Below, piece by piece: positions 1-64,000 of a DNA stretch of 64,000 nt (positions within the stretch are counted from its first letter, which is position 1; each line of letters starts with the position of its first letter). This DNA is from Paenibacillus baekrokdamisoli (GTDB lineage Bacteria > Bacillota > Bacilli > Paenibacillales > Paenibacillaceae). Where the stretch lies: positions 1,302,001-1,366,000 of the forward strand of contig NZ_AP019308.1 in assembly GCF_003945345.1 (NCBI RefSeq). The letters are read 5' to 3'. Below the pieces are notes generated by a model, which worked only from the letters and a program-made list of their open reading frames with translations, did not search any database and was not told where the DNA came from. A program made the translations under genes and the position numbers.

Positions 1-1
1 G

Positions 2-496
2 ATGATGTATCAGATCCTTAATGCCATCAACGACAAACGGGAGACAGAAGGCAAAAGTATTAACTCCTACCTAGTGATTAATACTGACGAACCATACGCT
101 CCTGAAGTTATCGAGATCCTCAAACGAAACGGTCATTGGGGTCCTAGTAATGCGGACGCTACAAAGCCTGTAACAATTAACGGCTTGGTCAAGGCGGCCC
201 ATCAAAACGCCATCGATAAAGGATGGTATGAAGAGCCGCGCAGCTTCGGTGAATGTATTGCACTAATGCACAGTGAGCTTTCGGAAGCGCTGGAAGATCA
301 CCGTAATGGTCACGGCTTTACGGAAGTGTACTTCGAAGGCGACAAGCCATGTGGCATCCCTACGGAGCTAGCGGATACGGTCATTCGGATATTCGATACT
401 TGTGGTCATCTCGGTATCGATCTGGAAGCCGCAATAGCTCAGAAGATGACCTATAACGCTACAAGGCCACATCGACATGGCGGTAAGAAGCTATGA
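2..496 (+). CDS. MazG-like nucleotide pyrophosphohydrolase
   Basis: Probable all-alpha NTP pyrophosphohydrolase that would trim the nucleotide pool during phage DNA synthesis. The C-terminal ~100 residues show the MazG-like acidic helices HSELSEALED and ELADTVIRIFD, which carry the ExxE and ExxD metal-binding pattern. The first ~50 residues are unlike the family and may be a separate extension. The frame is open at the window edge, so the true start could lie upstream. Its stop overlaps the start of the clamp-like gene (ATGAG junction), placing it in the replication operon. Confidence 0.7.
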   Translation: MMYQILNAINDKRETEGKSINSYLVINTDEPYAPEVIEILKRNGHWGPSNADATKPVTINGLVKAAHQNAIDKGWYEEPRSFGECIALMHSELSEALEDHRNGHGFTEVYFEGDKPCGIPTELADTVIRIFDTCGHLGIDLEAAIAQKMTYNATRPHRHGGKKL

Positions 497-1122
497 GTAA
501 AACGCTCTCGAAAGCGGAAATTGTCAGTAAATTTGCCAAACAATTCGCTTCATCTGGAAACACCGGTAGGCCTGTGCTTGAGGGTATTCATTATGGTACT
601 GATGGTACCGCCTTTGTTACAAATGCTCATTTTGGACTTCGTGTCTCTAACGTCCATAGCTTTCAGCAGTCAGTTACATTGCATGCAAAATCTGGGCAGC
701 CAATCGAAGGCATATATCCAGATTTTAGCAAGGTTTTTCCTACAGACTTTCATGAGGAAATTGAAATCCTTCAGGCTGGCGTTCCAGATGCTTTGCTCGC
801 GGCACAGTGCATTGCCTTGGTAGCGTCCAAACTCAGTAAGAAAGCCCCAATCGCGGGAATGGAGATTATAGATGGGGAAATTAACCTCACAATTGAAAAC
901 AAGCCAAATGGGATGGAAATGACTGCAAAGCTCGGTGAAGCTCCGGTCAGAAGTAGGTCGCTTCGCATGTTCAATGCTGAATACTTCCTAACTGCTCTGT
1001 CCGTATTCGATGCGGCAAATTCATCCGTAACAATTAAATTACGTGGTCCTTTGGATCCAATCGTGCTTTCAAATAACAACGGCATTGATATTTTGATTTT
1101 GCCATTTCGAGTGGCTGCATGA
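493..1122 (+). CDS. Sliding-clamp-like (DnaN-like) phage protein
   Basis: This 209-residue protein resembles a shortened DNA polymerase III beta clamp. The last ~50 residues follow the clamp C-terminal pattern: a helix (FNAEYFLTALSVFDA), strands ending in GPLDPIVLS, and a final ILPFRV that matches the usual LIMPVRL ending. A bacterial clamp has about 370 residues in three domains, so this would be roughly two domains or a diverged version. It overlaps the DNA polymerase gene by 4 bp, which fits a processivity role for that enzyme. The family call comes from pattern recognition, not a search. Confidence 0.55.
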   Translation: MSKTLSKAEIVSKFAKQFASSGNTGRPVLEGIHYGTDGTAFVTNAHFGLRVSNVHSFQQSVTLHAKSGQPIEGIYPDFSKVFPTDFHEEIEILQAGVPDALLAAQCIALVASKLSKKAPIAGMEIIDGEINLTIENKPNGMEMTAKLGEAPVRSRSLRMFNAEYFLTALSVFDAANSSVTIKLRGPLDPIVLSNNNGIDILILPFRVAA

Positions 1123-3059
1123 CCGTTCTCCGGATAGATATTGAAACGTATTCATCTGTCGATCTTATCAAATGCGGTGTTTACAAATACGTCAATTCAC
1201 CTGACTTCGAAATCTTGCTATTCGGATATGCCTTTGATGATGAACCGGTTCAAATCATTGATCTGCTAGATTTTGAGGATATTCCTCAGCTTGTCCTAAC
1301 GGCTCTTACTGCCCCTGAGATCATCAAGCAGGCGTTTAACGCAGCGTTCGAGCGGACTTGTATAGCCAAGCACTTCGGCATACCGATGCCAGCTGAACAG
1401 TGGCGTTGTACAGCAGTTCATGCACTCTATCTTGGTCTTCCTAACTATCTAGAGGGCGTCGGCAATGTGCTGGACGTTGAAGTCAAGAAGGATACAGCTG
1501 GTAAAGCTCTTATCAAATATTTTTCCGTACCGTGTAAGCCGACCAAGGTCAACGGAGGCCGGTCCCGTAATTATCCGCATCATGCACAGGAGAAATGGGA
1601 GGCTTACAAGGCTTATTGTGGTCAAGACGTTGAATCAGAAAGAGAGATTAGCCGGGTGCTGGACAAGCATCCGGTTCCTGACTCCGAGTGGCAGCTGTGG
1701 GTACTAGATCAACAGATTAACGACCGTGGCGTTCAGCTCGATCCGCAGCTGGTAGAGAACGCAATCGCTTGCGATGAACAGTATAAGAAAAAGCTAATGG
1801 CTGAAGCTGTTGAACTGACCGGGCTATCTAACCCAAATAGTGGAGCTCAAATGAAAGCTTGGTTGCTAGAAGCTGAGGGCATCGAGGTCGAGAGCCTGAC
1901 TAAGGATACCGTACCGCTTCTAATGAATGAAGTGGACAGCGATGCGGCTAAACGTGTGCTGGAGCTGAGACAAGAGCTCAGCAAGACGAGTGTTAAAAAG
2001 TACCAGGCCATGCAGCGGGCTATCTGTAGTGACGGACGAGTGCGGGGGCTGCTTCAGTTCTACGGCGCCGGGCGTACTGGGCGATGGGCAGGGAGACTCG
2101 TTCAGGTGCAGAACTTGCCACGGAATTACCTTTCTGATTTAGGGCTTGCGAGAGAGCTTCTGCTGGAAGGGAATTATGAATTGCTCGAGATGCTATTCGA
2201 AAGCGTGTCAGATGTTCTCTCCCAGTTGATTCGAACAGCTTTCGTAGCATCCGTTTCTAATAGGTTTCGAGTGGCTGACTTCTCGGCTATCGAGGCGCGT
2301 GTTATTGCATGGCTGGCTGATGAAGTATGGAGGCTAGACGTTTTCAATGGACACGGGAAGATATATGAAGCCTCGGCAGCACAAATGTTCAAGATTCCGA
2401 TCGATGAGGTTTCCAAGGATGATCGGCAGCGAGGGAAGGTTGCAGAACTGGCACTCGGTTACGGTGGAGGCCCGAATGCGCTGATCGCAATGGGTGCGCT
2501 TGATAAAGGGATGCAAGAAGAGGAACTGCAGCCGCTTGTTGATGCGTGGAGAGCAGCAAGCCCGAATATCAAGAAGTTCTGGAAGGATGCAGAGCGCACG
2601 GCCATTCAAGCCGTAGAGGTGCCCGGCAAAGAGTGGAAGCTGCATCACGGTATCTCGTTCCAAATGACAGGCGGGACATTGTTCTGTAGGTTGCCCTCTG
2701 GTAGGAAGCTTGCTTACTATAAGCCGCGGCTGGAGCAAGGGACTTATGGCAAGCAGCTTAGCTACGAAGGCGTTAATGATAAGAAGCAATGGGCACGGTT
2801 ACGGACTTACGGCGGAAAGCTGGTGGAGAATATTGTCCAAGCTGTCGCGCGGGATTGTCTGGCTGAGTCTATGATTCGTCTTGATGCAAATAATTACCGA
2901 ATCGTTATGCATGTACATGATGAGGTCATTATCGACGAGCCAAGTGAGTTCGATTCCCTTGAAGAGATATGCGAGATTATGGGGCAGCCGATCGGATGGG
3001 CTCCAGGACTACTGCTTCGAGCTGACGGATTCGAGACTTATTTCTATAAAAAAGATTGA
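1119..3059 (+). CDS. Phage family A DNA polymerase with 3'-5' exonuclease domain
   Basis: Replicative DNA polymerase of the Pol I family (646 residues), without the 5' nuclease domain of cellular Pol I. The exonuclease shows motif I (RIDIET, D7 and E9), motif II (FNAAFE) and motif III (YCGQD, D about 170). The polymerase domain shows motif A (DFSAIEAR, about 387), motif B (RQRGKVAELALGYGGG, about 436) and motif C (HDE, about 600). All key residues are present and the length is typical for phages of this group. It follows the clamp-like gene with a 4-bp overlap. Prophage 2 has no counterpart. Confidence 0.93.
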   Translation: MTVLRIDIETYSSVDLIKCGVYKYVNSPDFEILLFGYAFDDEPVQIIDLLDFEDIPQLVLTALTAPEIIKQAFNAAFERTCIAKHFGIPMPAEQWRCTAVHALYLGLPNYLEGVGNVLDVEVKKDTAGKALIKYFSVPCKPTKVNGGRSRNYPHHAQEKWEAYKAYCGQDVESEREISRVLDKHPVPDSEWQLWVLDQQINDRGVQLDPQLVENAIACDEQYKKKLMAEAVELTGLSNPNSGAQMKAWLLEAEGIEVESLTKDTVPLLMNEVDSDAAKRVLELRQELSKTSVKKYQAMQRAICSDGRVRGLLQFYGAGRTGRWAGRLVQVQNLPRNYLSDLGLARELLLEGNYELLEMLFESVSDVLSQLIRTAFVASVSNRFRVADFSAIEARVIAWLADEVWRLDVFNGHGKIYEASAAQMFKIPIDEVSKDDRQRGKVAELALGYGGGPNALIAMGALDKGMQEEELQPLVDAWRAASPNIKKFWKDAERTAIQAVEVPGKEWKLHHGISFQMTGGTLFCRLPSGRKLAYYKPRLEQGTYGKQLSYEGVNDKKQWARLRTYGGKLVENIVQAVARDCLAESMIRLDANNYRIVMHVHDEVIIDEPSEFDSLEEICEIMGQPIGWAPGLLLRADGFETYFYKKD

Positions 3060-3061
3060 TA

Positions 3062-3934
3062 TTAACTTGCTACTCCAATTTCCTGTAAGACCTTATGCAT
3101 GAATTCAATTAAGACGGCATCATCAACAAAATGATTATTTCCAAATTCCCTTTTGACGTATTCTTTTATGTGTCTTAGCAATGCGGACAGATCACCTGAA
3201 TCAACATAGAGCTTTAAATCATTTAGTGAGAGTTTTTGTTTATTTGAGTATTCCACCACGCCAAGTTTAACATGAAACTGGATGTCAGCAAGACTCACTT
3301 GGGATTTATTAGAATTTTGTTCTCTATTAGATGGTCTAGTTTGATATCTCTTTAATACGGAAATTTCTGATTGAATTTCACCTAGCATAGAAATAATTAA
3401 ATTATCTGGAGTGACGGTAGTTTCTTCAAGAGCTGCAACCTTAAATTGTCCGAAATTTTTTAGAAATGTCGAGTGTTCAGGGTCATTAATGGAGTTTTCA
3501 TAGGTGGCGACTATCTTTCTTGCAAGATTCTCTTTAAATTCAACAATCTTACTGAATCGTAAATCTCTTGGATATATAAGATGTTCAATAACTTGGGTAT
3601 CAAAGGAAAAGCCTGTCTCCACATCTTTAATAATGATTGTAGGTTTATCAAAAGCTAGCCTCATTCCAAGCTCAAACATTACATTGGCGTTTTTACAGCT
3701 TACATCACAAACCACCACGTCAGCATTGTAGATATTTTGAACAATACGTTTCTGTATAACACCTACATCTTCTGATTCACTTACGATTTTAGAAGTGCAT
3801 TTGTACTTGGTAATGCTTGCGACTGCCTCAGTTATGATGTTACGCACATCTGTCCAGTGTTCAGCAGAACAGCCATCGATAGCAGCAATAGGCATAATGA
3901 ATCCTATTTCAAGAGTTTGTTTTATATCCGTCAT
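3062..3934 (-). CDS. Nucleoside 2-deoxyribosyltransferase-like / TIR-like protein (candidate defence gene)
   Basis: A 290-residue protein on the opposite strand to the replication operon. Its N-terminal ~140 residues form a Rossmann-like fold with the motifs NADVVVCDVS (about 73-80) and NVMFELGMRLAF (Glu about 88). This is the pattern of nucleoside 2-deoxyribosyltransferase-like and TIR-like domains found in many bacterial defence effectors. The C-terminal half is helical and unassigned. The stop lies 2 bp from the end of the polymerase gene. Reverse orientation, an AT-richer composition and the lack of a counterpart in prophage 2 mark it as acquired cargo. The enzymatic activity and defence role are inferred. 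Confidence 0.6.
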   Translation of the reverse strand: MTDIKQTLEIGFIMPIAAIDGCSAEHWTDVRNIITEAVASITKYKCTSKIVSESEDVGVIQKRIVQNIYNADVVVCDVSCKNANVMFELGMRLAFDKPTIIIKDVETGFSFDTQVIEHLIYPRDLRFSKIVEFKENLARKIVATYENSINDPEHSTFLKNFGQFKVAALEETTVTPDNLIISMLGEIQSEISVLKRYQTRPSNREQNSNKSQVSLADIQFHVKLGVVEYSNKQKLSLNDLKLYVDSGDLSALLRHIKEYVKREFGNNHFVDDAVLIEFMHKVLQEIGVAS

Positions 3935-4007
3935 AAGAGCCTCCTATTTTCATGAACAATAGGAACATTGTACCAAAATAATAGATTAGTAGAAAGGAAT
4001 GATTCCT

Positions 4008-4250
4008 TTGACTAAAGACAACGTTAACCATCCAGTTCATTACATGGCTGGCGGTATTGAGTGCATCGATGCCATTGAGGCAGCGACTACCGGATTGGTA
4101 GGAGGCCAAGCGTATAACACAGGTGCGGCGATTAAATACTTGTGGCGTTGGAGTCGGAAAAATGGCATCGAGGATTTGCAAAAGGCACGGTGGTATATCG
4201 ATCGGTTGATTACCGATCTCGCAGGTGAAAGCAATGATAAATCCGTATGA
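4008..4250 (+). CDS. DUF3310 family phage protein
   Basis: Small protein of the DUF3310 family, common in phage replication regions and of unknown biochemical role. The family pattern is clear: NVNHPVHY near the N-terminus, then GIECIDAIEA and a helix with AIKYLWRWSRKNG and ARWYIDRLI. The frame has an ATG at 3999, but the ribosome-binding site AGAAAGGA touches it, so the TTG at 4008, nine bases further on, is preferred. It begins just after the divergent reverse-strand gene, so it needs its own promoter or readthrough from upstream. Confidence 0.75.
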   Translation: MTKDNVNHPVHYMAGGIECIDAIEAATTGLVGGQAYNTGAAIKYLWRWSRKNGIEDLQKARWYIDRLITDLAGESNDKSV

Positions 4251-4728
4251 CTTCTATATCACTCCGGATGAGTACACCCGGGCAGCGAAGAACGGGGTTA
4301 GCGCTGTAAGGGTAGCCCAGCGGGTAAGGGCGTTGGGCTGGTCGAAGGAGAAGGCGATCACTACCCCTAGCCGAGTTAAGAAGGATCGGAGTCATTGGCG
4401 CAAGGTAGCGGAAGCCAATGGTATTGGGGGACCAACATTCTACGATCGACTACGGCGTGGCTGGACCGAAGAAAGGGCGGCTAAAGAGCCGCTCTGCTCA
4501 CCAGAACGGCAGGTCGAGTTTGCCGCGCAAGCGAGAAAAACCGTACAGGTATATTCCGACGAGATTATCAACCTACGTAAGGCTAACGGAATCAACCGGC
4601 AGACATTCCACTACCGTACCCGCGTTATGAAGTGGTCACCGGAGCGAGCTGCTTCGGAGCCCGTCATGAGTCGGCAGCAGGTTGGACGGTTAGGTGCTCA
4701 GCGGTTACGGTCGCAACGAGTTGAATGA
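4234..4728 (+). CDS. Phage protein with repeated helix-turn-helix-like units
   Basis: Basic protein of about 164 residues built from three similar ~45-residue units. Each has a YxR or FYDRLRRGW-like helix pair followed by a W-[ST]-x-E-[RK]-A motif (GWSKEKAITTP, GWTEERAAKEP, KWSPERAASEP). The arrangement suggests repeated DNA-binding helices, but the family is not recognised with certainty. AGGTGA at 4223-4228 supports the ATG at 4234; the GTG at 4225 is an alternative. It overlaps the DUF3310 gene by 17 bp, so the two are probably co-translated. Confidence 0.55.
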   Translation: MINPYDFYITPDEYTRAAKNGVSAVRVAQRVRALGWSKEKAITTPSRVKKDRSHWRKVAEANGIGGPTFYDRLRRGWTEERAAKEPLCSPERQVEFAAQARKTVQVYSDEIINLRKANGINRQTFHYRTRVMKWSPERAASEPVMSRQQVGRLGAQRLRSQRVE

Positions 4729-4756
4729 CATGTATCTGGATGAATAGGGTGAGAAC

Positions 4757-4972
4757 ATGGGGATAAGGCCCAAAGTAGGCTCATGGGTAGAACTAAAAGC
4801 TTGGCAATGTAACATTGGCGAACAAGCGCCGCCGACTCCTTGGAAAGCGGAAGTTTTAGAAATAGAACCACCATTTTCTCATTTTCCTGCCTTATATGTC
4901 ATCGCAAGGAAACATGATGGTAGAATTCTCAAAGCGTTTAGCAGTGAATTCAAAGGTTATGCATCTGAATGA
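4757..4972 (+). CDS. Hypothetical phage protein (71 aa)
   Basis: Short protein of unknown function. It starts with ATG eight bases after a GGGTGAGAAC ribosome-binding region. The sequence is rich in W, E and P, with strands around VGSWVELKAW and WKAEVLEIEPP, which may form a small beta barrel. No motif is recognised. It is the last forward gene before the reverse-strand TIR-like gene. Confidence 0.45.
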   Translation: MGIRPKVGSWVELKAWQCNIGEQAPPTPWKAEVLEIEPPFSHFPALYVIARKHDGRILKAFSSEFKGYASE

Positions 4973-4993
4973 ATACAGTAATACGTGACAATC

Positions 4994-5019
4994 AAAAAAA
5001 GACACCTTTGAAAGGTGTC
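4994..5019 (-). terminator. Intrinsic terminator of the TIR-like gene
   Basis: A perfect hairpin (GACACC, loop, GGTGTC, extended by TTTGAAA) at 5001-5019 is followed, on the reverse strand, by seven U residues at 4994-5000. It lies 45 bp past the stop of the reverse-strand TIR-like gene and so closes an independent transcription unit. There is no U-run on the forward strand. Confidence 0.75.
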
Positions 5020-5063
5020 ATGAGAATTTACTTTTAAGGGTACGGAGGGGTGGAGGTAGACAG

Positions 5064-5903
5064 CTATTTAATGATTCCTTCACGTTTTAGAACGCGCTGG
5101 ATTTCATAGAAAGCCTGTTCAATGTTCTCTCCAGAAAATCCAATATATTGCAGACCATCAACATTAGAGAAATCATCAAGTCCATCTTGGCGTAATATCA
5201 CAACCTTATTAAATCCCAGTTTACCTTGAAATAATCCTGCTTCATGAACAACGTTTTGCCGTGCTCTAATTTTACCTTCTGCTGTCTCGTCCTCAGCAGT
5301 AAGTATCAAAATAGCAAATGTAGCTCGTTCTAAAAAGTTTTGAAGAACAGGAATAATAGATTCCCCAACATGAGTTTCAGACTCAAAGGAAAATGAATTG
5401 ATTCCATAATCATCGTGTAGGAAGGTCTTTACTCGTGCCCATAACTTGCTTCTACCATGCCCAATAAATACAGACTGAGGCTTGGGGATTGTAGATATTG
5501 AAACTTGATGAGGGGGTGTAGGGGTGGAAGCGATAGGGAATAGCTCTAACCTGCCTAGAATTGACTCTAAAGTAGAAATTTTTGAATGTAGGTAATCTAG
5601 GAAAATCCTATATTCGTCATGCCAGCTTTGAGAAATAAAAGATATAGATGATGAGGCATCGTATTCATCGGAGATTTCATTAGTAGTAAACAGACTTTTT
5701 AGCAACAAGGTATTATAATCGTTCCATTTCTTAAAAGACGCTTCAGCATGTTTCAATTCATTTTCAGAAAGAACTTCAAATCGAATGAGTATATATCCCT
5801 CATTTATTCGAGGTTTGATTTTGGAAGCGACCTCTTCCATAGGTGCTTTTAATTCGAGAATATTCTCATCAGAATTATTATTTCTTGCTGGTTTACTTGC
5901 CAC
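5064..5903 (-). CDS. TIR-like domain protein (predicted nucleotide-binding, Cap12-like)
   Basis: 279-residue protein whose C-terminal ~140 residues match the 'predicted nucleotide-binding protein containing TIR-like domain' family (PF10137), found in CBASS Cap12 and Pycsar effectors. Visible motifs are SVFIGHGRS (about 143), a hydrophobic strand AILILTAED, and NVVHEAGLFQGKLG, whose Glu (about 222) is the expected NAD-cleaving residue. The N-terminal ~130 residues are helical and could be the sensor part. It is reverse-oriented inside the phage replication module with its own terminator, which marks it as cargo. No cyclase gene is adjacent, so it is not a standard CBASS. NADase activity is inferred from the family. 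Confidence 0.75.
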   Translation of the reverse strand: MASKPARNNNSDENILELKAPMEEVASKIKPRINEGYILIRFEVLSENELKHAEASFKKWNDYNTLLLKSLFTTNEISDEYDASSSISFISQSWHDEYRIFLDYLHSKISTLESILGRLELFPIASTPTPPHQVSISTIPKPQSVFIGHGRSKLWARVKTFLHDDYGINSFSFESETHVGESIIPVLQNFLERATFAILILTAEDETAEGKIRARQNVVHEAGLFQGKLGFNKVVILRQDGLDDFSNVDGLQYIGFSGENIEQAFYEIQRVLKREGIIK

Positions 5904-6050
5904 GAGATAACCCCTATTCTCACATGTATTTTTCCAACTCGATCTATAACAAATTTCTACAGAGAGTATTTTTTTTTATCTCTCTGTAATTGCTAGATTC
6001 TATTATATTTTACAAGGTAAAGTTTTACAAATAGGAGGACGTGAGATTAC

Positions 6051-8420
6051 ATGCATGATGTCGAACTAGCTATCGCGTTCGGTCGGAACCGAAGCGACAC
6101 GAATTGGAAAAATGAATACCTCAGCTGGGGCGAGTTTGTGCAGCGTATCAGCAGCGTTCGCCGTACGACCGAAACGATGGCCGAGTACGACATGCTGACT
6201 GTCCCAGCTAAAGGAAAGGTGAAGGATGGGGCTGCTTTCGTTGGTGGCCTTGTCCAAGGGGGGCGTAGGAAGAAAGAGAACGTTGATGCCCGCTGCCTGA
6301 TTACGCTTGACGTGGACCATGCGGACGATGACTTCATGTTTAGCCTTGATCTTATTCTTGGCGGTAACGCGCATATTATTTACTCGACGCACAGCCATCG
6401 GCCGGACAAGCCGAAATATCGTATCGTCATTCCGACAAGCCGAGAGATGAGTCCGGATGAATATGCGGCGAGCTCACGGAAGCTGGCTGCTAACATCGGC
6501 ATGCGGCATTTCGATAAGACGACATTCGACGTACATCGGCTGATGTACCTGCCAAGCTGTTCGAGTGATGCCAGTCCAGTATTTACCGAGATCGAGGGCG
6601 AACTGGTTGACATAGACGAGCTGCTGGAAGAGTACGAGGATTGGACGGACCCGACGCAATGGGATCGGCATCCGGATGAAGAAGCGCAGCGCCGAACAGC
6701 TTCTAAGATGGAAGATCCACGCGAGAAGAGCGGCGTAATCGGCGCCTTCTGCCGACACTACTCTATCAGCGGAGCAATAGAGACGTTCTTGTCAGAGGCT
6801 TATGAGCCGACAGCCGTAGAGGATCGATACACCTTTACTGGATCCGCCTCACACGGTGGCCTTGTCATCTACGATCAAGATACCTTTGCTTTCTCTCATC
6901 ATGAGTCGGACCCGATCAGCGGGCGAGAGGTTAACGCGTTCGATCTTGTCAGGCTTCATAAGTTTAAGGACCTTGATGACAATACCAGTGACAAGACAAA
7001 CGTGACTAAGCTGCCTTCGTTCCAAGCTATGATGGAGTTCGCTATGGGCGATGAATCGGTTATGCGTGAGGTTATAGCTGATGAGTTCGGTGATATGGAT
7101 GATCTCGATGAAGGAGCGATCGACTGGATGGCGAAGCTTGAACGTAATAAGAAAAACCCGAAAATCATATTATCTAATGCACGTAATGTTGAACTTATAC
7201 TAACTAATGGGGCTTTAAAGGACGTGCTTGCCTACGATGCTTTCAAGAATGCGGAGGTTGTGAAGAATGCCCTGCCTTGGCGCAAGCGTGAGCGGCCCAA
7301 TTCCGATTATGAACCATGGCTTGGGGCCGATGATCGTAGACTGCAGCACTATATTAGTAAGAAGTACAATATCAAGTCAGCAGATACGGTTAAAAATGCA
7401 CTAACGGAAGTCGTACACGGCAACACCTTCCATCCGGTAAAGAGCTATCTTGAAGAACAGCGATGGGATGGAGTGCCGCGACTGGAGCGAATGTTCATCG
7501 AATATCTTGGGGCCGAGGATACGGCCTATGTAAGAGCAGTGACGCGAAAGATGTTCGTTGCCGCTATCAAGCGAATCTATGAACCTGGTTGCAAATTCGA
7601 CTATATGCTGGTCCTTGTGGGGCCGCAGGGCGTAGGTAAGAGCAGTTTGCTCGCGAAAATGGGGAAGCAGTGGTTCTCTGATTCACTGAAGACCTTTGAT
7701 AGCAAAGAGGCGGGGGAACACCTACAAGGCGCATGGGTTATTGAGATCGGTGAGCTGGCGGCTATGAAGAAGGCTGAGGTCGATGAGATCAAGCAGTTCC
7801 TCTCTAAAGAAAGCGATCGATATCGGGTAGCTTACGACCGTATGGTCACGGACTTCCCGCGTAAATGCGTATTCTTCGGAACGACTAATAATAGTAACTT
7901 CCTCCAGGATGCAACGGGTAATCGTCGCTTCTGGCCTGTGACTGTTGATCCTGACAAACGAACCAAGAACCATTTTACGGAGCTTACGGATACTGTTGTT
8001 GGGCAACTATGGGCAGAAGCGCTTTGCTTGTATAAGGACAAGGAGTCGCTTGAGCTTGATAGTGCAATGTATGCGGAGGCACAAGCAATGCAAGAGCGGC
8101 ACATGGACACAGATCCACGGGAAGGACTTATTCAGGAGTATCTCGATACCCTACTGCCGGAAAATTGGGATGAGTTAGATGAGTATGATCGACGGGAATA
8201 TCTGCGGACACCCACGGGCAGTGTGCAACGAACAAAGGTTTGCCCTGCCGAGGTTTGGGTGGAGTGCCTTGAATCCCCACTCAAGCTGTTTAAATCATGG
8301 GAGTCCAAAGCGATATGCGACATCATTAGAAGGATGCCGGAATGGCGTGAGAGGATGCCAGAAAAAACAAGGTTTAAACTATACGGACGGCAAAAAACAT
8401 TTGAAAGAAGTGTCACCTAA
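6051..8420 (+). CDS. VapE-type primase/helicase (virulence-associated E family)
   Basis: 789-residue replication protein. The N-terminal third contains an archaeo-eukaryotic-primase-like segment (CLITLDVDHAD, about 83-93). The C-terminal third is a VapE/D5-like superfamily 3 ATPase with Walker A GPQGVGKSS (about 524) and a Walker B-like strand WVIEIGELAAM (about 563), then FFGTTN and RRFWPV. Such proteins prime and unwind at the phage origin. AGGAGG lies 12 bp before the start. A close paralogue sits at 43876. Iteron-like repeats begin in its last codons, which suggests that this protein or a partner acts on the adjacent candidate origin. Confidence 0.88.
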   Translation: MHDVELAIAFGRNRSDTNWKNEYLSWGEFVQRISSVRRTTETMAEYDMLTVPAKGKVKDGAAFVGGLVQGGRRKKENVDARCLITLDVDHADDDFMFSLDLILGGNAHIIYSTHSHRPDKPKYRIVIPTSREMSPDEYAASSRKLAANIGMRHFDKTTFDVHRLMYLPSCSSDASPVFTEIEGELVDIDELLEEYEDWTDPTQWDRHPDEEAQRRTASKMEDPREKSGVIGAFCRHYSISGAIETFLSEAYEPTAVEDRYTFTGSASHGGLVIYDQDTFAFSHHESDPISGREVNAFDLVRLHKFKDLDDNTSDKTNVTKLPSFQAMMEFAMGDESVMREVIADEFGDMDDLDEGAIDWMAKLERNKKNPKIILSNARNVELILTNGALKDVLAYDAFKNAEVVKNALPWRKRERPNSDYEPWLGADDRRLQHYISKKYNIKSADTVKNALTEVVHGNTFHPVKSYLEEQRWDGVPRLERMFIEYLGAEDTAYVRAVTRKMFVAAIKRIYEPGCKFDYMLVLVGPQGVGKSSLLAKMGKQWFSDSLKTFDSKEAGEHLQGAWVIEIGELAAMKKAEVDEIKQFLSKESDRYRVAYDRMVTDFPRKCVFFGTTNNSNFLQDATGNRRFWPVTVDPDKRTKNHFTELTDTVVGQLWAEALCLYKDKESLELDSAMYAEAQAMQERHMDTDPREGLIQEYLDTLLPENWDELDEYDRREYLRTPTGSVQRTKVCPAEVWVECLESPLKLFKSWESKAICDIIRRMPEWRERMPEKTRFKLYGRQKTFERSVT

Positions 8421-8675
8421 AGAAAAGGGGCTGAGTGACAGAGTGACAGTAAATGTCACCGTGTCACCGAGAATGTCACTGTAAAAAAAGTGTTGCAGTG
8501 ACACCTTTAAGCCAAGTACAGCAAGGGTTTGGAAGCTGCTGTCACTACTGTCACTCTAATTATCTTATATATAGAGTAAATGTAATTAGCATAGTAAGCT
8601 GTGCGCCCGTATGTATGCTAAACGCGTATTTCGCCTAATACGCGTATATGTGCGGACATCGGTGACAAAGTGACA
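8411..8675. repeat. Candidate replication origin: TGTCAC/GTGACA iterons
   Basis: Eleven exact copies of TGTCAC or its complement lie within 265 bp. Forward copies start at 8411, 8454, 8462, 8474, 8540 and 8549; complement copies start at 8435, 8443, 8498, 8662 and 8670. Several form 8-9 bp-spaced pairs, and 8435-8467 is symmetric: two GTGACA followed by two TGTCAC. An AT-rich stretch (8555-8595) separates the last clusters. No gene is seen between 8421 and 8696. The position after vapE and the matching layout in prophage 2 point to an initiator-binding array with a DNA-unwinding region. Confidence 0.65.
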
Positions 8676-8696
8676 AGCTATTTCGGGAGGTAGGCT

Positions 8697-8978
8697 ATGA
8701 GAGAGAGGGCAATTGAAAATAGATTCACGAATGAGGTTGTGAAGCGTGGAGGCAAAGCGCTTAAATTCACGTCCCCAGGACATAATGGTGTGCCGGACCG
8801 CATCGTGCTTTTACCGGATGGCCGGACGGTGTATGTCGAGCTTAAGGCTCCGGGCAAACCTCTGAAACCTTTACAGGCGAAATGGGCAAGGACGTTAACC
8901 GACATGGGTCATGTGTTTTACAAAATAGATTCTCACATTGATACCGATCGATTTATAACCGAGGTGTTTGGCTCATGA
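8697..8978 (+). CDS. VRR-NUC domain nuclease
   Basis: 93-residue stand-alone VRR-NUC nuclease of the PD-(D/E)xK superfamily, typical of phages. The motifs are GHNGVPDRIVLLPDG, with the acidic residue in PD, and VYVELKAPG, which holds the ExK. A C-terminal Q-x-x-W helix follows. Members act on branched or single-stranded DNA and often lie next to a SNF2-like helicase, as here. GGGAGG precedes the ATG, and the stop overlaps the helicase start by 4 bp. Confidence 0.9.
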   Translation: MRERAIENRFTNEVVKRGGKALKFTSPGHNGVPDRIVLLPDGRTVYVELKAPGKPLKPLQAKWARTLTDMGHVFYKIDSHIDTDRFITEVFGS

Positions 8979-10336
8979 AATTCTCGCCGCATAAATATCA
9001 AGAGTATGCCGTTGATCGGATCATGGCTACCCCAGCGATAGGACTCCTTTTGGAGATGGGTCTTGGGAAAACAATTATCACATTAACAGCCATTGATCGG
9101 CTGTTGTATGACTCCTTCGAAGCAACAAAGGTTCTGATCATCGCACCGCTTCGAGTCGCTGAGGATACCTGGAGCCGTGAGTCAAGCAAGTGGGACCACA
9201 CGAAGCATTTACGGATTAGCAAGATTCTAGGTAACACCAAGAAGCGTGAAGCTGCTTTGAAAGCCGATGCTGACATCTACGTGATCAATCGTGAAAATGT
9301 ACAATGGTTGGTCGGCTTCCTTGGCAGCAAGTGGCCTTTTGATACCGTAGTGATAGACGAGTTATCCAGCTTTAAGAGCAGCAGCGCACAACGCTTCCGG
9401 GCACTTAAGCGAGTGCGGCCGTTGATGAAACGTGTAATCGGATTAACCGGTACGCCAGCGCCGAACGGCCTTCTTGATTTATGGGCGCAGATTTATCTAC
9501 TGGATCGAGGTGAACGTTTAGGGACAACGATAAGTGGATACCGTGACCGTTACTTTTCAGCTGGTGCAAAGAGCGGCCATGTCGTATACGAGTGGAAGCA
9601 GAAGAAAGAAGCAGAGGACCGCATCCATGAACAGATCGCAGACATCTGTGTGAGCATGAAAGCTGAGGACTGGCTGGATATGCCGCAGCGTATTGACCGA
9701 GTTGTACCACTGGCGATGAGTGAAAAGGCTAGAGATCAATATGAGCAGCTTGAGAGGGATTTACTTCTACCAATGTCGGGAGCAGACATCGTAGCTAATA
9801 CCGCTGCGGTGTTATCCAATAAGCTGCTTCAGATGGCAAACGGAGCGGTGTATGACGAGGATCGCGGCGTTCGAGAGATCCATGACGTTAAATTGAATGC
9901 ACTAGAGGATTTGATTGAAGCCGCAAACGGGCATCCGGTGTTAGTGTTTTACGCCTATAAGCATGACTTGAGCCGGATCAAGAAGCGCTTCCCACAAGCC
10001 CGCACTTTGAACACAGCTGACGATATAGCAGAATGGAACAATGGCGGCATTCCAATACTTTTAGCTCATCCTGCTTCAGCCGGTCATGGGCTTAACCTTC
10101 AAGAAGGTGGCAACACCATTGTTTGGTTCGGACTCAACTGGAGCCTTGAGCTCTATCAGCAAGCAAACGCCAGATTGTACCGACAAGGACAAACCCGAAG
10201 TGTCATCATTCACCATTTGATAGCAGAAGGTACGATCGACGAGGATGTTATGGCGGCACTGGAGGGCAAAGCTGTTGGACAAGATGCTTTGATGGCAGCC
10301 GTTAAAGCGAGAATAGAACGAATAGGGGGTAACTAG
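8975..10336 (+). CDS. SNF2-family DEAD/DEAH helicase
   Basis: 453-residue phage superfamily 2 translocase. Motif I is EMGLGKTI (about 27), motif II VVIDELSS, motif III LTGTPAP, and the second RecA-like domain has AGHGLNLQEGG and motif VI QANARLYRQGQ. It is the minimal SNF2 core found in many siphophages and myophages. It is translationally coupled to the VRR-NUC gene by a 4-bp overlap, and together they probably process replication or recombination intermediates. Prophage 2 lacks both. Confidence 0.9.
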   Translation: MKFSPHKYQEYAVDRIMATPAIGLLLEMGLGKTIITLTAIDRLLYDSFEATKVLIIAPLRVAEDTWSRESSKWDHTKHLRISKILGNTKKREAALKADADIYVINRENVQWLVGFLGSKWPFDTVVIDELSSFKSSSAQRFRALKRVRPLMKRVIGLTGTPAPNGLLDLWAQIYLLDRGERLGTTISGYRDRYFSAGAKSGHVVYEWKQKKEAEDRIHEQIADICVSMKAEDWLDMPQRIDRVVPLAMSEKARDQYEQLERDLLLPMSGADIVANTAAVLSNKLLQMANGAVYDEDRGVREIHDVKLNALEDLIEAANGHPVLVFYAYKHDLSRIKKRFPQARTLNTADDIAEWNNGGIPILLAHPASAGHGLNLQEGGNTIVWFGLNWSLELYQQANARLYRQGQTRSVIIHHLIAEGTIDEDVMAALEGKAVGQDALMAAVKARIERIGGN

Positions 10337-10338
10337 AC

Positions 10339-10593
10339 ATGACCCCAGATCAGCAACGCCGAATGTTCCAGCGCTTAAAAGGGATGAGCAATGAAAGGTT
10401 TTGGAAGCAGATGAACGTATTCCTAACGAAGTCTTATGCGGCAGCAGAGAGGCAGTATGGCGAGGCTATGGACATAGTCCTAACCCCTAAGCAGAAAGAA
10501 GCGGTTATTGCAAAGGCTAAAGAGATCCGTGTCGATTGGGATAAGTTAGACACGATAGATATCGAGAACACAGCGGGGGAGGAATTAGCATGA
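10339..10593 (+). CDS. Hypothetical phage protein (84 aa)
   Basis: Small, highly charged, mostly helical protein of unknown function. It starts two bases after the helicase stop and ends with an ATGA overlap onto the regulator reading frame at 10590, so it belongs to the same operon. Motifs such as FWKQMNVFLTKSYAAAERQYG suggest an amphipathic helix bundle. No family is recognised, and prophage 2 has no copy. Confidence 0.6.
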   Translation: MTPDQQRRMFQRLKGMSNERFWKQMNVFLTKSYAAAERQYGEAMDIVLTPKQKEAVIAKAKEIRVDWDKLDTIDIENTAGEELA

Positions 10594-11202
10594 ATGAACA
10601 AGCAGTCATCGAACAGTTAGCAAAATTTTAAGCGAATTGTAGCGAGAATTAAGATACTCGAAAAGTACCCAATCGGAAACGGTATAACAGTCAGCCGGTT
10701 GAATCAGGATGACCACCTTCAAGAATTGCACCGCCAGCTCCGCGGACTACCGACGTACATGTATCTGAATAAGCGAGAACAACGGCTGGAGACAGCGGCT
10801 CACGCTTATCTGACAAAGTATCCAGCTGGTACGAAAGCACAACTGGGAGAGGTCATAACTACGTCTGGAGCAGATCCGGAAGATGAGAAACTTTTGCAAG
10901 AGCTGCGTGGAAAGATTGAGAAGGTTATCGAGGCCCGAACGGGTAATATCGGAGACTACGATTCTGTCATCGAACGGATCAGCGAGCTTCAGGATCTGGA
11001 GCAGCAAAAGGAGTACTTCGATAACGTACTGGAAGTGCTTGAAGATTATAAGCCCGGTTACGGTAAGCTTCTTCGACTGAGATACGTAGAGGATCTGCCA
11101 GCAGGTGAAGTGGCGACAGAACTAAAGGTTGTACGCAAGACTTTTGAGCGATGGAGACCTAAAGCTTTGTATGAATATGCAAAGATATCGGGAATGTCGT
11201 AA
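10590..11202 (+). pseudogene. ArpU-like late transcription regulator, reading frame interrupted (+1 shift)
   Basis: Homologue of the intact 223-residue regulator at 46577. Translation from the ATG at 10590 gives 13 residues and stops at TAA 10629-10631. The remainder continues in the +1 frame from 10630 to 11202. Skipping one T of the TTTT run (10626-10629) restores QLAKFKRIVA, which aligns with QLTSYKRIIA of the paralogue. The C-terminal ~40 residues form a sigma region 4-like helix-turn-helix typical of ArpU-type late activators. The ATG at 10699 could start a 167-residue C-terminal product. Sequencing error, true frameshift and programmed +1 shifting cannot be told apart here. Confidence 0.6.
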
Positions 11203-11278
11203 ATCTGTCGTAACGGTGTCGTAATAATGTCCCACATAAGCCATAATATCCGTGTTATTATGTTAGTATCCAACAATA
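11195..11278 (+). promoter_or_regulatory. Late promoter with four 11-bp-spaced activator repeats
   Basis: TGTCGTAA occurs at 11195, 11206 and 11217, and a degenerate TGTCCCAC at 11228, giving an exact 11-bp period that starts within the regulator's stop codon. Downstream is TGTTATTAT (extended -10, hexamer 11256-11261), overlapped by a second one, TGTTAGTAT, eight bases on. No good -35 is present, which fits an activator-dependent promoter. Prophage 2 has the same layout at 47246-47331 with diverged repeats, so this is a conserved control element. Confidence 0.65.
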
Positions 11279-11298
11279 TAACGATACGAATTAGAGCT

Positions 11299-11325
11299 AA
11301 AGCCGTCCATCTGGGCGGCTTTTTT
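11299..11325 (+). terminator. Intrinsic terminator directly after the late promoter
   Basis: Hairpin AAAGCCGTCC / GGGCGGCTTT followed by a U-run, beginning about 30-35 bases after the expected transcription start. Prophage 2 has the same element at 47365-47392. A terminator this close to the late promoter means that structural genes are expressed only by readthrough or antitermination. Confidence 0.75.
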
Positions 11326-11351
11326 CATACCCAAAACAGGAGGCTGTTAGA

Positions 11352-11477
11352 ATGGGGAAAAGAATTACCGAGAAAGATCCGCCGAAGCAGCCTAGTAGAT
11401 GCGTCCGCTGTTTATGGGGACGTTGGGCTGGTACGGTGCAAGTTTGCAGCATGCCAAAGTGCCAGAAAAAAGAATAG
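11352..11477 (+). CDS. Small cysteine-rich phage protein (41 aa)
   Basis: Short open reading frame with a strong AGGAGG ribosome-binding site at 11338-11343, nine bases before ATG. The product contains CVRCLWGRW and VCSMPKC, a four-cysteine pattern that could bind one zinc ion, with a basic C-terminus. Its position just after the late promoter and terminator resembles small uncharacterised phage proteins seen before terminase genes. Function unknown. Confidence 0.5.
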   Translation: MGKRITEKDPPKQPSRCVRCLWGRWAGTVQVCSMPKCQKKE

Positions 11478-11554
11478 GCCGCAGGGATGCTTTCCCATGC
11501 GGCTAAATAAAATATTACCAGTTTATAGGTGCTTTGTAAATATGAAAGATCGGT

Positions 11555-11785
11555 TCACTGGTTTTTTCGATGGTACAGGCTTGCTTCTTCTTTGCGCTTG
11601 AGCACATCACTGCGAAAGAATAAGCGTTCCTTACCGGAATCCTTAACCGGAACTAGCTTACCATTCTTCACAAAGAGGTGAATGTTCTGCCGGCTGCAAT
11701 CCATGATTTCCATTGCTTCATTTGTACCAATGAGTTCGCGGGAGATCCATTCCGCTAATTCTTCTTTGCTGTTGAATGTGTACAT
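11555..11785 (-). CDS. Excisionase/MerR-like helix-turn-helix protein
   Basis: 76-residue DNA-binding protein with a helix-turn-helix around GTNEAMEIMDCSRQNIHLFVKNGKL and a wing-like LVPVKDSGKERLFFRSDVLKRK. This is the helix_turn_helix_17/excisionase pattern. It lies on the reverse strand between late-promoter elements and terminase, downstream of a 32-residue membrane peptide and a candidate toxin on the same strand. It could regulate that locus. It is absent from prophage 2. Confidence 0.65.
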   Translation of the reverse strand: MYTFNSKEELAEWISRELIGTNEAMEIMDCSRQNIHLFVKNGKLVPVKDSGKERLFFRSDVLKRKEEASLYHRKNQ

Positions 11786-11791
11786 GTGAAA

Positions 11792-11890
11792 TCACCACTT
11801 TACAATGAGTATAGTCAATGCGGCCAAGCTGATAATAAGGGATGCAATACTCAATATCATTGTTGCCTTTTGCATTCTTTTGCTATTCAT
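11792..11890 (-). CDS. Small membrane peptide (32 aa)
   Basis: Reverse-strand open reading frame with AAAGGAG seven to nine bases before ATG. The product has a short basic N-terminus (MNSKRMQK) followed by one hydrophobic helix of about 20 residues ending in VKW. It stops seven bases before the helix-turn-helix gene, so the two look co-transcribed. Single-helix peptides of this size are often toxins or membrane modulators, but nothing here proves that. Confidence 0.45.
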   Translation of the reverse strand: MNSKRMQKATMILSIASLIISLAALTILIVKW

Positions 11891-11921
11891 ACCGCCAGCT
11901 CCTTTGTGTTATAATCTGAGG

Positions 11922-11985
11922 TAAGAAAGACGACACCTGATTTCACTTGCCCTTCAACCAAAGCCCCTTTCGGGGCTAAGGTTTC
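11922..11985 (+). ncRNA. Candidate type I antitoxin RNA (antisense to the toxin 3' end)
   Basis: An extended -10 (TGTTATAAT, hexamer 11910-11915, with weak -35 TTCATA 18 bp upstream) would start a short forward RNA near 11922. The RNA runs into the hairpin AGCCCC/GGGGCT at 11971-11986 and is complementary to the 3' untranslated region of the reverse-strand toxin mRNA. This convergent layout matches txpA/RatA- and bsrG/SR4-type systems. The 3' end is uncertain because the U-run after the hairpin is poor. Confidence 0.45.
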
Positions 11986-11993
11986 GGGTGACC

Positions 11994-12113
11994 CTAGCGG
12001 ATCAATGTGATGATGAGGATGCTGACTGAGTTTATCAAGGTGATGATGACCGTCACCATCTTGAACATTTCAACTCTTTCCTCTTGTCGTCTTTCTTCTC
12101 TCGTTTTTTCCAA
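11994..12113 (-). CDS. Candidate type I toxin: small hydrophobic peptide (39 aa)
   Basis: TTG-initiated reverse-strand reading frame preceded by AAAGGAGGTG, an almost perfect ribosome-binding site. The first 16 residues are highly charged (EKTREERRQEERVEMFK) and are followed by one transmembrane helix (VTVIITLINSVSILIITLIR). A consensus promoter drives it and an apparent antisense RNA covers its 3' region. A 13-base segment of the coding sequence (12085-12097) is exactly complementary to the 3' untranslated region (11923-11935), so the mRNA could fold back on itself. Toxicity is inferred from this architecture. Confidence 0.5.
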   Translation of the reverse strand: MEKTREERRQEERVEMFKMVTVIITLINSVSILIITLIR

Positions 12114-12139
12114 TGTGTTCACCTCCTTTCTCTATTTCT

Positions 12140-12168
12140 ATTATAGCAAGATACTTTACGTTCGTCAA
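12140..12168 (-). promoter_or_regulatory. SigA promoter of the candidate toxin
   Basis: On the reverse strand, -35 TTGACG (12163-12168) and -10 TATAAT (12140-12145) are separated by exactly 17 bp. The start site would lie about 15 bases before the strong ribosome-binding site. It is among the best consensus promoters visible in the window and drives a unit opposite to the phage late operon. Confidence 0.75.
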
Positions 12169-12254
12169 GTATGTATTTGTATTATTTGAATATATTATTA
12201 ATTATGAGCGCCCATTTCGGGTGCTCTTCCTATTTCGGGGGTGGGTGTTATGAA

Positions 12255-12707
12255 GTGAAACCGATATCTCAAAAACAAAAGGCTTTTGTTGATCGCTATA
12301 TAGAAATCGGCAATGCAACGCAGGCATACATTGATGCTGGATATAGTGTTACTAAACGCAGCGTAGCTGATGCTAATGGACGGAAGCTGTTACATAAACC
12401 AAATGTTAAGAAGTATCTGGACGAGCGGATCACTGTCAAGGATAGTGAGAAGATCGCTAAACAAGATGAGGTCCTTCAGTTCCTATCGAAGGTTATGCGA
12501 GGAGAAGTCCAGGAGAAGTTCCCTCTTGGCCTTGGTATGGGTGAACAGCAGCTCGTAAAGAAGGAGCTGGATGGGAAAGACCGTATCAAAGCCGCTGAGC
12601 TGTTAGGCAAGCGTTATGCACTCTGGACTGATAAGCAACTGCTTGATAGTGTTGTGGGCGTTCAGATCATTGATGATTTGGGGGCTGATGGCGATGATGA
12701 AGGTTAA
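12255..12707 (+). CDS. terS: Terminase small subunit
   Basis: DNA-recognition subunit of the packaging terminase, Terminase_2 type. The N-terminus has the family pattern SQKQKAFVDRYIEIGNATQAYIDAGYS followed by LHKPNVKKYLDERI. The frame extends upstream without homology, so the GTG at 12255 after GGGGGTGGG is chosen, giving 150 residues. It overlaps the large-subunit gene. It is missing from prophage 2. Confidence 0.85.
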   Translation: MKPISQKQKAFVDRYIEIGNATQAYIDAGYSVTKRSVADANGRKLLHKPNVKKYLDERITVKDSEKIAKQDEVLQFLSKVMRGEVQEKFPLGLGMGEQQLVKKELDGKDRIKAAELLGKRYALWTDKQLLDSVVGVQIIDDLGADGDDEG

Positions 12708-13953
12708 GTTATCCAGACTCATCACAACTCGTTTTCAGAAGTTCTGGAGAGCTGCCAACTCACGTCGGTATCTGAGGCATGTCCTCAAAGGCGGTCGGGG
12801 GTCGGCCAAGTCAACTCACATCGCCATGAAATTGATTGTTGATATGATGCGCTATCCAGTGACTACGCTCTGTGTCCGTAAAGTTGGGCGGACGTTGGAC
12901 GAATCCGTATTTGAGCAATTAAAAGAAGCGATTGAGATCCTTGGGGTAGGTCAATACTGGCGCACTCTTAAATCACCGCTACAACTGATCTACATACCAA
13001 GAGGAAACAAGATCATATTCCGAGGCGCCGATGACCCAGCAAAGATCAAATCGATTAAAATGAGTAAATTCCCACTCGCTTTCCTATGGATTGAGGAACT
13101 GGCTGAATTTAAAACAGAAGATGAAATCTCGACCATTGAAAACTCCGTGCTTCGCGCCGAGCTGCCTGATGGTCTTTTTTATGCCTTTTATTGTAGCTAT
13201 AACCCACCAAAACGTAAGCAGAGTTGGGTGAATAAGAAATACGATACTGTAGTCGATATACCGACCAACACATGTGTCCATCACTCCACCTACCTGGAGA
13301 ATCCACATATCTCAAGGGCATTTATCGAGGAAGCCGAGAGCGTCAGAGCAAAGAACGAGCAAAAGTATGATTGGGAATACCTCGGGAAGGCGATCGGTAG
13401 TGGCGTGGTACCCTTTGATAACCTCGTCTTCCGTAGAATTACAGACGATGAGTTAAAGAGCTTTGATAACATTCGGCAGGGCAACGACTGGGGTTACGGT
13501 GTGGATCCGGTGGCTTTCGTCCGCTGGCATTACGACAAAACGCGTCGTCGCATCTTTGCTATCGATGAAATATATGGTGTGAAAATATCTAACCGGGAGC
13601 TATCCGAGAAGATAAAGGTCAAGGGGTACGATCAATTGATGACGATCGCCGATAGCGCAGAGCCGAAATCAATTGACGAACTAAAGCTCCAGCACCATAT
13701 TCGTATCAAGGGTGCGAAGAAGGGGCCAGGCAGCGTGGAATACGGAGAGAAGTGGTTGGATGATCTGGAAGAGATAGTTATCGATCCGCAGCGGACACCG
13801 AATACAGCGAAAGAGTTTGAGAATATCGACTATCAAACGGACGCTGATGGTAATCCGCGTACAAAGTTAGAGGACAAGGATAATCATACGATCGATGCTA
13901 CGAGGTACGCGTTTGAAGGGGATATGAAGCAATCAGGTATATCTTTTGATTAG
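12694..13953 (+). CDS. terL: Terminase large subunit
   Basis: Packaging ATPase and nuclease of the PBSX/SPP1 type, about 419 residues. The Walker A motif is LKGGRGSAKST near the N-terminus. FLWIEELAEFK is the Walker B region, and the C-terminal nuclease shows ADSAEPKSIDEL and NHTIDATRYAFE. Several in-frame ATG codons (12688, 12694, 12697) follow TTGGGGG; 12694 has the best spacing. Prophage 2 has no copy and therefore cannot package DNA by itself. Confidence 0.92.
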   Translation: MMKVKLSRLITTRFQKFWRAANSRRYLRHVLKGGRGSAKSTHIAMKLIVDMMRYPVTTLCVRKVGRTLDESVFEQLKEAIEILGVGQYWRTLKSPLQLIYIPRGNKIIFRGADDPAKIKSIKMSKFPLAFLWIEELAEFKTEDEISTIENSVLRAELPDGLFYAFYCSYNPPKRKQSWVNKKYDTVVDIPTNTCVHHSTYLENPHISRAFIEEAESVRAKNEQKYDWEYLGKAIGSGVVPFDNLVFRRITDDELKSFDNIRQGNDWGYGVDPVAFVRWHYDKTRRRIFAIDEIYGVKISNRELSEKIKVKGYDQLMTIADSAEPKSIDELKLQHHIRIKGAKKGPGSVEYGEKWLDDLEEIVIDPQRTPNTAKEFENIDYQTDADGNPRTKLEDKDNHTIDATRYAFEGDMKQSGISFD

Positions 13954-13970
13954 GAAGGCGGTGATGTGAA

Positions 13971-15428
13971 TTGACAGCTGCTATGCAAACCATATCAGAC
14001 ATTATAAAAGCAGGAGCTCCGATGACACTTGAGCAGATCATTAAGCAAGAGATAGATGATTGGCGTCGTTCACCTGAGTTAAAGCTCATGAAGCTTGGAC
14101 AGCAGTATTATGGAGGGGATCATGAGGTCCTCAAGCGTAGACGAGAGGTCATCGGCGAGGGTGGTCGGAAGGTAGAGGATAAGAACCTTGCAAATCGAAG
14201 ACTTGTTCATATGTTTATTCGCAAGCTGGTTGATCAGAAGATAGGCTACTTGCTTTCAAAGCAACCTTCTATCCAAACCAATAATGAGGCTTATGCATCG
14301 GAGCTGTCGGACATATTTGGAAAAGCGTTTCTAAGGCTGCTAAAGAATATCGGCAAAGATGCCATTAACAACGGTATCGGATGGCTGCATGTTTATTACA
14401 ATGACACTGGCGAACTGGCATTCAAGCGCATTTCACCGGATGAAGTGATACCGCTGTGGAAGGATTCAGCCCATACGGAGCTAGACGGAGTGATTCGTAC
14501 CTATGAGCTGGATTACTACGAGGGCATGAACAAGAGAGCAATCACCAAAGTCGAGTATTGGGATAACACCGGTGTTCGGAGGTATACGCTTGATGCAATA
14601 GGCTCAGTAGGACTGAAATCGGATGAGGAAGCCGGGGCATTTGGCTCCCACTTTTCAGCCATGGAGGGTGAAGGCAAGGAGACCCCACTGAACTGGGAGC
14701 AAGTACCGTTCATACCGTTTAAATATAATGACGACGAGCTGCCGCTTATCAAGGTGTTACAATCACTCGTTGATGATTACGATGAGCAGAGAAGTGATAA
14801 CAGCAATAACATTGCAGACTTGCCTAATGGGATATACGTCTTGAAGGATTACGACGGTACGGATCTGGGGGAGTTTCGGCACAACCTGTCTAGATACCGA
14901 GCTGTAAAGGTGCAAGGCGATGGAGATGTGAATACACTAACGCTTGATCTTAACCCGGAAGCTTTAAAGCAGCACGTTGAACAGCTGCGTAAAGACATAT
15001 ACGAGTTCGGGCGTGGAGTAGATACGCAGTCTGATAAATTTGGGAGCAGCCCAAGCGGGATCGCATTGAGATTCTTGTATGCAGATTTGGATTTGGATGC
15101 AAATGATATTGAAAACGAATTCCAAGCAGGATTAGAACAGCTCCTATGGTTTGTGGACAAACATATTGCAAATACGATCGGCACGGATTATTCCGATGTG
15201 TCGGTCGATTTTATTTTTAACCGCGATATGATGATTAATGAAACGGAAGCTGTCAATAACGTGAAGAGCAGTGTCGGTATTATCTCTGATGAAACCCTAA
15301 TTGCTAATCATCCATTTGTTACCGATCCTGCCGATGAGTTAGCCCGAATGGAGAAACAAAAGGCATTAGAGCCAGCCCCATATAGCGGTTTAAATCCAGA
15401 TAATTCGCCTAATGGAGCTGGGGGCTAA
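13971..15428 (+). CDS. Portal protein (SPP1 gp6-like)
   Basis: 485-residue portal subunit that would form the dodecameric DNA channel at the head vertex. Typical features are YYGGDHEVLKRRR near residue 40, VHMFIRKLVDQKIGYLLSK, and YDEQRSDNSNNIADLPNGIYVLKDYDG in the middle. The C-terminus is proline/asparagine-rich. A TTG start at 13971 follows GGAAGGCGGTGATG. The stop overlaps the start of the head morphogenesis gene by one base. Confidence 0.9.
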   Translation: MTAAMQTISDIIKAGAPMTLEQIIKQEIDDWRRSPELKLMKLGQQYYGGDHEVLKRRREVIGEGGRKVEDKNLANRRLVHMFIRKLVDQKIGYLLSKQPSIQTNNEAYASELSDIFGKAFLRLLKNIGKDAINNGIGWLHVYYNDTGELAFKRISPDEVIPLWKDSAHTELDGVIRTYELDYYEGMNKRAITKVEYWDNTGVRRYTLDAIGSVGLKSDEEAGAFGSHFSAMEGEGKETPLNWEQVPFIPFKYNDDELPLIKVLQSLVDDYDEQRSDNSNNIADLPNGIYVLKDYDGTDLGEFRHNLSRYRAVKVQGDGDVNTLTLDLNPEALKQHVEQLRKDIYEFGRGVDTQSDKFGSSPSGIALRFLYADLDLDANDIENEFQAGLEQLLWFVDKHIANTIGTDYSDVSVDFIFNRDMMINETEAVNNVKSSVGIISDETLIANHPFVTDPADELARMEKQKALEPAPYSGLNPDNSPNGAGG

Positions 15429-17074
15429 TGAGAACCGATGCATACTGGGCGGGAAGGCTCGAAACGCTAAATGAATCACAACTCAACAAAGGCGAAAAAT
15501 ATATTCAGAGCATGAATACCCAGTACGAAAAGGCCATGTCGTCCATACAGCGGGACATTGATTCTTTTTACGGACGCTTTGCAATCAATAACGGTGTAGA
15601 CATGGCAACCGCTCGACAGATGCTCAAAGCGGGAGAGCTCAAAGAGTTCAAATGGACCGTCGAGGATTACATTAAACGCGGTAAAGAGAACGCAATTGAT
15701 CAACGATGGATGAAGGAATTGGAAAACGCCAGTATTCGGGTTCGTATGAGTCGTTTAGAGGCGTTGCAGATACAGATGCAACAGCACGTTGAGGTATTGG
15801 CTGCTTCGCGGCAGGCTGGCGCTCAGGGATTGCTAGGCGGCATATACAAAGATAACTACCACCGGTCTATTTTCGAGTTGCAGAAGGGTGCAGGGATTGG
15901 CTCATCTTTCGCTAAACTAGATAGTATCCAGTTGGACAAGCTGTTATCAACACCTTGGGCGCCGGATGGAACCAATTTCAGTGGGCGGATATGGGCTGAT
16001 CGGAAGAAGCTTATCAGCGAGTTAAAGACGGCGTTAACGCAAAATTTAATCCGCGGTGACTCAAAAGATCAAGTCATTTCTGAATTCTCCAAACGAATGG
16101 GCGTTTCTCGTTCTGCTGCTGCACGAATCATCATGACAGAATCGGCCTATATATCAGGGCAGTCTCGCCTTGATGCTTATAAGGAGCTAGGGGTTACTGA
16201 ATATAAGTACATGGCTACCTTGGATTTGCGAACTTCATCTATCTGTAAGAGTATGGACGGTAAAATCATCCCCATTACGGAAGCTCAAGCGGGCGTGAAC
16301 TATCCACCGCTGCATGCACATTGTCGTTCGACGACGATCCCGCATTTTGAGGATAACGTTCAGGAGCGTGCAGCAAGGGGTGATGACGGAAAGACGTATG
16401 GTGTGCCAGGTGATATCACCTACCAGGAGTGGGAGAAAAAGCATTTACCTTCGGAAAAGAATGGGATGCACGGAATTGACGAATTAGTAACTTCTCAATC
16501 TATTCAACAACCGCTGAATAATGATATAATAAAATCATCCAGTTTTCGGAAATTTTCTACCGCCGAAGAAACACAAGCGTGGATCGATCAAGTTACACCT
16601 GCTTGGATAGGACAATTAACGATCCAAGAGGCAGAAGCGATTAGACGGTATACAGGTAATGATTACTTGGATATTAATAAAAATTTGCGTGCCGGTGGCG
16701 GGATGAAGGTTTATGATAATGTTGCCAAAGATATTAGCTCGGCGCTCTCTAAATTTAATTTGCTAGAGAACATAGTTGTATATCGTGGTCTCGAGCGTAA
16801 TATCTTTAATATGCCTGTTGAGCAGATGCCAGGGTTAATTATTGAGGAAGCAGCATTTGTTAGTACAACCTTGTTATCGGACAGAGCCTTCTCGGGTACA
16901 GTAAGGCTTGAACTAAGGGTACCGGCTAAATCAACTGGTGCTGCAGTAGTTCCATTAAGTGAATTCGAAGGAGAATATGAATTTCTTCTGGATAAGAAAA
17001 CAAAATATCAAATAGTCGAGGCTAGTGAAATGGCAGGAATACTAATTATTATAGCGGAGGTGCTTCCCAAATGA
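15428..17074 (+). CDS. Minor head protein (gp7/Mu F-like) fused to an ADP-ribosyltransferase
   Basis: 548 residues in two parts. Residues ~1-310 are the SPP1 gp7/Mu gpF-like head morphogenesis protein, with the signature TSSICKSMDG followed by YPPLHAHCRSTTIPHF. Residues ~370-548 match the ADP-ribosyltransferase exoenzyme fold: VVYRGL (Arg, about 453), FVSTTL (STS-like motif, about 477) and EYEFLL (ExE, about 516), the arrangement of arginine-specific transferases. As a minor head component the enzyme could be packaged and injected with the DNA, as T4 Alt is. Fusions of this type are known in Bacillota phages. Confidence 0.85.
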   Translation: MRTDAYWAGRLETLNESQLNKGEKYIQSMNTQYEKAMSSIQRDIDSFYGRFAINNGVDMATARQMLKAGELKEFKWTVEDYIKRGKENAIDQRWMKELENASIRVRMSRLEALQIQMQQHVEVLAASRQAGAQGLLGGIYKDNYHRSIFELQKGAGIGSSFAKLDSIQLDKLLSTPWAPDGTNFSGRIWADRKKLISELKTALTQNLIRGDSKDQVISEFSKRMGVSRSAAARIIMTESAYISGQSRLDAYKELGVTEYKYMATLDLRTSSICKSMDGKIIPITEAQAGVNYPPLHAHCRSTTIPHFEDNVQERAARGDDGKTYGVPGDITYQEWEKKHLPSEKNGMHGIDELVTSQSIQQPLNNDIIKSSSFRKFSTAEETQAWIDQVTPAWIGQLTIQEAEAIRRYTGNDYLDINKNLRAGGGMKVYDNVAKDISSALSKFNLLENIVVYRGLERNIFNMPVEQMPGLIIEEAAFVSTTLLSDRAFSGTVRLELRVPAKSTGAAVVPLSEFEGEYEFLLDKKTKYQIVEASEMAGILIIIAEVLPK

Positions 17075-17166
17075 CTGAGAATAAGTCAACCTTTAGACCG
17101 GACCGCTTTACGGCCACAAAAGAAGATGTGAAAATTATTACTCCTAAAAAAGAAGAGAAGAAATAA
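17071..17166 (+). CDS. Hypothetical protein (31 aa)
   Basis: Very short, lysine-rich reading frame (MTENKSTFRPDRF... ending KKEEKK) whose ATG overlaps the stop of the minor head gene (ATGA). AGCGGAGGTGC lies 9-14 bases upstream and would serve as its ribosome-binding site. It ends two bases before a terminator hairpin. Function unknown. Confidence 0.5.
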   Translation: MTENKSTFRPDRFTATKEDVKIITPKKEEKK

Positions 17167-17167
17167 C

Positions 17168-17196
17168 AAGCACTCTCACATATGAGGGTGCTTTTT
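17168..17196 (+). terminator. Intrinsic terminator before the scaffold gene
   Basis: Hairpin AAGCACTCTC / GAGGGTGCTT with a six-base loop and a U-run. The same hairpin stands at 47458-47489 in prophage 2. It lies inside what must be one late operon, so it would attenuate capsid and tail expression unless read through. Confidence 0.8.
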
Positions 17197-17302
17197 GTTT
17201 GGGCTCTGGCTGAGACTGCCGGGGCCTATTTGCTCGTTTGCCGGAGCATCACGGCTGCCCAAGGCGGGGTTGCGCCATAAAAACCAATGGGAGTGTGCAG
17301 CA
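17197..17302 (+). promoter_or_regulatory. Conserved leader element upstream of the scaffold gene
   Basis: About 105 non-coding bases shared with 47490-47597 of prophage 2. Conserved blocks are GGCTGAGACTGCCGGGGCC, CGGAGCAT and ACGGCT, then GGCG...GCCAT and GGGAG(T/A)GTG before ATG. Spacers differ, and the prophage 2 copy has stops in all useful frames, so conservation is not for protein. In this copy TGCTC/GAGCA and GGCG/CGCC can pair. It probably acts as an RNA leader or antitermination site. It does not match a riboswitch or ribozyme class I can recognise. Confidence 0.5.
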
Positions 17303-17926
17303 ATGGATCTGAAAGAGTTGCTAGGCGAAGATATGTATAACCAGCTGATGGCTAAACTGGGCGATAAACATAAGGTTGCGATTGTCTCCGACGGCAATTG
17401 GATTCCGAAGGATAAGTTCAATGAAGCAAACACGGCTAAGAAACAAGTCGAGGATACATTAAAGGAACGTGACAAGCAGCTGGAGGAAATAAAAAAGTCA
17501 TCCGGTGACAGTGCGGCCTTACAGGAACAGATTACGAAGCTACAGGCCGAAAATAAAACGGCTTCTGAAAAGTATGCTTCTGACATGAAGGAGCTGCAAT
17601 TGAACTCAGCTCTCAAGATGGTTCTTACTTCTGAAGCGCACGATCCAACAATCGTTGCTAGTCTCTTGGACAAATCAAAAATTGAATTGGATGACAGCGG
17701 AGCCGTTAAAGGCGGGCTGGATGATCAAATCAAAAGCCTGCGCGAAAGCAAGGCTTTTTTGTTTGTCAATAAACAAGATACCAAGCCGAGATTTAAAGGT
17801 ACAAATCCACTAGACGGTAAAGATCAAAGCGGCGGCGGTGGAGAAAGTAGCGCAGCTGCAGATTTTGCTAAAGCAGCAAACGAGAGCGGTAAAGCTCCAG
17901 CTTCCGCAAACAATCCATGGGGTTAA
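17303..17926 (+). CDS. Capsid scaffolding protein (Phage_GP20 type)
   Basis: 207-residue scaffold that would direct procapsid assembly. The N-terminus (MDLKELLGEDMYNQLMAKLG) and VAIVSDGNWIPKDKFNEAN are characteristic. They are followed by a long coiled coil (about 45-115, heptads around VEDTLKERDKQLEEIKK) and a Gly/Ala-rich C-terminal tail. The open frame extends upstream, but GGGAG supports the ATG at 17303. It is deleted in prophage 2, although the leader in front of it remains. Confidence 0.88.
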   Translation: MDLKELLGEDMYNQLMAKLGDKHKVAIVSDGNWIPKDKFNEANTAKKQVEDTLKERDKQLEEIKKSSGDSAALQEQITKLQAENKTASEKYASDMKELQLNSALKMVLTSEAHDPTIVASLLDKSKIELDDSGAVKGGLDDQIKSLRESKAFLFVNKQDTKPRFKGTNPLDGKDQSGGGGESSAAADFAKAANESGKAPASANNPWG

Positions 17927-17944
17927 CGAAAGGGGAACATAATC

Positions 17945-18268
17945 ATGCCATACGTAAAAGATTTCGGTAAACGAGTAGATGTTAACTTTCTAGCAAGTGC
18001 TAAGGTTACGGCCTTCACTTATCAAGTGAGTGATGTGGGTGTAGCAGCTAACGCACAGGGGCGTAAAATCGTTCCAGCAGGCTCTGTATATCCGGCTAAT
18101 GATGCAACAGCAACCGGCATTCTCTATACGGATACGGACGTAACAGAAGGACCTCAACCGGGTTCAGTCATTGTAGATGCTTGGATCTTAGAAGCTCGTT
18201 TACCTGTCGCACCAGCTGCAGCAGCGAAAACGGCTATGAAGGCCATCAAATTTAAAACAGGGGTTTAA
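17945..18268 (+). CDS. Putative head decoration protein
   Basis: 107-residue, Ala/Val-rich, beta-strand-rich protein between scaffold and major capsid protein, the usual place for a decoration or stabilising protein. A segment such as GRKIVPAGSVYPANDATATGI resembles the head decoration protein pattern. AGGGGAAC precedes ATG. The family call rests mostly on position and length. Confidence 0.55.
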   Translation: MPYVKDFGKRVDVNFLASAKVTAFTYQVSDVGVAANAQGRKIVPAGSVYPANDATATGILYTDTDVTEGPQPGSVIVDAWILEARLPVAPAAAAKTAMKAIKFKTGV

Positions 18269-18286
18269 GAGAGGGGATAGTCAATC

Positions 18287-19306
18287 ATGCCAAATGTACT
18301 CGAATTGTTTAGTCAACCAGAAGTATTGAACTACCTGCAAAACCGACAGTTCCCACCGTTGTTAGGTGAAACTTTGTTTCCTGAAGTGAAACGCGATTCA
18401 TTGGAATTTGAACAAATCAAAGGGGCACGTCGTGTGCCTGTCATTGCAAGCGTTCATGCATTTGATACAGAAGCTGAGATCGGCAGCCGCGAGGCTACCA
18501 AGCAGGCGTTAGAGCTTGCTTTGATTAAACGGAAGATGCAAATGAAGGAGAAAGACATTATTGCACTTGAGAATCCGCGCACACCGGCAGAACAGCAATA
18601 TCTGATGCGAGAAGTGTACAACGATATTGATGTTCTCACAGCAAGCGTGCGTGCTCGGGTAGAGGCCATGCGTATGGAAGCTGCTGCTAACGGTACTGTG
18701 ACGCTTTCAGAGAATAACCTCAGCGCAGTCATTAACTACCAAGTGCCGAATGAACATAAGCAAGTGCTCTCGGGTACGGACCTGTGGACGAATCCGGATA
18801 GTGACCCAATCACACAAATGCTGGGTTGGTATTCGACGCTGGGTACGAAACCTAAACGTGTCCTAACTTCCGGCACTGTACTTGCAACGTTGCTACGTCA
18901 TCCAAAAGTAGTTGGAGCGTTGTTTGGCAATAACGCTGCAAGAATTGCAACTCGTCTTGACCTGAATGCATTGCTCGGTCAACTGGAGCTCCCGACAATT
19001 GCCGTATACGATGATGTTTATCGGAAGCAGAATGCAAACGGAACTTACTCACAAGTTCGTTATTTCCCGCAGAACAAGTTTGTTATGTTACCAGACGGAC
19101 CGCTTGGAGAAACCATTTATGGTCCTACAGCTGAGGAAATTCGTCTTGCGCGTGATCCGCAAATCGATATCACTAAAGTCGGTAATGTCCTAGCGATGGT
19201 CTATGAAGGTGGAAAAGATCCAGTAAGCACATGGACGAAGGCTGTTGCTACGGCGCTGCCAAGCTTCCCAGCTGCAGATGAAGTATTCCAAGCGCAGGTT
19301 ATCTAA
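18287..19306 (+). CDS. Major capsid protein
   Basis: 339-residue HK97-fold capsid subunit of the 'phage major capsid protein E' type. It shows FPPLLGETLFPEVK at the N-terminus, an E-loop region with ATKQALELALIKRKMQMKEKD, and a P-domain with MLGWYSTLGTKPKRVLTSG and FVMLPDGPLGETIYGPTAEE. Length and position after scaffold and decoration genes agree. There is no counterpart in prophage 2. Confidence 0.9.
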   Translation: MPNVLELFSQPEVLNYLQNRQFPPLLGETLFPEVKRDSLEFEQIKGARRVPVIASVHAFDTEAEIGSREATKQALELALIKRKMQMKEKDIIALENPRTPAEQQYLMREVYNDIDVLTASVRARVEAMRMEAAANGTVTLSENNLSAVINYQVPNEHKQVLSGTDLWTNPDSDPITQMLGWYSTLGTKPKRVLTSGTVLATLLRHPKVVGALFGNNAARIATRLDLNALLGQLELPTIAVYDDVYRKQNANGTYSQVRYFPQNKFVMLPDGPLGETIYGPTAEEIRLARDPQIDITKVGNVLAMVYEGGKDPVSTWTKAVATALPSFPAADEVFQAQVI

Positions 19307-19318
19307 GGAGGTCATTCT

Positions 19319-19591
19319 ATGATCGTTGCACCACATACCATACCAGTCCGGCATAACAGCCGGCTGTATGGGCCCGACGAAGAGTTTGAAATTGATCGTG
19401 CGGGTTATGAACGCATTGCAAACCATCTTGACGTTATCGATGATAGTGATGCAAAGTCGTTTGATAAGATGACAGCTCCGGAATTGAAGGAATACGCAGT
19501 AAAGATTTCGCTTGATCTCGGGGAGGCTACAACCAAACCAGACATTCTTGCCAAAATTAAAGCGGCAGTCGGTGAAGGTAATGACGATTAA
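19319..19591 (+). CDS. Hypothetical head-region protein with SAP/HeH-like C-terminus
   Basis: 90 residues. The last ~40 (FDKMTAPELKEYAVKISLDLGEATTKPDILAKI) have the helix-extension-helix pattern of SAP/HeH DNA-binding domains. The N-terminus (PHTIPVRHNSRLYGPDEEF) resembles small phage proteins located just after the capsid gene. AAGGAGG precedes ATG. It may contact DNA at the head-tail interface, but the role is unproven. Confidence 0.6.
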   Translation: MIVAPHTIPVRHNSRLYGPDEEFEIDRAGYERIANHLDVIDDSDAKSFDKMTAPELKEYAVKISLDLGEATTKPDILAKIKAAVGEGNDD

Positions 19592-19967
19592 TAAGGATGA
19601 TATCCTTGCCTTGGTCAAAATGAGGCTTCAATTAGATCCGCTGGGAGCAACACACGATCAACTCATCAATATGTACATGGATGAGATTGAACAGCGAATC
19701 CTTTCTTATATTAACCATTCGTCGATACCCGATAGACTGAGATTTACTTGGGCTGCTATGGTAGCAGGAGCATTGGCTGCTGAGCAATCAGCGGCTCTCT
19801 TTCCCACGATTGAGTCATCAGGAACCTTTGAGATTTCAATAGGTGATACATCCATAAAACCTGTTAAAGCTGTTTCAGCGCCACTAACCCCAAGTATCGT
19901 TGTTGTCAATTCTGTTCTATTTGATTATCGGGCAGAGTTGAACGCTTTTCGAAAACTGAGGTGGTAA
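19581..19967 (+). CDS. Head-tail connector (adaptor) protein
   Basis: 128-residue helical protein of the gp15/gp6 connector type that would bind beneath the portal. The pattern TINKDDILALVKMRLQLD, then MDEIEQRILSYINHSSIP and a hydrophobic helix AAMVAGALAAEQ, is typical. The longer open frame starts inside the preceding gene, but GGTGAAGG favours the ATG at 19581, overlapping the upstream stop by 11 bp. Confidence 0.7.
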   Translation: MTINKDDILALVKMRLQLDPLGATHDQLINMYMDEIEQRILSYINHSSIPDRLRFTWAAMVAGALAAEQSAALFPTIESSGTFEISIGDTSIKPVKAVSAPLTPSIVVVNSVLFDYRAELNAFRKLRW

Positions 19968-19968
19968 C

Positions 19969-20361
19969 ATGATCGATTACACGAAGTACCGTGCAGCGCT
20001 AGAACGGATATATGAGGATCGGGTTACGATCAGCCGTCATGTTCCTTTTGTTAAGCCGAATAAGCAAACTGTACTTCAATTGCAAGCGATTTACATGGAT
20101 CAACCTTGTCGCCTATCGCAAACTGGACTAGGTAAGAACAGTCAGTCACCTGCTCAGAACGCCATCCAGTATGAATCGAAGCTGTTCCTTGCGCCCGAAT
20201 TGGAGTTGAAGCAGGGGGACGAAATTGAGGTCACCCGCGGACGAGTCACGGTTGAGGGATGGATTCTGTTACCCGGGCAGCCTCGAACCTTTACGGCAGG
20301 CGAACCGTTCCTTTATCCTACGCATCAAGAAGTGAGTTTGCAGCGGAAGGAAAAAGCTTAA
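19969..20361 (+). CDS. Head closure (stopper) protein
   Basis: 130-residue beta-rich protein in the head-closure position after the adaptor. Features are YEDRVTISRH, a middle region mentioning CRLSQTGLGKNSQSPAQNA, and strands LKQGDEIEVTRG and RTFTAGEPFLYPTHQEV, which match phage 'head-tail joining'/gp16-like stoppers. Its TAA shares a base with the next ATG (TAATG), indicating coupled translation. Confidence 0.7.
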   Translation: MIDYTKYRAALERIYEDRVTISRHVPFVKPNKQTVLQLQAIYMDQPCRLSQTGLGKNSQSPAQNAIQYESKLFLAPELELKQGDEIEVTRGRVTVEGWILLPGQPRTFTAGEPFLYPTHQEVSLQRKEKA

Positions 20362-20762
20362 TGGCTGGATGGGGTACGTTTGAGTTTGGCGAGTGGGTTG
20401 GGCTCAAGGATTCTCTAAAGGCAATGAAACTGGAGTTCGCACACTTCGAGGAAGAATGTATACGTGAGATTGCCGGACGGCTGCTTGCGAAGGTAATCGC
20501 CAGAACGCCGGTGGATACTGGCGAACTACGTCATGGGTGGACGATCGGACAGATTGCGCGAACTGCAAACGGGTACGAGGTTGAGATCATTAACCCAGTT
20601 GAACATGCGATGTATGTCGAGTACGGTCATCGAACCCGTGATCATACCGGATGGGTCAATGGGCGTTTTATGCTGACATACTCCATTCAGGAAATGGAAA
20701 GAGAGCTTCCGGATATTATAGAGCGTAAGCTGCAGCAATTTATTGATAGACATATGGGGTGA
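20361..20762 (+). CDS. HK97 gp10-like tail completion protein
   Basis: 133-residue HK97 gp10-like protein, needed for head-tail joining. The diagnostic motifs are IARTPVDTGELRHGW and EYGHRTRDHTGWVNGRFML near the C-terminus. The last 20 residues (ERELPDIIERKLQQFIDRHMG) align with the 28-residue remnant at 47659 in prophage 2, which marks the right end of the head deletion there. Confidence 0.85.
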   Translation: MAGWGTFEFGEWVGLKDSLKAMKLEFAHFEEECIREIAGRLLAKVIARTPVDTGELRHGWTIGQIARTANGYEVEIINPVEHAMYVEYGHRTRDHTGWVNGRFMLTYSIQEMERELPDIIERKLQQFIDRHMG

Positions 20763-20766
20763 TGAG

Positions 20767-21195
20767 ATGAGCGTAACCGTAATCGGTGTACGTGATGCGG
20801 TGATAGGAACGCTTGCTGGCGCATATCCAGCCATGACGATATACGGGGAAGAGATTAAACAGGGACTCATTGAGCCTTGTTTTTTTGTTTTGGACTTCCC
20901 TGTATCCCATTCTCGTATTATGGGGCGTCGATATAAGCGCGTACATGCCTTTGACGTTCATTACTTCCCATCTACCGATCAACCAAACGAAGAGGCTCAT
21001 ACAGTCGCTGAGCGCCTTTATGAAGTGCTAGAGTACATTCCGAATGGTTCTGAACAGATGCGTGGAACTGGGATGCATCATGAGATTATCGACGGCGTAT
21101 TGCACTTTTTCTTCGGCATTGATCTATATATTATCAAGCAAATTACTCCGCTGCCTTCAATGGGTAAGTTGGGGATGGAGGTTAGAGGTAAATGA
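20767..21195 (+). CDS. Tail terminator protein (phage tail terminator family)
   Basis: 142-residue protein that would cap the tail tube. It is homologous to the 138-residue product at 47750: both contain a PCFFVLDFP or PYFMVVETS strand, RRYKRVHAFDVHYFP or RRVIRSSTFNVHFFP, and a C-terminal HHEIIDGVLHFFFGIDLYI or HAEIVDKVLHFFINFDVHL. GGGGTGATGAG supports the ATG at 20767. This is the first gene kept whole in the headless prophage 2. Confidence 0.75.
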   Translation: MSVTVIGVRDAVIGTLAGAYPAMTIYGEEIKQGLIEPCFFVLDFPVSHSRIMGRRYKRVHAFDVHYFPSTDQPNEEAHTVAERLYEVLEYIPNGSEQMRGTGMHHEIIDGVLHFFFGIDLYIIKQITPLPSMGKLGMEVRGK

Positions 21196-21389
21196 AAAAA
21201 GGTGAACAAGAACCACTACCGGAAACGGTGCAAAACCCGGTGTATGCCAAGCAGCAGATTTTAGAATCTAAGCAGTTTACGCCACTGGAGAAAGACGTAT
21301 TGTCGGCATTGTTAGCTGACAACGAGCGATACACGATAGACAAGGCCAAACAGATGATCGAAGAATTTGCGAAAGGGGAGGCGAATTAA
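21192..21389 (+). CDS. Conserved tail-region protein (65 aa)
   Basis: Small helical protein with a homologue at 48163 in the same position. Shared features are an EQEPLPETV or EQTPLSLET start, a Lys/Gln-rich middle (AKQQILESKQF), and an ending with ALLADNERYTIDKAKQMI. It overlaps the terminator gene by 4 bp and ends one base before the sheath start. Function unknown; conservation beside the sheath suggests a role in tail assembly. Confidence 0.65.
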   Translation: MKKGEQEPLPETVQNPVYAKQQILESKQFTPLEKDVLSALLADNERYTIDKAKQMIEEFAKGEAN

Positions 21390-22706
21390 ATGGCAGGAGG
21401 AACTTGGGTAGCGCAAAACAAGGTACGTCCAGGCGTCTATATCAACTCCGTAAGCGATGGAGGGACTCTTGGGTCATTAGGAGATCGGGGAATTACCTCA
21501 ATGGCGCTTACGTTATCATGGGGGGCGTCAAAGGAAATTGTTGCAATCCATGCTGGTGACGATGTGAGTCAGGCGTTGGGCTATGATATTACAGCTACGG
21601 AACTACTGCTAGTCCGTGAGGCGCTGAAGCGTGCGAAGACATTACTATTATATCGGCTCAATACTGGTACGAAAGCAACCAAAACAATTGGAACTCTCAC
21701 GGCAACGGCTAAGTTCGGCGGTCTCAGGGGTAATGACTTGACCATTGTCGTACAGACCAATGTTGAAGACAGCGCCAAGTTCGATGTTATCACAATGCTA
21801 GGCGCGAACAAGGTGGATACACAGATTGGCGCTACTATAGCCGACCTGAAAACCAACGCTTGGGTAACATGGTCAGGAACCGGAGCACTAACAACATCGG
21901 CGGGGGCTGCATTAACGGGCGGAGCCAATGGAACAACAACTAACGTTGATCATACGGACTTCTTGGCGGCGCTCGAACTGCAAGACTTCCAAACGGTCGC
22001 GCTACCTTCGACGGACAACACATTGAAAGCTGTGTACGCTGCCTTTACCCGCCGTCTGCGGGATGGCGAAGGGAAGAAAATTCAGGCTGTGCTTGAGAAC
22101 TACCCAACAGCGGACCATGAGGGCGTAATTAGCGTTAAAAACGGTGTCATACTCTCTGATGGTGTAACACTCACTGCAGCTCAGGCGACAGCATGGGTAG
22201 CTGCTGCAACCGCTGCCGCATCAATTGCCGAATCTCTGACTTTTAGGGCTTACGACGATGCCAAGGATGCCGCACCGCGGTATACGAATTCACAGACTAT
22301 CTCGGCGCTACAGGCTGGCGAATTGCTCTTCACCGCTACAGGTGGGAAGGCGGTCGTTGAACAAGACATCAACAGCCTGACGAGCTTTACGGTAGATAAG
22401 GGAAAGCAATTCCACAAAAACCGAATCATTCGAGTGCTGGATGGAATCGGCAACGACTTCAAACGGATCTTTGAATCCTACTACCTCGGGAAAATTAACA
22501 ACAACAACGATGGTCGCAATTTGTTGAAGTCAGAAATGATCTCTTATCTTGACACGCTACAGGCAGCTAACGCGATCCAGAACTTTGATTCGCAGGCAGA
22601 TGTCAGTGTCGTGGCCGGCACCGATTCGGATAGCGTTTATGTCGAGCTGAATGTACAGCCAGTGGATGCAGTCGAGAAAATATATATGAAAGTGAAGGTG
22701 AAGTAA
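21390..22706 (+). CDS. Contractile tail sheath protein (XkdK-like)
   Basis: 438-residue sheath subunit, the defining protein of a contractile tail. The N-terminus AGGTWVAQNKVRPGVYIN and later RRLRDGEGKKIQAVLENYP, VEQDINSLTSF and KNRIIRVLDGI are characteristic of PBSX-type sheaths. The C-terminus forms the inner domain (VYVELNVQPVDAVEKIYMKV). It is strongly similar to the protein at 48370. A GGGGAGG ribosome-binding site precedes ATG. Confidence 0.93.
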   Translation: MAGGTWVAQNKVRPGVYINSVSDGGTLGSLGDRGITSMALTLSWGASKEIVAIHAGDDVSQALGYDITATELLLVREALKRAKTLLLYRLNTGTKATKTIGTLTATAKFGGLRGNDLTIVVQTNVEDSAKFDVITMLGANKVDTQIGATIADLKTNAWVTWSGTGALTTSAGAALTGGANGTTTNVDHTDFLAALELQDFQTVALPSTDNTLKAVYAAFTRRLRDGEGKKIQAVLENYPTADHEGVISVKNGVILSDGVTLTAAQATAWVAAATAAASIAESLTFRAYDDAKDAAPRYTNSQTISALQAGELLFTATGGKAVVEQDINSLTSFTVDKGKQFHKNRIIRVLDGIGNDFKRIFESYYLGKINNNNDGRNLLKSEMISYLDTLQAANAIQNFDSQADVSVVAGTDSDSVYVELNVQPVDAVEKIYMKVKVK

Positions 22707-22707
22707 G

Positions 22708-23175
22708 ATGTCTTACCTGAATGCAAGCGACACAATTAACGGACAAGAAGGTCGTGCATACGCCACAATTAAAGGCCAGGTCGAGGAAATGTTCTACATC
22801 AAAAAGTTGGAAGCTTCGATTGAAAAGAAAAAATCAGAGGTCAAAACGCTTGGGAAGCGCGGCACTCAGCATAAAGCAGCTGGCTGGTCGGGCAGCGGAA
22901 GCATGACCATTTACTACGTTACCACTAAATTTAGAGAATTAATGATTGAATATGTACGGAATGGGATTGATACGTACTTTGATATTCAGATTGTTAATGA
23001 TGATCCAAACTCTAGTATAGGTATGCAGACCATCGCCATCAAAGGTGTCAATCTAAACAAGGTGATCATTGCAAAACTTGATACAGGAAGTGAATCGCTT
23101 GATGAGGATATCGATTTCACCTTTGAGGACGCTGAAATCATGAATTCTTTTGGACAACCGACACTAGGTCAATAA
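22708..23175 (+). CDS. Tail tube protein (XkdM-like)
   Basis: 155-residue inner tube subunit of the PBSX XkdM family. Typical motifs are YLNASDTINGQEGRAYATI, MFYIKKLEA, VKTLGKRGTQHKAAGW and GSMTIYYVTTKFRE. It starts two bases after the sheath stop, as expected for a sheath-tube pair that polymerise together. Paralogue at 49686. Confidence 0.92.
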   Translation: MSYLNASDTINGQEGRAYATIKGQVEEMFYIKKLEASIEKKKSEVKTLGKRGTQHKAAGWSGSGSMTIYYVTTKFRELMIEYVRNGIDTYFDIQIVNDDPNSSIGMQTIAIKGVNLNKVIIAKLDTGSESLDEDIDFTFEDAEIMNSFGQPTLGQ

Positions 23176-23198
23176 AAATATCAGGAGGCTAACTAACC

Positions 23199-23627
23199 AT
23201 GAAAACAAACGACTTAAGCGCATTTTTTGCACAGAACGCAACAGCAGAGGAAACAGAAGATTTCACTGTCTCGGATCGCTTCAAGACAGCTGACGGAAAA
23301 CCTATCTCTTGGAAACTGCGGAGCATCTCTGCTTCGGAAGACGAGGAATGCCGAAGGGCTGCAACTAAAGTAATCAAAGGCAAGAGAGGTCAATCCACAA
23401 AAGAAATAAGTACGGATGAGTACTTGGCCAAGATGGCTGTCGCTTGCGTGGTGCATCCGAATTTGAAAGATGCAGAGTTGCAATCATCATACGGTATCAT
23501 GGGCGCAGAGAACTTGCTTCGTAAGATGTTACGCGCTGGTGAGTATGCCACGCTGATCGAGAAAGTCCAAGAAATCAACGGGTATGATAAGGATATGAAT
23601 GAGCTCGTTGAAGAGGTAAAAAACTAA
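23199..23627 (+). CDS. Tail assembly chaperone, zero-frame product (XkdN-like)
   Basis: 142-residue XkdN-like chaperone that would bind the tape measure protein during tail assembly. It opens with LSAFFAQNATAEETEDFTVSDRF and ends NELVEEVKN. The last codons, GTA AAA AAC TAA, contain the slippery heptamer A-AAA-AAC at 23618-23624, so a fraction of ribosomes should shift -1 to make a longer product. Strong AGGAGG precedes ATG. Confidence 0.9.
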   Translation: MKTNDLSAFFAQNATAEETEDFTVSDRFKTADGKPISWKLRSISASEDEECRRAATKVIKGKRGQSTKEISTDEYLAKMAVACVVHPNLKDAELQSSYGIMGAENLLRKMLRAGEYATLIEKVQEINGYDKDMNELVEEVKN

Positions 23628-23779
23628 TTGAGGAGGGCGATAGTGAGGCTAACTTTGCTTACTACGCCCTCCACGAACTTAAAATCTTGCCTCATGATCT
23701 CATGCGAATGGATCGATTTGAACAAGCTGCTATTTATGCTATGATCAGTATTCGTGTCGAGAAAGAGAGAAAAAAGTAA
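23624..23779 (+). CDS. Tail assembly chaperone, -1 frameshift extension
   Basis: Reading frame entered after slippage on AAAAAAC at 23618-23624. It adds about 52 residues (LIEEGDSEANFAYYALHELKILP... ending VEKERKK) to the XkdN-like protein, giving a gpGT-type fusion of about 193 residues. It has no suitable start of its own. Prophage 2 has the same heptamer and a homologous extension at 50600-50773, which shows that the shift is conserved. Confidence 0.85.
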   Translation, partial: LIEEGDSEANFAYYALHELKILPHDLMRMDRFEQAAIYAMISIRVEKERKK

Positions 23780-23813
23780 AAAAAGTAAGTTTATTCCCAC
23801 AAAATGCATACTC

Positions 23814-23822
23814 TGGTATAAT
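23814..23822 (+). promoter_or_regulatory. Extended -10 promoter of the lipoprotein moron
   Basis: TGGTATAAT (hexamer 23817-23822) is a full extended -10 about 38 bp before the lipoprotein start. The -35 region is weak (TTCCCA, 23794-23799). A private promoter inside the tail operon is typical of a moron gene expressed from the prophage. Confidence 0.6.
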
Positions 23823-23860
23823 GACTAATGTTAAATACGTAAAACATTGGAGGTATTTTG

Positions 23861-24409
23861 TTGTATAAAATATCAGGAATTAGAATGAGGAAATCTATCA
23901 AATTTTCATTTATGTTATGCCTTATTATTACTACATTTATGATTTCCGCATGTAGTGTCGATGTTAACACAACAGCAACGAAAAACGAAAAAGCTAGCGA
24001 AGTAAAGTTGATAGCTGATGCAACAAAATATTACAGAATTACAGGAAAAGAGCTAATTTCATTCTTAGGAAATCCAGAATCAAAAGAGCCGTGGGATTTC
24101 GCCAGCCCTAATGGTAAAAAGTATAAGGCGATCACTTATACGTATGATGGAGGTAACCAGGAGTTTCTTTCCATTGATGGTAAGATTGTTAGGTTTACTT
24201 ATTACGGGAATGGGATGAAATACAAGAATGACAACGATTTATATAAATCGTTCGGGTTTGTACCTAAAGAGGACATGAAAATCGTTATTAAATCCGATAA
24301 CGCATTAAAGGTCCATTCTGTTACTGAAAAAATACCGGAGTTTTGGGCTGTAATATTAGATAATGAAATAGACACTGTAAAAATCACATATGATTTGAGA
24401 TACTTTTAA
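23861..24409 (+). CDS. Lipoprotein moron inserted between chaperone and tape measure genes
   Basis: About 182 residues starting at a TTG seven bases after GGAGG (TTG 23858 is an alternative). A basic n-region and hydrophobic helix end in the lipobox ISAC, so the mature protein should be a membrane-anchored surface lipoprotein. The remainder has a beta-rich repeat-like composition (YKAITYTYDGGNQEFLS) without a recognised family. Prophage 2 has nothing at this site. With its own promoter and terminator it looks like a lysogenic-conversion or superinfection-exclusion gene, by analogy with phage lipoproteins such as Ltp. Confidence 0.7.
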   Translation: MYKISGIRMRKSIKFSFMLCLIITTFMISACSVDVNTTATKNEKASEVKLIADATKYYRITGKELISFLGNPESKEPWDFASPNGKKYKAITYTYDGGNQEFLSIDGKIVRFTYYGNGMKYKNDNDLYKSFGFVPKEDMKIVIKSDNALKVHSVTEKIPEFWAVILDNEIDTVKITYDLRYF

Positions 24410-24433
24410 CGCCCATAACGGGCGTTTTATTTT
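24408..24433 (+). terminator. Terminator of the lipoprotein gene
   Basis: AACGCCC / GGGCGTT hairpin with a five-base loop followed by TTATTTTT, overlapping the lipoprotein stop codon. It also lies inside the phage tail operon, so late transcription must pass through it. Confidence 0.75.
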
Positions 24434-24457
24434 TGCCTGAAACGAGGTGGTAAATAG

Positions 24458-27016
24458 GTGGCCACAGTCAGCGCAAGTCTAAAAATGTTTGATCAATTCA
24501 GCCAGACTTTAGATAGGGCCAATCAGAGACTAGAACAGGTTCTTGGGATCGCTGAACGCGTGAAAAGAGAGTTGCAGGATCGAATATCGATTGAGGTTGA
24601 TATGTCCGGTGCGGTTGCTCATATCGAACAGGTAAGGCAGCAACTCACTACTATGGGGCATTCAGTAGCAATACAGGTAATAATTGATGCGGATGGGATT
24701 ACGCAAGAAATAAACCGTATCCAGCAACAGATCAGAAGCGGTGTAGCCTCGGCGGCAATAGAGGTTACAATCAACTCTACTGCTGCTATCCAAGAGGCTG
24801 CTACTGTCCGTACACAGATCGAACAACAATTAGGGACGATCAGCGCAGAAATCCATTTGCAAGTGCCCAATGCTTCCCAGTTACATTCTCAACTCAGAAC
24901 ACTTCTACAAGGTATTGGAGGTGCAGCTGTTAACATTCAAGTGCACTTAGACACTGCCCATGCATTGGCTGAAGTACGCACGCTGAATAGCCGTATTATT
25001 GCTGAGATTGGAACTATAAGGGCCCAGATCCAAATTCAATTACCAGCATCTTTAACGATGATGTTCACGAATCTTCAACGCTTAGTTTTAAGGCTTTTGG
25101 TGGCTGTTAGACAACTCAGTGCGGTAAGTGGTAATACCCAGCAACTACAGGCCGCTTTACAACGTATAGCCGCTCTGGAAGCACGAATAAATCAGTTGCA
25201 GGAACAACTTAATGGCCGACTTAGGGAAGGCGGAAATGCATCTAGCGGAATGGCGACTGGCCTTAAAGGTATTGTTGCTGCCTACGTATCGATTGCAACC
25301 ATTCATAAGGCGATTGATTTTGTTAACTGGGCTGATGGTATCGCTAGTACAAATGCTCGTCTTGGTATGATGAATGATGGTACACAGACGCAGCTTGAGC
25401 TGCAACAAAAGGTTATGGCTGTAGCAAACGATACTCGTCAGGCCTATCAAGAGACAGCGAAGATGGTCGCTCAACTCGGATCGTCCACACAGGGTGTATT
25501 TAAAAGTAATAGTGATGTCCTCGCTTTCACTTCTAGGTTCAATAAGTTGCTTGCTACAGGAGGGGCTACTGCAGAAGAGAGCAAAAGTTCGATCTTACAA
25601 ATGTCACAAGCACTCTCCAGTGGAGTTCTACAAGGTGACGAACTCCGTTCATTGAGTGAAAACGCCCCTATGCTTATGAAGGTGTTAGCGGACGGACTCG
25701 GCGTATCGCGGGGGTCCTTGAAGAAACTAGGCGCAGATGGAAAACTAACGTCTGATGCTGTTGTGCAGGCCTTCGCCAAACAGGACAAGTATATTAACAC
25801 GATATTTGAAAAGATGCCTGTTACATTCGGTCAGGCAATGACGGCTGCCAAGAATAAAGCAGTTGGTTGGATCTCGATACTAAATGGGGCAAACGGACCT
25901 ATCCAGAAGTTAACCAAATCTATTATGGGCTTGATTAATTGGATGGACACCAAGGAAGGTCAAGGAATGTTTAACGGACTGACAGCAGGAATAAGAATCG
26001 CATCCGATTCTATAGCATGGTTTATTGATTTTCTCACTAAACACATGGACATTGTAAAAAATGTATTGTTTGCCGTCGGTGTTGTGGTTCTTGGACTTGC
26101 AGTTTATTGGCTTATTATGTGGGCCTCAGCGGCATGGCCGGTGTTTGCTGTTATAGGAGCTATCGCTTTACTTATATCATTACTAAATTACTTCGGTGTC
26201 TCTACCCAGACTATAGTCGGCTTCGTTGGAGGTGTGTTTTCTGCCTTTTTCGCTTATCTTTGGAACAGTGTTGCTACTGTTTGGAATCTCATTTTAATGT
26301 TCGCTGAGTTCTTTATTAATGTCTTTATTGATCCGGTTTACGCAGTAAAGAAACTATTTTATGATCTTGCACAACTCTTCATGGGGAATTTGTACAACAT
26401 GTTACGGAGTGCAGAAGATTTTGCTGGGAACTTTATGAAAGTAGTGCTAGAGGGGATAAATGGGGTTGTTAAAGGGCTGAACTGGATGATCGAGGCAATG
26501 AACAATCTTCCAGGAGTAGATATCCCAACAGCTAAACTTTTTGACACGGACAATGTTCATGCAATGAGCGATGGCATCAAGAAAATGATGGATAGCATGG
26601 AGGCTCCGACTTCCGATAAAGGTGTTGTCGATCTGTCCAAATACAAAATGAAACCGAAGAATTTGTCCGATGCCTTTGATGTGGGAAACAAATACGGAAA
26701 AGATCTCTTCACCAAAGCTGTAAATGCTGGAGACTCCATAAAGAAAAAGGGTGATGCCTGGTCAGGCAACATTAATAAGGTGAATGAAGTCGGTAAGATC
26801 GGTGGCAAGGTAGATATATCAAGCGAGGATATTAAGCAAATGCGGGAGCTTGCCGAAATGAAAAACATTCAGAATTTCGTTACGCTTACGCCTCAGATCA
26901 CTTTTGGAGATACGCATGTTCGAAATGAAAGCGACATGGGGACAATTATCTCTAAGATAAAAGATCATTTGGAGGGTGAAATTGTTGCTTCCGCAGAAGG
27001 AGTGTATGGTGGCTGA
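24458..27016 (+). CDS. Tail tape measure protein
   Basis: 852 residues; sets tail length, roughly 125-130 nm if the usual ~1.5 Angstrom per residue applies. The N-terminal ~220 residues form repeating amphipathic units (IEVDMSGAVAHIEQVRQQL, IQVIIDADGITQEINRIQ, IEVTINSTAAIQEA and further copies). The centre carries the tape_meas family pattern (AKMVAQLGSSTQGVF, LSENAPMLMKVLADGLGVSRG). Hydrophobic segments lie near 530-630. A GTG start at 24458 follows GAGGTGG. The C-terminus (NFVTLTPQITFGDTHVRNESD) is shared with the shorter prophage 2 homologue. Confidence 0.92.
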   Translation: MATVSASLKMFDQFSQTLDRANQRLEQVLGIAERVKRELQDRISIEVDMSGAVAHIEQVRQQLTTMGHSVAIQVIIDADGITQEINRIQQQIRSGVASAAIEVTINSTAAIQEAATVRTQIEQQLGTISAEIHLQVPNASQLHSQLRTLLQGIGGAAVNIQVHLDTAHALAEVRTLNSRIIAEIGTIRAQIQIQLPASLTMMFTNLQRLVLRLLVAVRQLSAVSGNTQQLQAALQRIAALEARINQLQEQLNGRLREGGNASSGMATGLKGIVAAYVSIATIHKAIDFVNWADGIASTNARLGMMNDGTQTQLELQQKVMAVANDTRQAYQETAKMVAQLGSSTQGVFKSNSDVLAFTSRFNKLLATGGATAEESKSSILQMSQALSSGVLQGDELRSLSENAPMLMKVLADGLGVSRGSLKKLGADGKLTSDAVVQAFAKQDKYINTIFEKMPVTFGQAMTAAKNKAVGWISILNGANGPIQKLTKSIMGLINWMDTKEGQGMFNGLTAGIRIASDSIAWFIDFLTKHMDIVKNVLFAVGVVVLGLAVYWLIMWASAAWPVFAVIGAIALLISLLNYFGVSTQTIVGFVGGVFSAFFAYLWNSVATVWNLILMFAEFFINVFIDPVYAVKKLFYDLAQLFMGNLYNMLRSAEDFAGNFMKVVLEGINGVVKGLNWMIEAMNNLPGVDIPTAKLFDTDNVHAMSDGIKKMMDSMEAPTSDKGVVDLSKYKMKPKNLSDAFDVGNKYGKDLFTKAVNAGDSIKKKGDAWSGNINKVNEVGKIGGKVDISSEDIKQMRELAEMKNIQNFVTLTPQITFGDTHVRNESDMGTIISKIKDHLEGEIVASAEGVYGG

Positions 27017-27684
27017 TGGATGCATATGAGATTGAATTGAGCTATAACAGCCACGCGGAGTTTTTTTCACTTCCAGTCTTGCCGGAGACAATTAATGTAA
27101 AGGAAGATGGCAATGGAAAGACGTACACGGTGGCTGGCATCGGAGAAATTAATGTAATCAAGGATCCGAGTTTAAAGGAAATTAGCTTTGAATCGATCTT
27201 TCCAGCGCATAACTATCCGTTCATTCAGGAGGGTGTTGCTTTTCGTCCTCCTGGATCGTACGTCCAGCGAATTGAACATTGGAAGGCAACAAAACATCCA
27301 ATCAGGTTTATTTTTATTGGTGGTTTCGAAATCAATATCCCCGTTAGTATCGAGTCCTTTGAATGGTCGGAGATTGCGGGAAGCGGAGGAGATATTGAAT
27401 TTAAACTCTCGCTAAAGGAATATGTCTTTTATGGGGCAAAGAAGATTAAAGTAGTCAAAAAGAAGAGCGGAACGACAACCAAGCAGGATACTCCATCTCG
27501 TCCAAACGAGAAACAGACACCCAAGACGTATACGATGGTAGCAGGAGACACGCTGTCAAAAGTGGCTAAGAAGCTACTGGGAGACGATAGTCGATGGAGA
27601 GAGATTCAAAAGCTCAACGGCCTGAGTGATGCGGATCTTAAGAAGCTACCTATAGGCAAGGTATTAAAGCTGCCCAATAAATAA
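27016..27684 (+). CDS. LysM-containing baseplate/tail protein (XkdP-like)
   Basis: 222 residues. The N-terminal ~150 residues form the XkdP-like tail domain (FSLPVLPETINVKEDGNGKTYTVAGIGEIN). A C-terminal LysM domain (about 172-222: YTMVAGDTLSKVAKKLLGDDSRWREIQKLNG) would bind peptidoglycan or fellow baseplate proteins. It starts on the last base of the tape measure stop region. Homologue at 52521. Confidence 0.9.
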   Translation: MDAYEIELSYNSHAEFFSLPVLPETINVKEDGNGKTYTVAGIGEINVIKDPSLKEISFESIFPAHNYPFIQEGVAFRPPGSYVQRIEHWKATKHPIRFIFIGGFEINIPVSIESFEWSEIAGSGGDIEFKLSLKEYVFYGAKKIKVVKKKSGTTTKQDTPSRPNEKQTPKTYTMVAGDTLSKVAKKLLGDDSRWREIQKLNGLSDADLKKLPIGKVLKLPNK

Positions 27685-27698
27685 GGGAGAGGATAGAC

Positions 27699-28682
27699 TT
27701 GGATAAATACCATACCCTTGAAATGTTTCTCGATAATAAGAATGGTGATGTATGGAACATATCGAATATTGCTTCCGATATTGAATGGCAGACAAGTCGT
27801 ATCGGTAAGGCTGGCAGCTTGAGTTTTACGATTGTGACGGGAGGTCTTTACCAGGATAAGAAATTCACCATTAATAACGGAGACATCGTTAGGGTGCGGA
27901 AGGGTGGCACCAATGTCTTTTATGGCTATGTATTTGAGATCGGCAGCGGGATGGATGAGGGCTTTAAGATAAAAGCCTATGATCAGATACGTTATCTAAT
28001 GGGTAATGATACTTATGTATTTACTGGTAAGACCGCAACGGAGATCGTTAAAAAAATCGCTGACGATACGGGCCTGAAAACAGGGAATTTGGTTGATACG
28101 AAATATAAGATCCCGTCGATGATTGAGGACGGTAAGAAATTACTGGACACAGTTTGTAAGGCGCTCGATATGACGCTGATCAATGGCTATGGAAATTTCT
28201 TCTTGTACGACGATTTCGGATTGTTGGCGTTGATGAATATCAAGAAGACGCTGCCAGACTTTTATATCGGGGATAAGAGTTTATTGTTCGACTATGACTT
28301 TACGCAATCCATCGACAGTGAAACGTATAACCGAGTCAAAATCGTTCAGGATAACAAGAAGAAAGCTAACCGGGATGTGTACGTTGCTCAGGATAGTGTA
28401 AATATCGCGAAGTGGGGTAGGCTGCAGTTGTACCAGTCAGTTGATGAAAAGCTCAATGCCGCCCAAATCAAACAGATGTTGGATACTTTGATCCAATTGA
28501 AGAATAGGCAGTCGGAAAAGTTGAAAATAGATGCAATCGGTGATATTCGGGTTCGAGCTGGTAGTTATGTCCATATCGCCATTAAACGGCTTGGGATAAA
28601 TCAACCGATGCTTGTAGACGAATGCAGCCATAAATTCGATGGAGCAGATCATACCATGTCATTAGAATTGAAGGTGATTTAA
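27699..28682 (+). CDS. Baseplate hub protein (XkdQ-like)
   Basis: 327-residue hub protein related to phage late control gene D / gp27-like proteins. It starts with TTG after GGGAGAGG. Features include MFLDNKNGDVWNISNIASDIEWQTSRIGKAGSL and FYGYVFEIG, an ATEIVKKIADDTGL helix, and a C-terminal VDECSHKFDGADHTMSLEL. It would sit at the tail tip. Paralogue at 53307. Confidence 0.88.
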   Translation: MDKYHTLEMFLDNKNGDVWNISNIASDIEWQTSRIGKAGSLSFTIVTGGLYQDKKFTINNGDIVRVRKGGTNVFYGYVFEIGSGMDEGFKIKAYDQIRYLMGNDTYVFTGKTATEIVKKIADDTGLKTGNLVDTKYKIPSMIEDGKKLLDTVCKALDMTLINGYGNFFLYDDFGLLALMNIKKTLPDFYIGDKSLLFDYDFTQSIDSETYNRVKIVQDNKKKANRDVYVAQDSVNIAKWGRLQLYQSVDEKLNAAQIKQMLDTLIQLKNRQSEKLKIDAIGDIRVRAGSYVHIAIKRLGINQPMLVDECSHKFDGADHTMSLELKVI

Positions 28683-29017
28683 TGTCACTTCTTGGTGTTA
28701 TTAAGAAGGCTGGCCTTGGGGCGGTCGAAGCTGGTCAACCTATTACCGTCCAAACTGGTAGTGTAACAAAAGCAGATCCGCTTGAGGTAACCGTCGATCA
28801 ACGGTTCACACTCACAGCGGATTTTTTGATTGTGCCAGAAAGCCTGATGGAGTATAAGATCGATGTTAAGCACGCGCACAGTTACAGCGAAGGCGTGACC
28901 GGAGATGCGCTCAAGGACAAACTTCTGATTCGGCGCGGCCTTGGACAAGGAGACAAACTAATCTTGCTTCGGGTGCAGGGCGGACAACAATATTTAATTT
29001 TGGATCGGGTGATATGA
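28682..29017 (+). CDS. Baseplate protein, DUF2577/XkdR-like
   Basis: 111 residues of the DUF2577 (XkdR) family, an OB-like baseplate component. Motifs are KADPLEVTVDQRFTLTADFLIVPE and the C-terminal GDKLILLRVQGGQQYLILDRV. It overlaps the hub gene by one base. It carries a ~14-residue insertion (HAHSYSEGVTGDALKDK) that is absent from the 98-residue paralogue at 54281. Confidence 0.85.
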   Translation: MSLLGVIKKAGLGAVEAGQPITVQTGSVTKADPLEVTVDQRFTLTADFLIVPESLMEYKIDVKHAHSYSEGVTGDALKDKLLIRRGLGQGDKLILLRVQGGQQYLILDRVI

Positions 29018-29018
29018 C

Positions 29019-29420
29019 ATGATTCCAACAGGTAGCACCATTGGTACGGATATGCTCGAGGATTCACAAGAGACAAGTCGGACGTATTGGCTGGATTTGA
29101 TCGACAAACGTATAGTCGGCAGTATAGATGGCTTGGAAGCGACAAAGCAGGCCGTGTTTAAAATTTTGCAGTCAGAACGTTTCGAACACTACATCTACAG
29201 TTTCAATTACGGTTCGGAAATGACGGACCTGATGGGGCTGTCATCGTCTGTAATTAAATCAGAGTTGGCTAGGCGTATTCGGGAGGCATTACTGACGGAT
29301 GATCGCATAACCGATGTTACTGACATGAAAATTGAGGTTAGTGGGGACAGTGCGCTTGCCACATTTACGGTCGTGTCTGACTTTGGAAGCTTTACTTCGG
29401 GGGTAACCAACCATGTATGA
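29019..29420 (+). CDS. Baseplate wedge protein, DUF2634/XkdS-like
   Basis: 133 residues of the DUF2634/XkdS family, equivalent to T4 gp25-like wedge proteins. Diagnostic text is IDGLEATKQAVFKILQSERFEHYIYSFNYGSE, followed by DDRITDVTDMKIEVSGD. It overlaps the baseplate J gene by 8 bp. Paralogue at 54574. Confidence 0.88.
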   Translation: MIPTGSTIGTDMLEDSQETSRTYWLDLIDKRIVGSIDGLEATKQAVFKILQSERFEHYIYSFNYGSEMTDLMGLSSSVIKSELARRIREALLTDDRITDVTDMKIEVSGDSALATFTVVSDFGSFTSGVTNHV

Positions 29421-30486
29421 GTCTCAAACGTTTAGTGCGATTCTGCAAAGAATGCTGGACAGTGTGCCAAGTGATGTGGATAAACGAGAGGGAAGTATTA
29501 TTTACGATGCTCTTGCACCGGCTGCTCAAATGCTAGCCGAGACTTACATTGAAATGGCTATTAATAATAATCTCTCTCATGCTCAGACTTCCAGTGGAGC
29601 GGAGCTGCGAAAGCGCGGTGAGGATTTCGGCATCACAGCCAAGCTGGCAACTGCAGCGGTTAGGGAAGGATCATTCAAAGACGCTTCAAATGCTTCATTT
29701 GACGTTCCAATTGGAAGCCGTTTTTCAGCTGGTGAACTCACCTTTGTCGTTTCGGAGAAGATAGCGATTGGTACTTTTAAGCTGGTGTGTGAGACGTCCG
29801 GAGAAGTCGGGAATCTTCCGAGCGGCGCGATGCTCCCGATTGAATATATTTCAGGATTAGCAACAGCCACTCTATTGGGCTTGCTACTTCCCGGTACGAA
29901 CGACGAGACAGATGATGATTACAGGAAACGTTTCTTAGAGCAAGTACGCACGCCGCCTACAAGCGGCAACAGGGCTGCTTATCGAACATGGGCACTTGAG
30001 GTACCGGGAGTGGGCGATGCCTACGTGATCCCGACTTGGAATGGCCCCAACACAGTCAAGGTATTTGTCCTTGGAGTCGATAGACAGCCAGCTACACCAA
30101 GCGTTGTAAAAGCCGTAAAGGACTACATTGATCCAGCTATCGGGCTCGGTGAAGGGATGGGTGAAGGAGTGGCACCTGCTGGTGCTTTGACAACTGTTGT
30201 AGCCGCGCCTGGAGTCCAAGTTAACGTGACAGCTACTGTTGTCTTAAGTGGTTCTCAGACGCTCGCTCAGGTAAAGATGGATTTTGAGAGAGCGTTGACA
30301 TTACATCTAGCAGGCATCGCTTATAGCGAGGATCGGAACGTCAAATACGCTCGTATAGGCACGCTGCTGCTTGATACAACCGGAGTGGCTGATTACGCAG
30401 GGCTTGAGGTAAACGGCGGAACAGGCAATGTGACAGTATCCGAGGGATCGGTAGCCGTCAAAGGGACGGTGATAATCCATGAATGA
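29413..30486 (+). CDS. Baseplate J-like protein (XkdT)
   Basis: 357-residue baseplate wedge subunit of the Baseplate_J family. Recognisable parts are MLDSVPSDVDKREGSIIYDALAPAA, GSRFSAGELTFVV, ETDDDYRKRFLEQVRTPPTSGN and WNGPNTVKVFVLG. It would hold the hub and tail fibres together and control sheath contraction. The ATG overlaps the XkdS-like gene. Homologue at 54965. Confidence 0.92.
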   Translation: MYESQTFSAILQRMLDSVPSDVDKREGSIIYDALAPAAQMLAETYIEMAINNNLSHAQTSSGAELRKRGEDFGITAKLATAAVREGSFKDASNASFDVPIGSRFSAGELTFVVSEKIAIGTFKLVCETSGEVGNLPSGAMLPIEYISGLATATLLGLLLPGTNDETDDDYRKRFLEQVRTPPTSGNRAAYRTWALEVPGVGDAYVIPTWNGPNTVKVFVLGVDRQPATPSVVKAVKDYIDPAIGLGEGMGEGVAPAGALTTVVAAPGVQVNVTATVVLSGSQTLAQVKMDFERALTLHLAGIAYSEDRNVKYARIGTLLLDTTGVADYAGLEVNGGTGNVTVSEGSVAVKGTVIIHE

Positions 30487-31057
30487 TTATCCGGTAACCT
30501 CTGCTGCGGGGCAGGACATGCTTAGTGATCTGCCATCTTATTACGAACCCATATTGGAAATTCGAATCATCGTCCAATCAGAGGGTGCTGAATTTGATAA
30601 GCTGCAGGCCGATCTCGCCGCGCAATTGAATCAGCGGTTTGTCGGAACGGCTACTTGGGATTTAGTGAACTGGGAGGAAGAACTAGGCATCATCCCGTTG
30701 GCTGGTCAGCCAATCGATCAGCGCCGTTCCGTCATCCAATCAAAGATGCGCGGAATCGGCAAGTTTACCGGATCACTGCTCAAGCGTATAGCGGAGGCTT
30801 ACAATAACGGAGAAGTCGATCTTTCATTCGATGCTGGAAAAGGTATGTTCACGGTAACATTTGTGAGTACATTGGGTATTCCACCAAATATGGATGATAT
30901 AAAAAATGCTATTCGGGCAGTCATGCCATCGCATTTGATCGTGAAGTTTGTTTTCAGGTACGCCACATTCGGCATGCTGCAAGGTTATGGAAAATCATTT
31001 GGAAATATTGAAACAGTTGGAATAACATTTGGTGCTATAGAAACATGGGGAGGTTAA
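30479..31057 (+). CDS. Baseplate/tail protein, DUF2313/XkdU-like
   Basis: 192 residues of the DUF2313 (XkdU, gpI-like) family, which link the baseplate to the fibres. It shows SAAGQDMLSDLPSYYEPILEIRII, LVNWEEELGI and the repeated C-terminal motif GYGKSFGNIETVGITFGAIETWGG. It overlaps the J gene by 8 bp. Homologue at 56020. Confidence 0.88.
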   Translation: MNDYPVTSAAGQDMLSDLPSYYEPILEIRIIVQSEGAEFDKLQADLAAQLNQRFVGTATWDLVNWEEELGIIPLAGQPIDQRRSVIQSKMRGIGKFTGSLLKRIAEAYNNGEVDLSFDAGKGMFTVTFVSTLGIPPNMDDIKNAIRAVMPSHLIVKFVFRYATFGMLQGYGKSFGNIETVGITFGAIETWGG

Positions 31058-31061
31058 TCCA

Positions 31062-32786
31062 TTGCAGACATTGCCAAGCGGCATAAAGAAAGTTGAAGCA
31101 TCAGACAATGCGACTGTTGTGAATTTTAACATAAACGCGGATTTACTAGATGAAAAGATTACGAAGCTCGACGGCGTTGCGGCGGGAGCTGGTGGTGCTG
31201 GATCCGCAACGGATTCTGTAATTGGCAATCGCGCAATCGATGATTCAATTGTAGCTGCAGCAGGTGCCGATTCGCCTACGCGCCTATGGTCGAAGTTGGC
31301 CTATATAATCAAAGGGATTACAGGTTCAGCCAACTGGTGGACGCTACCATCCATGACGATCAATGTCATAGTCGCGTCGCTTGGACTCAAAGCCCCACTA
31401 GCTTCACCTACATTTACTGGGACCGCATCTGCTCCGTATTTCAAAGCAACAGGTGATACTACCCGTAATCTAGCCGCGGCTGGTTGGGCCGATTTGTCAG
31501 CTAATAGTGGTGGGCAGGCCTTGCTTGCTAATAATGCTTACACTGACGGGAATAACAGTTGGAAATATTCAAATACTCACGCTTCACTTGGCGCCCGCGG
31601 TATACGTCTATCGGTTAGCGGAGGAATTGAGTGCTTTGACATGGGGGCAGTTGCAACTACAGCGGATGCAGCTTTCACCCCAACATGGGTAAAGATGGCT
31701 ACACTATTATCACCAGCTTTCACTGGCACTCCAACAGCGCCGACGTTTTCCTCTACCATAGCGACCGGGACACCGCCGTTGTCTGTGGAGTCCACGACGA
31801 CGGTACCGAAACTAGGGGCGGACACAGTGGACGGCTGGCACATTTTTTACGACATTACGCAATTAGGATTGACAGCCGGGACGGAAACAATAGAAGACAT
31901 TTGTCTCGCAATGCCGATGATGTCGATGCTCGTTTACACGAAAAAAGCATCGAACACTTCAACCGCCTATCCTATAACCGACGGCATTCTAGTAATCAAA
32001 AAATCCGGCGTGTCAAACGTAGCAGACTTGAAATTCTCGTTCTACAATGGCGGCGGCAACGTTCAGCAATGGAGCGGTTACTATAATTGGAACGGAAGCC
32101 CTCCATTTTCGGGTTGGGTCAAGGAGTACAACGGAAGTACAACCGGCATAGACGTTGACACGGTGGACGGATTCCATATGAATCAAGACGTGAGAACAAC
32201 GGCAAGCCCTACATTTTCGGGCATAACGTTACCGTCCGCGTCGCTTGCGGTGGCGTCTATCGGTAATCACAACCCATTTGTGGGCAGCATGCCGACATTT
32301 AATGTGCCCGTTAATTATCCAACGCTTATGGGTAATGTCGCATGGCAGTTGAGCAAAATTATTGGCGGTACTGATTGGACAACACAACCGGCGGTTTCAT
32401 TAGCGAATAAAGCAAATAACGCGTCGCCTTCATTCACAGGCACGGCCAACTTTGCCGGACAGATCAACTCCACGGTTGCAACAGGTACGGCCCCGCTACA
32501 AGTGGCGTCTACGACAGTGGTGACAAACCTTAACGCCGATATGGTGGATGGGTTTCACGCCGACAAGGTGGCCACGGCAAACACACTTGTTGCGCGAGAT
32601 TCGGCGGGCGGAATAAACGGGGTTGTACTAAACTCATACGCACCGCAGGGTGTAGCCCCGCTTTGGGTCACGTCAACAACCCAAGTCGCCAACCTAAACG
32701 CGGACATGGTTAACGGACACCACGTAACAACATCGTCCACCGCGCCGTCGGGTGGGGTTGACGGGGATATATGGATTCAGTATTAA
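31062..32786 (+). CDS. Tail fibre protein
   Basis: 574-residue fibre starting with TTG after GGGAGG. The first ~30 residues (QTLPSGIKKVEASDNATVVNF) are a baseplate-attachment cap shared with the fibre at 56602. Residues ~110-230 contain a cassette (ASPTFTGTASAPYFKATGDT to SPAFTGTPTAP) that is also nearly identical in the other fibre. The remainder has repeated shaft motifs such as TVDGFHMNQD, NADMVDGFHADK and NADMVNGHHV, typical of trimeric beta-helical fibres. It probably recognises the host surface. Confidence 0.82.
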   Translation: MQTLPSGIKKVEASDNATVVNFNINADLLDEKITKLDGVAAGAGGAGSATDSVIGNRAIDDSIVAAAGADSPTRLWSKLAYIIKGITGSANWWTLPSMTINVIVASLGLKAPLASPTFTGTASAPYFKATGDTTRNLAAAGWADLSANSGGQALLANNAYTDGNNSWKYSNTHASLGARGIRLSVSGGIECFDMGAVATTADAAFTPTWVKMATLLSPAFTGTPTAPTFSSTIATGTPPLSVESTTTVPKLGADTVDGWHIFYDITQLGLTAGTETIEDICLAMPMMSMLVYTKKASNTSTAYPITDGILVIKKSGVSNVADLKFSFYNGGGNVQQWSGYYNWNGSPPFSGWVKEYNGSTTGIDVDTVDGFHMNQDVRTTASPTFSGITLPSASLAVASIGNHNPFVGSMPTFNVPVNYPTLMGNVAWQLSKIIGGTDWTTQPAVSLANKANNASPSFTGTANFAGQINSTVATGTAPLQVASTTVVTNLNADMVDGFHADKVATANTLVARDSAGGINGVVLNSYAPQGVAPLWVTSTTQVANLNADMVNGHHVTTSSTAPSGGVDGDIWIQY

Positions 32787-32799
32787 GGAGGGATGGACG

Positions 32800-33795
32800 A
32801 TGGGAGACCTTAAAGTTAAGGATGCGGGTTTATGGAAGTCTATTAAAGGCGTTTCGGTTAAAGTAGGCGGGGCATGGTCATCTTCTAAGAGTGTATGGGT
32901 GAAGGTTTCCGGTACTTGGGTTGAAGCTTGGAGATTATCGACGTTAGGGGTAATTTGGACTTCGCGAGCAAGTGCGGTGGATAACAATTGGTATTGTGTT
33001 TGCTACGGAAATGGATTGTTTGTAGCTACATCAATTACCGGAACAGGAAATCGTGTTATGACTTCTCCTGATGGTATTACATGGACATCTAGGACTACAA
33101 CGAATAGCGGATGGTATTCCGTCTGCTACGGAAACAATACGTTTGTAGCGGTGGCACAGGATGCCGCAAGCACTTCTGTTATGACATCTCCTAACGGCAT
33201 TACGTGGACGGTCGGAACAACAGCGGCGAGCAGGAATTGGTATGGAGTTTGCTTTGGAAATGGGTTGTTTGTAGCAGTAGCTAATGGTGGCGCTATGACC
33301 TCTACTGACGGGATTACATGGACTTCTAGGACCATCCCGAGTGGCGGATTTAATAGCGTTTGCTACGGAAATGGGTTGTTTGTGGCGGTAGCTAATAGTG
33401 GCACCAACCGTGTTATGACTTCCCCTGATGGTATTACATGGACGCCCAGAACAAGTTCAACCAACGATTGGCTGGCTGTATGTTACGGAAATGGATTATT
33501 TGTAGCGGTAGCGGGCAATGGGAGTGTCGTGACATCTCCTGACGGTATTACGTGGACGTCCAGTACACCTGCGGTGAGTAACAATTGGAGTGGTGTTTGC
33601 TACGGAAATGGTTTGTTTGTAGCTACATCAATTACCGGAACAGGAAATCGTGTTATGACTTCCCCTGATGGTATTACATGGACGCCCAGAACAAGTGCCA
33701 CCGATAATCAATGGCGTTCTGTCTGCTACGCAAACGGCAAATTTGTAGTGGTAGCTAGTAGTGGTACAGGAGACCGTGTTATGACATCGCAATAA
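32800..33795 (+). CDS. Tail-associated beta-propeller-like repeat protein
   Basis: 332 residues. After a ~45-residue attachment region (MGDLKVKDAGLWKSIKGVSV) come seven repeats of 37-45 residues with the core CYGNGLFVAV followed by VMTSPDGITWT. Seven such blades suggest a closed beta-propeller, a common carbohydrate-binding fold. GGAGGGATGG supports the ATG at 32800. Copies around 32999-33085 and 33598-33684 are almost identical in DNA, pointing to recent duplication. Likely a receptor-binding or adhesin component; no counterpart in prophage 2. Confidence 0.7.
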   Translation: MGDLKVKDAGLWKSIKGVSVKVGGAWSSSKSVWVKVSGTWVEAWRLSTLGVIWTSRASAVDNNWYCVCYGNGLFVATSITGTGNRVMTSPDGITWTSRTTTNSGWYSVCYGNNTFVAVAQDAASTSVMTSPNGITWTVGTTAASRNWYGVCFGNGLFVAVANGGAMTSTDGITWTSRTIPSGGFNSVCYGNGLFVAVANSGTNRVMTSPDGITWTPRTSSTNDWLAVCYGNGLFVAVAGNGSVVTSPDGITWTSSTPAVSNNWSGVCYGNGLFVATSITGTGNRVMTSPDGITWTPRTSATDNQWRSVCYANGKFVVVASSGTGDRVMTSQ

Positions 33796-33989
33796 GAATA
33801 AGAGTATTGGGGAGGAGTGGCTACTAAACGTAGTGACTTCTTTTTCGTTAGAGGGATTCCGCGCTACCGATTTTACTCACAGATATGTTCGAGGTTCCGC
33901 ATAAGCGGGGCTTTTACTTTTGATATTTTAAATACAGAATGAGCCTGGCTAAATGCTGGGCTCTTATTTGTGAATAGGAGGGGTTAGTA
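33796..33989 (+). other. Intergenic region with two hairpins
   Basis: No gene is seen. CCGC/GCGG (about 33898-33909) and GAGCCTGGC/GCTGGGCTC (about 33942-33965) form hairpins followed by short U-runs. A related sequence (CGCATAGGCGGGGCT ... ATACAGAATGA-GCC) precedes the holin genes of prophage 2 (59960-60060), so the element is conserved between the prophages at the fibre/lysis boundary. Confidence 0.4.
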
Positions 33990-34823
33990 TTGGGAGATTT
34001 TTTAAGAAATCCTATGAGTGTATCACGATATACCCGTGACAATGGAACGGTTGTTAACTTTGCAAATGCCATGAATGAAGATGGCAGTTTAAACGTGAAA
34101 TTAAAGGACGGATCTAACGGAGGAAGTCCGGCAGAAGTAAATGTAACCACGATGAGCAAAGGTACGGTTACATCTGTCATTAGTGATAAATCAGCCAGCT
34201 TCGAATCAACAGAGTTTGAGGCAATCGGCTACAATGCACTTGACTTGAATATCACCATCACAGGCACAGCAGTATTTGCAGTCAAGATTAAAGGCGCTCA
34301 GTTGTCTGGTGGCATCTATACAGATAGGTATGATGTGGGCCTATTCAATGCATCGAGAGGGCTCACTATTCCCCAAGTATCTGATTACTATAAAATCGAG
34401 ATCGTGCTTAAATCCGGCACAGGTAAATGCTTTGTTGATGTCCAGCCATGCAATGTCTACGGTAGCTTACAACGACCATCATATAAAGAATACATTATGG
34501 CGATCAACGAGACATTGGCAGCTAATGCGGAATCAGCGATATTTACTGTGTACAATACGGACTGGGTAAGGGGTATTAAACTGCTGGTGAAAAGTCCAAT
34601 AGTTGGTTATCAGCCGAGCTATCGTGATATGGCTTCTAACGGTGATATTAGTGGAGGGAATAATATTGGCAGCGCACAAACTTTGGCTAATTTCTGGCGT
34701 TCCTCTTCCCTCAATCCGGGGAGCTTCGTTCCACCTGCTTATGGGATGCAGTTCAGTTTAAAAAATACAGATGCTGCATTAACTGGACTCGTACAAGCTC
34801 ATATCATTTTGATGGGGGCCTAA
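33990..34823 (+). CDS. Putative tail protein (277 aa)
   Basis: Starts with TTG after an ATAGGAGGGG ribosome-binding site. The first 20 residues (GDFLRNPMSVSRYTRDNGTV) again look like a short attachment tag. The remainder is beta-rich, with two putative jelly-roll parts (about 55-155 and 165-277) in which strands such as NITITGTAVFAVKIKG are visible. No family is recognised. Between the propeller and the glycoside hydrolase, it probably belongs to the adsorption apparatus. Confidence 0.55.
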   Translation: MGDFLRNPMSVSRYTRDNGTVVNFANAMNEDGSLNVKLKDGSNGGSPAEVNVTTMSKGTVTSVISDKSASFESTEFEAIGYNALDLNITITGTAVFAVKIKGAQLSGGIYTDRYDVGLFNASRGLTIPQVSDYYKIEIVLKSGTGKCFVDVQPCNVYGSLQRPSYKEYIMAINETLAANAESAIFTVYNTDWVRGIKLLVKSPIVGYQPSYRDMASNGDISGGNNIGSAQTLANFWRSSSLNPGSFVPPAYGMQFSLKNTDAALTGLVQAHIILMGA

Positions 34824-34826
34824 GGG

Positions 34827-37439
34827 ATGGCGAACTTTGGAATTAAGGCCCTCGTTACCGACAAATCCAGAACAGAAATCCATGCAGGCAAGATCGTTCT
34901 TGACGCACCGGCAGGCCGACATGGGTTTCTAAAATCCAAAGGTGATAACTTTGTATTTGAAGACGGAACTCCTTTTCGGATGTGGGGAACGAATCTAGTC
35001 TTTAACGGCAATTTGCAGAGTCATGCGGGTTCAGAACAGATGGCTGATAACTTCGCTAAAATCGGATACAACTGCATACGTCTGCATGGATTGGATGCCG
35101 CAGCAGCATCGTCATTTGGTGGCGTGCTGGCTAACACTTCAAGCATGATGTTATTTGATACAGCCGCTATGGATAAGCTGGATTATCTTATTTATCAACT
35201 TAAGATCCGTGGTATCTATACAAAGCTATGTACCCACAATTTCAATGCCTTTAAAATGTCAGACGTGACAGATCAAGCCAACATGATTAAAAACGGCAAG
35301 GTACTGCCGTACTTTGATCCCTTGCTAGAAAATCATTACCGGGAGCTTGTACAAGCGCTGCTGACACACGTTAACCCCTACACGGGACTTGCCTACAAAG
35401 ACGAGCCATCCATTGCTATTGTGGAGCTCGCCAATGAGGACGGTACGCTTGATGGATATTTGGGCGGTAGTTTTAATGGTACTTACACCGGAAAGCTTGT
35501 ACAAGGCATATGGGGACCTATGATCAACCAATCATGGCATCAGTGGTTGACGAAAAAGTATGCATCGAATGCAGGTATTGCCGCTGCTTGGAATGCTCGC
35601 GCAGCTGGCACGAATATGATTGTTAACCCAAGCTATTCGAACAATTTCTCCGGATGGGCGGCATTTGCCCCTAATAGTGGAGCTACAGCAAATCGCACGC
35701 TTGATGGGGCCAAGAATGCGGCGAAGATTTCAATCACGGCACAACCAGCTACACCACAGCCCTATCATATCTTGTTTGCTCAAGTCGGTACGCTGGATCT
35801 TAAGGCAGGAGAGCGCTATGAAGTGTCTTTTGACATTGAGGGGAGTGTTGCTGGGAACATCTCATGTGAACTGGTTTACAACACGGCGATAAACGGGAAG
35901 TATGGTAATTTCCTTGACTCTGTGGGAACGAATTTCTTTAACAATGTCCCTGTGACGACAACCAAGACAACCAGGAGTGTAGTGTTTAACTGCAAAGAAA
36001 CGGTTGTCGGAGGAAATATCAAATTTGATTTCGCTCTAGGAAAGTTCGGAATCGGAGATGTATGGATCTCAAACGTGGTCTTTCGCAAGGCGGCGCTTAA
36101 AGCGTTGGATGCTGGTGAGGATATAAACTCACTTAACATTGCACGACCTTATTTGTTTGCTCCATTTGATGACTATACGATAGAGCGTCAAGCCGATACA
36201 GTCCGGTTCTATTATGAGCTGGAGTATGATTTTGGAGTCCGGATGATGAGCTTTGCAAGAGGCCTAGGGGTGAGGCAATTATTAACCGTCAATAACTGGT
36301 CAACAGGTGGCAATGCCAGCACTTGCGCGCAGTCGGCTGCAGACGTGATGGATGCACATATCTATTGGGATCACCCATCAAGCAGCAACATTACCAACTT
36401 TACGATGCATAACAAATCACCAGTCGGTGACGCTGCAATATCCATGCCGCATTTGTTGGTATATAACGCGGTTAAGGATAAGCCGTTTATACTGTCCGAG
36501 GTAGATAATACATTCCCAGCCAAGTATGAGTATGAGTTCTTCCCAATGCTCGTGCCGTATGCCGCGCTGCATAATGTATCTGGCATATTTAAGTTTGCCT
36601 ACACTCATTATGATTTAGATACGCTAGCTCAGCAGTATCCGTACAACTTTTTTAACACGAGCAACAATCCATTGATGAAAATCATGAGCATCGTCTACTC
36701 CATTGCATTTATAAAAGGGTACATCAGCCAGGCGAATACGGAAGTCGCTCTTGATTATACGCCCGACTACACGATACAAAATCTCAGAAGGTTCTCAGCG
36801 AATAAAGACTTTAATCTTTATCCGGCAGGTGGCTCTGATTTCCCTATAGCCTTGCCAGCAACGCACAAGATCCGAAAGAGGTTCAATAAAGGGGTGGTAA
36901 CAGATCCCTCAACAGTCCTTCCAGATGAATTGCCTGCTCTTGCTATTCAAACGGCTTATACGAGCGACACGGGTGAGATCACATGGGACAGAACGGCATC
37001 GACTACAGCTTATATCAAAGTGGATGCTGCTAAGTTTCAGTCATTGACAGGCCGGATAGCGGGCAGATCCCTTGCAACAAGCAACATGTCAATTAATGTG
37101 GATGTTGATTCTGCGGTATCACTGCTGTCAATGGATGATAGTCCACTTCAGACCTCTAAGAAGATGCTACTCACGTTATTGACTGAGCAGAAGAACACAG
37201 GGCAAGTGAAAAACGACTCGACCGGAAATATGACCAATTGGGGAGCGTATCCGGTGATGTTTAACAAGGTCAGCGGAGTAATTACGATCACGCTTGCTGA
37301 CGCCTCCAAATATGCGGTCTATGTTCTGGATGTTGAGGGCAAGCGATCAACAAAAGCAAAAACAACTAAGACGGCAACGACGATCACTATTGATACGTCC
37401 TTGTATTACACACCTTGGTTTCTAATTGTTCAAAATTAA
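34827..37439 (+). CDS. Tail-associated glycoside hydrolase (GH5-like) with inserted CBM
   Basis: 870-residue predicted polysaccharide-degrading enzyme. A TIM-barrel hydrolase of the GH5/cellulase type is suggested by FRMWGTNLVF and NFAKIGYNCIRLHG, the acid/base motif IAIVELANEDG (Glu about 203) and the nucleophile motif FILSEVDN (Glu about 557). A carbohydrate-binding module of the CBM4/9 type (about 265-420, NMIVNPSYSNNFSGW) is inserted between them. A beta-sandwich C-terminus follows. No signal peptide is present, as expected for a virion enzyme. It probably degrades host exopolysaccharide during adsorption. The exact GH family is uncertain. Confidence 0.72.
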   Translation: MANFGIKALVTDKSRTEIHAGKIVLDAPAGRHGFLKSKGDNFVFEDGTPFRMWGTNLVFNGNLQSHAGSEQMADNFAKIGYNCIRLHGLDAAAASSFGGVLANTSSMMLFDTAAMDKLDYLIYQLKIRGIYTKLCTHNFNAFKMSDVTDQANMIKNGKVLPYFDPLLENHYRELVQALLTHVNPYTGLAYKDEPSIAIVELANEDGTLDGYLGGSFNGTYTGKLVQGIWGPMINQSWHQWLTKKYASNAGIAAAWNARAAGTNMIVNPSYSNNFSGWAAFAPNSGATANRTLDGAKNAAKISITAQPATPQPYHILFAQVGTLDLKAGERYEVSFDIEGSVAGNISCELVYNTAINGKYGNFLDSVGTNFFNNVPVTTTKTTRSVVFNCKETVVGGNIKFDFALGKFGIGDVWISNVVFRKAALKALDAGEDINSLNIARPYLFAPFDDYTIERQADTVRFYYELEYDFGVRMMSFARGLGVRQLLTVNNWSTGGNASTCAQSAADVMDAHIYWDHPSSSNITNFTMHNKSPVGDAAISMPHLLVYNAVKDKPFILSEVDNTFPAKYEYEFFPMLVPYAALHNVSGIFKFAYTHYDLDTLAQQYPYNFFNTSNNPLMKIMSIVYSIAFIKGYISQANTEVALDYTPDYTIQNLRRFSANKDFNLYPAGGSDFPIALPATHKIRKRFNKGVVTDPSTVLPDELPALAIQTAYTSDTGEITWDRTASTTAYIKVDAAKFQSLTGRIAGRSLATSNMSINVDVDSAVSLLSMDDSPLQTSKKMLLTLLTEQKNTGQVKNDSTGNMTNWGAYPVMFNKVSGVITITLADASKYAVYVLDVEGKRSTKAKTTKTATTITIDTSLYYTPWFLIVQN

Positions 37440-37454
37440 AGATGATTGCTCGAT

Positions 37455-37484
37455 GGGCTCCGCTTTTGCGGAGTCTATTTATAT
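37455..37484 (+). terminator. Possible terminator before the holin gene
   Basis: GGCTCCGC / GCGGAGTC hairpin with a TTTT loop, followed by TATTTATATTT. It lies between the glycoside hydrolase stop and the holin ribosome-binding site. The U-run is interrupted, so efficiency is doubtful. Confidence 0.45.
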
Positions 37485-37501
37485 TTGATAGGGGGATGGA
37501 T

Positions 37502-37978
37502 ATGAATCATTTTAAGGAAATGGGCTTTAACATATTAACGGCATCGGTAGGAACAAATGGAAAAGAAGCAGCTTGGGGCGGAATTGTTGCATCACTGGGT
37601 GTTATTATTACCGATTGGCTCGGCGGATGGGACCAGGCACTTCGAGTGGTCCTTGTTCTAATGTTAGCTGATTATCTAACGGGTGTTCTTGGAGCTATTA
37701 AAAATAAAAAAGTGAACAGTGACATCATGTTCTGGGGTGGTATTCGAAAGATAACAGTCCTCTTTGTAATTGGTTTAGCCTCCATGCTCGACGAGTGGAT
37801 TCAACCAGGAGCTCCAATCTTCCGAACAGCGGCTATCTATTTCTATGGTGGTCGCGAGGGGCTATCCGTTGTTGAAAACTTAGGGTCGATTGGTGTACCT
37901 CTTCCAAAGATGATAAGGGAGTTTTTAGTTCAATTGAGTGAGAAAGACGAAACAACCAAAGAGAAGGATGTGGTATAA
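37502..37978 (+). CDS. Holin (phage holin family 4, TcdE-like)
   Basis: 158-residue holin of the toxin secretion/phage lysis type. Hydrophobic segments lie at about 25-45 and 47-66, followed by the family signature ADYLTGVLGAIKNKKVNSDIMFWGGIRK and further helices to about 125, then a charged tail. GGGGG six bases upstream favours the ATG at 37502 (ATG 37496 is also in frame). It directly precedes the endolysin. Prophage 2 uses an unrelated XhlA plus holin pair instead. Confidence 0.88.
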   Translation: MNHFKEMGFNILTASVGTNGKEAAWGGIVASLGVIITDWLGGWDQALRVVLVLMLADYLTGVLGAIKNKKVNSDIMFWGGIRKITVLFVIGLASMLDEWIQPGAPIFRTAAIYFYGGREGLSVVENLGSIGVPLPKMIREFLVQLSEKDETTKEKDVV

Positions 37979-38899
37979 ATGCAAACTAAAAGTCAGGGTA
38001 ATGTGAAAGTAATCGACGTATCTCATCATCAAGGTTCTATCGCTTGGCCCAAGGTTAAGGCTGACGGTGTTGCAGGTGCGTTTATTAAGGCTACGGAAGG
38101 GAAAACGGGTATTGATTCCAAGTTCTCTTCAAACGCGACAGGAGCCGTTCTCGCGGGTCTGAAAGTGGGATATTACCACTATGCTCGTCCGGAGAATAAC
38201 ACAGCCGAGGAAGAAGCAGCTAACTTTGCCAAGACGGTCAAAGGCTTCACGGCAGACTTTCCTCATGTGCTTGACGTAGAAGGGGAAGCGCAGCTTCTAG
38301 GAGTCGCTAAACTGACTGCTTGGTGTGCAACATGGTTGAGGGAAGTCGAACGCCTTACAGGGCATTCAGTGATGATTTATACCGGTGCAAGCTTTGCCAG
38401 ATCATACTTAGGTAAGGACTTAAATAAGTGGCCACTTTGGATTGCTCATTACGGAGCTGCTAAGCCAATGGATAACAGCACCTGGGGTGTATGGTCCGTG
38501 TTTCAGTATGCAGACAACGGCAAGGTAAATGGAATCACCGGCAGCGTAGATATGAACGTGATGGAAAAGGCGTTCTATGATAAATGTACGGTTAAGCTTC
38601 CAATTCCTGAGCCAACACTTACCGATAGTATTAAAGTCATTGTTAATGATAAGTTGGTTGCATATGGACGCGCAATTGAAGGTCATGTCTATTTACCGAT
38701 CCGTAAGCTAGGCGAGGCGCTAGGGTATTCAGTAGAATGGAACGCGAGGGACGCAAAGCCGTACATTGATGGCAAGGCCATTCAAGCGTTTCAACTGATT
38801 GAAGGTGTGACATACATCGGAGTTCGGGCTGCAGCTGAGTTGCTTGGTGGCGAGGTATCTTGGAACGGAGGAGTAAAAAAAGTGTTTTTCTACAAATAG
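37979..38899 (+). CDS. Endolysin: GH25 lysozyme with copper-amine-oxidase-like domain
   Basis: 306 residues. Residues ~8-200 form a GH25 muramidase with VIDVSHHQGSI (Asp 13), FIKATEG, YYHYARPENN and the catalytic pair in LDVEGEA (about 99 and 101). The C-terminal ~100 residues (VNDKLVAYGRAIEGHVYLPIRKLGEALG) match the copper-amine-oxidase N-terminal-like domain, common on Paenibacillus surface proteins, and probably bind the cell wall. It starts immediately after the holin stop. About 85% of residues match the enzyme at 60660. Confidence 0.92.
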   Translation: MQTKSQGNVKVIDVSHHQGSIAWPKVKADGVAGAFIKATEGKTGIDSKFSSNATGAVLAGLKVGYYHYARPENNTAEEEAANFAKTVKGFTADFPHVLDVEGEAQLLGVAKLTAWCATWLREVERLTGHSVMIYTGASFARSYLGKDLNKWPLWIAHYGAAKPMDNSTWGVWSVFQYADNGKVNGITGSVDMNVMEKAFYDKCTVKLPIPEPTLTDSIKVIVNDKLVAYGRAIEGHVYLPIRKLGEALGYSVEWNARDAKPYIDGKAIQAFQLIEGVTYIGVRAAAELLGGEVSWNGGVKKVFFYK

Positions 38900-39067
38900 A
38901 TTATATGCGGGAAGATTCTTTGAATTTAGTTTTGTGAACTAATCTCTGAACCATACGATATGGTATTGCATTTCCGAGGAAAATGAGAGATTATTACATT
39001 ACGTGATTTAGACGTAGTGGCGCGGGCTACCAAGCCCGTGTCTTTTTATGACAAGGAGGAAGTTAAG
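38900..39067 (+). terminator. Gene-free stretch with late-operon terminator (39023-39046)
   Basis: No gene is seen. A CGGGCT/AGCCCG hairpin with a four-base loop at 39023-39038 is followed by TTTTT and would end the late operon after the endolysin. It lies only about 15 bp before the ribosome-binding site of the next gene. No convincing private promoter for the following pair was found. Confidence 0.55.
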
Positions 39068-39493
39068 TTGCCGAGAATGTTTAATTTTATTTATAGTGAA
39101 AGTGTTCAAACTGAGATTACACCCACGGGTCAAAAACCTATTATAATCGGGCCAATGATGAATTTTAAACCTGCTTTCATTCCTGGTAACTTCTCATTTG
39201 CGGTTACTTTTTCAATCAGCGGAGTTACTTTTAATCAGGATCACAAAATACAATATTTATTTTTTGCTCCGGGTGAGAATCAACCTCTAATTGATTCAGG
39301 CGAAATTTTAGTTAATGTTCAAATCTCATCGGACCAAGAACGTCTTCCTGAGTATGCCAGAGGTATACAAATTAACATGGATTTCCGTAATATCATCTTT
39401 AGAAAGGAAGGAGACTATGAATCCGAAATCATGTTTAACGGAGATAGTCTAGGTAGATTCCCAATTCCTGTATACGGAATTGAAGTAATATGA
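39068..39493 (+). CDS. DUF6941-like protein (first gene of a cargo pair)
   Basis: 141 residues from a TTG that follows AAGGAGG at the right distance; the frame is open further upstream but lacks a ribosome-binding site there. The pattern (an N-terminal IYSESVQTE strand, central beta strands, then NMDFRNIIFRKEGDYESEIMFNGDSLGRFPIPVYG) resembles DUF6941, an uncharacterised beta-sandwich family. Its stop overlaps the start of the holin-like membrane protein (ATGA), so the two are translated together. It lies outside the lysis cassette and is absent from prophage 2. Function unknown. Confidence 0.5.
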   Translation: MPRMFNFIYSESVQTEITPTGQKPIIIGPMMNFKPAFIPGNFSFAVTFSISGVTFNQDHKIQYLFFAPGENQPLIDSGEILVNVQISSDQERLPEYARGIQINMDFRNIIFRKEGDYESEIMFNGDSLGRFPIPVYGIEVI

Positions 39494-40521
39494 GGCACAC
39501 AATAGAATTTGTTGGTGAGAATTCTATAAAAATTGTGTTTTCAACATTTGAAACAGAGGACGTTTTTTGTGAATCTGTAGATTCACAGTTAGAAAGAGAG
39601 ATGACCTCAACATCCACAGTAATAAAATCTTTGTTCGTAGTCGGTGCGTTGATGAGCTCCTTGTTTTCCGCAGGAACTGGTGTTCAAGCTAAGCCGGTAA
39701 ATCAGAATGGAGTTTCATCGTTTATTGTACCAACCGGTACTAATCCATCTGAGGGAAGATTTTATTCAATTGGAAATAGGAATAGTGTGAATGGAGATTT
39801 ACGGAGACGAGTTTTGTCTACCGGTGCTGTACAGAATAACACATCTCAATTAAGATCAAGTGAACCTCATACTTTCTTTGAAAATTCTTCTTTTACATAT
39901 TCATCAATTGAAAAAATGGTTAAGGATCCTACGAGCACTTTAAATCTTTCTGAACAGGTATCTATCCATATTCAGTCCGCATATGTTAGTCTTAAGAAAC
40001 CCGAATTGAATAATCTAAAGTCAAAAGGTGGCTTTCTTATGTCGGATAGAGCTCCAACATATTTTCAACTATACGCAGAAGAGCTAGCAACATCATTAAA
40101 AAACCAACCACTTAAGTTGACATTAAGTGCAATTGGTACTGCTGTTTTAACTTGGTTAGGAGTTCCCTTTGTATCCCTAATAACAGGATTGCTGGTGATT
40201 GCAGTATTAGATTTAATACTAGGGCTTATTCCGGGGAATTCGAAACCAGGTACTGAGAGTGACCAAAAAATTCAAGCGAAATTTATATCCTTTACAACGA
40301 ACTTTCTGGCACTTCTTGCTTTTACTAAAGGCGGAGAATACTTGAAGGAATTTACAGACGGGAATTTCTACGGATTCATTTCTAATAACCTTCACTATTT
40401 TGCTGCCGTCTGGATTTTTTCAATCTATTCTTGGAGACTGGTCGGTTATGTTGCTCGTGCAAATAAAACTAAAATTCCAAAGGCAATTAAAAAATTATTT
40501 GATAATGATGTAGCCAGTTAG
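39490..40521 (+). CDS. Membrane protein with holin-like C-terminal domain (second gene of the pair)
   Basis: 343 residues. A ~38-residue soluble N-terminus is followed by a hydrophobic helix (about 43-65), a ~120-residue Ser/Asn-rich region, and three or four hydrophobic helices (about 215-325). The part AVLTWLGVPFVSLITGLLVIAVLDLILGLIPG and the following helices resemble the phage holin 4 domain. The composition is AT-rich, unlike the phage genes. Together with the DUF6941-like partner it could be a sensor plus membrane-permeabilising effector, or a lysis modulator. This is inference. Confidence 0.5.
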   Translation: MRHTIEFVGENSIKIVFSTFETEDVFCESVDSQLEREMTSTSTVIKSLFVVGALMSSLFSAGTGVQAKPVNQNGVSSFIVPTGTNPSEGRFYSIGNRNSVNGDLRRRVLSTGAVQNNTSQLRSSEPHTFFENSSFTYSSIEKMVKDPTSTLNLSEQVSIHIQSAYVSLKKPELNNLKSKGGFLMSDRAPTYFQLYAEELATSLKNQPLKLTLSAIGTAVLTWLGVPFVSLITGLLVIAVLDLILGLIPGNSKPGTESDQKIQAKFISFTTNFLALLAFTKGGEYLKEFTDGNFYGFISNNLHYFAAVWIFSIYSWRLVGYVARANKTKIPKAIKKLFDNDVAS

Positions 40522-40553
40522 AAACCTTCATATATTCTTATGAAGGTTTTTTT
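40522..40553 (+). terminator. Terminator of the DUF6941/holin-like pair
   Basis: AAACCTTCATA / TATGAAGGTTT hairpin followed by TTTTTT, starting at the stop codon of the holin-like gene. A textbook intrinsic terminator. Confidence 0.85.
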
Positions 40554-40630
40554 ATTATTAACCTTCACATTTAAAGACGCGACCGCGGTTGAATTAGCTT
40601 ATTTCGCACACGCTTCACGTTTCACTTTCG

Positions 40631-40690
40631 AAAATAAGACCCCACTGACAAATTCCCAAGCGCTTGGGAATATCAGTGGGGTCTTATTTT
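40631..40690. repeat. Nested perfect inverted repeat (bidirectional terminator)
   Basis: An 18-bp outer arm (AAAATAAGACCCCACTGA, 40631-40648) pairs perfectly with 40673-40690 and encloses an 18-bp palindrome (TTCCCAAGCGCTTGGGAA, 40653-40670). A- and T-rich ends allow termination from either side. It separates the forward cargo pair from the reverse-strand 67-residue gene, whose stop overlaps the right arm. Confidence 0.75.
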
Positions 40691-40892
40691 ATTTGAACAA
40701 CTTCCCAATAACTTTGAATATGTCAAACGAAGTCCGGTTGTAAACCTTGTTATAGGCTGCCTTCTTGGGGTTTCTTAGGAAACCATATCCGCGAGGCATC
40801 TTGAGTCCTAGCCGGTGAACGAGTTGGCGCTTAACACTGGTTCGAGCAGCAATTCGTTTTCTGAGACTTGGAGTGCGAAACCCGAATTTCAT
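40689..40892 (-). CDS. Conserved small basic protein (67 aa) at the right end of prophage 1
   Basis: Highly basic protein (FGFRTPSLRKRIAARTSVKRQLV, then PRGYGFLRNPKKAAYNKVYNRTSFDIF). A second copy, cut by the window edge, begins at 63943 with the same ending, so one copy stands after each prophage's cargo genes. The sequence resembles an uncharacterised family seen in Bacillota phages and plasmids. The charge suggests nucleic acid binding. Function unknown. Confidence 0.65.
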   Translation of the reverse strand: MKFGFRTPSLRKRIAARTSVKRQLVHRLGLKMPRGYGFLRNPKKAAYNKVYNRTSFDIFKVIGKLFK

Positions 40893-40935
40893 AGTTTTAA
40901 ATTTCCTCTCAAATTTAGATTCCCTTGAATCTATC

Positions 40936-41262
40936 TTAATTGATCATACCCATTTGACGAAGTCGGTCTTCAATAGTTTTCAATTTTTCTTCTCTCTTTT
41001 TTATAACTATTAATTCCTCGTCTTTTCTATATTCCTCAATCACGCTATTCACATAAGTTAATTTCTTCATTTTCGCTTCCGGTAGTTGTTCATTTGTTGG
41101 CTTGGGTTTGGAATACGCTTTAATGATTTCAGGATTCTCAGATCCCTTTTTTAGCAGTTTAAAAAGAAGGGTTTGGCTATGCTTACCTATTAGCCTAATT
41201 CTATCGATATTATTCCATGAAGTATTCAATACATCCCCAATGCTTGTGTATCCATACCTCAT
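40936..41262 (-). CDS. Hypothetical protein, possibly a truncated gene (108 aa)
   Basis: Lysine/glutamate-rich, mostly helical product (MRYGYTSIGDVLNTSW ... LKTIEDRLRQMG). The frame opens at 41304, but the ATG at 41262 is the first plausible start, and neither has a good ribosome-binding site. The gene sits at the junction between the two prophages next to other gene fragments, so it may be the 3' part of a broken gene. Unrecognised. Confidence 0.35.
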   Translation of the reverse strand: MRYGYTSIGDVLNTSWNNIDRIRLIGKHSQTLLFKLLKKGSENPEIIKAYSKPKPTNEQLPEAKMKKLTYVNSVIEEYRKDEELIVIKKREEKLKTIEDRLRQMGMIN

Positions 41263-41265
41263 CGT

Positions 41266-41408
41266 AAAGGGAAACTGACACAGCGTCGTATAGCAGTAAG
41301 ACAAGTTACAGGTGGGCGCGTTAAAGCGTTTTGCCAGGAAGCAAAGGCGCTGCGGTTATTTTCTATTGAGAATATATTAGCGGTATTACCGATTAAACAA
41401 TATGCGTA
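41266..41408 (+). pseudogene. C-terminal remnant of an unidentified gene
   Basis: An open forward frame without a start reads KGKLTQRRIAVRQVTGGRVK, then an Ala/Leu-rich helix, and ends ILAVLPIKQYA with TAA at 41406-41408. It overlaps the 5' end of the reverse-strand reading frame, so only one of them can be a real gene. It looks like the tail of a gene cut at the prophage junction. Weak evidence. Confidence 0.25.
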
Positions 41409-41422
41409 AAGGCGGATGAGCA

Positions 41423-41665
41423 ATGAAGTTGACAGAGAAAAATAAAGAAGTGGGAATAGCGATCCAGAAATTCATGTCCAAACATGGCCAAGCACCGACA
41501 GTGCGTGAGATAGGTAAAATGCTAAGAATTAACGTAGGTCCTGTCTATGTTCACCTGACTAGGCTTAAAGAGATGGACATTATTGAGTGGGATCCTGAGC
41601 AGTCCAGAACATTTAGGATACTGCAACCTGAACAATTAGTACTTGCGCCACCTATGGAATTCTAA
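41423..41665 (+). CDS. LexA DNA-binding-domain-only protein
   Basis: 80 residues matching only the N-terminal winged helix of LexA (LTEKNKEVGIAIQKFMSKHGQAPTVREIGKMLRINVGPVYVHLTRLKEMDIIEWDP). The self-cleaving S24 protease domain of LexA (~130 residues) is absent. Such a protein could occupy SOS-type operators without being inactivated by RecA. An SOS-box-like site lies ~315 bp downstream. GGCGGATGAGC precedes ATG. Regulatory target unknown. Confidence 0.7.
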   Translation: MKLTEKNKEVGIAIQKFMSKHGQAPTVREIGKMLRINVGPVYVHLTRLKEMDIIEWDPEQSRTFRILQPEQLVLAPPMEF

Positions 41666-41684
41666 TTTTTCTATAAATGGTGAA

Positions 41685-41717
41685 CTCTAACCCTGAACAG
41701 GTTAGAGCTTTTTCTTT
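41685..41717 (+). terminator. Terminator after the LexA-like gene
   Basis: CTCTAACC / GGTTAGAG hairpin, seven-base loop, followed by CTTTTTCTTTT, 20 bp after the stop codon. Confidence 0.8.
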
Positions 41718-41718
41718 T

Positions 41719-41906
41719 GCCCACAAAAGCGCCCACAAAACGCCCACAAACTTTTAAAAAGAAATGAAATGATATGAAAAGGCGATAATGAAAAGTCAGC
41801 ATTTTAGGCATATATAATGAAGAAAAAAAAGCGTTTGAAAGCCACAAACTTAAACCGTACACAAGTTCACCAATGGGAACGTGATCAGTACTTGACGTTG
41901 TTCTAA
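41719..41906. other. Gene-poor junction with tandem GCCCACAAA repeats and fragments
   Basis: GCCCACAAA occurs at 41719, 41731 and 41742. On the reverse strand these encode FVG repeats (CGRFVGAFVGKRKS), reminiscent of the extreme C-termini of phage tyrosine integrases, so this could be the remains of an integrase gene. On the forward strand 41817-41906 is a 29-residue reading frame (MKKKKRLKATNLNRTQVHQ...) with no ribosome-binding site. Both readings are weak. Confidence 0.25.
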
Positions 41907-41911
41907 ACGAG

Positions 41912-41949
41912 GAATCCCATGACGCTTGAGCGTCATGGGATTCTTTTTT
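41912..41949 (+). terminator. Strong intrinsic terminator
   Basis: A 13-bp perfect stem (GAATCCCATGACG / CGTCATGGGATTC) with a six-base loop, followed by TTTTTT. It isolates the left end of prophage 2 from upstream transcription. Confidence 0.88.
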
Positions 41950-41980
41950 GAGTGGGATGAGGATGTCTCTTACTGATCGA

Positions 41981-41992
41981 GAACGTATGTTC
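41981..41992. promoter_or_regulatory. SOS-box-like site
   Basis: GAACGTATGTTC fits the Gram-positive LexA/DinR core GAAC-N4-GTTC, with preferred bases inside the spacer. It lies about 60 bp past the 3' end of the reverse-strand ImmA gene, with no recognised gene directly downstream on either strand, so its target is unclear. Confidence 0.45.
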
Positions 41993-42038
41993 TAAATAAT
42001 CGCATGGAAAGCCTTCACGCTGCGGTGAAAGCGCAAGT

Positions 42039-42500
42039 TTAGAAGGATATGAATGATTGCTCGTCCCACCAAAAACCTTTTCTTGCAGGAGGGGTTTTAA
42101 GGTGGGCAACTTCTAGCGGAACGCCGCAAATCGCTGATGCTGAATCGAGTGTGTGCTCGAGTAATAATTCATCAGGTATCAGCAATTCGGCTGCAAATTG
42201 ATTAGCCTCGCGCTCGATGCGATCAACACTTACAAGCGTATGCTGTCGAAGGAAAGGTGTATTTACTTTTGGATGCAGCATGGCGTGTCCAAGCTCATGC
42301 GCGCATGTGAATCGCTGTTTTGCATCGTCGAGTCCGTCATTTACATGGATGAAACGACTACGTTTATATGAATTGTAATAGCCATAGATATCCGCTAGGT
42401 ATTCGTTAATAACAATGATGTTTAGTCTGGATGCAAGGTCAAAGGGATCACTTGTACCGTATTTACGAACAAGCTTTCTGACCGTCTGTTTAATACGCAT
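42039..42500 (-). CDS. ImmA/IrrE-type metallopeptidase
   Basis: 153 residues with the zinc-binding motif CAHELGHAMLH (HExxH) and a downstream helix EREANQFAAELLIPDELL that carries the third ligand. In ICEBs1 and related phages such a protease cleaves the neighbouring XRE repressor and triggers induction. The gene lies 18 bp downstream of that repressor on the same strand, the standard arrangement. GGGGG precedes ATG. It is the anti-repressor candidate of prophage 2. Confidence 0.88.
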   Translation of the reverse strand: MRIKQTVRKLVRKYGTSDPFDLASRLNIIVINEYLADIYGYYNSYKRSRFIHVNDGLDDAKQRFTCAHELGHAMLHPKVNTPFLRQHTLVSVDRIEREANQFAAELLIPDELLLEHTLDSASAICGVPLEVAHLKTPPARKGFWWDEQSFISF

Positions 42501-42518
42501 CCGATACCCCCACGATGT

Positions 42519-43019
42519 TTATTTTTTATATTTGTTTGGCGTGTACTTTTGTTTTGCAAACTGCTTTGCTAGTTTCATGGAGCTCTCTAGAGAAATACGG
42601 AGGGCTTCTTTTGTTTCTTCATTGATTGGCTCACCATGAAAGGCGAGCGCTTCGTTTGAGTCGAGATCAGACATAATACGCTCCAAATCAAGTGCGATAT
42701 CCCGTTCTTCTTTTTTGGATAAAGCGTTTTGTAAATTGTTATCCATATCATCCAAAATACTTTCATCTGTATTTCCATCAGTATCGTGGTCATTATTTAA
42801 AAGTAAGTGATCTGAATGATGGGGCAGACCAAGTAGGATCTCTAATGTTACATCAAATATCTTTGCAAGCTGCAATGCTTTATCGGCACTTAGATTTTTC
42901 TTTCCTCGCTCGATATCGTAATAGTACTGTGGAGAGATCCCTAGTTTTGTAGCAACTTCCACTCCGCTCATCTTCCTCATTTTTCTTGTACCTCTAATAC
43001 GATAGGCTTGCGAATCCAA
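42519..43019 (-). CDS. XRE-family repressor (prophage 2 immunity repressor)
   Basis: About 166 residues. The N-terminal 65 residues form a lambda-repressor-type helix-turn-helix (KMSGVEVATKLGISPQYYYDIERGKKNLSADKALQLAKIF). The acidic linker (DHDTDGNTDESILDDMDN) and helical C-terminus are typical of ImmA-cleaved repressors. The frame allows a TTG at 43028, but GGAG directly abuts it; TTG 43019 is better spaced. It is transcribed away from three operator-like dyads. Confidence 0.85.
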   Translation of the reverse strand: MDSQAYRIRGTRKMRKMSGVEVATKLGISPQYYYDIERGKKNLSADKALQLAKIFDVTLEILLGLPHHSDHLLLNNDHDTDGNTDESILDDMDNNLQNALSKKEERDIALDLERIMSDLDSNEALAFHGEPINEETKEALRISLESSMKLAKQFAKQKYTPNKYKK

Positions 43020-43133
43020 TTTGAACAACTCCTAACGATTAATGTTGATGATAATATATCATCTAATGGCTTAAAAAACAATAATCAATTCACGCCATTC
43101 AAGAGCGATTTTAAGCTATAAAGCGCATTTCGG

Positions 43134-43225
43134 TTAAACTATTAGATTAATGCTTGTTAATGCTTCTATTTTAATCAAATTGATTAAATATGACATTTGT
43201 TATAGTTAAACTAATAGATTAATAT
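43134..43225. promoter_or_regulatory. Lysogeny switch: three operator-like dyads and early promoter
   Basis: Three related dyads lie between the repressor and the divergent early gene: TTAAACTATTAGATTAA (43134-43150), the perfect palindrome TTTAATCAAATTGATTAAA (43170-43188) and TTAAACTAATAGATTAA (43206-43222). Their centres are 37 and 35 bp apart. A forward promoter TTGTTA (43197) - 17 bp - TAATAT (43220) overlaps the last dyad, so repressor binding there would block early transcription. Confidence 0.7.
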
Positions 43226-43247
43226 TTTAACAGGAGGTGACAGTTCA

Positions 43248-43451
43248 ATGAGCTTCTCAAAAATGGTCCAAGGAGCTTTGGCTAACAGAGTAATGATCCC
43301 TTCAGAAGTGGCCAGACATAAAGGTTATTCACCACAATATATCCAGTATCTAATTAAAATTGCTCGCACTTCCACTCAAGTCAGTTGGGGCAGCATACTC
43401 GTTCATTTATTCGTTCATTTATTCGTTCAGTTTCATCTCACATTTAAATAG
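43248..43451 (+). CDS. Putative Cro-like/early protein with short helix-turn-helix
   Basis: 67 residues with AGGAGGTGAC upstream of ATG. Residues ~15-38 (VMIPSEVARHKGYSPQYIQYLIKIA) look like a helix-turn-helix. The C-terminus is a low-complexity VHLFVHLFVQF encoded by an exact 12-bp tandem repeat (TTCATTTATTCG, 43402-43425). The tail may result from repeat expansion or a frameshift in a longer gene. First gene right of the switch, so probably an early regulator. Confidence 0.5.
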   Translation: MSFSKMVQGALANRVMIPSEVARHKGYSPQYIQYLIKIARTSTQVSWGSILVHLFVHLFVQFHLTFK

Positions 43452-43463
43452 GAGGTTTCATCA

Positions 43464-43775
43464 ATGTCTGTTCAAATTCAAATTAACGGAGAAAACGCTG
43501 CAGAAGCAGCCAAAGAGCTAATCATCCTTGCTTCTTATTTCACAGGTAGTTTGGCTCCTAATTTTGCTCCTTCATCTGGAGAAGCTGCTTTTAAGGATGA
43601 TCGGATTCCAACGGTTGAGGAACTTCGGGCGAAAGCTACTGAGATTGTTAAGGCTGGTCATCAAGCTGAGGTTAAGTCACTAATGAATGGTTTTACTGTT
43701 AGCGCGATTCCAGAAGATCAAAGAGCTGGTTTCCTAGCTGCGCTTGAGAACTTGGGTGGCTGTCCACGGGGATGA
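43464..43775 (+). CDS. Hypothetical early phage protein (103 aa)
   Basis: Starts after AGGAGGTTT. The sequence begins MSVQIQINGENAAEAAKELIILASYF, a pattern seen in small early proteins of Gram-positive phages, followed by an acidic helical C-terminus (TVEELRAKATEIVKAGHQAEVKSLMNGF). No function is known. It precedes the VapE gene by 100 bp in the same operon. Confidence 0.55.
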   Translation: MSVQIQINGENAAEAAKELIILASYFTGSLAPNFAPSSGEAAFKDDRIPTVEELRAKATEIVKAGHQAEVKSLMNGFTVSAIPEDQRAGFLAALENLGGCPRG

Positions 43776-43875
43776 ATGCAGTCTGAATGTTGGTACTCAA
43801 AACTGATGTTTGAACAACCATTCGATGAACATTTGCTGCAAGTTGAAGTGCACCACGAAAGGAGGAGTGGGCCGC

Positions 43876-46317
43876 ATGCATGAGATCGATCTAGCCATTT
43901 CCTTTGGTCAAAACCGCAGTGAAACGAACTGGAAAAATGAATATCTCAGCTGGAGTGAATTGGTCGATCGACTGCGGGTCGTGCGGCGTACTGCAGAGAC
44001 GATGGCCGAATACGACGAGCTTTCGGTCGCTGATAAAGGTAAAGTCAAGGACGGCCCCGCTTTTGTTGGCGGTCTTGTCCAGGACGGTCGCCGGAAGAAA
44101 GAGAATGTCGACTCTCGCAGCCTAATTACATTAGATGCCGACCATGCAGACGAAAATTTCTTGTTTATGGTGGATCTGGTTCTCGGGGGAAACGCACATA
44201 TCATCTATACCACTCATAGTCATCGAAATGACAAGCCGAAATATCGAATTGTAGCGCCTTCCAATCGGGAGATGTCACCGGACGAATACGCAGCTGCTTC
44301 CAGGAAGCTTGCTGCTAATATTGGTATGGATTATATCGACAAGACTACGTTTGATATTCATCGGCTGATGTACCTGCCAAGTTGTTCAGCTGACGCTAAG
44401 CCACAATTCATAGAGGTAGAGGGTGATCCGGTCAATATTGAGACTGTCTTAGGAGAATATGAGGATTGGAGAGATCGATCGCAATGGGCACAGCATTCAG
44501 GAGAAAAGGTGCAATGGTTTACTGCTGAGAAAATCAACGGGCTGAGTGCAAAGTACGGCGTTAACGGCTCGAAGATGACTGATCCAGTGGAAGAGTACGG
44601 CGTTAACGGCTCGAAGATGGCCGATCCAAGAGCAAAGCACGGTGTAATCGGCGCTTTTTGCCGGCAGTACAGCATAAGCGAAGCAATCGCAACCTTTCTA
44701 TTTGACGAGTATGAGCCGACGACCTACAAGGATAGATACACATTTACGGGTTCTTCTTCTTTTGACGGGCTTGTCGTATACGACAATGATACATTCGCTT
44801 ATAGCCATCATGAGTCTGACCCAATAAGTGGGATCGGGGTGAATGCATTTGATCTCGTGCGACTGCACAAGTTTAAAGATCTCGATGACAACATTCCAGA
44901 CAGCATGAATATGACAGAGCTGCCGTCTTACTTGGCCATGATTGATTTTGGAAGGCGAGATCCAGCGGTAATGCGGGAAATGGCTGAGGGAGAAATCAGC
45001 GATGACATCATGAATAAGGATTTTGATTGGATGGACAAGCTGCTGCGAAACAAGAAAGATCTCAATATCGTTCTACCCAATGCCTCTAATATAGAGCTGA
45101 TTTTAACAAATGGTGCGTTTGACGGTGTGCTTGCTTACGATGCATTCAAGAATTCAGAGGTTATTCGTGGATCACTGCCATGGCGGCAGCGTGAGCGGGC
45201 TCAGTTGGAATATGAACCATGGCTAGGAGCGGATGATCGTCGTTTGCAGCATTATTTTGCCAAGACCTATAATATTAAGTCTTCGGAAACGATTAAAAAT
45301 GCACTTACTGAAGTCATCCATCATAACAGCTTTCATCCAGTTAAAGCTTATCTGGAGGAACAGCGATGGGATGGCTGTGCACGATTGGAGATGATTTTTA
45401 TAGAATACTTAGGTGCAGAAGATACGCCATACGTTAGAGCGGTAACACGAAAGATGTTCGTCGCTGCAATAAAGCGTATCTATGAGCCGGGTTGTAAATT
45501 TGACAATATGCTTGTCCTCGTTGGGCCGCAGGGTGCAGGTAAGAGCAGCTTGCTCGCCAAGATGGGAAGGCAATGGTTCTCAGATTCTCTCAAGACATTT
45601 GATAGTAAGGAGGCGGGAGAACATCTACAAGGGGCATGGATTATTGAGGTTGGGGAGTTAGCTGCGATGAAGAAAGCCGAGGTAGAGGAGATCAAACAGT
45701 TTCTGTCTAAGCAGAGTGATCGTTACCGTGTAGCCTATGATCGTATGGTAACAGACTTCCCGCGTAAGTGTGTGTTCTTTGGGACTACCAATAATAGCAG
45801 CTTCCTTCAAGATACAACGGGTAATCGAAGGTTCTGGCCTGTCGTCGTTGATCCGAATAAACGCTGTAAGAATCATTTTAATGAACTCACAGATGAAGGA
45901 GTTAGCAAGTTATGGGCCGAGGCATTGCAGCTTTATTTGAGCGGAGAACCGTTAGAGCTAGATGCAGGTGTATATGCAGATGCTCAAAAGGTGCAGGAGA
46001 GGCATATGGACAGCGATCCTAGAGAGGGCTTGATCATGGAGTACCTGGAGACGGATCTTCCAGAGAAATGGGATGAGATGGACGAATATGAGCGGCGGGA
46101 GTATTTGAAAACACCAACGGGTGTAATCAAAAGAAGCCGAGTCTGTGCTGCGGAGATATGGGTAGAGTGTTTGGGTTCACCACTTAAACTGTTAAAGCCT
46201 TGGGAAGCCAAATCGATTTGTGATATTATCCGAAGAATCCCTAGCTGGAGAGAACGTAACCCGGATAAGACACGATTTAAAATATATGGGCAGCAGAAAA
46301 CTTTTGAGAGGGTGTAA
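43876..46317 (+). CDS. VapE-type primase/helicase of prophage 2
   Basis: 813 residues, collinear with the protein at 6051 over its full length. It keeps the primase-like segment (SLITLDADHAD, about 84-94), Walker A GPQGAGKSS (about 550) and FFGTTN. An internal 42-bp tandem duplication (44554-44577 repeated at 44596-44619) adds about 14 residues with YGVNGSKM twice. AGGAGGAGTGG supports the ATG at 43876. It is the only replication protein left in prophage 2, and iteron-like repeats start at its stop codon. Confidence 0.87.
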   Translation: MHEIDLAISFGQNRSETNWKNEYLSWSELVDRLRVVRRTAETMAEYDELSVADKGKVKDGPAFVGGLVQDGRRKKENVDSRSLITLDADHADENFLFMVDLVLGGNAHIIYTTHSHRNDKPKYRIVAPSNREMSPDEYAAASRKLAANIGMDYIDKTTFDIHRLMYLPSCSADAKPQFIEVEGDPVNIETVLGEYEDWRDRSQWAQHSGEKVQWFTAEKINGLSAKYGVNGSKMTDPVEEYGVNGSKMADPRAKHGVIGAFCRQYSISEAIATFLFDEYEPTTYKDRYTFTGSSSFDGLVVYDNDTFAYSHHESDPISGIGVNAFDLVRLHKFKDLDDNIPDSMNMTELPSYLAMIDFGRRDPAVMREMAEGEISDDIMNKDFDWMDKLLRNKKDLNIVLPNASNIELILTNGAFDGVLAYDAFKNSEVIRGSLPWRQRERAQLEYEPWLGADDRRLQHYFAKTYNIKSSETIKNALTEVIHHNSFHPVKAYLEEQRWDGCARLEMIFIEYLGAEDTPYVRAVTRKMFVAAIKRIYEPGCKFDNMLVLVGPQGAGKSSLLAKMGRQWFSDSLKTFDSKEAGEHLQGAWIIEVGELAAMKKAEVEEIKQFLSKQSDRYRVAYDRMVTDFPRKCVFFGTTNNSSFLQDTTGNRRFWPVVVDPNKRCKNHFNELTDEGVSKLWAEALQLYLSGEPLELDAGVYADAQKVQERHMDSDPREGLIMEYLETDLPEKWDEMDEYERREYLKTPTGVIKRSRVCAAEIWVECLGSPLKLLKPWEAKSICDIIRRIPSWRERNPDKTRFKIYGQQKTFERV

Positions 46318-46523
46318 CTGTGAATGCGATAAACGATTACAGTTACGGTTACACCTTGAAGGCCAGTATGGTAGGCTGTTCAACTCATCCGTGTCCTGTG
46401 TAACTGTTTCTATTATAAATAAAGAAAAAGAACTACTTTACATAGAGTCTACACACAAGCAGCTAATTAATCCCATTAGAGGTCATTATTCTGAACCGCA
46501 CATGTAACAGATACACAGTTACA
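46313..46523. repeat. Candidate origin of prophage 2: TGTAAC/GTTACA repeats
   Basis: TGTAAC occurs at 46313, 46399 and 46503 and its complement GTTACA at 46348 and 46518, with near matches GTTACG (46342) and ATTACA (46336) in tandem. An AT-rich stretch (46407-46440) lies in the middle. The array begins on the vapE stop codon, exactly as in prophage 1, but the core has changed from TGTCAC to TGTAAC. No gene is seen between 46318 and 46576. Confidence 0.55.
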
Positions 46524-46576
46524 CATGATCTTGCGAGTCCGTAGAGCTAATCCCACAATAGAAAGGTGAAAATTAT

Positions 46577-47248
46577 ATGAATCCTGCTAAACATGAAGCA
46601 CGTGTAGAAACGAAAGAGGGCCAAGAGATGAACGAACAAGATGTCATTCATCAGCTAACCAGCTACAAACGGATCATTGCGCGAATAAAGCTTCTCGAGA
46701 ATTATTCCATTGGCAATGGGATAACTGTGAGTCGATTAAATCAAGACGATCACCTCCAAGAGCTTCACCGCAAACTTAAAGGAATGCCTTCCTATATGTA
46801 TCTGAGTAAGCGAGAACAGCGTTTGGAGACTACGGCTCATGCCTATTTGACGCAATACCCGGCCGGAGTCAAAGCTCAACTGGCAGCTATTCCTCACCAT
46901 GCCGATGATCAAGAAGATGAGAAGCTGTTACGTGAATTAAGACAGAAGGTTGAGAAGGTTGTAGAAGCTAGAACAGGAGATAAAGATAACTTCAATGCTG
47001 TTATTGAACGGATCAGTGAGCTGCAGGATTTAGAGCGAAAAAGGGAATATTATGAATATGCATTTGAGGTGCTGGACGGGTATAAATCGGGCTATGGTAG
47101 AATGCTTCAGAAAGAATATGGGGAGGGAGCGAAGCCAGCAGATATTATTCAAGAGTTCGGGTATACATTAACAACCTATTATCGTCATCGGCGTGCTGCG
47201 TTAGCTGAATACTGCCTGCTCACTAGAGGACTTGGGATCGATAAGTGA
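46577..47248 (+). CDS. ArpU-like late transcription regulator (intact)
   Basis: 223 residues. The C-terminal ~45 residues (YGRMLQKEYGEGAKPADIIQEFGYTLTTYYRHRRAALAEY) form a sigma region 4-like helix-turn-helix of the ArpU/late activator type. The centre is a helical coil with ERISELQDLERKREYYEYAFEVL. GAAAGGTGA supports the ATG at 46577; ATG 46628 corresponds to the start of the prophage 1 homologue. The stop codon is part of the first 11-bp repeat of its presumed target site. Confidence 0.75.
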   Translation: MNPAKHEARVETKEGQEMNEQDVIHQLTSYKRIIARIKLLENYSIGNGITVSRLNQDDHLQELHRKLKGMPSYMYLSKREQRLETTAHAYLTQYPAGVKAQLAAIPHHADDQEDEKLLRELRQKVEKVVEARTGDKDNFNAVIERISELQDLERKREYYEYAFEVLDGYKSGYGRMLQKEYGEGAKPADIIQEFGYTLTTYYRHRRAALAEYCLLTRGLGIDK

Positions 47249-47331
47249 TAAATAAATGATAAAAAGACGGTAATAAATTGATAGCAAAAAGGTTAACAAA
47301 TCCCTGTTTTTATGTGCTATTATGTTAGTAT
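47246..47331 (+). promoter_or_regulatory. Late promoter of prophage 2 with 11-bp-spaced repeats
   Basis: TGATAAA at 47246 and 47257, CGGTAAT at 47268 and TGATAGC at 47279 repeat with an exact 11-bp period, beginning on the regulator's stop codon. TTAACA (47293) and TGCTATTAT (hexamer 47318-47323) follow, overlapped by TGTTAGTAT. The promoter core is almost identical to that at 11253-11269, while the repeats differ in sequence but keep number and spacing. Confidence 0.65.
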
Positions 47332-47364
47332 AGCAATAATAAATAAGAGCCGAAAACGCTTAGT

Positions 47365-47392
47365 AAAGCCGTCCATTGTTGGGCGGCTTTTT
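47365..47392 (+). terminator. Intrinsic terminator directly after the late promoter
   Basis: AAAGCCGTCC / GGGCGGCTTT hairpin plus U-run, about 35 bases after the expected start site. It has the same stem as 11299-11325 but a different loop. Confidence 0.78.
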
Positions 47393-47457
47393 GTATGTGC
47401 TTTGGGGATTTTCAACGTTTGCATAAGAGCTAAAGAGTTTTAATAAAACATCGTTCG

Positions 47458-47489
47458 AGCACTCTCAACTTAAGAGAGTGCTTTTTTTT
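47458..47489 (+). terminator. Intrinsic terminator upstream of the conserved leader
   Basis: AGCACTCTC / GAGAGTGCT perfect stem with eight T residues. It corresponds to 17168-17196 in prophage 1. The preceding 47393-47457 holds no gene and marks where terminase, portal and minor head genes have been lost. Confidence 0.85.
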
Positions 47490-47621
47490 GCGGGCCGCGG
47501 CTGAGACTGCCGGGGCCCTTATTAACTCTTTTGACGGAGCATGACGGCTAACTTAGGCGCAGTTATTGCCATGAAGAGGAAGGGAGAGTGTGCGAGCATG
47601 AAACTGCATGTAGGGCAGTAA
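47490..47621 (+). promoter_or_regulatory. Conserved leader element retained without its scaffold gene
   Basis: Counterpart of 17197-17302: GGCTGAGACTGCCGGGGCC, CGGAGCAT, ACGGCT, GGCG...GCCAT and GGGAGAGTG are kept. After it, ATG at 47598 opens only a seven-codon frame ending at 47621 where the scaffold gene should be. Persistence of the element between two deletions suggests either selection or chance survival. Confidence 0.5.
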
Positions 47622-47658
47622 ACACTAACCACATGGAAGTATAGGGTGGTGATGAGCA

Positions 47659-47745
47659 TTGGCAAGCACAGTAGATATCAGGAGAGAGCTGCCAGCAATA
47701 ATGAATCGCAGGCTGCAGCAATTTCTTGACCAGTACATGAGGTGA
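47659..47745 (+). pseudogene. C-terminal stub of the HK97 gp10-like gene
   Basis: 28 codons starting with TTG encode RRELPAIMNRRLQQFLDQYM, aligning with the last 20 residues of the intact protein at 20361. GGGTGGTGATGAGCA upstream could still serve as a ribosome-binding site. The stub marks the right end of the deletion that removed scaffold, capsid and connector genes from prophage 2. Confidence 0.75.
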
Positions 47746-47749
47746 CAAA

Positions 47750-48166
47750 ATGGAAGAGATACGCAGTGCAATCGTGAATAAGCTGTCACTTTCGTTTCCG
47801 GATTATCCGGTTTTCGACGAACAAGTGACAGAGGGGTCTCAGGTACCGTACTTTATGGTTGTTGAGACTAGCAATGGACAGAAAAAGGCTGGTAATCGAC
47901 GTGTGATTCGTTCATCGACCTTTAATGTTCATTTCTTCCCAGGGCTATTAAATCCGAGATCTGAGTGTCGGATCATGAACGAATGGTGTTACGAGCATCT
48001 ATCTAACATCAGTTTTGAGGGGAACACGTATCAGGGGCGCGATCTTCATGCCGAGATTGTTGATAAGGTGCTGCATTTCTTCATTAACTTTGACGTGCAC
48101 CTGCTGCTCCCGAGAGAGCCCGTTGTTATTATGGAAAACATTGTACAGGAGGAACATATCAAATGA
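47750..48166 (+). CDS. Tail terminator protein of prophage 2
   Basis: 138 residues, homologous to 20767: VPYFMVVETSNGQ, RRVIRSSTFNVHFFP and HAEIVDKVLHFFINFDVHLL. It would cap the tail tube, a step also needed for headless tail particles. GAGGTGAC precedes ATG. The stop overlaps the next start by 4 bp. The intact frame just right of the deletion scar suggests that selection kept the tail functional. Confidence 0.75.
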   Translation: MEEIRSAIVNKLSLSFPDYPVFDEQVTEGSQVPYFMVVETSNGQKKAGNRRVIRSSTFNVHFFPGLLNPRSECRIMNEWCYEHLSNISFEGNTYQGRDLHAEIVDKVLHFFINFDVHLLLPREPVVIMENIVQEEHIK

Positions 48167-48366
48167 GCAAAAAGACAAAAGGTGAACAGACGCCTTTATC
48201 ATTAGAAACGAATGCTGACCTATTCACGAAGGAACAGGTGGTTGGCTCCAAAAGTTATGAGGCTCAGCGGGATGTTTTGACAGCTCTGCTGGATAATAAC
48301 AAGCTTTATACCCATGATCAAATTACGGAAATGCTGCATGCATTTTTAAATAAGGAGGCGAAGTAA
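48163..48366 (+). CDS. Conserved tail-region protein (67 aa)
   Basis: Homologue of the product at 21192: GEQTPLSLETN, KEQVVGSKSYEAQRDVLTALLDNNKLYTHDQITEML. Helical, function unknown. Conserved immediately upstream of the sheath gene in both prophages. AGGAGG precedes ATG by about 8 bases. Confidence 0.65.
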   Translation: MSKKTKGEQTPLSLETNADLFTKEQVVGSKSYEAQRDVLTALLDNNKLYTHDQITEMLHAFLNKEAK

Positions 48367-48369
48367 GCG

Positions 48370-49686
48370 ATGGCAGGTGGAACCTTTACAGCACAAAACA
48401 AAGTACGTCCAGGTGTTTATATCGATATTATTAGTGAGCCGGCTTCACTAGGAGCAGTTGGAGAACGAGGTATTACTTCTTTGGCCTTATCTCTCCCATG
48501 GGGGGTCAGCGGAACGATCATTACGATTCAGGCAGGGGACGATACTAAAGCAGTGCTCGGTTACGATCTGAATGACCCGGAGATGCTGCTTATTCGTGAG
48601 GCGCTTAAACGTGCGAAGACACTGCAGCTTTATCGACTTAATACAGGCGTCAAAGCGACAGCAGCGAGTGGGAATTTGACTGCGACGGCTGTCTATGGAG
48701 GAATCCGAGGCAACGATATTCGTATCGTCATCCAGACGAATATCGATAACAGTGCGATGTTTGATGTTATTACTTATTTTGCTGGTGATATCGTACAAAC
48801 CCAGACGGTTGCGAATATCGCAGGACTTGTTAGTAATGCATGGGTTGTATTTAGCGGCACAGGTACACTCGCTGTCACGGCTGGTGTGCCATTGATCGGT
48901 GGTGCGAATGGAACGATCACAAATGCCAATTATACTGCTTATTTAGCTTTGCTTGAGTTAATCGACTTTGATACTTTGGCTTACACGGGCACAGATGCTT
49001 CCTTAAAGGCAATCTACGCTGCATTTGTTCGTCGTCTACGGGAGAATGAAGGGAAGAAAGTTCAGGTTGTGATGGAGAATTACCCTTCAGCAGACTACGA
49101 AGGTGTTATTAGTATTAAGAATGGGGTCAAATTGTTTGATGGAACGGTGCTAACTGCGGCACAAGCAAGTGCTTGGGTAGCTGCAGCCACTGCAGCTGCT
49201 GGTGCTAACCAATCTCTTACTTATCAAGCCTATGATGATGCCATTGATGCAGGTACACGCTACACGAATGCTCAAATCGAAGCGGCCCTTACAGCTGGTG
49301 AGTTCCTATTCGTGCTGAACAGTGGTAAAGCGGTGATTGAGCAGGACATCAACAGCTTGACTAGCTTTACACCGCAGTATTCGAGGGTTTTTGCGAAAAA
49401 TCGCGTGATTCGAGTATTTGATGGACTAGCAAATGATATTCAACGTATTTTCCAGCAGTCCTATATCGGTAAGATATCGAACAATGCAAACGGACGCAGT
49501 TTACTTCAAGGTGAAATTATTTCTTACCTGCGAAGCATGCAGAATATGAATGCCATTCAGAATTTTGATGCGCAAACGGATGTCATTGTATCTGCTGGCG
49601 AACAGTCGGATTCCGTATATGTTGAAGTTTTTGCACAACCGATTGATTCTATTGAGAAAATCTACATGAAAGTGAGGGTCAGCTAA
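48370..49686 (+). CDS. Contractile tail sheath protein of prophage 2
   Basis: 438 residues, the same length as the protein at 21390, with AGGTFTAQNKVRPGVYID, RRLRENEGKKVQVVMENYP and VEVFAQPIDSIEKIYMKV. The frame is intact. Its stop overlaps the tube gene start by one base. A functional sheath is required for an R-type particle. Confidence 0.93.
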   Translation: MAGGTFTAQNKVRPGVYIDIISEPASLGAVGERGITSLALSLPWGVSGTIITIQAGDDTKAVLGYDLNDPEMLLIREALKRAKTLQLYRLNTGVKATAASGNLTATAVYGGIRGNDIRIVIQTNIDNSAMFDVITYFAGDIVQTQTVANIAGLVSNAWVVFSGTGTLAVTAGVPLIGGANGTITNANYTAYLALLELIDFDTLAYTGTDASLKAIYAAFVRRLRENEGKKVQVVMENYPSADYEGVISIKNGVKLFDGTVLTAAQASAWVAAATAAAGANQSLTYQAYDDAIDAGTRYTNAQIEAALTAGEFLFVLNSGKAVIEQDINSLTSFTPQYSRVFAKNRVIRVFDGLANDIQRIFQQSYIGKISNNANGRSLLQGEIISYLRSMQNMNAIQNFDAQTDVIVSAGEQSDSVYVEVFAQPIDSIEKIYMKVRVS

Positions 49687-50156
49687 TGACATATCTACAC
49701 GCTAAAGACACCATCTCAGGACAAGAAGGAACGGCTTACGCGATCATTAATGGCTTATCCGAAGAAATGTTCTATATCAAAAAGCTCGAAGCGAAAGTGG
49801 AGAAAACAAAAGCCGAAGTGAAGACCCTCGGCCGTCGAGGAACGCAGCATAAGGCAAGCGGTTGGAATGGCAGCGGCACGATGACGATCTATTATGTCAC
49901 GTCTCGCTTTAGAGAAATGATGCTGAAGTATATTAATGAAGGTAAGGATACTTACTTTGATATTATGGTGACCAATGAAGATAAAAGCTCAACCATTGGT
50001 AAGCAAATCGTTCGATTAACAGGAGTTAACCTAGACAGTGTTATTATGGCCTCTCTTGATATTGAGAGTGATGTACTCGAAGAAGAGGTGGCCTTTACCT
50101 TCGAGGGTGTTGAGATGGTCAAGAAGGATATGTTTAATGCTCCAACCAGTCTCTAA
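49686..50156 (+). CDS. Tail tube protein of prophage 2 (XkdM-like)
   Basis: 156 residues with LHAKDTISGQEGTAYAII, MFYIKKLEA and VKTLGRRGTQHKASGW, as in the paralogue at 22708. Intact. Forms the inner tube driven through the target envelope. Confidence 0.92.
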   Translation: MTYLHAKDTISGQEGTAYAIINGLSEEMFYIKKLEAKVEKTKAEVKTLGRRGTQHKASGWNGSGTMTIYYVTSRFREMMLKYINEGKDTYFDIMVTNEDKSSTIGKQIVRLTGVNLDSVIMASLDIESDVLEEEVAFTFEGVEMVKKDMFNAPTSL

Positions 50157-50180
50157 ACGATAATTAGGAGGGAAAAATAA

Positions 50181-50603
50181 ATGAGTGAATTAAGCGCATT
50201 TTTTGCACAAAATGTTCAAACGGATGTAATGGAAGAATTCGTAGTCTCCACACGTTTCAAGGGTGCTGATGGTCAGCCGGTGGCATGGAAGCTGCGAACA
50301 ATGGATGAGGATGAGAACGAGTACTGCCGTAAAGCCGCAACGAAGCATATTAAGAACAAAGGCGGACAGCGGATCCCGGAGACGGATTATAATGAATATA
50401 TTACAAAGCTGATCGCGACATCCGTTGTTTTCCCCAATCTTAAGGATGCAGAGCTGCAGAAATCCTATGGCATTTTGGGAGAATGCGCTCTACTCAAGAA
50501 GATGCTCCTGCCAGGCGAGTACGCGACATTAACGCAAAAAATTCAAGAGATGAACGGTTTCGATCGTGATATGTCGGAGCTTGTTGAAGACGTAAAAAAC
50601 TAA
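50181..50603 (+). CDS. Tail assembly chaperone of prophage 2, zero-frame product
   Basis: 140-residue XkdN-like protein beginning SELSAFFAQNVQ and ending SELVEDVKN. The slippery heptamer A-AAA-AAC at 50594-50600 directly precedes TAA, as in prophage 1. GGAGGG precedes ATG. Binds the tape measure during tail assembly. Confidence 0.9.
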   Translation: MSELSAFFAQNVQTDVMEEFVVSTRFKGADGQPVAWKLRTMDEDENEYCRKAATKHIKNKGGQRIPETDYNEYITKLIATSVVFPNLKDAELQKSYGILGECALLKKMLLPGEYATLTQKIQEMNGFDRDMSELVEDVKN

Positions 50604-50773
50604 TCAAGGAGGGCGATGGTGAGGCGAATTACGCTTACTACGCTCTCCATGAGCTTCGCATTCTGCCACATGATTTCGTGCAAATGGGCCGTTATGAAAA
50701 AGCGGCCATTTACGCCATGATTGATGTCCGAATTGAAGCCGAGAAACAAGCAAAGAAATCAAAAGGAAAATAG
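50600..50773 (+). CDS. Tail assembly chaperone of prophage 2, -1 frameshift extension
   Basis: Entered by -1 slippage on AAAAAAC at 50594-50600. It adds about 57 residues (LIKEGDGEANYAYYALHELRILPHDF ... AKKSKGK), homologous to 23624-23779. It has no start codon of its own. Confidence 0.85.
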   Translation, partial: LIKEGDGEANYAYYALHELRILPHDFVQMGRYEKAAIYAMIDVRIEAEKQAKKSKGK

Positions 50774-50785
50774 AAGCTATCAGTT

Positions 50786-50812
50786 AAGCGTCCTTTCACA
50801 GGGCGCTTTTTT
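50786..50812 (+). terminator. Intrinsic terminator inside the tail operon
   Basis: AAGCGTCC / GGGCGCTT hairpin (one G-T pair) with a T-run, between the chaperone and tape measure genes. In prophage 1 this spot holds the lipoprotein moron and its terminator. Again late transcription has to cross it. Confidence 0.7.
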
Positions 50813-50836
50813 ACATGTCTTGAAGGAGGTGGATAC

Positions 50837-52528
50837 ATGCCATCAATACAAGCAAGTATGGTGCTGTACGATAATTTCAGCCGAAAGCTGAATGCAGTCA
50901 ACCGTGCCATTGATCGAACCGTTAAACGAATGGGACGATTGCGTTCAGAGATGAGTAAGGGCTTCACGATTAAAGTGAATGCGTCCTCTCTAGATGGACA
51001 AATCTCGTCTTTTCAAAAGGTTTTGGATGGCGTAAGCACTGGAGTGACCATTCGTGCTGAGCTTGACACGGCAAGTGCTGTCAATCAAGTCAATGCACTG
51101 CGATCACAAATCATCTCGAAAATAGGGGCGATTCCCGGTCAAATCAATTTAACGCTTTCTCCTACTTTTGAGAATTTGTCTACTTTGATGTTCTCTGCAG
51201 TTAATGCGATTAATACGCAAGTGGAGCAATTGCTGCGAACGGTGAGCGGCATTGCGTCGGTTACAAGTGGAGCATCAGCAGCGTCTGTGACGCCAACTGT
51301 GCCCATGGCGCAAGCAGCGGGACCAGGTGCTAGTGGTGCAAGTGGTGCTGGTGTAGGAGGAGATTGGGGTGGAATTGCTCAACTTGCAATTGATAGTTCA
51401 AAGCCATTAAAGGAATTGGTAGATCAAGCTACTGCTGTTTTTAATATATTTCAACAAATATCAAACTTATTAACGACAAGTGATCTTGCCTATCTTGAAC
51501 CTGTTCTTTGGGGGATCGTAGGCGCTTATTATGGTTGGCAGCTTGCATCACTAGCGGTAGCTGCAGCTCAAGGTTATGCAATTGTCACGAATGCGATATC
51601 TATTATACAAACCGTTATAGGGACATTTGCAACGTTGGGATTATCTCAAGCTTGGAGAATACTGAATGCAGCGATGAACGCTAATGTATTTATGTTGATT
51701 ATTTCTGTCGTTATTGGTCTTATCGCGATGTTTATTTATCTTTGGAATACGAATGATGCTTTTGCTGGATTCTTTATGCGAGCATGGAATGAACTTTTGA
51801 ATTTCTTTGATCAAGTACCTGTATTCTTTTGGCAGGTTGTCAGTTGGATAGCCCAAGCCTTCGTTTGGCTTGGGGACAGTGTTGGAAAGATCTATGATTT
51901 GATGATTAACGGCATTATTGATGGAGTAAATATGCTACTGGGTGTATTTAATATGCTAACAAACAGCAACTATAAAATTGAAGGGAAATTTAGTTTTAAA
52001 GGCATTGCTCAGGATGCGGTTGATTTTGCGAATTCAAAGAAAGAGGATGCAGCGTCAAAGGCAGCAGCAAATGCAGCAAATCGTGAAGCGAGTGTTCAGA
52101 ATACCTTGCAAAAACGAAAAGATGATAGAGCTTTGAAAGCTGCCCAAAAGGATCAAGCTAAGCAGAATAAACAAGTGCCCGCTTTAACCAAAATGGATCC
52201 TACCTATAATGCCAGCTTGAATGATCCGGGTCGAAACTTAAAATCGCAGCCAGCAGCTCCCTTCGCTCAAGGAAATCAAACCCTTGATCGGGTGAACACA
52301 GTTGGTAAAATCGACGATACCGTGGAAATTTCCGGTGAGGATTTGAAAATTATACGTGATCTTGCTGAAGTTAAAGCGATTCAGAACTACGTGACGCTGA
52401 CACCTACTGTACAAGTGACTACGGGTCCTATTTCGAAGCATGTGGATGCAGATGAATTGATCAGGAATATTGTTGCAAGGGTAGATAGTGAGGTTCGGGA
52501 GTCGGGAAAGGCGGTGAGTAATGCCTAG
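50837..52528 (+). CDS. Tail tape measure protein of prophage 2 (short)
   Basis: 563 residues against 852 in prophage 1, so the tail should be about one third shorter. The first ~120 residues keep the amphipathic pattern (FTIKVNASSLDGQISSFQKVLDG). A Gly/Ser-rich linker follows, then hydrophobic segments (about 230-350), a Lys/Ala-rich coil and the shared C-terminus (IQNYVTLTPTVQV). The family core with LSENAPML is missing. The frame is intact, which suggests a shortened but usable ruler. Confidence 0.85.
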   Translation: MPSIQASMVLYDNFSRKLNAVNRAIDRTVKRMGRLRSEMSKGFTIKVNASSLDGQISSFQKVLDGVSTGVTIRAELDTASAVNQVNALRSQIISKIGAIPGQINLTLSPTFENLSTLMFSAVNAINTQVEQLLRTVSGIASVTSGASAASVTPTVPMAQAAGPGASGASGAGVGGDWGGIAQLAIDSSKPLKELVDQATAVFNIFQQISNLLTTSDLAYLEPVLWGIVGAYYGWQLASLAVAAAQGYAIVTNAISIIQTVIGTFATLGLSQAWRILNAAMNANVFMLIISVVIGLIAMFIYLWNTNDAFAGFFMRAWNELLNFFDQVPVFFWQVVSWIAQAFVWLGDSVGKIYDLMINGIIDGVNMLLGVFNMLTNSNYKIEGKFSFKGIAQDAVDFANSKKEDAASKAAANAANREASVQNTLQKRKDDRALKAAQKDQAKQNKQVPALTKMDPTYNASLNDPGRNLKSQPAAPFAQGNQTLDRVNTVGKIDDTVEISGEDLKIIRDLAEVKAIQNYVTLTPTVQVTTGPISKHVDADELIRNIVARVDSEVRESGKAVSNA

Positions 52529-53303
52529 TTTATGGAGGCTGAAGCGAGATGAATATAATATCTACCTGTCTTGGAATAACAACGCTGAAGCGATCCGAAT
52601 TCCAGTAATGCCTGAGAAAATGCAGCTCAAGCGAAAAGGCAATGGAAAAGTCTATGACATCGTTGGCCTTGGACAAATTAATGCCATTCAAGCACGAGAC
52701 TTGGCAGAAATCAGCTTTGAAAGCTTTTTTCCTAGGGTTGATCAGAGCAACCCGAAATTAATAGATGTAAACCCCAAGTTATTTCCAGTAGCACATTTCG
52801 TTGATTCAGGACATTTTCAGAAATTTAAACTGCCTTTCGTAAAGGCTAAAAAGATGACGCCAAGTCAATATATTCATTATCTGACCAAATGGCAGGATTC
52901 CAAGTATCCGATCCGATTTATTTACACGAGTCCTGAGATGTCCATTAATCTCCCTGTTAGTATCGAAAGTTTTGATCGCTGGGAGTCTGCTGGATCGGAA
53001 GGAGACGTCTACTATCAGATGACGCTTAAGGAGTTTGTGTTTCATGCTGCTCGTAGGATTGACAAGGGTAAAGATACTAACGGGAACGATGTACTTAAGG
53101 ATAAAGGCAAATCACGCCTTGATGAGCGGGTGCCTCCCAATACGTACACACTTAAGTCCGGAGATAGCTTGATTCTTGTTGCACGCAAGCAGCTTGGCGA
53201 CTCCGGTCGGTGGAAAGAAATCCAGAAGCTCAATGAGATCAGCGATGCCCAGCTCAAGAAACTACCCATTGGTAAAGTGCTCAAATTACCGAAGAGGAAG
53301 TGA
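52521..53303 (+). CDS. LysM-containing baseplate/tail protein of prophage 2 (XkdP-like)
   Basis: 260 residues: XkdP-like N-terminal domain (IPVMPEKMQLKRKGNGKVYDIVGLGQIN) and C-terminal LysM (YTLKSGDSLILVARKQLGDSGRWKEIQKLNE). It is about 38 residues longer than the paralogue at 27016 because of a central insertion. It overlaps the tape measure gene by 8 bp. Confidence 0.9.
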   Translation: MPSLWRLKRDEYNIYLSWNNNAEAIRIPVMPEKMQLKRKGNGKVYDIVGLGQINAIQARDLAEISFESFFPRVDQSNPKLIDVNPKLFPVAHFVDSGHFQKFKLPFVKAKKMTPSQYIHYLTKWQDSKYPIRFIYTSPEMSINLPVSIESFDRWESAGSEGDVYYQMTLKEFVFHAARRIDKGKDTNGNDVLKDKGKSRLDERVPPNTYTLKSGDSLILVARKQLGDSGRWKEIQKLNEISDAQLKKLPIGKVLKLPKRK

Positions 53304-53306
53304 ACT

Positions 53307-54284
53307 ATGTTTGAAATTATCCTCGACAATAAGAATGGTACGCTGTGGAATATCACGGAGCTGGTGACCAGCGCCACATGGCAAACGAGCAGGCTCGGAA
53401 AAGCAGGAAGCTTGGAAATCACTTTCGTCGATGATCTCTATCAGCGGAATCCTGATTTTATCTATGAGGTAGGCAATGTGATACGTGTTCGAAGAGAAAA
53501 CAAGGGTATCTTCTATGGCTATATATTTGAAGTGAATGAGGAAGCAAGTCGGGAAATTAAGCTGAAGGCATACGATCAAATTCGCTACCTGCTCAATAGT
53601 GAATCGTATGTGTTTGTTAATAAAACCGCAACAGAGATTATTAAAACGATTATCAGTGATACCCAGCTTACGCTGGATAGTTCGAATTTTGCAGACACCT
53701 TGAAGCCAATTCCCAAAATGTCTGCAGAATCTCAACAAATGCTGGATACAGTCTTCAAAGCACTTTCTGAGACCACGGCTATTTCAAAAAAGATTTATAT
53801 CTTTTATGACGATTTTGGTCAGCTTAAGCTTACTCCTTTGGAGGATATGAAGCTGGATCTGATACTTGGTGATAATAGCCTCGTAACGAACTTCAGTCGA
53901 TCTTATTCGATTGACAGTGATACGTATAACTATGTGGTTATGACCCAGAAGAACGAAGAGTCAGGTGCCACCAAGAAGTACATTGCTATGGATTCGGGCA
54001 CTATTGCAAAGTGGGGAAAACTGCAGCTTAACCGTACTGCCGACGAGAAGCTGAATAAAGCCCAAATCAACGAAATTCTGGATGCAGCATTAGCCCTCAA
54101 AAATCGTCCAGTGAGTACATTGAAAATTGAGGTACTAGGCGATATTCAGGTAAGGGCAGGTTCTATGATTCAGGTTGAGATCAAGGAGATCGAGTTGAAT
54201 GGGATTTTTATTGTGAAGGAATGCCAGCATAAATTCACTGGGGACGAGCATACGATGTCACTCGAGCTGGAGGGGAAACTATGA
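53307..54284 (+). CDS. Baseplate hub protein of prophage 2 (XkdQ-like)
   Basis: 325 residues, homologous to 27699: DNKNGTLWNITELVTSATWQTSRLGKAGSL, RRENKGIFYGYIFEV and VKECQHKFTGDEHTMSLEL. Intact hub protein at the tail tip, translated with neighbours that overlap by 4 bp. Confidence 0.88.
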   Translation: MFEIILDNKNGTLWNITELVTSATWQTSRLGKAGSLEITFVDDLYQRNPDFIYEVGNVIRVRRENKGIFYGYIFEVNEEASREIKLKAYDQIRYLLNSESYVFVNKTATEIIKTIISDTQLTLDSSNFADTLKPIPKMSAESQQMLDTVFKALSETTAISKKIYIFYDDFGQLKLTPLEDMKLDLILGDNSLVTNFSRSYSIDSDTYNYVVMTQKNEESGATKKYIAMDSGTIAKWGKLQLNRTADEKLNKAQINEILDAALALKNRPVSTLKIEVLGDIQVRAGSMIQVEIKEIELNGIFIVKECQHKFTGDEHTMSLELEGKL

Positions 54285-54577
54285 GCTTAGTCGAATTAAT
54301 GAAGAAAATTAGTGTTGGAGCCGTGGATGCTTCAAGTCCTGTAGCTGTGTATTTTGGGATCATAAGTGCCATACATCCTTTGGAGGTAGCCGTCAATCAG
54401 CGGTTCATTCTTCCGGAGGATTTTTTAGTTGTACCTGAAAATTTATCCGAGTTTAAGTTGAACATTGGTGGTCAGGAAACGGTTATCCGGCGCGGGCTAG
54501 AGGTTGGGGATAAAATTGTTATGCTGCGAATTAAAGGCGGAGAGCAGTATGTTATTTTGGATCGGGTGGTGGGGTGA
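54281..54577 (+). CDS. DUF2577/XkdR-like baseplate protein of prophage 2
   Basis: 98 residues with IHPLEVAVNQRFILPEDFLVVPE and GDKIVMLRIKGGEQYVILDRV. It lacks the His/Ser-containing insertion of the homologue at 28682. Overlaps both neighbours by 4 bp. Confidence 0.85.
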   Translation: MSLVELMKKISVGAVDASSPVAVYFGIISAIHPLEVAVNQRFILPEDFLVVPENLSEFKLNIGGQETVIRRGLEVGDKIVMLRIKGGEQYVILDRVVG

Positions 54578-54972
54578 TGGTTCTCCCGATAGGCGGAATA
54601 TCCGCGGCATTACAGGAAGTCGTAAGTGAGCCCAGTCTGACTTATCGGTTGGATCCAACTCTCGGGCGAATCGTCGGTTTAATTGATGGCCTTGAGGCTG
54701 TGAAGCAGTCCGTTTACAAAATATTGCAAACGGAACGATTTGTTTACCCCATTTATTCGAGCAATTATGGGTGTGAGCTGATTCGAAATGATAACATTAC
54801 GATTGAGTTTGAGAGATGGATTACGGATGCATTAACCCAGGATGATCGGATTGAAGGTATATCAGACTTTGAATACACACAGTCGGGCGATACAGCTACG
54901 TTATCTTTTTCGGTTGAATCTACTTTTGGCAAATTTAATGTTTCGACAGGAGGTGGGAATACAAATGTATGA
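54574..54972 (+). CDS. DUF2634/XkdS-like baseplate wedge protein of prophage 2
   Basis: 132 residues with VGLIDGLEAVKQSVYKILQTERFVYPIYSSNYG and DDRIEGISDFEYTQSGD, matching 29019. Equivalent to gp25-like wedge proteins. The stop overlaps the J-like gene start by 8 bp. Confidence 0.88.
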   Translation: MMVLPIGGISAALQEVVSEPSLTYRLDPTLGRIVGLIDGLEAVKQSVYKILQTERFVYPIYSSNYGCELIRNDNITIEFERWITDALTQDDRIEGISDFEYTQSGDTATLSFSVESTFGKFNVSTGGGNTNV

Positions 54973-56020
54973 GAGTCAAACCTATGAGCTCATTTTACAT
55001 CGCATGCTGGACCGGGTACCTACAGAAGTAGACAAACGAGAAGGCAGCATTATCTATGATGCACTTGCGCCAGCGGCTCTTGAGTTGTCAATTGCTTATG
55101 CTTCGCTGGATATAAATTTAAATCTTGGATCTGGGCAGACAGCCACCGGCAGCTATTTGGATCTACGGACGATGGACTACGGAATTACACGAAGAGAAGC
55201 GACAAAGGCTGTTCATGAGGGGATCTTCTTGAATACAGTGGGGAGTTTATTTGATATCCCTATCGGGAGTCGGTTTGCTTCTGGGAGCGTTACATTAATG
55301 GTTTCCTCTCGATTATCGTTGGGACATTTTGAGCTGACAGCAGAAATGCCTGGGTCGGAAGCCAACTTAACAACAAATACACTGCTGCCAATCGATTATA
55401 TTACCAATCTTGGTACTGCGCAGTTGGGCGGATTGCTTGTACCGGGTACGGATATCGAGTCCGATGATAAGTTACGTGAACGTTATTTGCAGACTGTACG
55501 CACACCTTCAACGAGTGGGAATAAAGCAGATTACCGGAAATGGGCGCTAGAGGTTAACGGAATTGGGGATGCAGCTGTTCTTCCGCTCTGGAATGGTCCT
55601 GGTACGGTCAAAGTCATATTGCTGGATGCAAATAAACTGCCGGCTTCCTCAACATTGGTGGATGATGTTCAAGCCTATATCGCGCCTACGAATGCAGGAG
55701 AGGGGAAGGCACCTATCGGGGCAACGGTTAATGTTGTGTCTGCAGTTGGCATTTCTATCAACGTAACGGCAGCTCTAATCATGGACGGTACGAGAACTGC
55801 TGGAGAGATTATCAATGATTTCAAAGCCTCCCTTACCGCTTATTTGAAAAGCATAGCCTATGCCATCGACCCCTCTGTTAAGTATGTACGTGTCGGTTCC
55901 TTGCTGCTAGATACAGATGGTGTGAAAGATTATTCCGGATTGCTCGTTAATGGCGGGAGCAGTAACGTGACGGTAGCTTCTGGCTCTGTGGCTGTTCTTG
56001 GGAAGGTGAGCTTAAGCTAA
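54965..56020 (+). CDS. Baseplate J-like protein of prophage 2 (XkdT)
   Basis: 351 residues from the ATG at 54965, which follows AGGAGGTGGG; the longer open frame upstream is not used. Motifs are MLDRVPTEVDKREGSIIYDALAPAA and ESDDKLRERYLQTVRTPSTSGN. Intact and collinear with 29413. Confidence 0.92.
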   Translation: MYESQTYELILHRMLDRVPTEVDKREGSIIYDALAPAALELSIAYASLDINLNLGSGQTATGSYLDLRTMDYGITRREATKAVHEGIFLNTVGSLFDIPIGSRFASGSVTLMVSSRLSLGHFELTAEMPGSEANLTTNTLLPIDYITNLGTAQLGGLLVPGTDIESDDKLRERYLQTVRTPSTSGNKADYRKWALEVNGIGDAAVLPLWNGPGTVKVILLDANKLPASSTLVDDVQAYIAPTNAGEGKAPIGATVNVVSAVGISINVTAALIMDGTRTAGEIINDFKASLTAYLKSIAYAIDPSVKYVRVGSLLLDTDGVKDYSGLLVNGGSSNVTVASGSVAVLGKVSLS

Positions 56021-56598
56021 TGGGTGATTACACATTAACGTCTTTGAAGGGTCAGGATATGCTGGAGGCGCTGCCTTCTTATTACCAGACGGTAAGAGAG
56101 AGCCGATTGCTTGCACAAACAGAAGGTCTTGAGCTAGACGATTTGACAACCAAGATTGACGGCGTACTGGATCAGGCTTTTATTGAGACAGCCACATGGG
56201 GCTTAACTCGGTGGGAAACCGAATTTGGGATCACTCCACCAGCGGGACAGCCTATCGAGCAGCGTCGATCAGTGGTTCGCTCTCGTATACGGGGTACGGG
56301 AACTGTGACCGAGGATCTGATCAAGCGTGTGGCTGAGTCTTATCTCAACGGAGAGGTAGCGGTAACTCAGCATACGAACCTTTATACCGTAACGGTGACT
56401 TTTATGAGTGAGCTCGGTATTCCGCCGAACATTGATGATATTAAACAAGCTGTACGCAGTATCCTTCCCGCACATTTGGATGTGGAATATGCTTTTTCCT
56501 ATGTTTCCTTTGGCATGTTGGAAGGTTACGGTAAATCGTTTGGAAATATTGAAGCAGCCGGATTAACATTCGGCGATTTAGAAGTATGGGGAGGTTAA
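56020..56598 (+). CDS. DUF2313/XkdU-like tail protein of prophage 2
   Basis: 192 residues, the same length as 30479, with KGQDMLEALPSYYQTVRESRLL and the terminal GYGKSFGNIEAAGLTFGDLEVWGG. Connects baseplate and fibres. Starts on the last base of the J-like gene. Confidence 0.88.
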   Translation: MGDYTLTSLKGQDMLEALPSYYQTVRESRLLAQTEGLELDDLTTKIDGVLDQAFIETATWGLTRWETEFGITPPAGQPIEQRRSVVRSRIRGTGTVTEDLIKRVAESYLNGEVAVTQHTNLYTVTVTFMSELGIPPNIDDIKQAVRSILPAHLDVEYAFSYVSFGMLEGYGKSFGNIEAAGLTFGDLEVWGG

Positions 56599-56601
56599 TG
56601 G

Positions 56602-57768
56602 ATGCAGACTCTACCTAGTGGAATAAAGAAAGTTGAAGCTTCAGATAACGCGACAGTCGCGAATTTTAATGTGAATGTGGATTTGCTAGATGCAAAGATT
56701 GCGGAGTTAAATACGCACGAAACGGCAACTACTGGGATACACGGTGCAACGTCAGCAGGCACTGCCAATAAGTTGATGATTCGTGATGCTAACGGGCGTG
56801 CAAAGGTAGCCGCGCCGAGTTCAGCTGATGACATCGCTCGTAAGGATACGGTAGATGCTTTACTCATATCTCCGGTATTTACTGGTATGCCAACCGTCCC
56901 GACAGCAGCTGCAGATACCAATACAACACAAGTGGCATCAACGGCTTTTGTAATCGGCCAAGGTTCCAACACATTACCGGCAATGGACGGAGCGGTCACT
57001 ATTGGAACGTCCGCACGCTTTGCTAAAGCGGATCATGTCCATCCAGCAGATACTTCAAAAGCCCCACTAGCATCACCTATATTTACTGGAATTGCAACTG
57101 CGCCGTATTTCAAAGCGACTGGTGATACTACCCGAAATCTAGTCGCAGCTACTTGGGCTGATTTGTCGGCGAATACTGGAGGTCAAGCATTATTAGCTAA
57201 TAATGCTTACACTGATGGAAACAACAGTTGGAAGTATTCCAATACTCACGCATCGCTTGGCGCTCGAGGTATACGTCTATCAGTTAGTGGAGGAATTGAG
57301 AGTTTTGATACGGGGGCAGTCGCAACTACTGCAGATGCGGCTTTTACTCCTACATGGGTAAAGATGGCTTCACTACTATCACCAGCTTTTACAGGTACAC
57401 CAACCGTCCCGACAGCAGCGGCAGATACTAATACGGCACAAGCGGCATCGACTGCTTTTGTAATAGGCCAAAATTATATGAAGAAGTCTGACGCTATTCC
57501 TGCAGGATCTATGAATTCAGATATATCCAATATCATGACGCTACTCAACGAAGTAGATACACGAGGTGTATTTGTAACTCGCGTTGACGGTTCGATAACA
57601 AAGATCGAAGAAAAGGACGGCTCAACCGTCGTCAGAACCACGGTACTTAATAGGGTTAACGGGTTGCTCTCTACTATAGTTCAAACGGTAGGCGGTAAGG
57701 TTATAACCTATACAATCGTAAGAGACAGCAGTAACTTAATTAAAAATCTTGCAAAATCAGTAGTCTAG
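56602..57768 (+). CDS. Tail fibre protein of prophage 2
   Basis: 388 residues. It shares with 31062 the attachment cap (QTLPSGIKKVEASDNATVANF) and a cassette (about 153-270) whose DNA at 57060-57415 closely matches 31390-31745. The cassette is flanked by a duplicated PTVPTAAADTNT-AQ motif. The C-terminal ~100 residues (DISNIMTLLNEVDTRGVFVTRVDGS) are different and form a small distal domain. The start is an ATG after GGGGAGG. Confidence 0.82.
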   Translation: MQTLPSGIKKVEASDNATVANFNVNVDLLDAKIAELNTHETATTGIHGATSAGTANKLMIRDANGRAKVAAPSSADDIARKDTVDALLISPVFTGMPTVPTAAADTNTTQVASTAFVIGQGSNTLPAMDGAVTIGTSARFAKADHVHPADTSKAPLASPIFTGIATAPYFKATGDTTRNLVAATWADLSANTGGQALLANNAYTDGNNSWKYSNTHASLGARGIRLSVSGGIESFDTGAVATTADAAFTPTWVKMASLLSPAFTGTPTVPTAAADTNTAQAASTAFVIGQNYMKKSDAIPAGSMNSDISNIMTLLNEVDTRGVFVTRVDGSITKIEEKDGSTVVRTTVLNRVNGLLSTIVQTVGGKVITYTIVRDSSNLIKNLAKSVV

Positions 57769-57779
57769 GAGGTTATATT

Positions 57780-59465
57780 GTGGCTGACATGGTTTCTTTG
57801 GCTTTAATGGATGATATCCTGCGACAAACGACAGTTGTAGAAAAGTCTTACCCTCTATGGGGAGGTATGCCGCTTACTAAGGGCAATGTATCACGCGTAC
57901 TGTCAGATGGCAAGGCTGCCGACCTTCCTGTCGGAGTATTCGGATCAAGGAAGGTATCTGCGCCATCAGGGCTTACATTGGCTTCTCAATCTTCCTTTGT
58001 ACTTATGAGTTCTCTGCCGGTAAACTCTACTCAAGCAATCGTTGTTTATTATGACGGTACATCTGTATACGCTTGTGTAGTAACAGAAATCAATTACGTG
58101 GTTAGTTATGGAACCGCTGTTGTAATAGCAACCACTGCATCAGGTCAAAATCCTCTGAACGGTTTTATTGATGGTAACATAGTATCGCTGGGCGGCGGTA
58201 AGTTTTTAACTTGGTATACATCCTCAGGTAACACAATGGGAGTAGTGTTAACCGTTTCAGGTTCTGCAGTGTCTGTAGGCTCTGTGTACAGTTTGGCTAC
58301 CGGAGTTACTACTATGTTCTTCTCTATAGGTGTGCTGACGGTTGGATCTAAATACGTTGCTATGTACAGCGACGGATCAACCGTAAAAGCTGTTGTATTA
58401 ACAATAACAGGTACTACGATTGCGCTAGGCTCTGTTGCTACTCTTGTTACGGCTGCTGTGTACGGGTCATATATGAGCGGGTGCGGATTGAGTGCAACAC
58501 TAGGGGTTGTAACGTATTCTACAGCTTCTGCAACATTCATTATAGCCTTCTCGGTATCAGGAACGACGATAACCGCAGGTACGGCGCTGAACGCGACATC
58601 GTCAGCCAATAATAACTCGCTTAGGATATTCCCTCTGTCCGCCACGACTTGCGTAGTATTCTATGGAGGCTCTAGCAACTATGCAGGAGGTTTCACTTGT
58701 TCTATAAGCGGGACAGTTGTTACTAAACTTGCAGGATTAACGCTTATGTCTCCAGGGAGCCAGGTAAACTATTTGTGGGTTATGCCTATAGACGGAATTG
58801 GAGCGTTTGCTGTGTTTACCAACTCTTCGAGCAGTTCGTACTTATAAGTATGCGTAGTAAACTGCTCGACAGATGGCACTACTGCAATCCAGTCCGCCTT
58901 ATCGAATATATTCGGTTCTTCGTCACCATCGTCTAATATGTATTCAAGTAACTTTACAGCTACTTCTGACATCGTTAACAAACGCGTCACTTTTGCTTAC
59001 GCGGGCACATTGAATTCTGGACTTAGTATTGTAAAGACAGGCAGCGTTAGTTGGCTCGGCGGAATTAATTTCAACCTAGTCGATAGCGGCACAGTTCAAA
59101 ATCTACCGATCAGCGCAACAATTAATATAACCCCAGCAAGCTCGGTTTTCCTATCGGCAGACAAGGTTTTGTGCTTATTCTTAGGAACAATAGGAGGGGT
59201 TGCACAAAGCGCGGTAGTACTGCTAACGCCTGAAACTGCTCTGAGTTACGCCGGAGCCGCTTATGATATGGCGGTAGGGATAGCCACTGGAGATGCTAAG
59301 GTAGCCCTAAAAGGTATTGTAACAATAGCTGCCGGAGGGCTTATGGCGGGGGCACAGTATTACTACGACTCCAATGGCGTTATCACCCTAGTAGCTACAG
59401 GTAACACATCTCTAGGCAAAGCGGTATCAACAACAGAAATAGTCTTGAAAGACTATATATTCTAA
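57780..59465 (+). pseudogene. Large tail protein interrupted by an in-frame TAA
   Basis: GTG start after AGGAGG. The frame is open for 355 codons, stops at TAA 58845-58847, then continues in the same frame without another stop to 59465, for a total of 561 codons. The product is beta-rich with repeating strands (VSVGSVYSLATGVTTMFFS, IALGSVATLVTAAV), propeller- or lectin-like, and the distal part carries VFLSADKVLCLFLGTIGG. There is no ribosome-binding site for a second start at ATG 58938. It is probably a receptor-binding protein broken by a point mutation (CAA to TAA would suffice), or read through. Confidence 0.7.
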
Positions 59466-59476
59466 TTAATGAGGAG

Positions 59477-59767
59477 TTGTTAACAAAGTACATTGCGGGT
59501 GTAGTTGTATTAATAGGAGAGCAAGCAGAAGAGGTTGAGTGAGGTATCTACGTAGGCGACTGCCTATACTCAGAACCTAACTTAACTATCCACGACGTAT
59601 CCAATATAGAGGGTATATAACCCCTCAAATTCTGCTACAAACCATAGCAAGGATTCTCTCAAAATCTTAACTACCTTCCATCTGATTCAGACAAAGTAGT
59701 AAGTCTGAGAAAAGAGCTCGAAGCTGTTCAAGAAGCCGTTATTGCTATAATGGATCTCTTGATGTAG
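59477..59767 (+). pseudogene. XkdW-position gene with three in-frame stops
   Basis: One reading frame runs the whole length with no shift but is interrupted by TGA (59540), TAA (59618) and TAG (59645). Readable parts are KYIAGVVVLIGEQAEEVE, GIYVGDCLYSEPNLTIHDVSN and SDKVVSLRKELEAVQEAVIAIMDLLM, the last a coiled coil as at the end of phage proteins in the XkdW position. A normal start is not obvious. Position (after the fibre, before XkdX and XhlA) fits the PBSX order. Confidence 0.55.
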
Positions 59768-59796
59768 CTAACAAGCTAATGAAGGGAGGTGATACA

Positions 59797-59922
59797 ATGT
59801 ACGCATTCATTCTTAGCATGTGGGTGGCAAAAAAGATCATAGAAGGAAAAGTAAGAAGCTATTCACCTAAATTCATTTCACCAGAAGAAGCTGATTTGGT
59901 TCTAGCAACGCCGCAACTATAA
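59797..59922 (+). CDS. XkdX-position small protein (41 aa)
   Basis: ATG after a very strong AAGGGAGGTG. The product (MYAFILSMWVAKKIIEGKVR, then SPEEADLVLA) has the size and location of XkdX, a short protein between fibre and XhlA genes in PBSX-like phages. The family call is tentative. The frame is intact, unlike its upstream neighbours. Confidence 0.5.
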   Translation: MYAFILSMWVAKKIIEGKVRSYSPKFISPEEADLVLATPQL

Positions 59923-60034
59923 GATAACCTGCTGAGCTGATTAATAGTTTCATATTCGACACGGTAGACTTCGCATAGGCGGGGCTATTTTTAATTTCTG
60001 CAGGTTTAATACGAAGATTCTTATATACAGAATG

Positions 60035-60060
60035 AAGCCTCGCCTAGTGCGAGGCTTTTC
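60035..60060 (+). terminator. Terminator before the lysis genes of prophage 2
   Basis: AAGCCTCGC / GCGAGGCTT, a perfect 9-bp stem with a five-base loop, followed by TT. The stretch 59923-60081 holds no gene; a weaker CGCATAGGCG hairpin lies near 59970. Related to the hairpins at 33898-33965 in prophage 1. Confidence 0.65.
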
Positions 60061-60081
60061 CTTTTGGAGAGGGGGGATCAA

Positions 60082-60375
60082 GTGGCTGAGATGCAGATAT
60101 TGAATGATATTGCTGTGAAAGTAGGGAAGCTCGAAGCGCTCCAAGAGACAAATGCTAAAGCCATTAGTGATTTGACTTCGAGCGTCAATAGACTTGTAGA
60201 TCGGTTGGGGCAATCAGATGACCTTGCTCGAGAAGCAGATCAACGAGCGCGATCTGCTCATCATCGACTTGATAAGATAGATAAAATCATTTTCTGGTGT
60301 GGATCAACTGTAATCGGTGGAATTATTGTAACCATTGTTGCTTATGGCATGAAGGGCGGATTTACTACGCCTTAA
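60082..60375 (+). CDS. xhlA: XhlA-type holin-associated membrane protein
   Basis: 97 residues from a GTG after GAGAGGGGGG. A coiled-coil N-terminus (VGKLEALQETNAKAISDLTSSVNRLVDRL) is followed by HHRLDKIDKIIFWCGSTVIGGIIVTIVAYG, the XhlA/haemolysin pattern with one C-terminal transmembrane helix. It acts with a holin to release the endolysin. Prophage 1 uses a different holin. Confidence 0.85.
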   Translation: MAEMQILNDIAVKVGKLEALQETNAKAISDLTSSVNRLVDRLGQSDDLAREADQRARSAHHRLDKIDKIIFWCGSTVIGGIIVTIVAYGMKGGFTTP

Positions 60376-60394
60376 GAAGAGAGGATGATAGTTC

Positions 60395-60670
60395 ATGGAA
60401 TGGAATGTGATTTCGCAATTGCTCGATCCAAAGTTAGCAATTGTTCTAGCAGTTTGTTGGGTGCTTGGATTTATCTTGAAACAAACTCCAAAGGTACCGA
60501 ATTGGAGCATTGTTTATATTGTCACAGTCTTCGCTATAGTCTTTGCTGTGTGGATTATGGGAATTAGTGCCTTATCATTCTTGCAAGGCTTCTTATGCGG
60601 AGCTGTGAGCGTGTACGGCTATCAGATGGTAAAGCAAGCTAAAGAAGGAGCTGAAAAGAATGCAAACTAA
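60395..60670 (+). CDS. Holin (XhlB-position, phage holin 5_2-like)
   Basis: 91-residue holin with hydrophobic helices at about 14-30, 40-55 and 58-75 and a charged C-terminus (KQAKEGAEKNAN). VLAVCWVLGFILKQTPKVPNW is typical of small phage holins from Bacillota. GAGAGGATGA precedes. The stop overlaps the endolysin start by 11 bp. Confidence 0.8.
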   Translation: MEWNVISQLLDPKLAIVLAVCWVLGFILKQTPKVPNWSIVYIVTVFAIVFAVWIMGISALSFLQGFLCGAVSVYGYQMVKQAKEGAEKNAN

Positions 60671-61580
60671 AAGCCCTAGTAATTTGAAGGTTATCGACGT
60701 ATCCCACCATCAAGGCTCTATCAACTGGCCCAAGGTTAAGTCAGACGGCGTTGATGGTGCCTTTATCAAGGCGACAGAAGGGAAAACGGGTATTGATTCC
60801 AAGTTCTCATCCAACGCTACAGGAGCCATCCTAGCGGGGCTGAAAGTAGGGTATTACCACTATGCACATCCAGAGAATAACCCTGCTGAGGTTGAAGCAG
60901 CTAACTTTGTAAACAAGGCTAATGGCTTCGCAGCCGACTTTCCGCATGTACTGGATGTTGAAGGGAAAGCGGACAGTCTAGGAGCCGTGAAGTTGACAGC
61001 TTGGTGTGTAGCGTGGTTGAAGGAAGTGGAACGCCTTACAGGGCATTCTGTGATGATTTATACGGGGGCGAGCTTCGCTAGATCATACTTAGGCAAGGAA
61101 TTGAGCAAGTGGCCTCTTTGGATTGCTCATTACGGAGCAGCTAAGCCAATGGAAAATAACATATGGTCTGAATGGTCCGTGTTTCAATATGCGGACAATG
61201 TTAAGGTAAGTGGAATCACTGGTAGTGTCGATATGAACGTGATGGAGAAAGCTTTTTACGATAAGCACACCATTAAGCTACCGGCTCCAGAACCAACGCC
61301 AACAGAAAACATTAAAGTCATCGTTGACGACAAGCTGACTGCCTACGGACGTATAATCAAAGGACACGTATATCTGCCGATTTGCAAACTAGGTGAGGAG
61401 TTAGGGTATGTGGTTGACTGGAATGCTAGAGCCGCAACGCCCTACATTAACGGCAAGCCAATAACGTTTTACGAAGCTATCGATGGCTTGACCTATATTG
61501 GTGTACGTGCTGTAGCCGAATTGCTTGGCGGTACTGTATCATGGAACGTAGAAGAGAAGAAGGTATTTTTCTATAAGTAA
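60660..61580 (+). CDS. Endolysin of prophage 2: GH25 lysozyme with copper-amine-oxidase-like domain
   Basis: 306 residues, the same domain order as 37979: GH25 with VIDVSHHQGSI, FIKATEG and LDVEGKA (the Asp-x-Glu pair), then a cell-wall-binding domain (VDDKLTAYGRIIKGHVYLPICKLGEELG). It would release the tail particles by lysing the producer. High similarity to the other endolysin offers a site for homologous recombination between the prophages. Confidence 0.92.
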   Translation: MQTKSPSNLKVIDVSHHQGSINWPKVKSDGVDGAFIKATEGKTGIDSKFSSNATGAILAGLKVGYYHYAHPENNPAEVEAANFVNKANGFAADFPHVLDVEGKADSLGAVKLTAWCVAWLKEVERLTGHSVMIYTGASFARSYLGKELSKWPLWIAHYGAAKPMENNIWSEWSVFQYADNVKVSGITGSVDMNVMEKAFYDKHTIKLPAPEPTPTENIKVIVDDKLTAYGRIIKGHVYLPICKLGEELGYVVDWNARAATPYINGKPITFYEAIDGLTYIGVRAVAELLGGTVSWNVEEKKVFFYK

Positions 61581-61583
61581 TAC

Positions 61584-61618
61584 AATACCCCACTGGTTTA
61601 TTATGCTGGCGGGGTATT
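61584..61618 (+). terminator. Terminator after the endolysin
   Basis: AATACCCC / GGGGTATT hairpin with a 19-base loop that can itself pair partly, followed by ATATTGTTTG. It ends the late operon of prophage 2. Confidence 0.6.
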
Positions 61619-61674
61619 ATATTGTTTGTCATGGAAATTAGCGTCCAATCATAATTTTAAATGAGGTGATAAAA

Positions 61675-61854
61675 ATGAACTTAAATCAAAACGGAGCATT
61701 TATTTTTATTTCTGAATCCCCAAACGGTAAATATGTTATGCTGATTCCAGTTGGAGATAAAGAAGAACAAATTGTAATACCCAAACATTCGTTTGATAAA
61801 GATTACGAACTTGTAACAAATAACACTTACAGAAAAAAGCCGCTAAGCGGTTAG
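61675..61854 (+). CDS. Hypothetical protein (59 aa)
   Basis: ATG after AATGAGGTGATA; a GTG at 61666 is in frame but leaves no room for the ribosome-binding site. Beta-rich sequence (GAFIFISESPNGKYVMLIPVGDKEEQIVI). It ends inside a bidirectional terminator that it shares with the convergent Septu genes. Unrecognised; the low GC content suggests cargo. Confidence 0.5.
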   Translation: MNLNQNGAFIFISESPNGKYVMLIPVGDKEEQIVIPKHSFDKDYELVTNNTYRKKPLSG

Positions 61855-61863
61855 CGGCTTTTT
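61833..61863. terminator. Bidirectional terminator between convergent genes
   Basis: AAAAAAGCCGCTAA / TTAGCGGCTTTTT with a four-base loop. It serves both the forward 59-residue gene and the reverse PtuA/PtuB operon, whose stop codons lie within the hairpin. Confidence 0.85.
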
Positions 61864-62601
61864 AGTAGGGAGAGCAAAGCTTTGAATTGTGTACCAAAGC
61901 GTTTCGAGTTCCTCATTCCATAAGCCTTCTGATTTTAAAATATCAATCACTTCTACGAATAACTGATTATTAATAATTTCTGTCGCAACTGTACCTGCGT
62001 ATGCTTCGGGAGCAGTACCTTCCTCCATTATATTTGAGGCAGACTGAACAATTTGGTTTCTCCTACGTGTTGTTTTTTCATCGTTGTAGGTTCTACATTT
62101 TTTTACTAGAGATTCTATTTCTTTGTGAACAGCTTGTGAGACTTCAAACCTTGGAAAGACAACTTTTCTCGAGTCATTGAGTTGTAATAATTCGATTGTT
62201 TCTTCCCCTACAGAGGTCAAACCAATAAACCTGTAACTATTTAAAGCTAAATGTTCTCTTGGATCCATAAGTGCTGGATTAACAATAGGATGAACCAGAG
62301 TATCATGATTTGACTTTTTACCATTACATCTTTTGCAACTAGGTAAAAGATTATCCCATACTACTACTAGGTCAGGGTTACTAGATTTATCTTGGAAATG
62401 TTCGACTTCCATATACTTAGATTCAATGTTCAGCTTACACTCGCAGTATGCACATTTTGAATGAGAACTCTCTAAAAGTGCACGCTCAATATATGTTTGC
62501 TTCCAAACAGGTTTTCCTGTTAATTTAAATTCTTCAGTTAGTCTCGAAATTACTTCATCTGTAAGTTCAGTCGGTTTTGGTAGTTTTTTAATTTTTATCA
62601 T
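61843..62601 (-). CDS. ptuB: HNH endonuclease, PtuB-like (Septu defence)
   Basis: 252 residues. A zinc-binding HNH core is clear: CAYC (about 50-53), the catalytic EHF (His about 71), NLLPSCKRCNGKKSN (second Cys pair about 91-94). A helical C-terminal part of ~120 residues follows, as in PtuB. The gene overlaps the upstream ATPase gene by 4 bp (ATGA). In Septu systems PtuB is the DNA-cutting effector bound to the PtuA ATPase. Assigned from domain architecture and pairing. Confidence 0.82.
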   Translation of the reverse strand: MIKIKKLPKPTELTDEVISRLTEEFKLTGKPVWKQTYIERALLESSHSKCAYCECKLNIESKYMEVEHFQDKSSNPDLVVVWDNLLPSCKRCNGKKSNHDTLVHPIVNPALMDPREHLALNSYRFIGLTSVGEETIELLQLNDSRKVVFPRFEVSQAVHKEIESLVKKCRTYNDEKTTRRRNQIVQSASNIMEEGTAPEAYAGTVATEIINNQLFVEVIDILKSEGLWNEELETLWYTIQSFALPTKKPLTA

Positions 62602-63776
62602 GATACATCACTTCCAAGAGATGCTAATTGTAGCTTTAATAGTTTTCTTAAGTGATTACTGGGGTGTATCATCTGATCTAACACTTCAAACGACCTTTTT
62701 CCATCCTCAAAATTATCATTCTCCAAGGCAAATTCAAAGTCATTTAAATACTTAATAAAAAGTGGGGATCTAGTTTCTTCAAGACCCATCACATCTAAAA
62801 GGATTTCTTCAACTGTCCACCCTTGAAATCCATACTTGCTTGAAGAGATTTCTCGAATAATGACACTTTCATTCTCATCTCTACCTAAAGAAATGATTTC
62901 ATTTGGTGCTGTTGCCTGTATCACATGAGCGCTATGGGTTGAAGTTATAAACTGTGCTTTTGGAAATATCTCCTTTAAAGTATAAACAAGATTACTTTGC
63001 CATTTTGGATGAAGGTGTAAGTCTATTTCATCAATTAGAACAACACCTTCGAATTCACTAATTAATAAATTATCGTTTGAAAATCTTAGTTCTATTTCTT
63101 TTATTAAGCCTAAAATAATAAAAATTAAGGATTTATAACCGGAGGATAGATATTCAAAATATATCTCGGAATTATCTTTTTGATTAAGCATAATATCATT
63201 TGTTCCGCCTTTTACTCTTGAGAAAGAGATTTCCGGGTCAATTTTATGAAAAATTGATTTGGCAAATTCTAAATTATGTTGTTGTGCACCAGTAAGAGCA
63301 TCTTCATGTTTTGACCATAAATGTCGACTCACAAACCAGTTTTTTGCGTCCGATATACCCATACCGGATACAAGTAAACTATTATCGTCGTTCTTCGTAT
63401 CTCTTGAAATAGAATGTAGGGGAATATAATCAAACGTTCTATTAGTTTTAATCGATATTATATTGCTAGCATATTGATTTCCCAACACAAGATGGCCGGT
63501 AAAATGTTGTGGATCATCTGGATGGAAGTTGCTTTTAGTAACTTTGAATGTTTCACCAGCATCAATAACAACCTCCCAATTTCCACTTTCATGATCTGCT
63601 TTTTTTCTTAATAGAGCATTATAATTATGAGAAAATGTTTGGGCAATACACTCTAAAATTGTTGTTTTACCGATACCGTTTGGACCGCAAATAATATTCA
63701 TATTGTCATTAAAATTAATAGTTAGATCTTCTATACCACCAACTCCATGAATATGTATCATCTTTATCTTAGTCAT
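62598..63776 (-). CDS. ptuA: AAA ATPase, PtuA-like (Septu defence)
   Basis: 392 residues from an ATG at 63776 preceded by GGTGAGGTG; the frame is open to 63863 but without family resemblance. It is an ABC/SMC-like ATPase: ITGVGG-type start (MIHIHGVGGIEDLTINF), Walker A GPNGIGKTT (about 31-39), signature region YLSSGYKSLIFI, Walker B VVLIDEIDLHLHP (about 245) and the switch motif TSTHSAHVI. Paired with the HNH gene it forms a type I Septu module. It lies on the reverse strand after the prophage 2 lysis genes. Confidence 0.82.
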   Translation of the reverse strand: MTKIKMIHIHGVGGIEDLTINFNDNMNIICGPNGIGKTTILECIAQTFSHNYNALLRKKADHESGNWEVVIDAGETFKVTKSNFHPDDPQHFTGHLVLGNQYASNIISIKTNRTFDYIPLHSISRDTKNDDNSLLVSGMGISDAKNWFVSRHLWSKHEDALTGAQQHNLEFAKSIFHKIDPEISFSRVKGGTNDIMLNQKDNSEIYFEYLSSGYKSLIFIILGLIKEIELRFSNDNLLISEFEGVVLIDEIDLHLHPKWQSNLVYTLKEIFPKAQFITSTHSAHVIQATAPNEIISLGRDENESVIIREISSSKYGFQGWTVEEILLDVMGLEETRSPLFIKYLNDFEFALENDNFEDGKRSFEVLDQMIHPSNHLRKLLKLQLASLGSDVS

Positions 63777-63942
63777 TTGACACCTCACCATTCCTATTGT
63801 ATTAATATTACATGGATCGGAAGTACCGAAGGGCGTAGTTCGAAAGCGTCGACAAACAACCACGCTACCTTAATCCCATAATATCCCAACCATTAGCAAA
63901 GTAGTTCATTTCTTTGCGAAGTCTATTTAAACAGTTTCTTAA

Positions 63943-64000
63943 TCATTTGAAAATATCAAATGAGGTCCAGTTATAAACTTTGTTATAGGCTGACTTCTTG
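63943..64000 (-). CDS. Partial copy of the conserved 67-aa basic protein
   Basis: The last 18 codons (KKSAYNKVYNWTSFDIFK and stop) match the C-terminus of the gene at 40689; the remainder lies beyond the window. It is on the same strand and follows the cargo genes of prophage 2 as its paralogue follows those of prophage 1. It stops five residues earlier than the other copy. Confidence 0.65.
   Translation of the reverse strand, partial: KKSAYNKVYNWTSFDIFK

What the first reader, a model, noticed from the sequence alone, without database searches (positions are those of the whole stretch)
11195..11325. Late promoter with 11-bp iterons, tandem extended -10 and an immediate terminator
Both prophages have four repeats of 11-bp period starting on the regulator's stop codon, then two overlapping extended -10 elements (TGnTATTAT and TGTTAGTAT), then a terminator about 35 bases downstream. 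In lambda, Q binds promoter DNA, acts on a polymerase held at a -10-like pause and lets it pass a nearby terminator. The layout here suggests that the ArpU-like protein, or a partner, works as a DNA-loaded antiterminator. Repeats diverged between prophages while the promoter core did not, which fits specificity change.
Basis: partly seen in the sequence, partly recalled or inferred. Interest (0 to 1): 0.75.

Follow-up and report, generated by a model that had tools for sequence, protein, structure and literature searches.

The report
Late phage promoter with built-in terminator
Two phage-derived elements in a Paenibacillus-like genome carry, right behind the gene of a regulator, a row of short repeats that the regulator is predicted to bind, a doubled promoter core and a hairpin that likely stops transcription about 50 bases after its predicted start, so the late genes would be made only if the regulator likely helps RNA polymerase to run through that stop.

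Summary
Of 90 regulator loci, 83 carry the tandem extended -10 core (TGnTAnnATGnTAnTnT, at most one mismatch) within 600 bases of the regulator's stop; 450 shuffled regions gave 3. Upstream lie 11-bp repeats (period-11 z = 25) that differ between phages but keep their register to the core. Downstream, 45 of 68 non-redundant units have a hairpin plus T tract within 107 bases (shuffles 2.4). Six loci have one terminator closing the regulator's operon and a second one after the core. In 14 of 57 units a candidate gene starts within 40 bases behind the terminator. The core, mostly without the close terminator, recurs in RinA-, ArpU- and Alt-type phages. Best reading: a promoter of the known Ltr activator type that probably also works like a Q/AlpA antitermination module. 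Antitermination is inferred from anatomy; nothing was measured. The protein-fold evidence is inconclusive, A118-type ArpU phages lack the close terminator (0 of 11), and element 1 has another sigma-A-like promoter before terS.

The parts
10699..11202 (+). element 1 regulator, open part (167 aa); the frame from ATG 10590 is broken near 10630
   Evidence: phrog_36 and phrog_248 matches, sigma70-ECF below cut-off
11195..11238 (+). four 11-bp repeat units (three TGTCGTAAnnn, one degenerate), predicted regulator sites, about -73 to -30
   Evidence: register
11250..11269 (+). promoter core CCG + tandem extended -10 elements; hexamers 11256-11261 and 11264-11269; predicted start 11268
   Evidence: start site not mapped
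11299..11325 (+). intrinsic-terminator-like hairpin with T run
   Evidence: family-wide enrichment; not listed by the consensus scan
11352..11477 (+). 41-aa protein with four cysteines, first candidate gene behind the terminator
   Evidence: no family match
46628..47248 (+). element 2 regulator from its likely start (206 aa)
47246..47289 (+). four 11-bp repeat units (TGATAA-like), different from element 1
47315..47331 (+). tandem extended -10 core; predicted start 47330
47365..47395 (+). intrinsic-terminator-like hairpin with T's; a second one follows at 47457-47483

Best explanation
This is a phage late-gene control unit in which the regulator encoded just upstream is predicted to bind the 11-bp repeats (about -73 to -30), recruit host RNA polymerase with sigma-A to an extended -10 promoter that has no -35 box, and likely stay with the polymerase so that it passes a terminator-like hairpin whose T run ends about 58 bases after the predicted start. 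Shown by sequence: the repeats, their fixed register to the core, the doubled -10 element, the hairpin and their conservation. Inferred: binding and activation (from the known Ltr/Alt regulators), the start at 11268, a sigma-dependent hold of polymerase at the second -10-like element (-4 to +2), and loading of the regulator or a partner as an antiterminator during that hold, as for Q and AlpA. Different repeat sequences in different phages would keep each late switch private to its own regulator.
For: Core in 83 of 90 loci, shuffles 3 of 450; second -10 element kept in 71 of 78 units chosen by the first one only; 11-bp repeats, z 25, in fixed register; terminator in 45 of 68 units against 2.4 in shuffles and 1 to 11 in other windows; six loci with one terminator before the repeats and one after the core; candidate genes starting within 40 bases behind the terminator in 14 of 57 units, with no consensus promoter in the gap; Alt of TP901-1 is reported to bind four direct repeats at -76 to -32 (passage) and TP901-1 has the tandem core at the matching place; AlpA and Q need a promoter-embedded site, a -10-like element at the start and a terminator downstream (passages); GafZ, with a sigma-like helix-turn-helix, is an antiterminator at a phage-like late promoter (passages).
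Against: No binding, pause or readthrough was measured. Close terminators are absent or scarce in the other families that have the core (0 of 11, 3 of 11, 3 of 17) and not found in 23 of 68 units here. Known regulators of this type are described as activators. Element 1 has a sigma-A-like extended -10 promoter at 11886-11915, before terS, that could transcribe the late genes without readthrough. The fold match to AlpA is weak and the N-terminal model did not list it. Q sites lie between -35 and -10, the repeats here lie further upstream.
Confidence: 0.5

Rival explanations
1. Activator only: the regulator raises initiation, and the hairpin is a leaky damper that keeps basal late transcription low; enough polymerases leak through when the promoter is fully on.
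For: Ltr-type regulators are described as activators (passages); A118-type and most Alt-type units have the core without a close terminator; 23 of 68 units here have none by the strict test.
Against: The hairpins are strong (40 of 68 at -13 kcal/mol or better), stand in a narrow place and are kept while their sequence changes; the second -10-like element is not needed for plain activation.
Confidence: 0.27
2. Insulator: the hairpin ends transcripts of the regulator's operon, and the late genes have a separate promoter further downstream.
For: In most loci the hairpin is also the first terminator behind the regulator; element 1 has a sigma-A-like promoter at 11886-11915 before terS.
Against: Six loci have their own terminator before the repeats and another after the core; 14 of 57 units have a candidate gene within 40 bases behind the hairpin and no consensus promoter between.
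Confidence: 0.1
3. The unit makes a short terminated RNA of about 55 bases with a job of its own; tandem copies raise its dose.
For: Tandem copies of the unit in L061, L071, L072, L077 and L079; moderately conserved A-rich stretch behind the core.
Against: The hairpin sequence is not conserved and not every tandem copy keeps a terminator.
Confidence: 0.08
4. RNA leader control: the nascent leader, not the DNA-bound protein, decides readthrough (put-like structure or tRNA-related control).
For: Some leaders fold into long structures; tRNA genes are called in 14 of 60 loci scanned, in 13 within about 350 bases behind the regulator's stop; A118-type leaders pair over a long range with one compensatory difference seen by eye in L254.
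Against: Most Paenibacillaceae hairpins are short and unlike in sequence; no covariation test was run.
Confidence: 0.05

Closest known systems
Ltr / RinA / ArpU / Alt late-gene regulators of Gram-positive phages (Alt of TP901-1, LlgA of Listeria phages, Ltr of phi13)
   Same: [quoted passage not shown] about four direct repeats upstream of it (passages); TP901-1 and A118 carry the tandem -10 core.
   Different: The window regulators match none of the TIGR models at E 0.1 and only PHROG 36/248 weakly; a terminator stands right behind the promoter; phi13 repeats are 18 bp; antitermination is not described for this group in the papers found.
Q antiterminators (lambda Q, 21Q, 82Q) and AlpA
   Same: Promoter-embedded sites (direct repeat for 21Q), a -10-like element at the start of transcription, a terminator downstream, C-terminal helix-turn-helix (passages).
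   Different: Q and AlpA sites lie between -35 and -10; here the repeats lie at about -73 to -30 and there is no -35 box; no sequence relation shown; the -10-like element is predicted at -4 to +2 against -1 to +5 for AlpA.
GafY/GafZ of the Caulobacter gene transfer agent
   Same: Activation and antitermination at the late promoter of a phage-like cluster; [quoted passage not shown]
   Different: Two proteins plus IHF; palindromic site between -35 and -10; alphaproteobacterium.

Membership tests
[quoted passage not shown]
   Regulator ends in the first repeat in both elements; terminase (element 1) or tail genes (element 2) follow
Ltr/RinA/ArpU/Alt late regulators | About four imperfect direct repeats upstream of the late promoter | tested here: met
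Ltr/RinA/ArpU/Alt late regulators | Match to a curated family model (TIGR01637 ArpU, TIGR01636 RinA) | tested here: not met
   No match for either window protein at E 0.1; 6 of 53 homologues match TIGR01637 weakly; PHROG 36 in 52 and 248 in 51 of 53. So it is not filed as ArpU, only as a relative of the wider group
Ltr/RinA/ArpU/Alt late regulators | Binds the repeats and activates the promoter | not testable with these tools
   -
Q-type antiterminators (Q, AlpA) | -10-like element in the initially transcribed region | tested here: inconclusive
   Second -10-like element conserved in 71 of 78 units, but the start site is predicted, not mapped
Q-type antiterminators (Q, AlpA) | Binding element between -35 and -10 | tested here: not met
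   Repeats lie at about -73 to -30 relative to the predicted start; so it is not filed as a Q protein
Q-type antiterminators (Q, AlpA) | Intrinsic terminator downstream of the promoter | tested here: met
Q-type antiterminators (Q, AlpA) | Q-family sequence or AlpA-like fold | tested here: inconclusive
   [not shown]
Q-type antiterminators (Q, AlpA) | Regulator-dependent readthrough | not testable with these tools
   -

The most novel reading that the evidence does not exclude
The late-gene regulators of Bacillota phages and tailocins (the RinA/ArpU/Alt/Ltr group and its Paenibacillaceae branch) are a Gram-positive counterpart of Q: sigma-region-4-like proteins that load from a ladder of 11-bp sites onto a polymerase held at a tandem extended -10 and turn it into a terminator-proof machine; the tandem -10 is the shared signature of their late promoters.
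Probability: 0.4. Interest if true: 0.88.

Novelty: new variant of a known kind. Interest (0 to 1): 0.72.

Why it matters
Regulators of the RinA/ArpU/Ltr group switch on packaging, structural and lysis genes in many temperate phages of Gram-positive bacteria and are described as plain activators. If they load as antiterminators, the way late genes are gated in these phages has to be rethought, and Q-like antitermination is not a proteobacterial speciality. Even if they do not, the tandem -10 core with register-locked 11-bp repeats is a compact signature for finding late promoters in unannotated phages and tailocins and for pairing each regulator with its sites.

Tried and rejected
Terminator as the end of the regulator's operon only: rejected as a full account because six loci have a separate terminator before the repeats. 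Programmed frameshift in the regulator: suggested by stops reported in homologues; in the loci whose starts I listed most such stops lie before the conserved start, so the idea was dropped without a proper test. Mantel test of repeats against the helix-turn-helix: partial r 0.22 (0 of 999 permutations as high), but the N-terminal part gives partial r 0.21, so recognition cannot be told from common descent. The first terminator scan (57 of 68, shuffles 20 of 68) was too lenient and was replaced. Genome searches with TIGR01637 and phrog_248 brought 60 loci, of which I scanned 37 (L150-L156, L180-L209): the core with one mismatch near the stop only in L191 and, 212 bases away, in L150/L200 (one place); phrog_248 matched in all 149 genomes, so it is unspecific; this set was not used for counts. 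Viral-contig pattern search (53 loci): most hits show no repeats or regulator; besides L008 and L020, which hold the window's own two units, L010, L018, L025 and L058 show a hairpin behind the core and L019 and L039 a regulator (by eye). Phylum search with CCGTGnTAnnATGnTAnTrT: 6 of 299 genomes, own included; L214 shows the full layout, L211 and L212 core and hairpin without a regulator in the held stretch, L213 and L215 nothing convincing (by eye). In one search a few counted cores (L303, L310, L314, L315, L381, L382) are probably chance or misplaced. Rfam: no match in the window. No DNA similarity of 11190-11480 to named phages. AlpA is not listed for the N-terminal model (mean pLDDT 70).

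Rows dropped before counts: L064 (same place as L148); three fragmentary matches (two on G286:C7, one in G073) not fetched; exact duplicates and the overlapping second core of L090; units at least 75% identical to an earlier one (89 to 68). Seven of 90 loci have no core: L062, L099, L106, L111, L113, L142, L148.

Full report
What is there. In element 1 (terminase genes at 12171-13953) the gene of a small regulator ends at 11202. Its stop codon lies inside the first of a run of 11-bp repeats (TGTCGTAA at 11195, 11206 and 11217, a degenerate copy at 11228). Fourteen bases behind the run stands TGTTATTATGTTAGTAT (11253-11269), two extended -10 elements whose hexamers start 8 bp apart, and after 29 more bases a hairpin with a T run (11299-11325; -17.7 kcal/mol, z -4.0). 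Element 2 repeats this with a related regulator (57% identical over the shared part), different repeats (TGATAA-like from 47246), the same core (47315-47331) and a similar hairpin (47365-47390). The consensus scan tool lists the element-2 hairpin but not the element-1 one.

Conservation. Homologues of the regulator occur in 72 of 394 genomes of the family and in 27 phage records, all of Paenibacillus phages. I examined 90 loci, 87 from genomes (the window's own two among them) and three from phage records. Within 600 bases of the regulator's stop 83 of 90 have the core with at most one mismatch, 73 exactly; 450 shuffled regions gave 0 exact and 3 with at most one mismatch. When units are chosen by the first -10 alone (CCGTGnTAnnAT, at most one mismatch), the four fixed bases of the second element match in 71 of 78, so the second element is under its own constraint. 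In 68 non-redundant units the stretch upstream of the core matches itself at a shift of 11 (0.463 against 0.272 in shuffles, z 25) and 22 (z 15); no other shift from 5 to 24 exceeds z 1.9. Singly, 49 of 68 units reach p < 0.05.

Register and specificity. The repeat unit differs between phages (TGTCGTAA, TGTCCG, TGGCAC, TGAGAC, GATAAAA and others), yet the TG that opens most units sits at the same places relative to the core: of 272 places 113 have TG at the expected offset, 49 at the next base, and 2 to 17 at the ten other offsets tested. In the regulator the helix-turn-helix part is the least conserved (mean column identity 0.26-0.39 for residues 161-200 against 0.41-0.75 before). In the listing similar repeats go with similar recognition helices (for example TGGCAC with L076, L078, L081, L108), but the permutation test cannot tell this from common descent.

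Terminator. By a strict definition (at most -10 kcal/mol, at most 50 bases, four T in six) 45 of 68 units have a terminator between +17 and +107 of the core. Dinucleotide shuffles of the same windows give 2.4; windows 300, 500 and 800 bases further give 11 of 68, 5 of 68 and 5 of 67, a window 500 bases upstream 1 of 68; 23 of 68 units have none. Seven loci have the core 130 bases or more from the stop codon; six (L118, L122, L124, L133, L140, L143, some of them close relatives) have one terminator behind the regulator and another behind the core, the seventh (L063) only the first. L061, L071, L072, L077 and L079 carry the unit two or three times; in L071 and L079 each copy has a terminator, in L072 and L077 not all, in L061 none. 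In 14 of 57 units with a terminator (lenient definition) a candidate gene with a ribosome-binding-like site starts within 40 bases behind it, in 20 within 60, without a consensus promoter in the gap (these are mechanical ORFs). In element 1 it is a 41-residue protein with four cysteines, 29 bases behind the hairpin; similar ones follow in L060, L069, L070 and L147. Against this, element 1 also has a sigma-A-like promoter with extended -10 at 11886-11915, before terS.

Other phages. Among viral contigs with the exact core, L019, L025 and L058 have RinA-family regulators (TIGR01636), and L214, from another family of the phylum, has its own regulator, repeats, core and, by eye, a hairpin. TP901-1 has TGATATACTTGTATTAT 72 bases behind alt, the same 8-bp spacing, and by eye a hairpin with T's just before terS. 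A118 has TGATAAAATGTTATTAG behind gp66, an ArpU member (TIGR01637, 8.4e-37). In non-redundant sets of viral contigs the core with at most one mismatch (-70 to +330 of the stop) was found in 11 of 13 A118-type loci, 10 of 22 RinA-type and 2 of 21 Alt-type (shuffles 0.2, 0.3, 0.2); with at most two mismatches in 11, 11 and 17 (shuffles 1.9, 3.2, 3.2). A close terminator followed in 0 of 11, 3 of 11 and 3 of 17. These sets are narrow, and a few of the counted cores are probably misplaced. So the doubled -10 is broad; the close terminator is typical of the Paenibacillaceae branch and of some RinA phages.

Mechanism. PMC13123087 (passages) states that Ltr regulators generally bind four imperfect repeats and activate the late promoter, and that Alt binds four direct repeats at -76 to -32. 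If the first hexamer is the -10, the repeats here cover about -73 to -30 and the start is seven bases behind the hexamer, at a T-purine step that nearly every unit keeps (T in 92%, G or A in all of 78). The agreement with Alt supports this assignment. The second -10-like element then lies at -4 to +2; in AlpA the pause element lies at -1 to +5 and is needed for antitermination (passage). The regulator would meet a polymerase that sigma holds at this element before the hairpin at +32 is made. Every step beyond the DNA sequence is inferred.

Literature. Searches (open-licence papers only, listings seen) found no paper that proposes antitermination for the RinA/ArpU/Ltr/Alt group; the founding papers on Ltr and Alt are not held, so this is a limited statement. 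I saw passages only of PMC13123087, PMC9371919, PMC6606751, PMC11150451 and PMC6316719. That Alt and LlgA act as activators rests; that A118 gp66 corresponds to LlgA is recalled.

Verdict. New variant of a known kind.

Noticed in passing
46577-61580: Element 2 has its regulator followed by tail terminator, sheath, tube, LysM, baseplate J and a GH25 lysin; none of the eight ORFs scanned is a head or terminase gene. It looks like a contractile tailocin driven by a phage late promoter.
   Followed up: partly
10590-10699: The element-1 regulator's frame from ATG 10590 is broken near 10630 and the rest is open from TTG 10699; homologues with an uninterrupted frame exist.
   Followed up: partly
L066, L076, L083, L086, L088, L092, L096, L097, L098, L101, L102, L112, L127: tRNA genes, often Pro-TGG, lie within about 350 bases behind the regulator's stop in 13 of 60 loci scanned (L096 repeats L066); TP901-1 and some A118-type leaders also carry tRNA-like sequence (by eye).
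   Followed up: no
11352-11477; L060, L069, L070, L147: Small protein with the pattern CxxCxWGxWxGxxQxC right behind the terminator; no family match for the window copy. Possible partner of the regulator or just the first late gene.
   Followed up: no
L104, L115, L068: First gene behind the unit is a protein starting like IENNFxYHxPKEGQ; from memory it resembles Acb2-type anti-CBASS proteins, not tested.
   Followed up: no
11555-11785 and 11886-11915: Excisionase-like gene on the minus strand (phrog_4691) and a sigma-A-like promoter lie between the late promoter and terS.
   Followed up: no
L061, L071, L072, L077, L079: Two or three tandem copies of the repeat-core unit, spaced 146 to 272 bases.
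   Followed up: partly
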